DNA from: Muricea muricata
Taxonomy: Eukaryota; Cnidaria; Anthozoa; Malacalcyonacea; Plexauridae
Length of the DNA: 64,000 nt
Reading direction: 5' to 3'
Assembly: GCA_963855995.1 (NCBI GenBank)
Contig: OY979725.1
Location: 13,000,383 to 13,064,382 of the forward strand
Shown here: positions 1 to 64,000 of the stretch, piece by piece
How positions within the stretch are numbered: the first letter of the stretch is position 1
Layout: the number at the start of each line of letters is the position of its first letter
Program-made: the position numbers and the translations under genes
The notes under the pieces: generated by a model
Seen by the model: only the letters and a program-made list of their open reading frames with translations
Database searches by the model: none
Told to the model about the DNA's origin: nothing

Positions 1-705
1 ACGACGACAACAAAGAAAGTGACTCTGATTAACTTTGGATACTGGAGAACTTGACAAACATTAGACAGAATTACTATTGTACAACTACCTTAAGGAGGAA
101 GATTGTTTATATCGGTTTTATAATGGTTTTCAACATGATCGACAAGAATATTCTTCAAAATATATTTGAACCTGAATGAGATCCTGTAGTGTAACTGTTA
201 TGTTGCCAAGTTTTATAGTCCTGCACTGGGTCAAAGCTATACATATAATCTGTATATTTGATTCGCTACGGCTGCTAAAACAATCTGAATGATTTTAAAA
301 ATTCGTTTCTGCCAAAGTTCGAAGTCTGTTTAGTTTAAACAGTGAATATGCTCAGGGAATTGGTGTTGGAACATGTTTAAAAAGTTGGAAAAATCACTAT
401 CTGGTGGATAGCGCTATTTACCTCTCGTACAATCCACCCCAGAATATCAAACAACTTTATGTATTCATTGAACAACCAAATTAAAATATTTCAACCGAAA
501 AAGAACACTAACGTGTTTAACTACATAATTATATTTAGTGTTTAAACTTAAGCCAAATCGTTCCCAAGATAAATGCGAGTGTGACTAAAATCCACCGTTT
601 AAGCTGAATAGACTTCGAACAGCCGGTCCAAGGATGTAATATTTATATTACTGTAATATATTTACACATTGCATTCGATGTTTATTCATACAATCCTGCT
701 GTGTG
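1..705. other. Intergenic DNA downstream of BECN1
   Basis: AT-rich sequence with no coding frame that I can support on either strand. The only assignable element is the BECN1 poly(A) signal at 681-686. Confidence 0.6.
681..686 (-). terminator. Poly(A) signal of BECN1
   Basis: The minus strand reads AATAAA 24 nt past the BECN1 stop codon (710-712), a normal distance for a short 3' UTR. Confidence 0.55.
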
Positions 706-709
706 TGCA

Positions 710-3700
710 CTATTTTTCAGAAAACTGAGCGTTCAACCATGCCAAACCCCACTTGAGATTGGTGAGCATAAATTTCAACGCTTTAGTCCAATGTTCTTCC
801 GAGTTGAACTGTATTCTATTAATTATAATTAATGCGTGGTTAGAGCATATGTAATCAATTATAATTAATAGAATGACCAATTAAAATACATTCCAATAGT
901 CAATGTTCTAATTTTCTTATTAGCAAGTGAAATTATGCTGCCGAAATTATATTCAGTATGATACAGGTTTTGGAGAGACGCATAATTAGTGAAGGAAAAT
1001 AAAGCACGAAATACGTCATTTCTTGTACTTACTTAATGGAATACGATCCACCGGTTCCACTTGAGTCAAAGATTTTTCCATTTTCCATTCTGTACAGGGT
1101 AATAAAATTAATATGAACCATAAGCGACTGTGCGTCAGTGGCGAAGCCAGCCCGACAATTCGGTCATGATAGGCAAATTTAAATCACTGTCATTATTCAT
1201 TTCTTTAGAAATTGATTCCTTATACGGTTTATAAACACTGAAAATTTGCATTTGCATGACCAAATGTCGAGCTGACTTCGCTACTGCTGCACGTTACTGT
1301 ACGAGTGTCTAAGGTCGGTTGTACGAAAGGTGAAAAGTGCTATCGACCGGATAGTGATTTTTTTAAACTTTCTAAATTTGTTTGGTAACTTTTAAAACCC
1401 ATATTAAAGTTCAGCATTTCCAAGTTCAAGTCGCCTTTCCTCTGTTGTAAGTTCAATATCCCTAGTGTCATTGTTTTTATGCTTTTCTGTAGCAATTGAA
1501 AAATCACAACCCGGTGCATAGCGCTGCCTACGTTTTGTACAACCGAAACCTGTATTCTGGATGCCGAAAACACGAGCTCTTCTCAAAATGTGGAAATGTT
1601 GATGAAGAAACGAGAAAATACCTGTAGGGTAGACAGAAACGTTTATCAACTTTTTCTACCTCTTCTTTAAACTAGGAAAGTGAAACGTAAGAGAAATGGT
1701 TTAAAATTGATTGAATTACAGTACTTGCCATGTCTGCAAGCAACATTAAAACCAGTTAACACATATGAAAGCACAACAATTCTTACCTCCTGAAGACACT
1801 CAAGGAATGCTACCATAGCATGATCAAATCTGAAAGTAGGACAATGCAATAATGTAAAATGAAATACAAAATATCTGACGCGCTATCACAACATTTGCTC
1901 ACTTTGTATCCCAAAAAAATCGAAATCCACCCGATGCATACCTGAAAAACGACGATAAATAACAAATAGTTTACCTTCTTGACAACGACACTGGCAACGT
2001 TAGTTTGAGATATACTTACAGCGGTAATTCTTTTGATTTATCTTCAAGACTTTCTAAATAAGAATGGTTTCCAAACGGTACTAAACGATATCTAGATAAT
2101 GATAAAGTCAATATTCATTAATACAATAGCGGTTGAATTAGAGAGCATATTTAGAAAATAATTTAATAAGACATGCTTACTTTCTAAATTTAAGATTCAT
2201 TTTTCGTGCTAACGCATGTAATAGGAGCACAGTCTGGCCCCAAGCTGCGTTTATTTCGCTCCAGTCCACCTGGAGAAGAAAATACAATCAATTACAAATG
2301 AATACAAGTAGTGTATACTGTATTTTTGCATAGTACGTAGAGCCATTCACAGAATGTTTGCATGAGCTGCCCTAGCTGTCAAGCAAAAGTCCTTTTAATC
2401 AAGGTTAACAGAAACCTACCGGTACACTTGGCAATCTCCCAAGTCGGAAATTATTGATAGTGCCAAAGTGCCCTTTATACCTGGAAAAATGATAAGTGTT
2501 GAGTTTATATCCATGCCAGGAAGATATGGCTGACTATTTGGAGTGCTGGCTCATTGACGCTCAGCCAACTGCACGAGCAACGCTCTAAGGTCGGTACGTG
2601 ATAGTTAAACTAAGAGTAACACCACAAACATCATTTTCATTTGAGTACATAACACTGCTAAAAGTCCGTCTTCCACTTCAACCGTATCGTAGCGAAACGT
2701 AGCGTATTTCTTTGTTTTGTCAATGGTGAATACTTAGCAAGAACTAACGATATGGACACAATAGAATACACTACGTTTCACTATGCACGATAAAGTTGAA
2801 GTGGAAAAAGGACTTAATGACACGTTGTAAAAATCACGACGAAAAGTGTTTTTTGAATTCGGTTGATAGAGATCAAAACATTTGTTCAGCAGAGATCTTA
2901 CCAAATATTAAAAGTACTGTTGAAGATATTCGTTTTCTTTAGTTTATCCAACTGCATTTGAGCGTAATGAAGTTGATTATCAACACTATTAAGGACAAGA
3001 AAACAATTATAATAAGCCTGAGCAAAATAAATATTGAAGACATTCTGTTGAAAAAACTAGATTCATATTAATCTGACACAGCAGAGAACAACTCGATAAG
3101 CAGCTCAATTGATAGAGCGGCGGTCTAAAAACCCGAAGATGCGAGTTCGAGTCCCGCTCGATACAACGAATTTTTCGTTGTTCTCTTCAGTGTCAGATTA
3201 ATATGAATTTAGTTTTTCATATCTCTGAGGATGGTTCTGAAATACATTCTGTTGGAATGAACAACTGAGTAAGTTTGATTAGAACCTTTGTTGTTCTTCT
3301 TCAAACTCCAACAATTGTTTCTGGTATTCATTATACTGGATCCAGTATTTCTCCTCTTCTTTATCTAATCTTTCAGATTCCTGTCTTTGTTTTGCAATGG
3401 ACTGTTCAACTTTGGAACGCTCAACCTCCATTCTTTCTAATTCCTGGAAAGATGGGTGGAGTTGCAATGAGCTTCTGGGATGAGGGGAAACTTGGGCTAG
3501 GCATAGCAGGGTATATCAGTATATCTCGTGGGTGTGCAGGTGAAAGGGGATAACATGACAGGAGGTGGGGGGAGGTGTGTAAAAAGGAAGGACAAAGAGG
3601 AAAGTAGAGGGAAATGGTAGAGTGGAAGGGGAACGAAGAATGGGTGGGAAAGGAGGTAGTCAAAACATATTATTGACTTGCAGATAGATGAGGAAGGGGG

Positions 3701-5576
3701 GGGCAAAAAATGGAGAGTAGTGGTATGGGAAAGAGTGTTTGGGCAGAAAAACAGGTTAAGAAGAGGTAAAAAAGGGAAGGCTGAGGAAAGGGATGGGTAG
3801 GAGGGGGTGTTAAACAAAGAATGAAGGTGGTTTAACTTCTGACCTATTGTATGTGCATATGACATGTAGAAAGTGTGGGGTGGACATGATGAGAAAGTTA
3901 TTGGAGGGGGTGAAGTAGGATGGTGGGGGGCAGGTGGGGGTTGTTGAATAATGGTAACTCAAATCATCATTACTTGTATTAACTGTGATTCCTCCAACTT
4001 CAAATCTTCTAATTCCTTGGCTAACAGTCCACTATCCTCCTCCTTACTGGCATCTATTTTATCTAAGAATTCCTTGCTGTAGTCATTGAATTCATCCGTA
4101 GTGACTTTGAGCTGGTGATCGAGCTGGTCTAGTAGAGTATCTGTGCACTCCTCACACAAAGGATGATCAATATCTGACTGGGCTGACATTATGTCAAATA
4201 ACTGACTGGTCACCTAGCATGGAGAAAACAATATGGTTTCAAGAAAATGGTATAAACCTATGTAAATATGGTAATATAATGTCATGTAATACCTTAAGCC
4301 TGTGACTAAGATTGTCTGATCTCACATTTTGAGCAGCAATTAGTGTAAATCCATTGCCATCAACACTTCTGCAAGAACACAGAAAATTTAAACAAATGCT
4401 TGTCCCAGCCATAATTTAGTTGATACAATTCACACCTTTTGGATGCAATGGTTCTTCGGACAACATTCTCATCGTTAATCTCACGTTTATTCACCTAAAG
4501 ATACAAATGAGAATTATGAATGCAATACAAAAGATGATCTAATCTGTCATTCAAATCAAGTTTCAAATGATTTGTGACAATATGCCATAGGAGGCACTTG
4601 TAAATTTTGAAAATCTGTAAAACATGTTTTCAGTGGTCAAAACATGGTTTTTGGTCATCTGTGTTAAGTAATTTTGAGATATCATGTCAGGACCGTTGGT
4701 GAAATTTTACATACTTTCACATTAAATGTGTTATGAGTGGTCCAAAATATTTCCAGTGGCTTTGAGATGTCAAATTGACCTTCATAATGGTACATTCCAT
4801 GTAAACTTCACCCAAAGATGCACCAATATTTTCTGTACATATTATTGTGATCGCTAAATGTATGCTGGTGTAACAGGAGATATGCCCCCTTCCTGAAAAT
4901 TTGCCCCCCCCGGGCCATATTTCCTAGAAAATGGCACCCTTGCTCATATTTCCTGGGGCAGAGGGGCCAAATTTTCTAAAAAATATAGCCTGGGGGCATT
5001 TTTAAAGGGGAGGGGGGCAATATTTCCTGGGACACTGGATATCTCCAAAGTGGAGTGGATGGAATACAGTCTAGCTTTGATGCCATACTTGAGCAGAAAG
5101 CTAGACCTCCAGCATATATAGTATATACATGCTGATCGGTCAATGAGTTCACATACATAATATAACACTGATATTTTTCGTTTCTCCATATACCAGTATA
5201 TAGAATACCCACAAAAGTATATACGATAAACTAGCTACCTCAAGCTGAGAATTTGTCTCTTTTGTAAGAGGTTTTTCAGTTGGAACAACAGGCAAAGTCG
5301 GAAGTGGGACTGTAAACAGAAAGAAGGAAAAATACATGCAATCTATTTCTAGTAATGAAATTATGTAACATTTGTACAATAGAGAATTTACAAATGTGCA
5401 ATCAAATACCGTAAAGATATTTGTACATGTGAACGAAACCACTTTAACTCACGAGTTAGCTCCGAGATAGTGTCCTCGTCAATTGAGCTAAACGAACTCT
5501 GGTCCAAACGTAATGGTTGCGAGCATTTTTGACATACAAAACTAACTCTGGTTGTACCACGAGAGCCACTAATCAT
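710..5576 (-). CDS. BECN1: Beclin 1, autophagy regulator (15 coding exons)
   Basis: Scaffold subunit of the class III PI3-kinase (VPS34) complexes that start autophagy and endosomal sorting. Exons (minus): 5453-5576, 5239-5309, 4436-4494, 4293-4368, 3974-4213, 3286-3443, 2902-2985, 2420-2480, 2181-2269, 2020-2091, 1903-1941, 1787-1829, 1622-1671, 1033-1089, 710-815. All junctions are GT-AG and keep phase, giving 442 aa (human 450). Visible in order: an N-terminal [12 protein letters not shown] with a CxxC pair; a BH3-like segment [17 protein letters not shown] followed by the conserved [14 protein letters not shown]; a Glu/Lys/Gln-rich coiled coil (exons 5-7); and the evolutionarily conserved domain, with [18 protein letters not shown], the membrane-inserting aromatic finger [14 protein letters not shown] and the terminal [20 protein letters not shown]. 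The ATG at 5576 aligns with the human start region. The 39-nt exon 11 and 43-nt exon 12 are easily missed by predictors. Confidence 0.97.
814..873. repeat. Perfect hairpin over the last BECN1 splice acceptor
   Basis: A 17-bp perfect inverted repeat (814-830 with 857-873, loop 26 nt) made of AT-rich sequence. The acceptor AG of the last BECN1 intron (816-817, minus strand) lies inside the stem. Confidence 0.6.
3051..3243 (-). mobile_element. Palindromic tRNA-like SINE, copy 1 (BECN1 intron 6)
   Basis: The 193-bp element is flanked by an 11-bp direct duplication ACATTCTGTTG (3040-3050 and 3244-3254). Long inverted repeats (about 28 bp, containing TTCATATTAATCTGACAC) enclose a tRNA-like segment at about 3094-3165 on the plus strand, with an A-box-like stretch (AGCTCAATTGATAGAGC) and a B-box (GTTCGAGTC). 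A second copy with the same ends lies at 12194-12307. The long target duplication points to retroposition rather than cut-and-paste. Confidence 0.75.
3530..3957. repeat. Polypurine tract in BECN1 intron 5
   Basis: More than 400 bp of strongly purine-biased plus strand (G/A runs such as GGGAAGGCTGAGGAAAGGGA). It is interrupted briefly near 3660-3690 and 3805-3870. It explains several open frames on the opposite strand that are rich in Pro, Ser and Phe and are not genes. Confidence 0.7.
4870..5035. repeat. Low-complexity G/C-run repeat in BECN1 intron 2
   Basis: Short imperfect repeats built on ATATTTCCTGG/TTTCCTAGAAAA, alternating with C or G runs. No coding content. Confidence 0.4.
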
Positions 5577-6104
5577 TTTAAGATGTTATTCACTTCTTAT
5601 TCTGGTCGTTTCATGGTTTTATTATGCTTGGAACAGTATAAAATGGAACAGCCGCCAGCCGCGCAGACCCTGGGAACGAGGCTGAGATATGATAAGCGGA
5701 TCCCATTGATCCCATATGATTGATCCACACCGACCAGTTTAAAAGGCCACACATCAGTTAACTATGACAGAATAATTGCTTTCGTTGCACAGTTTTGAAA
5801 TTAAGTTAATTTACATTTATCCTGAATTATCCATTCTTCAATTTCTCTCAAATGTCCATTCAATTGCTCCACAACGTCAGCCATTGTTTGACAAGTGTTT
5901 CGGAAACTGTGCGTAACCATGACATCTTCTCGTATTCTGGCTTGTTTCCGCCAGACTCTGCTGGTAGCAAGTCCAGGTGAATGAACATGTCTAGTGATGT
6001 CAGGTTGTTACAATGAAGATGGAGCGAGCTATGGTGGAAATATATGAAATGTGAGATTTTTCCGCAAGACATCTCTTAGATAACTATGATTATTTTTAAC
6101 TAAA

Positions 6105-6175
6105 TTTATTTATACTGGATAGCTCTATCAGTTTTAAACTGTTCTTCCTAGAGGTCCAGTAAGGATCATTTTCAC
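6105..6175 (-). repeat. Dispersed repeat fragment (same family as 38563-38845)
   Basis: The minus strand reads ACTGGACCTCTAGGAAGAAC, then an A-rich gap, then ACTGATAGAGCTATCCAGTAT. The same order of blocks occurs three times in tandem at 38563-38845 on the plus strand. Confidence 0.65.
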
Positions 6176-6476
6176 AAATAGAAATTATAGAAATTATCTT
6201 GACTTCTTCTCAACTGCGTATATGTTTGATCACATGAAAAAACCCCCAAAAATTAGGGTGAAGGAAATAAAATTGTGTAGGTTTTAAAAGCTTGACTGCC
6301 CACTGCAGTGGGATGATTTGGGCTATCAAGCCACAAACACATCTTGAATTTCATCCAAACTCTGACATCTAAAAAAAAATAAAAATATCGGTTGGGCGGG
6401 CAATCGTTCTTAGATTTTCAAAGCCGAGTTATGAGTTAAGTAAAATGTTCATGGCCATACGTTTTTGCCTTTCGTA

Positions 6477-6752
6477 CGCAATGACGTTATCTGTGATCTA
6501 TTACAGTACAGAAACAGGCAAAAATAAGATTGACTTGATAAATTTAGCAAGCGTCTCTTCACAATATTATAAAATTATACAAGTATGTTGGAGTAATCCA
6601 CAAATAATGGCAATTTTATTACTAATGTGAATATCATAATCGAAACTGTTTTCATGTTCATGAGGTAGATCAGTTTGCCCTTATTTGACAAAAAGATTTC
6701 GTTTTTGCGGGTGTCTGTACTGTAATAGATCACAGATGACATCATGGCGTCC
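6477..6752. mobile_element. MITE-like inverted-repeat element
   Basis: Arms of about 55 bp (6477-6532 and 6697-6752) share ATCTGTGATCTATTACAGTA exactly and diverge a little outside it. The interior (about 165 bp) is AT-rich and non-coding. No clear target duplication is visible. Confidence 0.65.
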
Positions 6753-7448
6753 AAAGAACGGCAAAGTAGGGCACAAGACTGACTCGAGTTTGTTTTAAAT
6801 AGCAAAAAACATAGGCTACAGTTGAAAGGGACAGGCCCATTCAGGCTTTAGGTAATGAGATACACTTTAGTTTTATTGCCCTATACTAAACTGGTATATT
6901 AGATTGTGCTAATCTTGGATTTAACTATTTAAGTGCAAATATACTAACATATTTAGACAGCAAAACGATCTAGATTTCTACTGAGCATTTCAGGTATGAG
7001 CTAACAATTCAATGTTCCTGGGTGGTCATTGTTTCTTACAAGTTATGGCAATTAAATGAGATAACCTGAGAGTTTCGCTTGCCATTTTTTCAATGAATTA
7101 TTTTTGCCTGCCATCTCTAAAATATAGCTTGTTTTTTACCTTTGGCAGTCCGCTATGTCAAGCCCTGTGCCTCCCCCCCCCCGTTTAGTAAAAAGTTTTG
7201 TAGTTTGAATTGAATAATAAGTTTGTGACGTCATTCTATAATGTTACGAGGGACCGCCACTGGGGACCGTACTCTCCCCCCCGGTTATACATACACCACC
7301 ATACAGGGGGGGGGGGAACTAAAGGCTGGAATAAATTCGCGGCAAAATTAATACTATGCGTGGTTAAATGAAAATAAACCGCAAATTAAACGATAAAAAT
7401 ACTTGAAAGAAGAATTATACAAATGCTTAAACGATGGAGAGAACTACA

Positions 7449-9882
7449 ATGCGTTGTGATATCTTTGGAAGAACTGTGACGCTTTTTGCTAGGGCAATCC
7501 ATTGTTTGGCCAGGATTGGCCATGACATTTATGTTGAGCCGCTGGAAGAAGGTTTATCTTTAAGAACTGTAAACACTTCACGATCTGCTTACGCATACAT
7601 TATATTTAAGCCAAGTTTTTTCCAGAGCTATGAGGATGGGATCCCTGATGAAGACAGCTCATCCGAAAAAGGACTTAAATGCAAGCTGTCAGTGAGGTCA
7701 TTCCTAACTGTGTTTAGGTCTGTGAACACAATTGACAGAACTGTTTATCGTTGTTTAATTACCATGACCACGAATGACTCCGGGCAACAGTTTATGACAT
7801 TTCAGATGACCTGCACGCATGGCATTTTAAAAACGTACAATCTGTCTTACCAGGAATGTGAGAGTTTGGAGGCAGAGTTTACAAAAGATCTCTCTCCCAA
7901 TTTGATCACAGTTCAATCCCAGACTCTTGTCCAAGTTGTCACAAGTTTCCAAAATTATTCAGAAGAGATCACGTTAACAGTGTGCCCGGAGAATGTTGCT
8001 GTCAGTAATTATATCGACGACGACGAAGATCTTGGAAAAGTCATCAAAACAAAGATAGAGTTAGATGCTGAGGAATTTGACAAGTATCAAATTGGCGTTG
8101 ACACTGAAATAACATTTTGCCTGAAAGAATTAAAGGCAATTGTGAACTTTGCCGACTTGATTGACGACATGAATTTGGATATTCATTTTGAATCTGGTGG
8201 AAAACCGATTGTATTCAGTTTGGTGAGCGATCCGACTTTCGAAGCTAATTTTGTTCTTGCGACGTTTGTTGATTTACCAGGAAGTCAAGCATCTCAGCAG
8301 AAAAATAAACAAAAGAAAGGATCACAAAAAGCAAGTACAGATAAAGAAGGACAAAAGGCAAGTAAGGCACAGGATGTGGATGAGAATGAGTTTGGTCTAG
8401 ACGAAGATGAAGACTGGGTTAATGAGATCATTGCTGCTGAAGAACAACAATCACAGAGCATGCAGGTGGAAAAAACTTCACAGAGCACACAGAGTGTTCA
8501 AAAAACTTCAACAAGTAATATCAGAGGCAAACATCCAGATTTCAAAGACTCATTTCAATCTAAAGCAGCATTGTCCAAAAAAACAAGCACCTCAACCCAT
8601 GCAAGGGAAGTGGATTCCTCATCTAAAGCTGAAAAACAAAGTGTGTCATCTCAAACAAGGAATGCTAGCACATCATCGCAAGCGAGGAATGCTAGCACAT
8701 CATCCCAAGGAAGGAATGCAAGCACATCATCTCAAGCAAGGAATGCTAGCACATCATCTCAAGCAAGGAATGCTAGCACATCATCCCAAGCAAGGAATGC
8801 AAGCACATCATCCCAAGCAAGGAATGCTAGCACATCATCTTTGCGACAAAGAACTGATCAATGCACGAAGCACACACAAATCAGACCACACAGTGCACCA
8901 GGCAATTTAGCACAAGAGGAAATTTCTGGCAGAATGAGTATGGGTTCAGAGATATCACCAGGTATTTATGAAACAGTAAGGTAGAAGGGACAGCCATTTC
9001 ACCATCCATCATTTGATGTTTTGCCCATTTTACAGAAACCGCATGCAAATAAACTTTACAAAACTCAAACTAGCATTCTCAGTGTTGGTTATTGCAGTAA
9101 AAAGCACACAAATTCATCAGATCTTTCAATATGTGCACAATATATAAGTGGATCATTGGCATTTCAAGGGACAACCAATCAAAGTCTCGTTTGCATTGTT
9201 CAGGTAGTTCATAGACATTCAAAGGAATGGACTGGAAATGCTGGACTAAAATGCTATGACGCAAACATGAACTCTGATACGTGCTAGCACGTAGCAATTT
9301 ATCAGTCACCATGGCAACCAACCTTTAAAAATATGAAAAATGTAGATTTTATATATTTTTTGTTATTAATTAATAAATGCAAAGATGAAATATTTTATAT
9401 TTGAGTGGATTGAAACAAGTACGAATATATATTTTATTTTTTCTATAAGCAATCATCATAATGTCATAAATAAGTAAAAGTATGTCAAATTTCTACGTGC
9501 TAGCCCACATCACAGAGTTTGTATCCGCATCATAGTGTGTTTGGAACCCATTCCTTTCATTGTCTATGAGTAGTTAAATATTCCATGGTCTTGTCTGGTA
9601 ACATTGCACTTGACTTTTCATTTTTTAGGTATAAAAGTTCGATCTGGAAAAGATAAAGCTATGCAACAAAAAAACAAAGAACAAAAGAGCAATGAAACAG
9701 TTTCCATCAATTTAGAAGAATCTGAGGAGTTAGATGACAGCATTCCAGGAACCCCACCAAGCAAGAAGTTTAAAGCCATGTTCTTCAGTGCAATATTAGG
9801 GAAAATGAACAAGACAACTGAAAGAGAGCAACCTAAGAAACCAGTACCTGTAGTTCTAGTTGAAGATTCAGAGTCGGACTGA
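7449..9882 (+). CDS. RAD9A: Cell-cycle checkpoint protein RAD9 (9-1-1 clamp subunit)
   Basis: Subunit of the RAD9-RAD1-HUS1 clamp loaded at damaged DNA to activate ATR. Exon 1 is 7449-8961 and exon 2 is 9629-9882. The junction joins a terminal G to GT (glycine), and the frame stays open to the TGA. An upstream in-frame ATG at 7434 would add five residues; the ATG at 7449 (MRCDIFG) matches the animal start. The product is 588 aa, or 593 from the upstream ATG (human 391). Residues 1 to about 280 form the PCNA-like part, with IGHDIYVEPLEEGLSLRTVN, SRSAYA, FRSV, ITFCLKEL and FVLATF. The tail is long, acidic and Ser/Thr/Gln-rich, with a nine-residue tandem repeat. Exon 2 encodes the conserved C-terminal IPGTPPSKKFKAMFFSAILG and an acidic end (EDSESD) like vertebrate RAD9. 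Convergent with PSMD7. Confidence 0.96.
8653..8845 (+). repeat. In-frame 27-bp tandem repeat in RAD9
   Basis: Seven near-identical 27-bp units (core AGGAATGCTAGCACATCATC) encode seven RNASTSS blocks; six are followed by QA or QG and the last by LR. Differences are mostly silent, so the array has been kept in frame. Confidence 0.9.
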
Positions 9883-10673
9883 TTCATCATGACTGCCCAC
9901 CATATGCTAATCTAAGTTGAGTTAAATGGCTGGAACCATAGCCATTTGTGTTTTTAGTAAAAGTATTCTCGTTCTATTCTTATTCTATTTTATATTTATA
10001 AGAGAGTATAATTCATTTGGGTATATGATTCATATTTATACGAAAAAAACTTGTTCAAACTGTGACAGATTTCCATGCAAGTTAGCTCTTAACTAAGTCT
10101 GGTTTGGATGATGTGCATTGCCAGGGTTTTTTCAGGGAATTTTTAGGACTGCAAAATAGCCTCTTTTTGCATTACTGTAAATTCACCATAGACAGAAATT
10201 ATTTTACATTCGGAAACCTGAGAATTTGGAAAAATGGCTGGAAACTACTCAAAAGACAATAAAGACTGCACCATCATAATTATGGTCATATACACTGACC
10301 AGGACTTGCTCAAATCAGATCCTTTGAAGTTCATCTGAACTCAATCTTATTTGCAAAAAATGGACCCAAGGAAAAACCCTGAAAAAATGCTGAAAGCATG
10401 GTAGAAACAAGTGCTTTTGGCTGGCCTTGTGAAGTTAATTGCTATGAAATGTAATTCTCTTGTAAAAGGGTTATACTCCACAAAGCTTTGTGGAAAAAAA
10501 TTTCATGTTTGATAAGAATAAGTTGCTGTACTTAGCATGTAGTCAAAGCTTTATTACCAGTAAGTACAATATAAAAAAATGTTTGCACTGCTTTCTAGTA
10601 TTTATATACAATACAATTCAAGAACAACAAAGTTATTTGATACAATGACAGTCTAATTAGCCTAATTAACAGC
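9883..10673. other. Tail-to-tail intergenic region RAD9/PSMD7
   Basis: Non-coding 3' UTR and spacer. Candidate poly(A) signals: AATAAA on the plus strand at 10258-10263 (RAD9) and on the minus strand at 10550-10555 (PSMD7). Confidence 0.5.
10550..10555 (-). terminator. Poly(A) signal of PSMD7
   Basis: AATAAA on the minus strand about 120 nt after the PSMD7 stop codon. Confidence 0.5.
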
Positions 10674-12839
<2,166 letters not shown>

Positions 12840-13486
12840 GGCAAAAAACGTCAAAAAATCAAAGTTTCTAACACAACTTCTTGTGAAACTCTAAAACTTT
12901 TTGTCTCAATAAATTTTTGAAACATGTGCACGCTTTGCGCATGTCCGTAGTTGTCAAAGCTTCCACTTAGAAAAAAAAACAGGAACTGTATATTATTTAT
13001 AATAAAATTTACCAACACCATATACTAATGATATTCTCATGAAATATTAACATTAATTTGTCATAATAGGAAAAAACCTAAACAGCATTCATACTTTTGT
13101 ATTTCTTTGAAAGGATGTGAAGCATAAAAAGTAACATTTTAGCTGCTTCTAATATTTCTCATATTTTCTTTTCAATTATGTACGCTACCAAGCTTTTATT
13201 AGTAAAGGGCAACCGTAAATATTATTCAAGATACTTAAAATAGCAGCTATCTTAAAATCAAACCAACTATGAGTTTAAATTTAAGCAGAAACTAGATTTT
13301 TAAAACAATTTTAATAGTGAATGATTTCTACAAATGGAAGCACCAAGACAAAATAACCTCCTCTGATCTCTACATGAATATCCAGCCGAAGATCGACAGA
13401 TGTAAACAGGCAGTTTCCGTAATTTTTTAATCGAAGACAATTTTATTTGACGAAAAGCAAGATATTTTCATCTACATTGTACAACC
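12840..13486. promoter_or_regulatory. Candidate bidirectional promoter PSMD7/LRRC57
   Basis: Only 647 bp separate the two divergent start codons. The sequence is AT-rich with no coding frame and no TATA box that I would defend. Both genes must be transcribed outward from here, so shared control is inferred from geometry alone. Confidence 0.45.
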
Positions 13487-14935
13487 ATGGGCAACAAAGT
13501 CGATACAATGGCAGCACATATTGAAACTGCAAAGAAAACACGAGTTTTTAATTGCTCGGGTCGAAGATTGAAAGAGGTGTGACAGCAGATATATAACTAT
13601 TTAATGCGCTAGACTTTCATTTTTTAATGAACTGTTTGTGTGAGAATGTTTTAATTTAATGATATTCGGAAATGGTGTGAATTTGAGAAGCACTGAAGCG
13701 CATTGAAGAGTTTGGTGTATATTGTATAACATGTGTATTTGAAATGTATGGTAGTGACGTCATAACCGTTATATATCCAATGTAATTTAGATTCCTCCCG
13801 CTGTCATGGGCCTTGCTCCGACTGTGAGAACCATGGATATATCAAACAATAAAATAACGGTGATTCCTGTCGCATTGGGGAATTTTACTGAACTGAAACA
13901 GTTGAATGCCGAACATAATGAAATTGGTATGTTGCCTTCACACCCCCCCCTTTCCCCTACCCTATGTCCATAGGTCCTGCTCACTTAAAGCTTTCTAGTG
14001 ATAATCAAGTCGTGGTCACTAAATGCCTATATCAAACCTATCGTGCATCAATGCCAATTTACATGATGCAACAGATCAAGCTTGTGGCAAAATTAGTAGC
14101 GATATTTGGTGTGTGTTTATATTTACATATACACCTAAAAAACAGTTGATTTCTTGAGGTGTTTAGTAGTACAGGAAACATGTATAGTCACCTCCCCCTT
14201 GCATGATAGTGCTAGTTTTATCATTTAATTCTTTGTAGTTGTGTATTATTACTGCCTTTTAAGACCTGGTATTAAACTGACATAATGACAAGCTTTGATG
14301 TATTTCACGCAGGCAGCCTTCCTGGTGAACTAGAGGGAATTAAGAAGTTAGAAAATCTACAACTGGGCTACAATCATATCCACGATATACCATCATCATA
14401 TTCAAACTTAAAAAACTTGAAATCAATTTATTTACAAAATAACCAACTGACTGTTTTCCCACTTTGTCTGTGCGAAATGAGACATCTTGATGTTGTCGAC
14501 CTTTCCGAGAACAAAATTCACGAACTGCCAGAAAATATGGGAAGCCTTCAATGCATTGAACTTAATTTGAATGCCAACCAGCTAAAAAACCTTCCTGAAA
14601 CCCTCAGTTCATGTCCCAGGCTTAAAGTACTGCGTGTTGAAGAGAATCTGCTGGAATTAGCAGCAATAACGAGCGAATTTTTAAAGAACTCCCAAGTGTG
14701 TGTGCTGGCAGTTGATGGAAACTTGTTTCAAGTGAAAGAACTTACTGATAAAGACGGTTACGAACAGGTGAGTTCAAATTTGTCGTTTTATACGCTGTCA
14801 GTATTTTGCAAGAAGGCCAAAATAGCTCCTCTTTCCCTGTAAAGCCTTTTGACAAGAAAATATCCACTAGCTTTCGATTCTTTTATTTTCTAGTACATGG
14901 AACGATACACTGCAAACAAAAAGAAGTTCTTTTAA
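13487..14935 (+). CDS. LRRC57: Leucine-rich repeat protein LRRC57 (4 exons)
   Basis: Small LRR protein of unknown biochemical role. Exons: 13487-13576, 13791-13926, 14313-14767, 14894-14935, with phases closing to 240 aa (human 239). It begins MGN, the N-myristoylation context conserved in this family, so membrane association is likely. Leucine-rich repeats run from about residue 37 to 200 (TMDISNNKITVIP, LENLQLGYNHIHDIP, LKSIYLQNNQLTVFP, LDVVDLSENKIHELP, IELNLNANQLKNLP). The capping region has CPRLKVLRVEENLLEL and LAVDGNLFQVKEL, and the end YMERYTANKKKFF matches the human C-terminus closely. The 42-nt last exon and 90-nt first exon are short. Confidence 0.96.
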
Positions 14936-16819
14936 GAAATTAAGAATGACGTAGAAGAAGATATATGGAAGATCTCCGACATGAAATACATCACTCATAT
15001 GGTGTCCAGTGCAGAGGTCTTAGTCAAAGACGACTTTATTTAGAACCGACCTCACTTCTTAAAGAGATACTTGAAAGACTCATCCGTGCACGGTGTGACT
15101 TATTGCTGCAAGTGCTTGCATCTAACTACAATAAACTGTCAGACATTGTGATTAAATGAGACCCCCGGAGAGTAAAAACCGGGCAGATACTATTGTAGAT
15201 TCTGTTCGTTTGCACCTACTTTCGAAAACCGTATTTTAGTTTCATTTCGAAACTTTCAAAAATAAATACGTGCAAAAACTGTACGGCTGTGTTTATATAT
15301 CCTAGAACTGGCACAGTTATCGCTGGATGATTTAATGTACATATATAAGTAAAATGAGAATTGACAAACCAAAGGAGTTCTTTGTCAATTTTCGCATTCT
15401 CTGACTCTGTTAAGTGTTTTGCATTTTGGCGTAGGAATATTTTAAAGCATAAGCTGTTGATATTGGCAATATTAAACTTGAACCACGCGAGCAAAATATT
15501 GCAGGTGGTATTGAAAACGGTAAAAATGCACCGCACGGAAACAGGGGCCATTCCAAAACTGAAATAACTCTAACTTTAGATCCAAATTTAACGCGCTTGC
15601 TTGCAATAGCATGCAAACACTCACGTTTGCTCCTTGAGCATAAAAGAAGCTCGAATATTTCTTCTAGAATATTTTTCTTCTGGATGAAACAGACTGTAGT
15701 GGTAAGTTTTTGAGGTATTTTGCACGATTATAAGTTTTGCTCTGTCTAGGATTATTAAGTCGGTTTTTATTAGCAATATCCTATGTACGTTTTTGTGTTC
15801 ATTTCAGTTTTAACAATCCTATTCTGGTTGGATAGTAATTTGACCTGTATGCTCGGCTTAATAGTTGTAGTTTCGACTGAATATTATTAATTTTTTTGAC
15901 GACGCTGATGGAATGCGCATGCATTGGTAACTCCGAAGTAACTTATTCTATATCAACCCAGACGAAATTTGTGAAAACGTCTCCCTGTATATTACAAGCA
16001 AGTTGTTGAGCATTCACGTTCAAGCTGCCACAGATCTAATTATAATTGAAGAGTGTGGGTTCCTGAATGTTACCTGTGGCGCAATCGGACCTTACGATGT
16101 GCAAAGCTCCGTTTGAAAGAGTGAAAAAATTAAAAGTTTTTCATTAGTTCTGATACTTCTTAGCTTTGTAAATCCATTGTTCGGAGGACAAGTGGGAAAC
16201 TGTGTGCGAATTTTTATTCATTTCAGACAAGAAAAGAAAAGAATGCACTTATCAAACTTCTCGGATGAGAAAGAGCAGGACTTGGTCTGCACTTATAATA
16301 CAAATCTTGAAATAGCATCTTGAAACCCAAAATATGAGTTAAGCAAGACAATTGAGTAAGTAATATTTCGATTTTATTACAAAATCATCATTAAAATCGA
16401 AATATTACTTTTATTATACTAATATTACAATTTTCTTGCTTAACTCATATTTTGGGTTTCAAGATGCTAATCTTCGGATTATGTTTTCTCTGTTATATTT
16501 TTTGAAATTGTCGGCTGGTATTGGTTTTTGGTGTGCACTTGGAGTCGGAAATTAAAAATGAAATAACTATGTATTTTAGCAGAGGTTTCCCAACGTTTCG
16601 CTTTCGAGACAGGTGCACTTGAGAGACGCTGTGATTAGTCTGTTTAATGATTGCATGTTTTACAAAAGTTCAAATACCTGTTAATGAGCAGGTTTCCACT
16701 TTGTGACGTTTGCAAACTAGCTAACCACATCACAAATCAAATGCTTTCGAACGTAGCCCGGCTTATTTTTCATATCAAGTTTTAATCGATGGAGTCATAA
16801 CGTTTCGGCTGATGAGCGA
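14936..16819. other. Intergenic region LRRC57 to FUT8
   Basis: Non-coding. Candidate LRRC57 poly(A) signals are AATAAA at 15130-15135 and 15261-15266. The one structured element is the inverted repeat at 16313-16469; the rest shows nothing I can name. Confidence 0.5.
16313..16469. mobile_element. 157-bp MITE with 42-bp terminal inverted repeats
   Basis: The outer arms begin TAGCATCTTGAAACCCAAAA and match over about 42 bp with one mismatch. An inner stem (AGTAATATTTCGATTTTA) extends the fold. TA borders both ends. Confidence 0.75.
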
Positions 16820-19759
16820 ATGGCGTTACGAAAATGGAAGGGAATTCTGTTTGCCGTCATTGTAGGATGGATAATAATGCTGGGATATTTTGTTTTGACG
16901 GACTTTAGAAATTGTGGGACTGAGGTGCATCGATTACAAAGGGCTAAACGGGTATTGGACAAATCTAATTTGTACATAGATAAACTACAAGCGGAGATAA
17001 AGTCGTTAAAGCAGGTAGTAGAAAGCCTTACAAAGAGCTGCAAGAAAAAATGTCCGCCTGTAAGATCCCTTCCCGAACCGGTGAAGAAGCTCAAAAGAAC
17101 GCCTAACCCGTTAAGGACGACGGAATATTTTTACACCAAGCGAAAGGAACGCGGGGATAGAAGCGAGGGGGGTAAAAACGTAATTGTACATGAATTGGAA
17201 TTTCAACCAGAAGCTCCTAGTTTGCAACTGGAAATAACCAGGCGAAGAGCTTCGAAAGAACTTCGTGAAATGTGGTATTATCTCAGCGCCGAAGTGACAA
17301 AAATTAACAAACTTTTAGGAAGTTCTCTCAAAGAACGACTCACAGGAATGCTCGATAATTTTGCTGACATTCATCGAGCTTTGAGTAATAACTTAGACAA
17401 AATAAATAACCAGGACGCTTTGTTAACTTGGCGTCAACAAGAACAAGCCAAGCTTAGCAAACTGGTACAAAACCGCTTGAGGCGCTTGCAGAATCCAGGA
17501 GACTGTAACTCGGCTAGAAAACTGTTGTGCAACCTGAACAAAGGCTGCGGATACGGCTGTCAAGTGCATCATCTGTTATACTGCTTTATAACTGCGTATG
17601 GCACCAAACGAACATTAATTATTGAGTCCGAGCAATGGAGATATTCGAGTAAGGGCTGGGAGGGGTCCTTTTTGCCCGCGAGTGATACTTGCACTGTCGC
17701 TAAAGAATCAGCGGCGATCTGGTCTACCGACTCTGACAGACACAAGAACGTGCGTCTACCTATCGTGGATGGTATATTCCCCCAACCGAAACACTTACCC
17801 CTCGCCGTACCCGCGGATTTAGTAGAACGAATCCAGTCTTTCCATGGATTCCCCTTTGTATGGTGGATTGGACAATTCGCTAAATACTTGTTTCGATACC
17901 AGCCTGAAGTACAGAAGGAAATAGATCAGAAGAAAGCCAAGTTAGGTTTTCAGACTCCTATCGTTGGGTAAGTTAGTACGTTGTCGGCTAGTGTTGTGTG
18001 ATATACAGGCCAAAACGCCACAGACTAATTGTTGCAAGTTGTCGATTTTAACAAACTTCTTAATTTCATCAAGTTACAAGAAGTCTGTTAAAACCATTGT
18101 ACCTATATAATACTAGAATTGTACACGAATTTTTAAACTTCTAATTAGTTTAATTTTCCATTCGTAATTTAAAGTTTCTGTCTTATATTAAACTTTGTAT
18201 ATACTTACTCCTAACTTATTTAAGTACAGATTTTATGTGGAAAAAAACAATGCTGCATTTTCTCGCTAAAACACGCAGCCAAAACATATACTACTACTTT
18301 TTAGAAGTTCATATAAGTTTGTATTATCCAAGAATTCAGCAGGAATTCAGTTTGCAGGGATTATTTAGCGTCTTGTTAATAATTTAAACATTGTGCCCGA
18401 TGCTAGCGACATGTTTGAAGGGTGTTACCTGACCTTATAAGCCGATAACCTGCCAAGACATTTTATAGGCAATTTATGTGATTAGGATTAAATGGTTTCC
18501 ACTATTTATGAATATTTTGCAGGCTTCACGTTCGTCGTACAGATAAAATCAATGTCGAAGCGGCTTATCACTCCATTGAAGAGTACATGTATTGGGTAGA
18601 TTTGTATTACAAGAAGCTTGCTATGACACAACACATACGGCAAAAGAACGTATACCTGGCTTCGGACGACTCCGCCGTTTTAGCTGAAGCTAAGAAAAAG
18701 TGAGTGTTTGACGAGGACAATATTCATGATAATTCATGAATGGAATTTTCAGAACTGATCAAAACATCATCCAGTCTTAAGACTTGATAAAAACTTCATT
18801 CAATCCCAAGACCTGATAAAAAAACTACATTCAGTCCTAAGACTTGATAAACATCTAAACCCAAGAATTGATAAATACTTTATCCAGACCCAAGACTTGA
18901 TAAATACTTCATCCAGTGCTAAGACGTGATAAAAATTTTATTCAGTCTTAAGACATGATCAATCATTCATCAGTATCAAATTTGGTAATCTCAAAATGTA
19001 CATATATCCACTATCATGTAGATATCCCGAGTACAACTTTGTAAGTGATAACGAGATCTCGAAATCGGCTGGAGTTTATGAACGGTACACTGACCAATCA
19101 CTCCATGGAATTATTTTTGACATTCAAATACTCTCCGAATGCGACTACATTGTCTGCACATTCTCCTCGCAGGTAAAGTATAAACTAAGTATATCCAGAC
19201 ACGTCTCAAAGTAATACTGCACTGAAAAGCACACAAAAGCATAGGATCTCTCACTACCTGAACCGATATAAACAGTATTTGAGGTTTCGAGCAAAAGCCT
19301 TTTATTTTTAGCAGTTAACTTTCTGACGAAGGTCGTTTTCTTGAAAGGTTGGATTTGCGCACATACTACGCTAAAACAAGCAATCAGGTCCTATAAGCAA
19401 TCAGGTCAAATTGCACATCATACCTTACAATTTAGGTGTGTCGAACAGCGTACGAGATGATGCAGGCAAACTCGGCCACTGATGCGTCAGAAAGAGTTCA
19501 GTCGCTTGATGACGTGTACTACTTCGGTGGCCAATCAGTTAACGACGTACAGGCTGTGTATTCTTATCGAGCTAAGAATCCTGAACAGATTGACATGAAG
19601 TCTGGCGACAGATTGAAAATTGCTGGCAATCATTGGGACGGCTATTCAAAAGCAACGTCTAAAAAAACTCAAAGAGTTGGATTATTTCCATCTTATTTAG
19701 TCGAGAAATATGTTCATGTTGTTGAATTCCCTGATTATTCAGACTTTGATATACAATGA
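16820..19759 (+). CDS. FUT8: Alpha-1,6-fucosyltransferase, FUT8-type (4 exons)
   Basis: Golgi type II membrane enzyme that adds core fucose from GDP-fucose to the innermost GlcNAc of N-glycans. Exons: 16820-17967, 18523-18699, 19022-19172, 19436-19759, closing to 599 aa (human 575). A short cytoplasmic end (MALRKWK) precedes one transmembrane segment (about residues 8-28). A coiled-coil stem follows, then the catalytic domain: [41 protein letters not shown], the donor-binding LHVRRTDK across the exon 1-2 junction, [28 protein letters not shown] and [10 protein letters not shown]-terminal SH3-like domain ([35 protein letters not shown]) is typical of FUT8. Intron 2 carries a minisatellite, and the 3' UTR starts with a pyrimidine-rich repeat. 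Confidence 0.97.
18740..18975 (+). repeat. Minisatellite in FUT8 intron 2
   Basis: Seven or eight degenerate units of about 27-32 bp with the core CCAAGACTTGATAAATACTT and CATCCAGTC. It ends shortly before the acceptor of exon 3. Confidence 0.8.
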
Positions 19760-19970
19760 AGGACCCCTCTTTTCACTTCTTTGCCCGCTTTCTCTTCCTT
19801 TATTTCATTCTCTTCCCTGATCGCTTTCTTCTCCTTCACCCCCTTTTCCCTCCTTGACCCCCTTTCCCCCTCTTTAATCCCATTTCCCCTCCAAGACCCC
19901 CTTTTCCCCTTCTTGACCCATTTTCTCTCCTTGATCCTATTCTACCCCTTCACCCCTTTCTGTAGGACTC
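19760..19970 (+). repeat. Pyrimidine-rich repeat in FUT8 3' UTR
   Basis: Begins directly after the stop codon. Irregular units such as CCCCCTTTTCCCC separated by CTTGACC; the plus strand is nearly all C/T. It creates a spurious Phe/Ser/Pro-rich frame. Confidence 0.7.
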
Positions 19971-20395
19971 ATTTCCAAATTGATTATAATGCACTTACAT
20001 TTTTGTCAAGTTGAAAGATCTTTATAGGTGTTTTTTATACTACGCAAATCAAATTTTTATACTACGCAATATCATTGTTTGATTTAATGCTACACTATAG
20101 CGATGCTGTTTTCGAAATTTAAAATGCGACTTTTAAAATTAATTTTAAATTATTAATGGTTTTCAGAATCATTGTTTCTAGTTAGAATTTATAATACTAG
20201 CTTGTATTACAAGGTCAAAAACTTTGAGTTGTTCCAGGGTGTTCGGAAACAGGATCTGAACGATGTTGTTGGGAAACATTAATGTAGAATAATATTGTTC
20301 AGACTGTTGACAACCAGAAATAATGTGGCCCACGACTTTCGTGCATCCTGTTTTCAACAGAGTCTAATTTTTGGCCCTGTAATATGTAAATTATT

Positions 20396-20401
20396 AATAA
20401 A
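20396..20401 (+). terminator. Candidate poly(A) signal of FUT8
   Basis: AATAAA on the plus strand about 640 nt past the FUT8 stop. Confidence 0.4.
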
Positions 20402-22025
20402 CTGTAATTTGTTAGTTTAGTTATGATGTATTAATTTCAATTAAAAGAATATCATCGGCTCTTTGCGTTCTGGTGGGTGGCTACAAACACAAGATTTCTG
20501 TGAGGATAAAAGCAGATATTCCAATTTACATTTAGGAAAATGTCAGAAATAAAGTCAGGAATACTATTTCAAATCAATGCGAAATATACACATTTAGATG
20601 ATATGCGCTAAAGATGATATGCGCCAAGAACTAGTCGGTATTTCGTCGGATAAATGCTTTTTTTATACGGACGCCAAAACAAAATGATTTTTGAACCTTA
20701 TCACTAAAATTATCTCAATTTCATTATGATCCAAATGAGAGGAAGTCTTTTCTTACAGTGTATGTTGTACGAAGGTCAACGTGCGATTGTTTTGAATTTA
20801 ATCGTCTTTGATGGCGAGTGAAATTTGGCCCAAGTATCATATAAGGCCACTGTAGTGTGTTCCCATTGCCCGTATATATGAGTTGTAAATTAGAATTTGC
20901 CACATTTTCTTATAAAAGAATGGCATACAATGGGGCAAAAATAAAACAGCATGGCAATCTGGTCTCGACTGGGCGCCAGTTGGTACTAATCCCGGGTTAT
21001 TCTATACGCAACTGCATGCTTATGCTAAAACTTCAAAATCAAAACTACTAAATTGATTTCGACAAGATTTCTGGAAAAATATTTTCAAGTTCATAACGCT
21101 TCCAAATTTTCTATGAATTTTACCTTAATAAAACAGCGATAATCAGCTACGAACAATTGTTCCAACACAGTTTCAAAGGAAATGCCGGTCTTACGGTGGT
21201 CGTGCAGTAGCTGGACCAAAACAGAGCAGTTATTTGCCAATTCGTGCCGACAATGATTTTTTTGCATGTTTTTGTTAACTGAAAAATCAAGATAAGTCTG
21301 ATAAGAGTTTAAAGTATGCACATTTAGGAGAATAATTTCTAAAATAAGAAACAAAACCCGCTTGAAAAAAGTGTACCGAAAATCAAAACCATTCCAAAAC
21401 ATGATCACATGTAGTTTTGTATTCCGTAACAATTGCGTAACGCAATCACGTGCTTGCCTGTTTACCGACGAGAATTCAGGCTAAACAGAACACATTAGCA
21501 GAACTCGATGATTTAAGGCCTTGAAACGTACATGGGTCACATAGAATGACTCAAACTTAACGGACACATCAAAAACTTGACATTGAATTTCAAAGAAATG
21601 AATCAACTTTCGTAGATTAGGCGCTCATTATCGCCTATCGGGCAAAATATCGCGCAGAGCTCGACAGCCAGACAAAATAACTCGACACACATGTTGACAA
21701 TAATGACATCCGCTACATGAGATACAGTTACAAAATAAATGCGGAACAATTTCAAAATATTTTGATTTCTTGCGTGGATCAAAAGAATATAAAATATAAT
21801 TAGTTCTAATTAAACACGCCAACTGCTTCTTTACCAAATATCTCAGCATTAGTTGGTGCTCGACCTTCGCAAAGTATACTTTGAAGACCAATATCCCAAA
21901 AGGCAATGATTAGTGTCATAAATCATCGCAGGATTGGTTAATTAAGTTGGATGCAGTTCGATTTGATTCATTTTAAGGTACTTGCTAATTGTTTTATTAG
22001 ACGAGGTTCAATTTGCAAGTTTCAA

Positions 22026-22450
22026 GAGGGGTTCCGTATTAAGACCAGTGATTAGTTCATGGGTGAAGCCAAGTTAGTTTTTCTGAGTTTTGAGACGAAT
22101 TACTTAATGTCAAAGATCAGACCATGTATCAAATTGAAGCCATTAAAAAGTTACATTAAATATAAACAATTCAAGATTTCAGATCAAAAAGAAATGCCTA
22201 AAAATATGGAAGCAACTGCAGTTTTGCAAAATACAGCAAATTTCCCTTCAAAGTTTAAGTTGCTCCTCTTTTGCCTGAATTCTCAAAACTTTTACATCAA
22301 ATACAACTTTTCAATAGCTTTCATTTGATATGCGATCCAATATTTGATGATAAGTGTTTCACTCAAAACTCAGAAAAACTGGATCAAATTGGCTTCAATT
22401 TTTCCCCCTGACTTACCGTTTCAGTTTATTTATAGTTCAATGATTAAGAC
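22026..22450. repeat. Imperfect inverted repeat, MITE-like
   Basis: The arms share TGAAGCCAA and AGTTTTTCTGAGTTTTGAG in inverted order (about 22061-22115 against 22345-22405), around an AT-rich centre of about 240 bp. The boundaries are uncertain. Confidence 0.5.
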
Positions 22451-23140
22451 CATTGATTTTTTCTTGAAAAGGATTTGCGCAGTTTTAAGGATGCAATATT
22501 GAAAACACTCATCAATGGATGAGTTGTCAGCTGGGTGTCATCACTCTAGAAAACTGGACTTCACTAAATTAGTAATTGAATTTTCTCAAATTTCATGCAA
22601 AAAATATCTCTTTAATGCATGAGAATTTGCATTCAAACGGGGTTCCAAAACCGCATGTATACATAATGTTACATTTCTGGTTTTCCAAAGAAAAAACGCG
22701 CGCGAAATGTTTACTTAACAGGCGCGCAACGCGAACAGCATGTTAATAAATAGTTGGACTGGTAAAAAGCGTCTTGTCACTTTGCAATTCGTGTGTACAC
22801 ATTAGTTCGTGTTTATCCTTTTAACAAATAGATAGTTTAGTTTTTTTAGAATAGATTTAATCGGTTTGCGTGGTATTCGTCGCCAAGCCGAACTTTACGT
22901 TTGCAATTAATTGTCTTGCTGAGGCAGCACTCCTCTGCCACGCCCACACTATCGATGCATTAAACAGATGCATTAAACAAATAGAATTTAATTAGAATTT
23001 AGTAGTAGAAGACCTAGGTCTAGGCTGTTGCGAAGGTATCTTCTTTCAATGGATGGCAATGGATAAAGCATATATGATTCTTAAAGGTTTGCATGGTGTA
23101 ATCAAACAATTCAAACAATTTATGGTTTTCACCGTGTATC

Positions 23141-23284
23141 TATTTATTTATTCTGAGCTTTCGGCCCGTATACCCGGCTCGTCTTCGTAGAAAGTATAAT
23201 TCAAAGACAAAACATATAATAAACTACGCTTTCTCCGAAGACGACCCGGGTTTGCGGGCCGAAAGCTCAGAATAAATAAATAAA
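23141..23284. mobile_element. 144-bp inverted-repeat element
   Basis: The arms share TATTTATTTATTCTGAGCTT and TCGGCCCG, then GGGT(C)GTCTTCG..GAAAG, and enclose a short AT-rich loop. The right end runs into a (AAAT)n tract. Confidence 0.75.
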
Positions 23285-23584
23285 TAAAAGCTATTATTAT
23301 CTTACAGTAATTATTTTGGGTGCCTGCTCGCCAAGGTGACTTTAGCGCAGCCTTGAAAAATGCCAACTGTCCATTACCGTTTTCCTCTCGCTAACATGTT
23401 ATTTATTTATTTTCAAAATATTTTCTGGAAGAATGTCGATTGCTCGGAGCAAATGCCTTTCAAGTTCGTAAATGTTCCGGTTCGCACGTTTGTAACAGTC
23501 AGTTCAAGTGACATGCCTTTGGGCTACATATCAGGTTCGATATACAGGGTGGTTGCCGACGGCTTGGTAGAATAATCATAAAAG

Positions 23585-23999
23585 GAATGGACCGATTGCA
23601 TTATGGACAGAATTTTGAAAAAAGTTGAAGTGGGAAAATTCATAACCACAGCATTCAAGAGCATCCTAAAATTAGTAAAATTGCAAAGTTTGGTCGCGAA
23701 ATGTTGTAAAATGAGGAAAATATAGCCCTGCAAAGTTTGCGAATTTTGTATACTTTTGTATTACGCACGGAAAATTGATACCGTTTTCTCGATGTTGGTA
23801 TCAATTTTCCGTGCGTAATACAAAAATATACAAAATTTTCAATCTTCACAGGCTTACATTTTCCACATTTTACAACGTTTCGCAACCAAACTTTTCAATT
23901 TTACTAATTTTACGATGCTCTTCAATGCTGTGGTAATAAATGTTCCTATTTCAACTTTTTTCAAAATTTTGCCCATAGGCATAATGCAATCGGTCCATT
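23585..23999. mobile_element. 415-bp fold-back element (near-continuous palindrome)
   Basis: Two arms of about 200 bp, both ending ATGGACCGATTGCATTATG, meet at a very small centre next to GGTATCAATTTTCCGTGC. Small differences (for example GGACAG against CCTATGGGC) show it is an old insertion. A degraded relative lies at 41479-41676. Confidence 0.85.
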
Positions 24000-24185
24000 G
24001 AATGGATAAACAAGTTCATTTTGAACACGGAGGAAACCCCCGAACCATGATCGAGACTTTTTTACTTCTGGGGCTTGTTGTTCAAATCTGGGTAGAGCGA
24101 ACCATGACCGTGCGTTATGTAACGAGAAAGAGCGTTTTATCATATTTAACTACGTTAGGCGTACTTGAGCGTTTTAGGTATGATA

Positions 24186-24425
24186 AAACGTGATGGCACG
24201 AGTGTATTAAATGACTTCAAATACGATCCATTTAATGCCCATCTTGTCAGTTTGTTTGCGAAAGAATTTTCAATGTAGATGTTGTATAAGTCGAGAAACT
24301 GATCGAGGCAAAAGTTTTGTTAAGATCTACGTGTGTCTGTGACATTTAAATATTCCTTTACGGCTACGACTCCCTTGATGAAATTATTAACGAGTTTTTG
24401 AGTGAAGTTTAACGCTTTTAACCAC
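24186..24425 (+). repeat. Dispersed repeat, copy A
   Basis: Matches the reverse complement of 59255-59497 over about 240 bp, including GCGAAAGAATTTTCAAT, GATGTTGTATAAG and CGGCTA(C/T)GA. No inverted ends or coding capacity are visible. Confidence 0.75.
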
Positions 24426-26493
24426 TTTTATAAAATGTGGATTTTTCACCTCCGTTTATTTTAAAACTTGAAAAACCATTGTTTCAGCCAAGATTGGTTT
24501 AACTTTGCATTAAAGCCATGGTTTAATGTAAAATAAGCGGAGACATGCTTGGGCATGTGTTGTCTTTATGTAAACAAGGGAAATTTTAAACTTAATTAAC
24601 ATTCACTGTCAGCACTGCATGAACACCATAGATAACCTGAGTTCCGGAACTCCCAGATTTTAAATCGATAAGGAACTCCAGAAGTCACGAGATCAGAAGT
24701 TCAGGTTTTATATTGTCCCATCTAGTAAAATCCACGACCCAAATAGCTGAAGGTCCCAGTCAACACTTACTTACAAGACAAAGCCCATGTATAGAAGATT
24801 TTGCCGTCGTGTACACCTCAAAGTTCAAACCGTCCTGAAGATTCAAGGTACTCCTGTACAAATTATATTTTGTAGAGCTTTTAGCAACCTTCAAGAAGAT
24901 GGGCGATTTTTCAAAAAAAACAACCAACCCGCACATTTATTAAAATGGTATGGTACGGTGTTGCAATAGTTTGGTACAGTATAGCTCCTGTAGCAAAAGT
25001 GTGTCATTAAGGGAACTGTATTCCAACAGATGGTTCATTTTATTTGTTTATTTGACATCGACAATGGTCAATTGCAGTGACAAAAATGATGAAATAATAA
25101 CCGTTTTACATGCAAGTGTAAAAATATCATGCCAAATACTGTAATTTTAATCCTGCAGGGCCATCGATGTTTTGATTTTATTTAAAACTATATTTTCCTC
25201 ATCATCCATTCTTTGGCCTCTCATATTGCACGTTCGACTACATCGCCGACGTCAAACTTAACTGAATTAGCTTTAGTTCGGCGACCTACCCACAAAGGTT
25301 TGACGGTGCATTGGCAATTTTATCACTATCAGAGCATAGATTTATGTATGCGCGCGCGGTCTTTTATATACTGCATTGGAAAAGAGGTTATGTGAGACAG
25401 CCGCGCAAAGCTGATAACAAGTGTAAGAGCAATGAATCTCATCAGGTATAGATTAACTCTACTCAAGAAATAATCGTACAGTTAATCCGATTGTTTGTTT
25501 TTAACGTTTTCATGTGATCTTCGAGATATCACAAAGCGATCACGCGGCCAATGTGGAGCTAGAAAGATACGTTTCTGTGCTCTAGCTGAACTTTTACAAT
25601 TATACAAATCATTGCTGTTTTGCTTGCCATGTATGCGCGTGCATTGAATATCCCAGAAATGTAAGGTTTCAGTCAAATGAGATTTGCTTGTATAAATTTA
25701 AATAGGCCGATATAAACACCAGCTTTCATCAGAAGACTCGTCAGAAGACAGACCTCATTCGCTTTATTTGTGAAAGTCAACGAGTGAGAGTTTCATTGGT
25801 AATAGAGCTACTAAAGTCAATACACTTGAATCTGGCAGCATAGATCATGCTCATTAATGCTTTTCAAATGCCTCTGTTTCGTACGAGCGCGACAACGCAT
25901 GAATTATCGACCGCGTTCACAAAAGTGTCAGCGTTTTTGTTGATCCAAACTGAATCAACTATACCTGCATACATAAAAGCTCATATGCGTTATGTTTTAA
26001 GGCTGATTTTGAAGACTCTCTGAGCATTTCACTGTGGCTTGTATACGATTAGTTCTTCTTCAATGCAGACAAACCATAACTAGTATAAGGCGCTAGAAAG
26101 CGACGGGGCTTCTGCTAAAGAATTTGCGCTTTTCTCAAATTCTCGTAAAAGATTATAAATGATGCAAGGGAGGATAAAGTTCATTCGTGACAGGTTGCAG
26201 GAAAAAATGCAGGTAGAAACAAAGCCTCGAGAAAATCACTTATTGATATAATCGTTCCTCGGTAATAAAGCGTACGAATAACTCATCACTTAAATATCGA
26301 AATGCTTAATACGGCGGCACTGGCTTGGGATGATTGTATATGCGGTGAATTAGAGTATCATGCGTCATAGTTTATCACATTATGCGTATATTCATCAGTT
26401 GTTTGTCTATAGTTTGTGACCGGGAGCGCCATCCAACTGTTTTCCTAATTAGGTCTAATTCCTTGGTATCTATTGCAGTTCCCGAAGCGAGTT

Positions 26494-28550
26494 ATGGGAA
26501 ACATGGTACAGCTAGTGCAAATTATTGAACTCGTTGCTGTTGGAGTAATTTTCTTCTTTGGCATAATATGTAACTGCATCGTTATTCGCAGTATCTGTCT
26601 GTCACGGAGCATGCGAACATCGATCTTGTACAACATAAAGAATGACTGTACAAATCTGCTCGTCATGAACCTAGCCATAACAGATCTCCTTGTTCTACTC
26701 GTGAGCGTCCCGATGGATATAGTGCCGGAACATCTTTCGTGGCCTTACGGCATCTTTGTTTGCAAAGTTTTTTCACCGATTCAAGATATATGTTTAACGG
26801 CGTCGACTCTCACATTCAGTGCCATTGCGGTCGAACGTTATTTGGTTTCCAAGGGGACGGCACACCAGGGACTCCGTAATGCGAAATTGGTAAGAAAAAT
26901 AAATCTCGACTTAATTATACTAGATAGCTCTATCAGGACAACAAGAGTTGCAATTGACGTCATGGTGTGGCAGTGCGACGCGGATGTTGGTAAGAAATGT
27001 CAAAGGAAGGAAATGGTTATTTTCTTTAGGTCATGTTTGCTCCGGTATTCTCGTCCTAACCTAATGGAAAATACATTTTAAACGCTGGAGAACAGTCTAG
27101 GTTAGCCTCTAGAAAGTAATCAGAACAACTGCTCTAAGTACACAGAAAGAAGTGAAACAGAAAGAATGGAAAATGAATCTATATGAATAGATATAACATA
27201 TGAATAAACTAAACCTATGTTGAATTTTCGAAAATGCCGCACAACTTAGTTTTTTTTCGCTTTCCCAAACACAACCTTGGCCAAAATGTGCGTTGGCACA
27301 TGCTCCAGTATACGTCATATCCCTTTTCTCCGAAAATGGCCAAGTAAATCGTATTACATACACGCACAAACTAATGGCTGCTTTCCAGTTTTATACTCGC
27401 GTGCACGCACGTATAAGTTGAAACCCTTCTAAGTATTTTGCATTTAACAAATAGAATTACTAAATTACACTGGCTCTTACCGAATGCTGAATTCTCTCCA
27501 TCAAAACATTTGTTTATTTCAAATGCAATATTGAAATTGATTTTGAATTTTACGTGCGTGTATACGTACGTGTGAAAAACACTTAAAACGAAAACAGCCT
27601 TGTTAAGGTCGCAATTATGAGGCAGTTATGATGGTCAGTAACGAGTGACGATGAAATGCGACGATTCTGGATAAAGCAGAACAAAAAAGATTATTATTAT
27701 CATTAACCTCATATTTACTCAGGATATCCACACAATCGAAGTGTTTTTCATTGGGGTCTTGCATGATAGTGACTTGTATTGTCATTCTAACGACTTTCAA
27801 AACCATCTCGTCTATAAACTGGTCAGACGACAACATAAAATAGACCACAACATTGAGAGCGGGCAAGTCATTTATTTCTTATTTCTGGCAGTATCACATG
27901 CATGTCGAGCATCAAGATCTGTGCCTAGGATTGTAAATATACGTTTTATTATATTTTTCTACACATTCTAGATTATCGCTGGCATATGGATCACATCGTG
28001 GCTCACAATGGGCCTACCTATGGCAATCTACAAAGAACTCATTACAGACGACCACAGGATCGAATGCGATGTCGTCTGGCCAAACAAATATGTCGCAAAT
28101 CTCTTCTTGTTTTATATGATCGTACTGGTCGGCGCATGCGCACTCACCGGCCTAATTGCATACTGTAAAATCAGACGGAACCTCGCTAGAGTTCAACAAC
28201 TCTGCGAAAATCAACAACCAGACATGAACGTCGATCAAAAGAGCTTGGACTCACTGGCCGAACAAGTTTTGCAGATTTCAAATCTCATTTGCATTCTGAC
28301 GACCGTGTTTGTCTTTTGCACTTTTCCATTTCCGTTATTCGTGGTGCTACTTGAATCCGGAGTTCTCGTAAACTATCGGTATAACTATGTCGTATACCTG
28401 GCCACATCGTGTTTGCTCTATGGGAACTCTCTCGCTAACCCGCTCTTGTTAATGTTCATGAGCAGAGACGCTCGTATTGCGCTCGTCGATTACAGATCAC
28501 CTGCTCGACGCATTGACGCCGCAGAACATATAGGGATGGAGGACGTTTAG
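26494..28550 (+). CDS. Rhodopsin-class GPCR, peptide-receptor-like (2 exons)
   Basis: Seven-transmembrane receptor, ligand unknown. Exons 26494-26889 and 27972-28550 join in phase 0 to give 324 aa. The first ATG is at 26494 (MGNMVQ). A TTGCAG just upstream looks like a splice acceptor, so the real 5' end may lie farther up. TM1 ends GIICNCIVIRS and TM2 has NLAITDLL (Asp 2.50). TM3 has the disulphide Cys in WPYGIFVCKVF and the E/DRY variant VERYLV. The intron cuts at the start of TM4 (IIAGIWITSWL). The ECL2 partner Cys is in RIECDVVW. TM5 is FLFYMIVLVGACALTG, TM6 has FCTFPFP instead of CWxP, and TM7 has GNSLANPLLLMFM, so the NPxxY tyrosine is lost. Overall it looks like a neuropeptide-type receptor; no closer assignment is possible. 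Confidence 0.85.
27374..27600. repeat. Weak inverted repeat in GPCR intron
   Basis: Both ends carry GGCTG(C/T)TTTC..GTTTTA followed inward by a CGTGCACGCACGTA-like alternating purine-pyrimidine stretch, in inverted order. Possibly a decayed MITE. Confidence 0.35.
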
Positions 28551-28715
28551 GAATATTGCAGGACGTTTATGAGCGTTGAAGGATGTTTCGGAACGTTGAA
28601 GGATGTTTAGGAACGTTGAAGGATGTTTAGGAATGTTGGAGGAAGTTCAGGAACATTGAAGATAGTTTAGAAAGCTCGGAGATGTTCAGGAACATTGGAG
28701 AATATCTCACGGAAA
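28545..28715 (+). repeat. Minisatellite starting at the GPCR stop codon
   Basis: About eight units of 20-22 bp with the core GGACGTTTAGGAACGTTGAA. It begins inside the last codons of the GPCR frame (GAGGACGTTTAG), so the stop codon is part of the first unit. Confidence 0.85.
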
Positions 28716-29298
28716 CTTAATGTAATAACGGTATTTACAATACACTTATTTAAATTAACGGTACTTACAATACACTTATTGTTATTTCATTGGTTCAGAA
28801 TGCAAAGCGAATTGGTGCATGGCATCTTGTCCTTTGAGGGTACATTGCAAAAACGATCACTTGCTCAGCCTTGCACGTGCTGCCTAGCTACACCATTGTA
28901 AAGCAATGGTTTAGTGCTCTTCCCGACAAAGCATCGTGGAATGCCATGTGCTATTAACTTCGCCATTGCAGTTTTGGACCAGTACTAACGTTCGAGCCAA
29001 TAGCAACGAAGGTTTACGACCTAGAAAACTAGCATTAGAGACCTTATACTGAACTGAAAGGATGGATGTCAGATACAATTGTTTTATTGTTTATATTTTA
29101 GATACATATGTAAATATAAACGGTATAGACACTTCTGGAGTTTGCTCGACAGCACAGCAACCATTGAAATGGAGACGGACAGTGTAATTTATAGTAGACG
29201 AGTAGTTTTAGATTGCTTGCAAGTGTCTATAGGCAGCCATTTTTTGTATTCATTGTCACTTATTACGTTATCATGACAAGCTAAGTGTGCACTCGTCG
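28716..29298. other. Tail-to-tail spacer GPCR/alpha2-delta
   Basis: Non-coding. There is a short direct repeat AACGGTATTTACAATACACTTATT at 28727-28780 (two copies). No other feature seen. Confidence 0.4.
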
Positions 29299-29304
29299 TT
29301 TATT
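29299..29304 (-). terminator. Poly(A) signal of the alpha2-delta gene
   Basis: AATAAA on the minus strand, 20 nt beyond the stop codon (29325-29327). Confidence 0.5.
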
Positions 29305-29324
29305 GGGACCGGTGTCGGCCCAGG

Positions 29325-32300
29325 TTATAAAATATTTACCCACAATGCTATTAAACTCGCGAGAACCAGCAGCCTTGAAGCTGCCCGGCTGGCGCACAAG
29401 TTGTATGTGCATTTCAAGTCAATATCTCTCAGTTTTGGACAGGTCTGTTCGCTTGCATCACAAGGGGCGGGGTCGATATGTTTGCAAGTTCCATTCACTA
29501 TCCGGTAGGCTCCAGCATCAAACACCTGGTTGCTAATGCGACAGTTGAAGTTATAAAAATAAGACTGACGATATCGTGTCCAGTTTTCGATAACAAGGAG
29601 GAAAAGGTTCGTTCTAGGTAAAGGCGTGAAAAAATAGTTGCCACTCGTGCAAGGACCCGACGAATTGCCAGTATAGAAGTCTTTCTCTAAATAAAAATAA
29701 CGTCTTTTAGCAAAGGCGATAGGTTTTTTACGATGAAAACAATTGGTTAAAGATTGCTTGTTTAGTTAAATGCACGATTCTTGCACGAGGCAAGTCAAGG
29801 GCCTGATTGAGACCAATAAAAATATAAGACTATTGAACTTATTAGAGTTCACTTAGAGTTTGTAGGCGATAAATGGTTGTTTTCAACATTTGGAGTATTG
29901 TTAATGATAAAAGTGAACTGCTATTTAAAGTGACAAACAATTGCTACCTTTAGTGGCCGTGTAGCCAATTACGTCTTGAATGCAACCATATTCATTTTGA
30001 AATGGAGGAATGGGTCCTCTGTTACGATAATATTCGTCCTCCTCTTCTGGCGTCTGAATGATTCCTTCTAGCGTCACCTACCATCAGAAAACATATCATA
30101 AATCCTTGGTCTGATGAACTCTTACACGCACCAGATTAATTTGTTTTGAAGAGAAGAGAATTTTGGGTGGATGCGATACCTTATTCCTGAAGAATAAAGA
30201 ACGTCATCTCCGATGACGTTCAATAGAACGCAAGTCTAAATTATGTTATGTCAAAATGTTACCTACCTACACCTTCTCGACAATATCACTCCAGCTCTGT
30301 ATTAAGCATAACTAATCTCTTCTTTTGTAATGTCTGTACTCAGCTTTTCTACAATTCATTTCAATACACCTCCTAGCCAACCTCGCCTTCTCTACAATAC
30401 CTTCTTCCACTTCGCATCTTCTACTCATCAGCTCTGACTACCTTTACTTCGTTGCTTTGTACCACACGGTCTTCTAAGCTCAATTCACAGAGGTACTTTC
30501 TTGATTGCCTCTCATCTCATATCCATATCAATTCAGTCTTGTGCTCAGTATTCACTACATCGCATCTTATCTTATTGCCTTAAAGCTACAAGCTTGCGGG
30601 GTCGTTCATTTAGGTTAATATTAAGTATACTACAAAATAACTCACATACATGGAAAGCACAAGGTCACATCCACTCGACGTATTCTAGGAATATACTGTT
30701 CTGTAACCTTTCTTTATTAAGCAGCCAAAATGGTATGCGCATCCTAGGCAATCGTCTATAGAGGAGACTTCAACGTGGTTGTGAAAGATTGGTTCATGAT
30801 TGGTTCAGAAGGTACTACACTGTAACGTAACCTCTCAAGGACATAGAATCGCAGTAACAACCACAACTTAAGCGCTATTGTCTTTTTTGTCTTGAACTGA
30901 CATAATCCCCTGGAAATACACTGTGGTAATGGCACTGAAGCCCTGACACCATTCACAACATACTCTAAAGTGACCCATCATGTTGAAAGACTCGGCGACA
31001 GTTTCAATCCACTTAAATCGCCAATAACAACTAGGTTTTGTGAAAAAACTGATTGGTATTGGTGAGTATAACTAGAGTGAAAAATACCCAATTCTGCGTC
31101 TTGTCTCCGCTTTCTCCAATGCAACCAGACAAAGCGAACGCATAACTTGTCAATGGTGGAAGCAGAATCCAATGTAATTTACGGCCCACCTTGCTATTCA
31201 AAATGTTTCTCCAAAGCAAAAAATTCTTAATTTATAACTACAAAGATCACTTTGTTGAGTTTCTATATTAGTGGAAACCAAAAACGTCGGAAAATAGGTC
31301 CCAGACCGTTCCCTAACCCTCTTCACAAAAGCAAACAACGAAAAAATCGGGGGGGAGGGGACCATCCTCTCTGGCGCCAGGTCATTAACCTGATCATACC
31401 TATGATCTGAAGATTGTGTTACTATCGAAGATGATCGACCGAAACACTATTGCGACATCATTACAATAAAATCTAAACCTACCTTAGGAAAATACGGCGA
31501 CACACTACAGATTCCTTGGTAATCCAAGTGTCGAGTCTGTTTGAATGCGTTCATCTCGAGTACAAGCTGTTTCATGATGTCACCTTCCTTTCGCCCCAGG
31601 GACACCCTCTGATACTCTCGTTCGTCTGTTATATTCGCCTCCAGAAAGTCTGGATCTGTAACTAAATTCGCCGCACTGTCAACAAGGTAACATCTAAATA
31701 AAAAACATGTGGAGCGTTTAAATAAAAGCAAGAGAGATTACAGACTTAATGAAAGTCAGTAAGGTTTAAACCCTAAATCTGGCCCAAATTAAAGTTAATC
31801 CGGCCGGATTTAGGGTTATTCCGGTCGGATTTCGGGCTAATCCAGCCAGAATTAAGGTTTATCCGGCCGTATTTAGAATTAAATCCGACCGGATTAACCC
31901 TAAGTCGGGCCGGATTTAACCCTAAAACGGACCGGACTAACCCTAAATCCCACCGGATTTAACCCTAAATCCGACCTGATTAACCCTAAATCCGACCGGA
32001 TTAACCCCTAAATCACCCCGGATTTAACCCTAAATCAAACCGGATTAACCCTAAATCCGACCGGATTAACCCTAAATCCAACCGGATTAACCCCTAAACC
32101 CCACCGGATTTAACCCTAAATCCGACCGGATTACCCCTAAATCCCACCGGATTACCCCTAAATCCAAGGGGATTAACCCTAAATCCCACCGGATTTAACC
32201 CTAAATCCGACTGGATTAACAATAAATCCAAGGGGATTAACCGTAAATCCGACCGGATTTAGGGTTAATCCGGTCGGAGTTAGGGTTAAATCCGGTCGGA

Positions 32301-35300
32301 TTTAGCCCTAAATCCCACCGGATTTAACCCTAAATCCAACCGGATTAACCCTAAATCCGACCGGATTAACCCCTAAATCCAAGGAAATTAACCCTAAATC
32401 CCACCGGATTATTCCTAAATCCAACCGGATTACCCATAAATCCGGCCGGATTTAACACTAAATCCGAGGGGATTAACCCTAAATCCTGCCGAATTAACCC
32501 TAAATCCGAGCGGATTAAGCCTAAATCTGCCCGGATTTAACCCTAAATCCGACTGGATTAACAATAAATCCAAGGGGATTAACCGTAAATCCGAGAGGAT
32601 TTAGGGTTAATCCGGTCGGATTCAGGGTTAAATCGGGTCGGATTTAGGGTTAATCCGGTCGGATTTGGCCTGCTAAATCGGACTGCTAAATCCGACCGGA
32701 TTAACCCTAAATCCGACCGGATTAACCCCTAAATCCCACCAGATTTAACCCTAAATCCGGCCGGATTTAACACTAAATCCGAGGGGATTAAGCCTAAATC
32801 CGGCCGGATTTAACCCTAAATCCGGCCGGATTTAACCCTAAATCCGACTGGATTAACAATAAATCCAAGGGGATTAACCGTAAATCCGACCGGATTTAGG
32901 GTTAATCCGGTCGGATTTAGGGTTAAATCCGGTCGGATTTAGCCCTAAATCCCACCGGATTTAACCCTAAATCCGACAGGATTAACCCTAAATCCGGCCG
33001 GATTTAACACTAAATCCAGGTGGATTAACCCTAAATCCCGCCGGATTTAACCCTAAATCCGACTGGATTAAGCCTAAATCCAACCGGATTTAAGGTTAAT
33101 CCGGTCGGATTTAGGGTTAATCCGGTAGGATTTAGCCCTAAATCCGACTGCATTATCCCTAAATCCGACCGGATTTAACCCTAAATCCCACCGGATTTAA
33201 CCCTAAATCCGACCGGATTACCCCTAAATCCCACCGGATTACCCCTAAATCCAAGGGGATTAACCCTAAATCCCACCGGATTTAAGCCTTACTCCGACCG
33301 GATTAACCCTAAATCCGGCCGGATTTAACACTAAATCCGAGGAGATTAACCATAAATCCCGCCGGATTAACCCTAAATCCGACTCGATTAACCCTAAATC
33401 CGACCGGATTAACCCCTGAATCCGACCGGATTTAACCCTAAATCCTGCCGGATTAATCCTAAATCCGAGCGGATTAAGCCTAAATCTGCCCGGATTTAAC
33501 CCTAAATCCGACCGGATTTAACCCTAAATCCGACCGGATTAACCTTAAATCCAATCGGATTAACCCCTAAATCCCACCGGATTTAACACTAAATCCAGGT
33601 GGATTAACTCTAAATCCCGCCGGATTTAACCCTAAATCCGACTGGATTAAGCCTAAATCCGACCGGATTTAACCCTAAATCCGACCGGATTTAACCCTAA
33701 ATCCGACCGGATTTAACCCTAAATCCGACAGGATTTAACCCTAAATCCGACCGAATTAAGCCTAAATCCGATCGGATTAACCCCTAAATCCCACCGGATT
33801 TAACCCTAAATCCGACCGGATTAACCCTAAATCCGGCCGGAGTTAACACTAAATCCAGGTGGATTAACACTAAATCCCGCCGGATTTAACCCTAAATCCA
33901 ACTGGATTAAGCCTAAATCACACCGGATTTAAGGTTAATCCGGTCGGATTTAGGGTTAATCCGGTAGGATTTAGCCGATAATCCGACCGGATTAACCCTA
34001 AATCCGACCGGATTTAACCTTAAATCCCACCGGATTTAACCCTAAATCCGACCGGATTACCCCTAAATCCCACCCGATTACCCCTAAATCCAAGGGGATT
34101 AACTTTAAATCCCACCGGATTTAACCCTAAATCCGGCCGGATTTAACACTAAATCCGAGGGGATTAACCCTAAATCCCGCCGGATTTAACCCTAAATCCG
34201 ACTGGATTAACAATAAATCCAAGGGGAATAACCGTAAATCCGACCGGATTTAGGGTTAATCCGGTCGGATTTAGGGTCAAATCCGGTCGGATTTAGCTCT
34301 AAATCCCACCGGATTTAACCCTAAATCCGAGCGGATTAAGCCTAAATCTGCCCGGATTTAACCTTAAATCCGACTGGATTAACAATAAATCCAAGCGGAT
34401 TAACCGTAAATCAGACAGGATTTATGATTAATCCGGTCGGATTCAGGGTTAAATCCGGTCGGATTGAGGGTTAATCCGGTCGGATTTAGCCCTAAATCCG
34501 ACCGGATTAACCCTAAATCCGACCGGATTAACCCCTAAATACCACCAGATTTAACCCTAAATCCGGCCCGATTTAAAACTAAATCCGAGGGGATTAACCC
34601 TAAATCCCGCCGGATTAACCCTAAATCCGAGGGGATTAAGCCTAAATCCCACCGGATTATTGCTAAATCCCACCGGGTTTAACCCTAAATCCGACCAGAT
34701 TAACCCTAAATCCGACCGGATTAACCCCTAAATCCAAGGGGATTAACCCTAAATCCCACCGGATTATTCCTAAATCCCACCGGGTTACCCATAAATCCGG
34801 CCGGATTTAACACTAAATCCGAGGGGATTAACCCTAAATCCTGCCGGATTAACCCTAAATGCGAGCGGATTAAGCCTAAATCTGGCCGGATTTAACCCTA
34901 AATCCGACTGGATTAACAATAAATCCAAGGGGATTAACCGTAAATCCGACAGGATTTAGGGTTAATCCGGTCGGATTTAGCCCTAAATCTGACCGGATTA
35001 ACCCTAAATCCGACCGGATTAACCCCTAAATCCCACCGGATTTAACCCTAAATCCGGCCGGATTTAACACTAAATCCGAGGGGATTAACCCTAAATCCCG
35101 CCGGATTAACCCTAAATCGGACCGGATTAACCCTAAATCCGACTGGACTAACCCCTAAATCCCACCGGATTTAACCCTAAATCCGACCGGATTTAACCCT
35201 AAATCCGACCGGATTTAACCCTAAATCCGACCGGATTTAACCCTAAATCCGACCGGATTTAACCCTAAATCCGACCGGATTAACCCTAAATCCCATCGGA

Positions 35301-38300
35301 TTAACCCCTAAATCCCACCGGATTTAACCCTAAATCCGACCGGATTTAACCCTAAATCCGCCCGGATTTAACCCTAAATCGGACCGGATTAACCCTAAAT
35401 CCGACCGGACTAACCCCTAAATCCCACCGGATTTAACCCTAAATCCGACCGGATTAACCCTAAATCCCACCGGATTTAACCCTAAATCCGACCGGATTAA
35501 CCCTAAATCCGACCGGATTTAACACTAAATCCAGGTGGATTAACCCTAAATCCGACCCGATTTAACCCTAAATCCGACTGGATTAAGCCTAAATCCAACC
35601 GGATTTAAGGTTAATCCGGTCGGATTTAGGGTTAATCCGGTAGGATTTAGCCCTAAATCCGACTGGATTATCCCTAAATCTGACCGGATTTAACCCTAAA
35701 TCCGACCGGATTAACCCCTAAATCCCACCGGATTTAACCCTAAATCCGGCCGGATTTAACACTAAATCCGAGGGGATTAACCCTAAATCCCGCCGGATTA
35801 ACCCTAAATCCGAGGGGATTAAATGGATTTATTGTTAATCCAGTCGGATTTAGGGTTAAATCCGGCCGGATTTAGGCTTAATCCCCTCGGATTTAGAGTT
35901 AATCCGGTCGGATTTAGCCCTAAATCCGACCGGATTTAACCCTAAATCGGACCGGATTAACCCTAAATCCGACCGGATTTAACCCTAAATCCGAGGGGAT
36001 TAAGCCTAAATCCGGCCGGATTTAACACTAAATCCAAGGGGATTAACTCTAAATCCCGCCGGATTAACCCTAAATCCGAGGGGATTAAGCCTAAATCCGG
36101 CCGGATTTAACCATAAATCCGACTGGATTAACAATAAATCTAAAAGGGTTAACCGTAAATCCGACAGGATTTAGGGTTAATCCGGTCGGATTCAGGGTTA
36201 AATCCGGTCGGATTTAGCCCTAAATCCGACCGGATTAACGCTAAATCCGACCGGATTAACCCTAAATCCGACTGGATTAACCCCTAAATCCCACCGGATT
36301 TAACCCTAAATCAGACCGGATTAACCCTAAATCCGACCGGATTAACCCCTAAATCCAAGGGGATTAACCCTAAATCCCACCGGATTATTCCTAAATCCCA
36401 CCGGATTACCCATAAATCCGGCCGGATTTAACACTAAATCCGACCGGATTTAACCCTAAATCCTACCGGATTAACCCTAAATCCGACTGGATTAACCCCT
36501 AAATCCCACCGGATTTAACCCTAAATCAGACCGGATTAACCCTAAATCCGACCGGATTAACCCCTAAATCCAAGGGGATTAACCCTAAATCCCACCGGAT
36601 TATTCCTAAATCCCACCGGATTACCCATAAATCCGGCCGGATTTAACCCTAAATCCTACCGGATTAACCCTAAATCCGACCGGATTAACCCCTAAATCCC
36701 GCCGGATTTAACCCTAAATCCGACCGGATTACCCCTAAATCCCACCGGATTAGCCCTAAATCCAAGGGGATTAACCCTAAATCCGGCCGGACTTAACCCT
36801 AAATCCGACCGGATTAACCCCAAATCCGGCCGGATTTTACCCTAAATCCGACCGGGTTAATCCCAAATTCCACCGGATTTAACCCTAAATCCGACCGGAT
36901 TGACCCTAAATCCGGCCGGATTAACTTTAAATTCGGTCTGATTTAGGGTCAATCTGGCGGGATTTAACCGTAAGTCCGACCGGATTAAGCCAAAATCCGG
37001 CCGGATTAACTTTAAATTCGGCCGGATTTAGGGTTTATCTGGCCAGATTTAGGGTTAATGTGGCCGGATTTAGGGTTAATCTGGTCGGATTTAGGGATAA
37101 TTCGGTCGGATTTAGGGTTAATCCGGTCGGATTTAGGGTTAAATTCGGCCGGATTAACCCTAAATCCCGCCGGATTAACCCTAAATCCCGCCGGATTAAC
37201 CCTAAATCCCGCCGGATTAACTTTAAATTCCGCCGGATTAACACTAAATCCGGCCGGATTAACTTTAAATGCGGCAAGATTAACCATAAATCCGGCCAGA
37301 TTAACTTTAAGTCAGGCCGGATTTAGGGTTAATCTTTCAGTTAAAGTTTTTTTTGGTGTTACTCTCGTCTATACATTTTCACAGGGAAAGCTAAAAATAA
37401 GCCTGGGTCGGTGGGATCTAAACCCTGACCTTTGGAAAGCCAGCCCCATGCTCAGCCAACTGAGCTACGCGGCCTGGTCGGTTTGAGTGAGTATAATTCA
37501 GAATCTAAAACTGTGTTCCTTCCATATCAACATAACATTATAGTGATAGTAAACTCTCGCAGATTTCGCCCCATGCCTTCCCCCATCTCATACCTCGTCT
37601 CACAAGTGTGAACTCCATCAGGACATAAGTAAGTGTTTCCACATGCCTTCTCGTCGCCACTTGCTTTCAATCGTTCATAAATTTCTTTGTGAAAATCTGG
37701 ATACTTAATATCCAATGCGACAACAGCCTCTACATCTCCCGTGCAAGTGCCATCACGACAGTAACGAGACAAACACTCGCTATGACTGAAGAAAATATAC
37801 AATGACTGAACTGGACGAATGCTTTAGAGGCTGAGAAAGGACATGACAGCAATATGTCAACCTACGGTAGCAGAATTTGCGCAATGCAAGTCAAGACTCT
37901 ATTATAGGTTATAAGAGTTCGCACGAAAGACGCAAGTAGAACGCAAGCGGTTACAGAACCTAAACACAATTTGAACTAAGTTCAGGAGAGTTGACTAAGG
38001 TTTGTGGTTAAAAGTTAGGAAGAGTCTCAACTGTCGAGGAATCGATTTGTACAGAGTTTTAAAAAATGACTTACTCCTTGCATCTACAGCCTCCATGTTC
38101 TCCCGTGCAGTCAACATTCGAGTACTCGTTTTGTTCAAACACAGCTTGAGAGATCGTGATCACTTTGCCAATGCCATTCAGGTCCATGTAAGCGTTCGAC
38201 ACAGAAATCTTGGAAGGATTCACGATCGTTCTGTGGTACCACGGACGTCTATATCATAACAGAACCAGATTGACAACTTCATGAAGAAGCCAGCCACACA

Positions 38301-41300
38301 GAGGGATTCATTAGGCGAGCTCTGTGCAATCATAATATCAAGAAAATCGACTCACTACGTACCTCGTGGGGTCAAATGTTTTTGGAAATCTATGCCCAGG
38401 ATAGCTTCTAAATGTTCCTCGGGTTGTTGCTACGTATGTCCAGCGTACATCTTTCAAAATTGTCTTATTCCTCGCTATCCAGGCTGATTCGATCGGTGCA
38501 GTGAGAAGAACATCAGACCTGTCGACAAAATAACCGATTAGGATCATAATTTAATTAAAACAATCCTTACTGGACCTCTAGGAAGAACACTTCACAACTG
38601 ATAGAGCTATTCAGTATAAATACAGTTAGTTCAGTTTAGGTTTCCTGCTGAAGTAACACTCGATCAATAAGAAAGGATCCTTAAGATCTCTAGGAAGAGC
38701 AGTTCAGAAATGATAGAGCTTCCAGTATAAGTTTAAGTTTCCTACTGCAATAACATTAGATCAACAAGATATGATCCTATTGAACCTCTAGGAAAAACAG
38801 TTAAAAATGACAGAACTTAGTGACACTGGATCAATACTGAAGAGATAATCATTACTGCACATCTACGCTTCGTTCCACAAAACAGTCATAATTTTAAAAC
38901 ACCATGAGCCCACCTGACACTTCCTGGCAGTAATGTACCAGCCTCGGTACATTCTGCAGAATTATTCAGATCATTTATGAGCTTATGAATATCCACCGTT
39001 AAATTCGTGAAGCTGTCGTTAAATAAATATCTATTTGGATCGCAAAATGCTCGGGCTGGGATGAACACGGATGAATGATTGCGAGAGATGTAAAGTTCAG
39101 GATAGTCTTGGACGTTGTATTGTAAATCCAGGTCGTCAAACAAAGGACCAAGTTCCTGTAGAAAAAGTTGAAATAAGAGTCAAGAAGCGAGAGTTAGCAT
39201 GACATTTTCCGGAACAAAGAGCGCCTGTGAGAGGTGAGTGAAACCTAACAAGCGTATTCTTGGCCAGTATTCTTTGCAGACTGCTATTCATATTCCTACT
39301 TGACAAAAAAAGAACGTCGCAAATTACGTCGTGTCTTTTTCCCTAGCAAAGAGCTTTGACGCAAAATCGCACGTCAATCAAAGAAATGAAATGGAAACGC
39401 AGGCTGAAGCGCTAATGGCATCCGTGATACACTTTGCTTTGAGACTCTGTAACTTCAGTAACATGATATATTTCAGGACTTTGTGTTTACATATTTTTTT
39501 ACAAGAACGGCAATTTCTGTGGAACTATCGACTTTTAAACAACGCCAATGTTTTGGTAAACCAATTTAACCAACATGAAATGACAGATATTTCTTAAGTC
39601 CAAAAATTCAATGTTGAATTTGTTATGCCCAAAAAGCTAGGGGTTTTACAGGTAAACATGGACAGTTACATATTACACATTGTCGTTCTTGTTTAAAATA
39701 TAAATTCAAAATACAAAATCCTGGATTATATTCAAAGCGAAGTAAGAATGTCAGTAACGAGTAGCGTGCAGGCTGTATCACGGGCGTAGAATCAGTAACA
39801 TCAGCACTTTAGTCTTTGTTTCCAGTACCTTTCTTTACAGAAGAATCCAGTCATGAAGGTACCTATTCCATACCTCGCGTACATAACTATCATTGTACGA
39901 CTTCAGATATCCATAATAGCTCCTCGGTAAACTCTCGATGGGCTGTCCCGGCTTCTCGGGTCTTCTGTATTCTAAATCAGAGTCTGTGAAACTGAACGCA
40001 AAGGAATAACTGGAGTCTGGTATCCCCGAATAAAAATACGTCACAGGTGTTTTGATGTATTCTACGCCATCTTGGAAATCTCCTTTGGGCAGAGCCCTGT
40101 CGCCCTTTTCAATGCGTTTGGAACCAGTTTTTCCTGCTTTCATTTCTTTAACTATGTCACCAAACAGATCCGTGGCTTCATCTTTGCCAGCTTTTTGTTC
40201 TAGTTGACTGATGTCAACAAATATCGGATCATCGACCAACTGCAAAATACAAATACAGTATTTTCACTATTTTGCAAAATAATGTCACCAATCGGGTCCA
40301 TAAAGTGTATATATGATGCGAATTTTTTTATTTCCTAGTTGGAAAGATCTTTTAAAACCGCATCACAATATCTTTTGCAATTTTTTATTTCTTTTTTTCA
40401 AACTTGAGATGTCTTAATCTCTTTAACTTTTCACTTACAAACATAAACATGTGCGTAACTTCATGCGCAGACATCACTTTGGATTGTTTAATAATTATAC
40501 AGCAGCTATAATAATTATTAGTAGAATCATACTGGCACACTAATGCAAATGCTGTAAATTGATTGGCTAACATACTCGCTATCTATTGCTCGATAGATAG
40601 CGAGTAGAAAAACAATAATTTCCCTGGCGTATTTCTTTCAATTCAAAGACAATATGTAGTATTATTTTTAAGAAAATGGCTGAGTCGATTTTTTATCCCA
40701 GATTCTTCAGGCTTCGCCCTCATCATCACCGCATAGAAGTTGAGAGCGAGTAATGTAATTGTTAATTATTCATCGTGACGTCACATCGTTTGCAATGAAA
40801 AGCTCAAACAAACTAAATATCTCAAGTTAAAAGAAAGGAAATGAAACACTGCAAAACGAGTTGTTGTACAGTTTTAATAGATCTTTTTAACCACGGAATA
40901 AAAAGATCTTAAGCTTTCCGATATTTTTTTTGTTTCTGACACGCACCTGTGTACTGGGTCTTAACAAAGGATGGAATATTGTCTCGCCGTCATTGTTAAT
41001 AAGAAATGCGTACGCAGAACCCCACGTGTAACCGGTCAAAATGTTCTCAATTTCTTCCAGGGTGACATCGACACCAATCACACCAATGGTTCTGAAACAT
41101 AAAATATACTGCGCATAAAAATCCACTAAGAACCATGAAAAAATGACAATTTGTACATGTTAAACTAAATTTTAAACAATTTATTAAAAAATACATCAAT
41201 CACCATCGCTAGAACGAACATAGTAAAACATAGTGAAACCACAGAATAGACATAAACAGAAGAACCACTCAGCAGCGGAACATGTCTCCCTATTTTTATG

Positions 41301-44300
41301 CAATTGACTGGCCAGAATAATGGCGGAACGGCCTGTTCAGCGTTCCTATTGGCCAGAAAAGGCAATTGACTGGCCAGAACCTGCATAATGAACATGCGTA
41401 ATGCGACATGCGTTGAGACACAAACTTCAAAGGTTCCGACTCGAGTGGTCCTTCTGTTTATTTCTATTCTGTGGTGAAACTACAACGTTTGGTGACGAAA
41501 TGTTGTAAAATGTAGAAAATATAGCCCAACAAAGATTGCACATTTTGTATATGTTTGAATTACGCACGGCAATTGTTACCATTTTAGGCTCAAAATTTCT
41601 AGCATTTCGCCACCAAATTTTGCAATTTTACGATCATGGTTTTTTTATCGGGAATCTTCTTTTGCCCATACTAGCCAGAATACTCTACCTGTTCGTCACA
41701 ACGGGAATTGCGGCGGTTACCATTAACCCGAGTCCTAAAGCATCCAGATAAGGTGGACTCCACGTGATGGTCGCAGTGGACTGGGTATTAGCTGTTAGAA
41801 AGTCGTAATAGTCTTGCATCTGGCTGATAAGATTCGTACTTTCCACAATTTTCTTCATAAATCCTCGATTATCACACGCCAACTTGCCTGGAAACTCTTC
41901 CCCATCGTCAACGACAAGATAAGAAAATATTCTAGTCTAGTGGAGAGAGAACAGTCTGTCAATCTGCAAAACCTTGTAAAAATACCACCCTGAAATAGCA
42001 AGCAAGGTTTGAGCCTAGGCCAGCAAATGGTGCATTTTGCCAGACTTTTTCATTCAACTCCACCACGATTCCCAGCTGCACATAGTCTCAATTAAAGTGC
42101 TTGCCCAAATTCAGTGTTTAGGCTTTTCCTCTTTCTCCACAGCTTCATCGCCATTTGCTAGGGCCGCACAAAAACAACTCAAAACTCTCAGTCTAACATA
42201 AATTTTCAACTTGAAACTACAGATTGAACTATTAAGTGTTAGCAGTGTATAGAAATTCAGGGCAACCCCCCCCCCCCCCTATGCCAATAGACTTTGGTAA
42301 ATCAAATCAAATCTGAAACAATCCATTACCTACCTGTTGTGTATTCCATGTTTTGACATTGTCCCACACGATATTCCAATCATACTTGCATTTTTCCCCA
42401 GCGACATAGCCACTACGTGTATGGTACCCTTTCTCACAGCGCACCTTGTCGCCATCCGTGTCCTGCCCGTCCGTGATAAATACTATAAAGGACTGGCAGC
42501 AAGTGCCCCTTTTACCTTTCAGTAACTCAAAAGATTTTTGAAAAGCATCGCTGAAAATAATGACAAAAATGGGTGAAACTTGTGCATGTGCCCAGTACAT
42601 GTACTGGTATCCTCAGCCACGATTGTCAATAATCACAGTTATTATTGATGTAACATTCAGATAACTACAAATACCTACTTCAATTTTGTCGCTCCTTTGG
42701 CTTGTAACTCTTTAATCTTTGCGATAAGATCTTTACGGTGTGATGTCGATGCGGGCACAAGATGATTTTGCTGACAGCTCAGTACCCTTGTGTGTACGTC
42801 CTTGATATGCCTTTGAGGAAATTAAATATTAATAGCGTAGGTAGAGCTGAGAGCAGACTTTTAGAGAAAAGGAATTGTTTTACTTTGCTTACTTCCCGAC
42901 TTCATCATAGTACGGTTCCTGTCCACAGACCACATTAACATAATCTTGTTTGGTCAAAGTATTGAGAACAGTAATTGCAATTGACTTGGCCATATTAAAT
43001 TTCGTCCCCGACATGGACTGACTGCAGTCAATGACGATGACTACATCTTTTGGTCCTGACGTTGCTGCAATATACCAGGGTCTTACACGAGGGTCATAAT
43101 CTTGGTAGAACCCGGCAAAGTTTGTCTGCCACTCGCGTCCCGGGTACATTCGGTATAGACCATTAATTGAGCCAAAATACTGCCACCTGTAAAAAGTGAC
43201 CAGTCTAATTTGTACACAAATAGTTTTATCAATTTTAAATCTACCTGGCCTATTCTTTCCAGGCTGTTATAGGTGTACTACAGTAAATGTTTTGTTTGGG
43301 CTTCACAGTAGTCAAGATTAAGTCTGAGAAAAGATGCTGGGTACAAATTACAATCAATTAACACTCACTCCATACAAAAATGATAAGAACATAGAATCTC
43401 TATACCTCAGATCAGAGTCATTATTTAAATTTTCCACAAAGATCTTATCTAGTCCTGAACTCCATGCAATTGTATCTATAGTTTCCCGATCGTCTCTTGG
43501 AGTTTGATCAGAGATCTTCACAGAGCTCTGTACCCGGCTTATGTTTTGCTTGAATAACCTGCAAGAAATCAAGGTCTAAAGAATGGAAGACAGGAAAAGA
43601 ATTTTCATAACAAACCCATACACAAAGACAAAGATTCAGCAGTGAGTTACTCTCGTGTACTTACGCATCATATTTTGGTGCAATGACAGGATTGTACTTT
43701 TGCAGGTCAGCATCTGAGTAAACATGCGATGGCAAGTCCCTAACTGATTTCGCATCTTCAAAGGTGGTCTTGTTTAGTGATGTAAACAAATTGGCCGTCT
43801 CTTCAGCCAAGATCTACAACAGGACAAACAATGTCTGCCGATTACTGTAAGTTTCCAAAACGTAACCACAGAAAGGTCCCAAGATGTTCCCTGGAGTCAC
43901 TTTCTACATGCAACTTTAGGAAATAATTTAAAACTTCACACAAACAACTGAATAGGTATTCTTTCACACGAAACATCATTTTCAGCTGCTTAAAATGCAT
44001 TGCAAGAAATTTTCAAAATTTTACCCATGGTCCTTTATGTAATAGTTCAAATATGAGGAACTCGGCTTCGCCTTGGACTGGAACGAACTCCCCCTACTTG
44101 AAATTCCGGTAAGGTCCTCTGTCAAGTAACTGACTTCTCAAACTCATCAATTATGCAATTCAAAGTACTGGTACCTTGAAAAATTTCAAACTACTGGTAC
44201 ATTGAAAAATTTCAATTTCAAATCCGCCACCTGCTTTTAAGACACTTTTCCTCTAGTTTCAAAACACTAATTAAATACGTATTTCTTTTGAATTTCATTC

Positions 44301-45244
44301 ATGAATTATTAATGAGTTTTAGAAAGTATTGCCATAGTATTTGAGGTCAATTTGTTTAAACTTACCATGGCATCTTGAAATTACTTAAAACTTTACACAA
44401 ATACCAGAATAGGTTATTTCTCATTGAAAAAAAAATTGGATAACTCAAATATACATTTGCCTCATCCTCAGAGCTTGAAGTTCTATGGCATTGTGGGATG
44501 TCTGTGTTTTGCCCCATTTTCTGACAGCTGTCCACTGCGCATGCATCCTGTAACGCCATAGCGTTAGGGCTAGGTTGGGATAATACTTTATTCAGTAACA
44601 TGACATGACATCTTGAAATTGCTTCAAGATTCACACACAACTGACCAAACAGATCTTCTTTCAATGAAAAACGATCCAGGTCAATGATCCTGTCATGTGA
44701 TATATAGTCCATCATATATGAGAAACCCCCAATGTTTAATGCTTGTAGCCAGTTTATCAATTTTGAAAGCATTAAAGAACTTTTTAATCATTTGCAATCC
44801 ATCCAAGCTGCCCAAATCAACAATATAATTCACTTATCTCACCAATAAATCTACAGACTTATCAAATTTTTTTTTTCCCACACATATTCGCCATGACAGA
44901 AGCTTTCGACAACGGCGAATGAGTTTAATATTGCACAAGAGACACAATTAACGTGGTTTATTACACAACGAAATTAATACCTTAGCCGCTTTTTCTTTCT
45001 TGGAGAAATATCCCCCAAGCTTTTCTTTAACTGCTTCCACAGTCGCTGTGCCGTTTCTGTGTTCTTTGACATAGCTCGCCTTGTCGTACAATTTCTGCAA
45101 TTCTTTCGTTCTTAGGCCTTCCTCTGCCAATTCAACTAAATAATCCTCGACTCTCGACGCCCAGTCTTTCACCGTTTTATTTGTCAAGTGATGTGCATGC
45201 ACAAAGCACGACAACAACATCAATATCGACGTCTGTGCAAGCAT
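29325..45244 (-). CDS. CACNA2D: Voltage-gated calcium channel alpha2/delta subunit (16 exons)
   Basis: Extracellular auxiliary subunit that promotes trafficking and gating of high-voltage-activated calcium channels. Exons (minus): 44981-45244, 43665-43813, 43406-43558, 42893-43186, 42679-42810, 42334-42550, 41689-41936, 40947-41091, 39874-40239, 38914-39155, 38363-38518, 38075-38248, 37594-37785, 31483-31693, 29948-30077, 29325-29686. All phases close, giving 1144 aa, the usual length. A signal peptide starts at MLAQTSILMLLSCF; the ATG is at 45244, since the open frame upstream lacks one. The VWA_N region leads to YDPRVRPWYI and the VWA domain, with a complete MIDAS D-x-S-x-S (DCSQS, about 242-246) and FITDGQDTDGD. 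Cache segments follow (TWSPPYLDALGLGLMV, TIGVIGVDVTLEEIE). The Cys-rich delta part ends in a hydrophobic tail (LLVLASLIALWVNIL) suited to GPI anchoring. The paralogue cannot be told. Confidence 0.95.
31765..37339. repeat. 5.6-kb minisatellite with higher-order and inverted organisation
   Basis: More than 250 units of 20-22 bp with consensus AACCCTAAATCCGACCGGAT(T)T fill almost all of alpha2-delta intron 13. The core is a near-palindrome; the common variant AATCCGGCCGGATT is a perfect one. Most units read CCCTAA on the plus strand, but short blocks are inverted (for example about 32240-32300, 32600-32670, 32890-32945, 33085-33140, 35605-35660, 37010-37140). A longer composite marked by GACTGGATTAACAATAAATC recurs at about 32210, 32550, 32840, 34198, 34370, 34905 and 36120. 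Confidence 0.97.
37347..37478 (-). mobile_element. tRNA-headed SINE, copy 1 (alpha2-delta intron 13)
   Basis: The minus strand has a tRNA-like head (GCGTAGCTCAGTTGGCTGAG, then CCAAAGGTCAGGGTTTAGAT) resembling a D-arm/A box and a decayed B box. A short body follows, ending GAGTAACACC plus an A-run. The head and the TAACACC-A(n) end are shared with 52038-52204. Confidence 0.7.
38563..38845 (+). repeat. Three tandem units of a dispersed ~100-bp repeat
   Basis: Each unit has CCTCTAGGAAGAACAGTT, then GATAGAGCT(ATT)CAGTATAA, then GATCAA(T/C)AAGA(A/T). It lies in alpha2-delta intron 10. A single inverted copy is at 6105-6175. Confidence 0.75.
40573..40606. repeat. Perfect 14-bp hairpin
   Basis: TACTCGCTATCTAT, loop TGCTCG, then its exact complement, in alpha2-delta intron 8. 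Confidence 0.6.
41479..41676. mobile_element. Degraded relative of the 23585-23999 fold-back element
   Basis: Shares GTGACGAAATGTTGTAAAAT, GAAAATATAGCCC, TTACGCACGG and the inverted TTTCGCCACCAAATTTTGCA with the larger palindrome, but with much of each arm lost. It lies in alpha2-delta intron 7, just before the exon 7 donor. Confidence 0.65.
43900..44770. repeat. Degenerate tandem repeat in alpha2-delta intron 1
   Basis: At least three diverged units (about 43915-43990, 44365-44430, 44605-44690), each with CATCTTGAAATT(A/G)CTT, AAGATTCACACACAACTGA-like and TTTCAATGAAAAACGA-like blocks. Read on the minus strand it keeps a 136-codon frame with visible internal similarity, but with no splice fit to the gene. 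Confidence 0.5.
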
Positions 45245-46209
45245 GAATGCGCTCAAACCACAAGGGCGCAAAATGAAATGCAGATTCACTATGCAAATAT
45301 CATGTACAAGGTCTGTACAGCCCACAAATGCCGACGAAAAGCTGAACTCGTTTATATCGTAGAAATGAATTCTCGCTTCATTTTTGAAGAAAAATTAAAT
45401 TTAGTAAAATAATGCAATCCCACTTAGGACTCAAATTTTCTCAAATGTACTTTAATTGCATTCTACCACAGCATACCCAAGAAATTTGTCTAAGTTTGAT
45501 CACAAACGTGACGTATAAACTGGGAAAGCCCAGCTCTAAATTAAGTAAATGAATACAAATGACACTGCAAATAACAGCCGCGTATTTTATTTATAAATTT
45601 TACACTCATTTGGTATTCTTTTTTCGCTTCGATTCGATCCAGTCCTTTTGTAAGTCGTAAAGCACGTCCTACCTTTGCCAAAATGTTTGGCAATGAAACG
45701 TGAATGGAGTTGGTTGAAAGTAAGAGTAATTATATATGATGTACTCTGGCTGAGCTGTCTCAGGCGGTTGCTTTGGTTTAACATCACGCAGGCGACCGTT
45801 AAAGTCCGCGACATCTGTATTAGGAATAGATTGATCATTATTTTAAATTCATCGCGGGCATTCCGACAATACGTGAACAGGCAGAGCCTCGATTGAATTT
45901 AATGTCTTATATGCGTTGATTTGAGCAAGGGGAAAGACCTGAGCCAACTACGGGAACTCTCTAACGTCACAGCAGACTTGGCTTGGATTTTTCATGTGGT
46001 GAGACTAGAGGCATAACGCGGTAATCACATGCACCCCCCCCCCCCCCCGCGACCCTTCGAACACAAAGTGATTGGGAAGTAAATACCTGCTTGGATGATC
46101 GTTAAATATTTCATTTCTATACTCTCCTATAAAACAGCCATAAAACCAGTTTAAACTTTGTAGCGAAGCAGTTAAAACTACGCAAGATTGTAGTTCGTGA
46201 TATACTCAC
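45245..46209. other. Region upstream of alpha2-delta
   Basis: Holds the promoter side of the alpha2-delta gene and a possible exon at 45670-45814 on the minus strand. That exon starts after a CAG and has an open frame of about 48 codons (NGRLRDVKPKQPPE, YIIYNYSYFQPTPFTF) ending in TAG. A C-homopolymer lies at about 46035-46049. Confidence 0.4.
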
Positions 46210-46587
46210 TGCCTGTGTGTCTGGCACCTCGCTCGTTTCATTCAACCTGAACGTGCAAGACAAAAGCATATAAGTAACAGCCTTATAATAATCATTATTC
46301 TTGGCCCGGTACATCTATTACTTCATCGCAGCTACGACTAAGCCTGCCACATATCAGGGAAATGCTAAATGCATATTCTTGCGTGTTTAGTTAAGTGTCA
46401 CAACGTTAACACTACATATTCGCCCAAACAAAACAACCTTTATTTGTGGGTGAACCTACAATTTGCAGTGGTATCGCCTCTCCTCCGCTTCATCCAGTAA
46501 TTCCTCAGGCTCTTCAACAGAACTGCTGATTCCTTTTAAAAAATTGTACAGACTCGATAGCGTGCTTGCCAAGATTTGCACAGCCAT
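46210..46587 (-). CDS. Possible small unrecognised gene (two exons, incomplete)
   Basis: I do not recognise this product. An ATG at 46587 opens a frame with gene-like composition (MAVQILASTLSSLYNFLKGI, then SSVEEPEELLDEAEERRYHC) up to a GTAGGT donor at 46459. A 37-nt exon at 46210-46246 joins in phase (LNETSEVPDTQA) and ends at a GTGAGT donor. The next candidate exon (to 45814) is open in two frames. The better-looking frame does not fit the phase and the fitting one looks less coding, so the model does not close. It lies between the alpha2-delta start and the MTHFD1 stop, on the same strand as both. It may be a short acidic helical protein, or chance. Confidence 0.35.
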
Positions 46588-47006
46588 TAAACTGAAACAG
46601 TATTATCGTTGTATCGTGTCGTGTACACTACATTTCACTCGAAGACGAACGCCGGTCATGCATTTTGTGTGTATGCATGACGTCTAGGTTTATTATAATT
46701 TAAATCTGCCTCGGGCAAATCGAGTCCATAGTTCACAAGTGGTATAAAACCCATAGAAATCGGCCAACATATAAAGATATAAGTAAATGAATATTTTTAT
46801 GCTTCATTTGTTGCATTTTGTTTTCACAATGCAAAAACATTTTAAGAACGTATACAATGGAATAATTTTTCGTGTTTTTCAGCACAACGATTCTTCTGAT
46901 AGAATATCAATTTCGGAAAATCAAATCATAAGAAATGAACGAGTCCTCTAATGCTAAAAATACTCAACCATAAATCTCTATTTAGTAAGTATGTCCTTTT
47001 CATTCT

Positions 47007-58971
<11,965 letters not shown>

Positions 58972-59780
58972 TCTTGGTGTTAAAAGTCGATCTTTCTTCT
59001 TCCAAAATAGTGGAAAGTTTTGCACGTGAAAATACCGAAACCAGTGAGATCGTGAATTCGTGTTTCTTAGGACAGGAAGAACTAGTTCCTAGTCTCTCCG
59101 CTTTGCCTCGCGTGTTTTATGCTAACAAGACGATTGCTGAGCGTCTACTCGAGCTCAGCCGGAGTCAAAGCGCTCTCCTTGCAATGCGGGATATTTACAT
59201 ACATTTTCTTGCATGTGATGTAAACATGACGCATCAAAAGCTGACTGAGTAACAACCTTGACACCAAGTTTAAAAAATGCATTAATAATTCATGAGCAAA
59301 ACACAATGGAATCATAGCCGTGAAGGAGTCTTTCAAATGTGATGAAACACTCGCGTGGCTTTTCACAAAAATTTTGCCTCAATTTTCTCGGCTTATACAA
59401 CATCTATATTGAAAATTCTTTCGCAAAGAAACTATTGATGGGTATAAAATGGATCGTTTTTTAAGCCATTTAAAGCACCCGTCGTGATCATGGACAGGAA
59501 GTCGAATGAGATGAGGAAGAGCTGCCAATGAGCCTGATAAGCTTGACCAACATTTAGAGCGGCCGCGAGGAAGAATAATCCTTGCACGAAAAAAAGCAGA
59601 CTGAAATTATGAGTCTCGCTTTAGCTCGGGGATCCCAAATTGGAAATATTAAAAAATTTTGACCAGACTTCATATTGAGCGAAACACAATACAATACTGA
59701 GAAATTGAGATTGAAACACAATAAAGACAATACAAATAAACTACTAGGACTTTTAGAAAATTTGCAACTCTCGTTTGTTT
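58972..59780. other. Spacer between MTHFD1 and the LicD-family gene
   Basis: Contains the MTHFD1 5' flank and a dispersed repeat (59255-59497). A plus-strand frame at 58938-59252 has no ATG start and overlaps the MTHFD1 first exon; I do not accept it. Confidence 0.45.
59255..59497 (-). repeat. Dispersed repeat, copy B
   Basis: Reverse-complement match to 24186-24425, with similar length and block order. Confidence 0.75.
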
Positions 59781-62700
59781 TTATTCTGAAAAGTAATCTA
59801 CGATAGACTGTAAAAATTCCGTCATCTTTTTAGCATAGCTTCCTTTGTAAACCCATTCACCATCTTTGCAAATGTATTCCAATGCTAAGTTTGTGTAAGC
59901 GGACTCTAAAATTGGCCGAATCTTTCGGGGACACCACGTTGAAACGTCCATAAAAACACATCTTTTAAACGGAAAGAAATCAGAAACGTTATAGAAACAT
60001 TTCATTTCGACATCGCGAACTTTGCCGCTAGTTGTGTTCACAATGTATGGGAAAATGTCCAGTGCTCTGAAACCAGAAATCACACGAGCCATAGGACTGA
60101 CAAAGGAACATCTATCCACTTGGAAATTCACTTCCTAGAAGATAAAAAAGATCATTTCAATCCAGGACATACTTTAAGAGATTGACTGGGGAAGTATCAC
60201 CTCCTGTTGAATTTATAACCGATGTGATAAAAGCAGATCTTGAGCCTTAAAGGACGTTTTTACAGCGGTTTGATAACATGGTACGGGACGGGGGTACTTT
60301 TGTCCCCCTAGTAGCGTCACAGGGAGCAAACTCAACCTCCCTCCATTCCACAGGCACTTGCACCCCTTTTCTGCTACTCATTTTATGCCGTGATTTTCAA
60401 GTTTCAGATGCCCAGGTTTAATGACCAGCGCAGACACCTGCGCATTAATTGCAAGGTCCACCCCAAGGTTGTTTTGGATCTTTGATAGGTATAGTTTGAT
60501 AGTAATTATATAAGCTCCCTAGCTCTTATATTCCTGTCATATCCTGTGGTTATAATGAGAGAGGCCTCTTGTTCCAGACCCATGACAAAGTAAATGTATT
60601 AACATGCCTGAAGGTGGGATTCTTCTGTGAGAAAGGTGTTATTTTTTTAATTACCTATTTTATATTTTGTTTAATTAAAGTTTAGTGTTGAAAATATTCA
60701 GTTACCTAACTATGAGAAATTTGTTCAAGGAAGTAATTGCCCCACCTTTTATTCCCCCAAAATGGCTTACCCAACCCATTCATCTTTGGTACCAACCCCA
60801 GGTATAAATTATGAACAATGGCTATTAGGTATTTATCACAACTTTGTCCGTGCATGTCTTTATTCATTTGGAAGAAATCTCAACATTATCTTTCAAGACC
60901 TGTCAAACACAATTAACATATTAGAGACAGATCTTAATTTTTACAGGTGATGGTTTTAGTTTGGTAAAGTGTTTACAAAAAAATACCTTGCCATAATCAT
61001 GATTTTCTTGTATTTGCTCCCCCCAATCATGATCAAATCGTTCAAAAAAGTACTAAAGGGTATTTTTCTATGCTGCTATGTAAACTATGTTCAATAATTC
61101 TGTGACAGTTTCAGTCTTGTCTTTGATTTTCGCGAGGATATCAAGCGAAAGAACCTTTTTCATTTCGTTGTACTTCAACCAAATTACACGATCCTTTACA
61201 ATAAAGTATAAATCAGTAACAATGAATATTTGAAAACAGCTAAAAGCCTGTAAGAGTCGGTTGAGTAATCGCACAGGAAATATTATGAACATTCATCAAT
61301 ATTGGTGCTTGAGATAATGAGTGTTTTAAAGAATATAAATTCATTAAATTTTTTCATAACAAAAATCGAAATAAGGTGATAAATTGTTTTTTAATATTCT
61401 TATCTGATCAACGCTCTCTTTTTCCGAATATTCCGCCATATCGACTATTGATGTGTTTGGTACAAACGTCTGGTGAGAGTCGGTTTTGCATCGTATTGAA
61501 ATCGTGAAAAGCCGGTACTGGGTTCTTTATGAACAACAGTCTGGTCTGTGGAAATTTTTAGAATTTTGTGTTCGCTGGGATTGGTCAATTTTACGAATTC
61601 TGAAATCGACAAAGCTAAGAAACATGAACGACAAAGTGAACGTGTAACATAAGCAGAATAGGTACGTTATTTAATGCATAAAATGTCGATATTGAAGCAG
61701 CAATTTGTAATTCTTCGTGGCGCCACTGACATCAGTTGGCAACATGAAGTTGTGTACTACACTACTTTTTTCATCTTAGACGTCGTTTTTATGTCTGAAT
61801 TTCTATCCTATTCGGTGGATACCTTTTTGAAGACTATTGACTGTTAACTATATGGACTACAGGGTGTATAAAAAAAACAGAGTCCATGTTTTGTGTCTAA
61901 TTATTTCTAAATTAATGAAGCTTATAGAACAATTTTGGACTTGTTTTAAACCACGTTCTTTTCTCTTTCGAACAAGCCGTAATTCGTATTTTTACTCCAC
62001 GTAACGTACGTGCTATGACAAATTTAGTAAAAGCTATCGATTTGAGATGCCCTCCAATAATTTTTTCGCTTATTACATAAATGGTATTTCTGTTAAACTT
62101 AATAAAACTTGTTATAAAGCTTTACAGAAGATAACGGACCGTTTACATCAACAAAAACCTTAGATTTATGCCAAAATAATGATCGAAATTAGCGTTTTGT
62201 TTATCCGCGCGTGCACAATGTTGTCGAAATTGCATAATGTTAATATTCATGAAGTCGATACAAGCTTGAACTATCCGTTCGTAGTGCACGTTAACGGTCC
62301 GTTATCTTCTGTAAAGCTTTATAACAAGTTTTATTAAGTTTAACAGAAATACCATTTATGTAATAAGCGAAAAAATTAACAATTTAACTGGCGACCATGA
62401 AAGACATAGTGAATTTGCATAATTGGAGGGCATCTCAAATCGATAGCTTTTACTAAATTTGTCATAGCACGTACGTTACGCGGAGTAAGAATACGAATTA
62501 CGGCTTGTTCGAAAGAGAAAAGAACGTGGTTTAAAACAAGTCCAAAATTGTTTTATAAGCTTCAGTAATTTAGAAATAATTAGACACAAAAGATGGGCTC
62601 CGTTTTTTTATACACCCTGTACAGTGGCTGGAGTTGAACAAAATAGGTACAAAACGAACAATGGGTGTATTAAACATTTGCCACAGACTGGAACAGTACA

Positions 62701-63328
62701 AAGTCCTTAAATTTCCCGGAGATATCGGGTAATGGCAGCACAAAGCCCTCACATTTCCCCTACATCTCGGATAAACATTACATTCAAAGTCCATACAGAG
62801 TCATCAAATTGCCCCACCACAGCCCGGGGTCCCCAGGGTGGGAAAGCACCATACCTTTCCATAGCATGTAAAACGACGACGCTTTTTCTCTGTCCTTCGT
62901 TCGAAATCCGGTTGCACCACCATGCGAAATCTTTTATCCCATCCCTGCACGAAACTCCTGTCTTCTGCAAAACTTCGTAGTTTCTGGTACTGCATGATAT
63001 CCACTAGGACATCTACATCATCGTCCCATGCAATTATATCGCCTTTTTTGTGCAAGCCAAGCAAGGATCCGAGACCAATAACATAGGAAATATTATGCAA
63101 CTCTGCTGCCTTTTCCCAGTGGCGAAGTATGCCAGATAATGTCCCTCGGTATTTGTTTTCAGGGCAAGTGTACTGTCCAGTTTTCAACCCTCTGTTTACG
63201 CGGCCTGTTTTCAGATTTGAATTACTGTGAAGAATGCCATGCAATCGAAATAAGACCAGCCAAATTCCAGCACTTACAATCACGGTTACGATTAGGCGAC
63301 TATTTTTCGTCTTGACCCATGAATTCAT
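59781..63328 (-). CDS. LicD-family transferase, type II membrane protein (2 exons)
   Basis: Predicted Golgi-type phospho-sugar or phosphocholine transferase of the LicD/fukutin-related superfamily; substrate unknown. Exons 62855-63328 and 59781-60134 join in phase 0 (FTCYGK to EVNFQVDRC), giving 275 aa. A short basic N-terminus precedes one transmembrane anchor (LIVTVIVSAGIWLVLFRL, about residues 12-29). The luminal part has the family signature: LHNISYVIGLGSLLGLHKKG then DIIAWDDDVDVLVD, where the Asp cluster binds metal. Exon 2 carries ALDIFPYIVN, CVFMDVSTWCPRKI and a short C-terminal helix. The 2.7-kb intron contains a 760-bp fold-back transposon. The stop codon TAA sits inside an AATAAA, which could also serve as the poly(A) signal. 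Confidence 0.85.
60135..61857. other. Intron of the LicD-family gene, left part
   Basis: AT-rich, no supported exon. A minus-strand frame at 61068-61292 lacks splice support and is not needed for the phase-0 junction. Confidence 0.45.
61860..62619. mobile_element. 760-bp fold-back transposon with CAGGGTGTATAAAAAA ends
   Basis: The arms are about 290 bp (left) and about 330 bp (right). Both start CAGGGTGTATAAAAAAA and share GTTTAAAACAAGTCCAAAAT-, AATTACGGCTTGTTCGAAAG- and AGCTTTATAACAAGTTTTAT-like blocks in inverted order. TA borders both ends (61858-61859, 62620-62621). The right arm carries about 45 bp absent from the left (about 62376-62421). The size, TA duplication and ends suggest a non-autonomous mariner/Tc1-type element. 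No transposase frame. Confidence 0.88.
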
Positions 63329-64000
63329 TGCTTAATGTTTGCTGTATTAACACATATATTAATCTGTTGTTGAACAATGGTTGGTGAACATTGCCAATGA
63401 GTTAATTAAAGTTGTCCTCGATGGTTGTTCGACTTGCTTCTAAATGTTGGAAACAGCTTTGCGTGATCAAATCACTAAAACCACGTAAACAAGGGGGCCG
63501 CAACCTCAGCAACCTTTCGTATGGAGATCTTCAATTTATTGAAGCCTTGAAAATGCAGAGGCCTTCCATTTGATACTCTGAGAAGGAAGACAAATTGTTT
63601 GAATTTGGTGGTGTGACATGATAAAGCTAAAAACGGCTTTGCACAACTTCAAGTGTATGAGTATCTAAAATTTGCATGAAGAATCACTAAATTTACATAA
63701 AGAATCACTAATTCACTGTCAACTCTTTTTTGAAGAAGGACATCCGCTGTCTTTAGAGAAGTTACAAATCACGTTATTTCTTGTTTGTCATGTGGCTTCC
63801 TTTAGAGGGGCTTTGTGCTTGTCTTGTGTGTCGTATTGAAGGCATATAATCTAAATAGAACCTAATTTGCTCAGTATAAACATAGGATAGCAATGTAACT
63901 AAAATGCTCTGAGTTTGCCCGATGATACACAGCAGATACTTCTTAAGAGTTGTTGCTACTTTGAAATGAAACTGGTAGCTGAAAGAACAAGGAATATCCT
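63329..64000. other. 5' flank of the LicD-family gene
   Basis: No coding frame of note and no repeat structure that I can name, apart from a short duplication GAAGAATCACTAAATTTACATAAAGAATCACTAA near 63680-63710. Confidence 0.4.

Follow-up and report, generated by a model that had tools for sequence, protein, structure and literature searches.

Minisatellite arrays of an octocoral genome with linkers that switch orientation in register, studied from an array in an intron of an alpha2delta-family gene

The window analysed here, a stretch of 64,000 nucleotides from the octocoral Muricea muricata, contains exon pieces of a gene for a VWA_N/VWA/dCache protein of the alpha2delta-CACHD1 family, and about 95% of one of its introns is occupied by a minisatellite array with approximately 259 copies of a 21/22-bp unit (Table 1). 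This agrees with the original prediction that a unit of 20-22 bp fills nearly the whole of a 5.9-kb intron. The joined exons had CACHD1 as their best solved match (4.3e-31), followed by alpha2delta-1 (7e-25); when a single-exon protein was used as query against the PDB no match was obtained. Judged by these comparisons the host gene encodes a VWA-Cache member of the alpha2delta family that over the joined exons is closer to CACHD1 than to alpha2delta-1, and the predicted label of a calcium-channel subunit calls for caution.

The array was called by TRF at 31880-37325 (period 21, 254.8 copies, 78% matches, score 5030), with an extra row at its left end (31794-31895), and was confirmed by a decomposition into cores, in which 256 of the 258 core-core distances were 21 or 22 bp. 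Each unit consists of a 14-bp core, near-palindromic as had been proposed, and an asymmetric linker of 7-8 bp that occurs in either orientation (219 linkers in plus, 36 in minus and 3 unclassified). By the repeat call and the decomposition the array is a minisatellite, i.e., a tandem repeat with a unit of 10-100 bp, of mixed orientation and not strictly head-to-tail. It is CpG-rich in an AT-rich setting, as predicted, with a CpG observed/expected ratio of 1.36 vs. 0.83 and a GC content of 45.5% vs. 37.6% in the rest of the window. Transitions at CpG were more common than at neighbouring C or G positions of the units, which fits, as indirect evidence, with past germline methylation.

Fourteen inverted blocks were counted along the array, seven of them within a composite marked by GACTGGATTAACAATAAATC, which occurs exactly seven times. 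It is followed by AAGGGGATTAACCGTAAATC, exact in four of the seven copies and with substitutions in three, and the inverted block begins 37 bp downstream of the composite start in all seven. A second recurring composite, grouped by eye, accounts for three further inverted blocks. Both the recurrence of inverted units throughout the array and the sevenfold composite with its inversion had been anticipated from the sequence.

Table 1. Features of the host gene and the minisatellite array in the window (positions count from the first nucleotide of the window).
Feature	Position	Strand	Basis
Host gene region, VWA_N / VWA / dCache protein, alpha2delta-CACHD1 family	31447..43575	-	exon pieces; ends approximate
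Host-gene intron, ~5.87 kb	31696..37557	-	approximate splice ends, by eye
Minisatellite array, 259 cores AATCCGRCCGGATT at 21/22-bp spacing	31766..37323	.	TRF repeat call, core decomposition
Left-edge block, 5 inverted linkers	31776..31895	-	linker-orientation map
Composite copy 1, GACTGGATTAACAATAAATC + AAGGGGATTAACCGTAAATC + inverted block of 2 linkers	32209..32302	+	exact motif positions, orientation map
Composite copy 2, inverted block of 3 linkers	32551..32665	+	
Composite copy 3, inverted block of 2 linkers	32846..32939	+	
Composite copy 4, inverted block of 2 linkers	34200..34293	+	
Composite copy 5, inverted block of 3 linkers	34372..34486	+	
Composite copy 6, inverted block of 1 linker	34906..34977	+	
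Composite copy 7, inverted block of 2 linkers	36121..36214	+	
Second-composite inverted blocks	33077..33132, 33916..33971, 35592..35647	-	grouped by eye
Internal inverted block, 3 linkers, outside both composites	35837..35914	-	
Lone inverted linker near right edge	36930..36964	-	
Right-edge block, 6 inverted linkers	37015..37155	-	

Multi-unit blocks were duplicated, flips included. In the window array 21 duplicated runs of at least six units cover 165 of the 258 units, compared to a mean of 1.2 for the same run measure in 10 shuffles of its unit order, and such higher-order runs exceeded the shuffles in all 12 segments tested. The arrays at C10:13.87 Mb and C7:14.77 Mb each contain two further copies of the composite with its following inversion, in line with the predicted amplification of a larger module that already contained the inversion.

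The COX1 sequence of the host matched at 99% a 168-sequence cluster that carries the name of Coelogorgia palmosa, which supports an assignment at the level of octocoral. A search of the host genome for other arrays, suggested along with the original prediction, located unit arrays at about 32 known sites. One 20-mer of the unit has 359 exact copies, and the unit therefore represents a dispersed family that is not unique to the window. The arrays at C3:36.12 Mb and C13:12.32 Mb have a 22-unit run in common (16 edits) and flanks without similarity where these are comparable, array DNA having been copied between sites. The arrays at C7:14.77, C10:13.87 and C14:0.09 Mb were rejected as recent array copies because their homology extends into the flanks, and they were read as duplicated chromosome-end segments. 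Among the titles and abstract openings listed from open-licence papers, none dealt with this unit or with a similar octocoral array, which does not imply its absence from print. The array is a genuine and orderly form of a known kind of repeat, and the family is probably selfish or neutral.

It is extremely improbable that the array is an assembly artefact of collapsed or wrongly oriented repeats. The related array at C14:0.09 Mb does terminate in an assembly gap, but the identical in-register design was seen in 26 segments from 20 sites, the copies at C7:14.77 and C10:13.87 Mb agree at 99%, and an array of 5.5 kb fits within the length of long reads.

The orientation switches were in register in 377/396 cases across these 26 segments, in 26/27 within the window and in 144/156 distinct junctions, where the counts of switches, junctions and blocks are inflated by block copying (386 switches from 19 segments fall into 124 junction clusters). 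Register was kept equally often between unswitched neighbours (2696/2817) and in only 52/387 (13%) of simulated inversions with random breakpoints, which places the inversion breakpoints within the cores. The flips are accordingly bounded by inverted-repeat arms and preserve register, as in template switching. Minority-orientation blocks numbered 236, again inflated by block copying, of which 69 were single linkers and 167 were longer, so that exchange over longer spans may outweigh switching at the fork.

We consider it rather probable that linkers are inverted, with breakpoints in the cores, by template switching or exchange and are then amplified in blocks, within a dispersed selfish or neutral family whose arrays are copied between sites. 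Since the core reads almost alike on either strand, each pair of cores forms a direct and an inverted repeat at the same time. Strand switching in one core and a return in another, at a replication fork or during recombination, would copy the linker or linkers between the two upside down with the register intact. Slippage, unequal exchange or gene conversion would subsequently multiply multi-unit blocks including their flips, giving rise to composites and higher-order repeats. Array DNA is also copied between sites, for which circular DNA as a vehicle is a guess.

Recent template switching at the core might have left an enrichment of palindromes or covariation of the arms. Perfect palindromes were not enriched in the cores at switches (21/194 and 6/192 vs. 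154/1489 and 195/1288 in unswitched cores), and complementary covariation of the core arms was absent, with 108 double complementary changes vs. 116.8 expected. Compensatory upkeep of the palindrome is not supported by this latter count, which likewise offers nothing to suggest that the palindrome is kept up for folding, one of the roles originally proposed for the array. For single flips the reverse-complement distance to the next core was 2.71 (49 distinct flips) vs. 3.16 for 1520 unflipped cases (p=0.015), which might hint at arm homogenisation, in a weak test whose outcome is in part confounded by the orientation of the cores. An alternative source of inverted units would be snap-back (foldback) replication at the palindrome, yielding inverted duplications and macro-dyads. 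The stretch examined of the array at C6:0.65 Mb does form one large dyad of 205 forward and then 172 inverted linkers, unlike most segments, which have a single orientation or many shorter blocks. However, the centre of this dyad is off register and is not the site of its longest inverted run, which has 14 units among the 206 and 177 units compared, and at 88 distinct junctions there was no mirror symmetry outside the core (9.48 vs. 9.64 edits, p=0.21). Together with the lack of arm covariation this makes snap-back replication very unlikely.

An origin as, or seeding by, a transposable element of the MITE or foldback type whose ends contain the unit would account for the dispersed sites, where most of the compared flanks are unrelated. 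The window array has ends that are similar in inverted orientation (99/127 bases), but this is what the repeat unit itself yields, and the 579-bp inverted repeat that encloses the array at C1:79.91 Mb was absent from the other flanks examined. Direct repeats in the flanks of 11 arrays were not above the null in ten (one with a left flank of 9 bp) and marginal in the remaining one (score 15 vs. a 95% null of 14). The edges of 15 entries, some of which had a single true edge, consisted by eye of unit sequence without a common terminus. Neither a target-site duplication (11 arrays) nor a terminal inverted repeat distinct from the unit (15 entries) was therefore found, and the fragments of Tc-like and reverse-transcriptase sequence in the vicinity of two arrays lie away from the edges; we regard a transposon origin as unlikely. 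A suspected transposon end at array edges, TTAAGAGT, was rejected since TTAAGAGTTAATCC occurs mainly inside arrays, and TTAAGAGTGARTACTAGG is a separate abundant element with 163 matches.

As predicted, each intact unit carries a single CCCTAA that is never in tandem. The host telomere is TTAGGG (C6 begins with (CCCTAA)n), and with at most one TAGGGTT per 21/22-bp unit and no tandem TTAGGG the array is not an interstitial telomeric repeat. The intact linker with flanking core bases matches, in either orientation, the telomere-protein consensus YTAGGGTTR, which is described as bound by TRF1/TRF2. Neither this match nor the dispersal of the unit nor the register at the orientation switches was part of the original prediction. 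Perfect matches numbered 123 in the 5.56-kb array (22 per kb) vs. none in the remaining 58.4 kb of the window, the reversed motif was absent from the array, and 1242 of 3278 linkers contain a perfect site. The arrays might hence function as docking platforms for a protein of the TRF/Myb type that binds telomere repeats, a reading to which the distal position of 15 of the 20 known C4-C16 array sites (2 Mb or less from a contig end, p=1.3e-5) also seemed to point. The preference for chromosome ends was weakened by a control transposon, which on C4-C7 is also distal (17/36, p=0.001); the arrays on these contigs are no more distal than the control (4/9), the comparison with the control over all C4-C16 arrays gave p=0.054, and on C1-C3 all 12 known sites are internal. 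The docking reading was downgraded for this reason. The three C positions of the linker are conserved at 78-90% (7-nt linkers) and 83-96% (8-nt linkers), less than the four outer positions of each core arm (94-98%), so that a TRF-type binding role is only putative. The Pfam TRF domain search gave no match in the host, but the control genomes were equally without a match, so that this negative carries no information. We consider functional docking decidedly unlikely, and give a slim chance to a related scheme in which the cores allow YTAGGGTTR to flip: a protein that accepts both orientations would be indifferent to flips, and the family could persist as an extratelomeric sink or boundary for telomere-binding protein while recording template-switch events along the genome.

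Comparisons with known systems refer to the consulted portions of the cited papers. In Saccharomyces, spacers enclosed by inverted repeats are described as inverting through template switching (PMC8604942); short spacers there likewise flip in place between arms of at least 10 bp (the cores here have 14 bp), arms can be homogenised and flips recur at one site. The yeast cases are single isolated inverted repeats in coding DNA with spacers of 2-5 bp, far shorter than the multi-linker blocks here, whereas in the octocoral the setting is a tandem array, any core can serve as an arm, linkers have 7-8 bp, and flips, many of them in multi-linker blocks, persist and become amplified. The human subtelomeric minisatellites HRAS1, CEB1 and CEB25 are enriched toward chromosome ends, and in yeast CEB25 acts according to its affinity for the telomere protein Cdc13 (PMC3486850). 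They are GC-rich, CEB1 with G-quadruplexes, and alternating unit orientation is not mentioned in those portions; the octocoral unit is palindromic, has 45% GC and carries a double-strand TRF-type consensus. The macro-dyad satellites of Tribolium (PMC13081366) are similar in their changes of monomer orientation and recurrent inversion sites, which are 98% conserved, but have an element of about 110 bp in megabase pericentromeric regions with predominantly two subarrays per array, in contrast to the many small in-register flips in kilobase arrays, one of them intronic, of the octocoral. TCAST1 of Tribolium castaneum (PMC5844308, PMC4537270) is likewise a satellite family of which part is scattered through euchromatin close to genes, with another unit and, in the portions consulted, no mention of in-register linker flipping.

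The palindromic unit permits an array to change orientation without losing phase. Spacer flips were found singly in the consulted part of the yeast study (PMC8604942), and the octocoral genome shows hundreds of them in register, so that comparing individuals could reveal how often flips arise, over what range of sizes and by which strand logic, and how they interact with unequal exchange. The match to a telomere-protein consensus, if true, would tie a dispersed repeat to the biology of chromosome ends in a cnidarian.

The minisatellite array was recovered by TRF with a period of 21, ~255 copies and 78% matches; splitting at the palindromic core gave 259 cores, spaced by 21 bp in 143 cases, 22 bp in 113 and another distance in two. 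It lies ~0.86 Mb short of the end of contig C10 (13,900,795 bp), of which the window spans 13,000,383-13,064,382, in an assembly of 453 Mb in 74 contigs, C1 to C74, of which C1-C16 measure 11.6 to 124 Mb and the smaller contigs seen (C17, C18, C20) ≤221 kb each. GC content (45.5%) and the CpG observed/expected ratio (1.36) exceed those of the remaining window (37.6% and 0.83). Outside 31701-37400 the window contained zero cores at ≤2 mismatches (one shuffle: 1) and 12 at ≤3 mismatches, compared with 14 in one shuffle. The array occupies ~95% of a ~5.87 kb intron, its ends set by eye. Exons of the host gene, which lies on the minus strand, have matches to VWA_N and VWA and a weak one to dCache. 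One exon matched alpha2delta-1 (2e-15), and the joined exons matched CACHD1 (4.3e-31) and alpha2delta-1 (7e-25). COX1 on contig C74 showed 99% identity to an octocoral cluster that carries the name of Coelogorgia palmosa; four more octocoral entries followed at 92-96%, and the remaining listed proteins reached ≤84%.

Coordinates of the array and of other features observed in the window, on contigs (C) and in retrieved stretches (L)
Feature	Location	Strand	Remarks
Minisatellite array	window 31766-37323		
Minisatellites with other units	window 8646-8840; 18751-18971; 28540-28670; 49057-49136		TRF; periods 27; 29/58; 20; 27
Rhodopsin-type receptor gene (7tm_1), two pieces	window 26449-27081; 27972-28550	plus	
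Another 7tm_1 ORF	L057:2298-3242		Adjoins C13:12.32 Mb array
tRNA-Ala (AGC)	window 52131-52203	minus	ARAGORN and Rfam
Partial tRNA match	window 3102-3157	plus	Rfam
tRNA-like stretch GCTCAGCCAACTGAGCTACGC	window ~37405-37482		Adjoins right side of array; by eye, without Rfam or ARAGORN call; perhaps a tRNA-derived SINE
Second COX1 match	C1:38414782-38416095 (L073)		One stop codon; contig of chromosome size; probable mitochondrial copy in the nuclear genome
Different tandem repeat	L049:1-755 (left flank)		Adjoins C10:13.87 Mb array; multiple offset matches
Different tandem repeat	L020 right flank		Adjoins C5:6.54 Mb array; multiple offset matches
Stretches between array blocks	L012:~5900-6680; L010:~545-800		By eye; inverted ends GGGGGTCCAATA... 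and ~70-bp inverted repeat; as if elements inserted into arrays
Inverted repeat enclosing short array at C1:79.91 Mb	L009:55-612 / ~2071-2640		579 columns, 89% identity
Element with terminal TTAAGAGTGARTACTAGG	e.g. L049:1009; L046 near 2402		163 matches genome-wide at ≤1 mismatch; often paired, facing outward, few kb apart; on C4-C7 likewise enriched toward contig ends
Subtelomeric repeat with degenerate TTAGGG-like stretches	L077, L078, L079, L081, L093		By eye; common to several contig ends

The array belongs to a dispersed family. Exact copies of the 20-mer AACCCTAAATCCGACCGGAT number 359 across the genome, against none for its reversed control. Pooling several sequence patterns, some with complete listings, gave at least ~32 sites, of which C1-C3 carry 12 and C4-C16 carry 20, a lower bound for which two C4 sites 21 kb apart were merged and neighbouring matches grouped by eye. 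The smallest array, at C4:5.48 Mb, has 3 units (57 bp); a continuous stretch on C5 (L019 and L020) measures ~12.9 kb, and a cluster of matches on C16 extends over ~33 kb.

Of the 32 sites, 20 supplied the 26 array segments on which unit anatomy was determined, the five-unit and three-unit arrays being excluded. Each core arm is conserved at 94-98% in its four outer positions and the centre is variable; the linker between cores is 7 or 8 nt, most commonly AACCCTA or TAACCCTA, and occurs in both orientations. When the bases following an exact AACCCTA were tabulated with the core unconstrained (n = 1297, 21 segments), 8 of 10 outer positions were conserved at 93-98%, and two positions belonging to CpGs fell to 87% and 80%. 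The mean of the four CpG transitions, worked out by hand from the segment tables, exceeded that of two neighbouring non-CpG transitions in 23/23 tabulated segments, by a wide margin in L071 (CA at the first CpG 39%, G11->A 2%) and slightly in L013. This excess is an indirect sign that suggests past germline methylation.

Changes of linker orientation keep the repeat register. Among neighbouring linkers that could both be classified in the 26 segments (209 pairs were unclassified and left out), 21/22-bp spacing was kept on both sides in 377 of 396 opposite-orientation pairs, and spacing was kept in 2696 of 2817 same-orientation pairs. Counting each distinct junction once, 144/156 were in register, whereas inversions with random breakpoints simulated in 60 arrays and classified identically gave 52/387. 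Nearly all inversion breakpoints must therefore fall within sequence that matches its own inverse, i.e., the palindromic core.

Arm covariation was absent (108 double complementary changes versus 116.8 expected, 546 distinct cores), perfect palindromes were not enriched at switch cores (21/194 and 6/192, versus 154/1489 and 195/1288), and mirror symmetry past the core was lacking at 88 distinct junctions (9.48 versus 9.64 edits, p = 0.21). Together these results disfavour both a maintained hairpin and snap-back duplication. The flips would then arise between different cores, through exchange or a switch of strand. Cores flanking single flips were closer to mutual reverse complements than cores flanking unflipped linkers (2.71, 49 distinct flips, versus 3.16, n = 1520; p = 0.015), a comparison confounded by core orientation; this weakly fits the arm homogenisation that template switching between inverted repeats predicts, according to the consulted part of PMC8604942. 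The flips resemble the yeast spacer inversion by template switching described there, but the yeast spacers measure 2-5 bp and the coral linkers 7-8 bp, and 167/236 minority-orientation blocks contain more than one linker, and both points count against carrying the yeast case over unchanged.

The original prediction held that a larger module already carrying the inversion had been amplified. This was borne out and extends beyond the window. Seven of the 14 inverted blocks in the window array begin 37 bp past the marker GACTGGATTAACAATAAATC, and three further blocks lie in a second composite, grouped by eye. Repeated runs (≥6 units, ≤2 edits per unit) numbered 21 and covered 165/258 units, against a mean cover of 1.2 in ten unit-order shuffles; the longest, of 14 units, occurs at 32311 and 34666. 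All 11 other segments tested exceeded their own shuffles, one repeated run on C5 reaching 95 units. The genome contains eight copies of the 26-mer at the core of the composite, four in the window array and two each at C10:13.87 and C7:14.77 Mb, where inverted linkers follow it too. Its presence with the inversion in three arrays indicates that the module is older than their separation.

The arrays at C7:14.77, C10:13.87 and C14:0.09 Mb share DNA that is 99% identical, and since this includes the flanks they are read as duplicated chromosome-end segments. A 22-unit run with 16 edits is common to C3:36.12 and C13:12.32 Mb, and the right flank of the latter resembles neither flank of the former. 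At the array edges examined, no target duplication recurred consistently and no distinctive terminus was seen. Membership places the arrays in a minisatellite family; they do not classify as a transposon in the tests made, nor as an interstitial telomere repeat.

On C4-C16, 15/20 known sites lie <2 Mb from a contig end (27.4% expected, p = 1.3e-5). The complete listing for one pattern placed 11/12 sites within that distance, or 9/10 with three duplicates taken as one (p = 6.5e-5). Human minisatellites, at least GC-rich ones, similarly cluster near chromosome ends, as far as the consulted part of PMC3486850 goes. However, all 12 known sites on the large contigs C1-C3 are internal, and a control transposon on C4-C7 is also distal (17/36, p = 0.001), the arrays there being no more so (4/9; all 20 C4-C16 arrays versus this control, p = 0.054). 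The bias may thus not be particular to the arrays.

The (CCCTAA)n at the start of contig C6 identifies TTAGGG as the telomere repeat. An intact linker with its flanks reads YTAGGGTTR, the duplex site of TRF1/TRF2 in the consulted parts of PMC3408703 and PMC4357705. The motif occurs 123 times in the window array, nowhere else in the 64-kb window, and in 1242/3278 linkers overall. Because conservation is lower in the linker than in the core arms, we treat binding of a TRF-type telomere protein as a testable rival rather than the explanation.

In the literature searched, we know of no described repeat in which flips that keep register, and amplified modules containing them, occur together with a palindromic core and a telomere-protein consensus. 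The array organisation is like that of the Tribolium macro-dyad satellites, symmetries documented in Tribolium alone according to the authors, in the consulted part of PMC13081366; the C6 array shows this shape over its retrieved part, with 205 forward linkers followed by 172 inverted ones. The arrays are real, ordered and informative, and are most likely without a function of their own.
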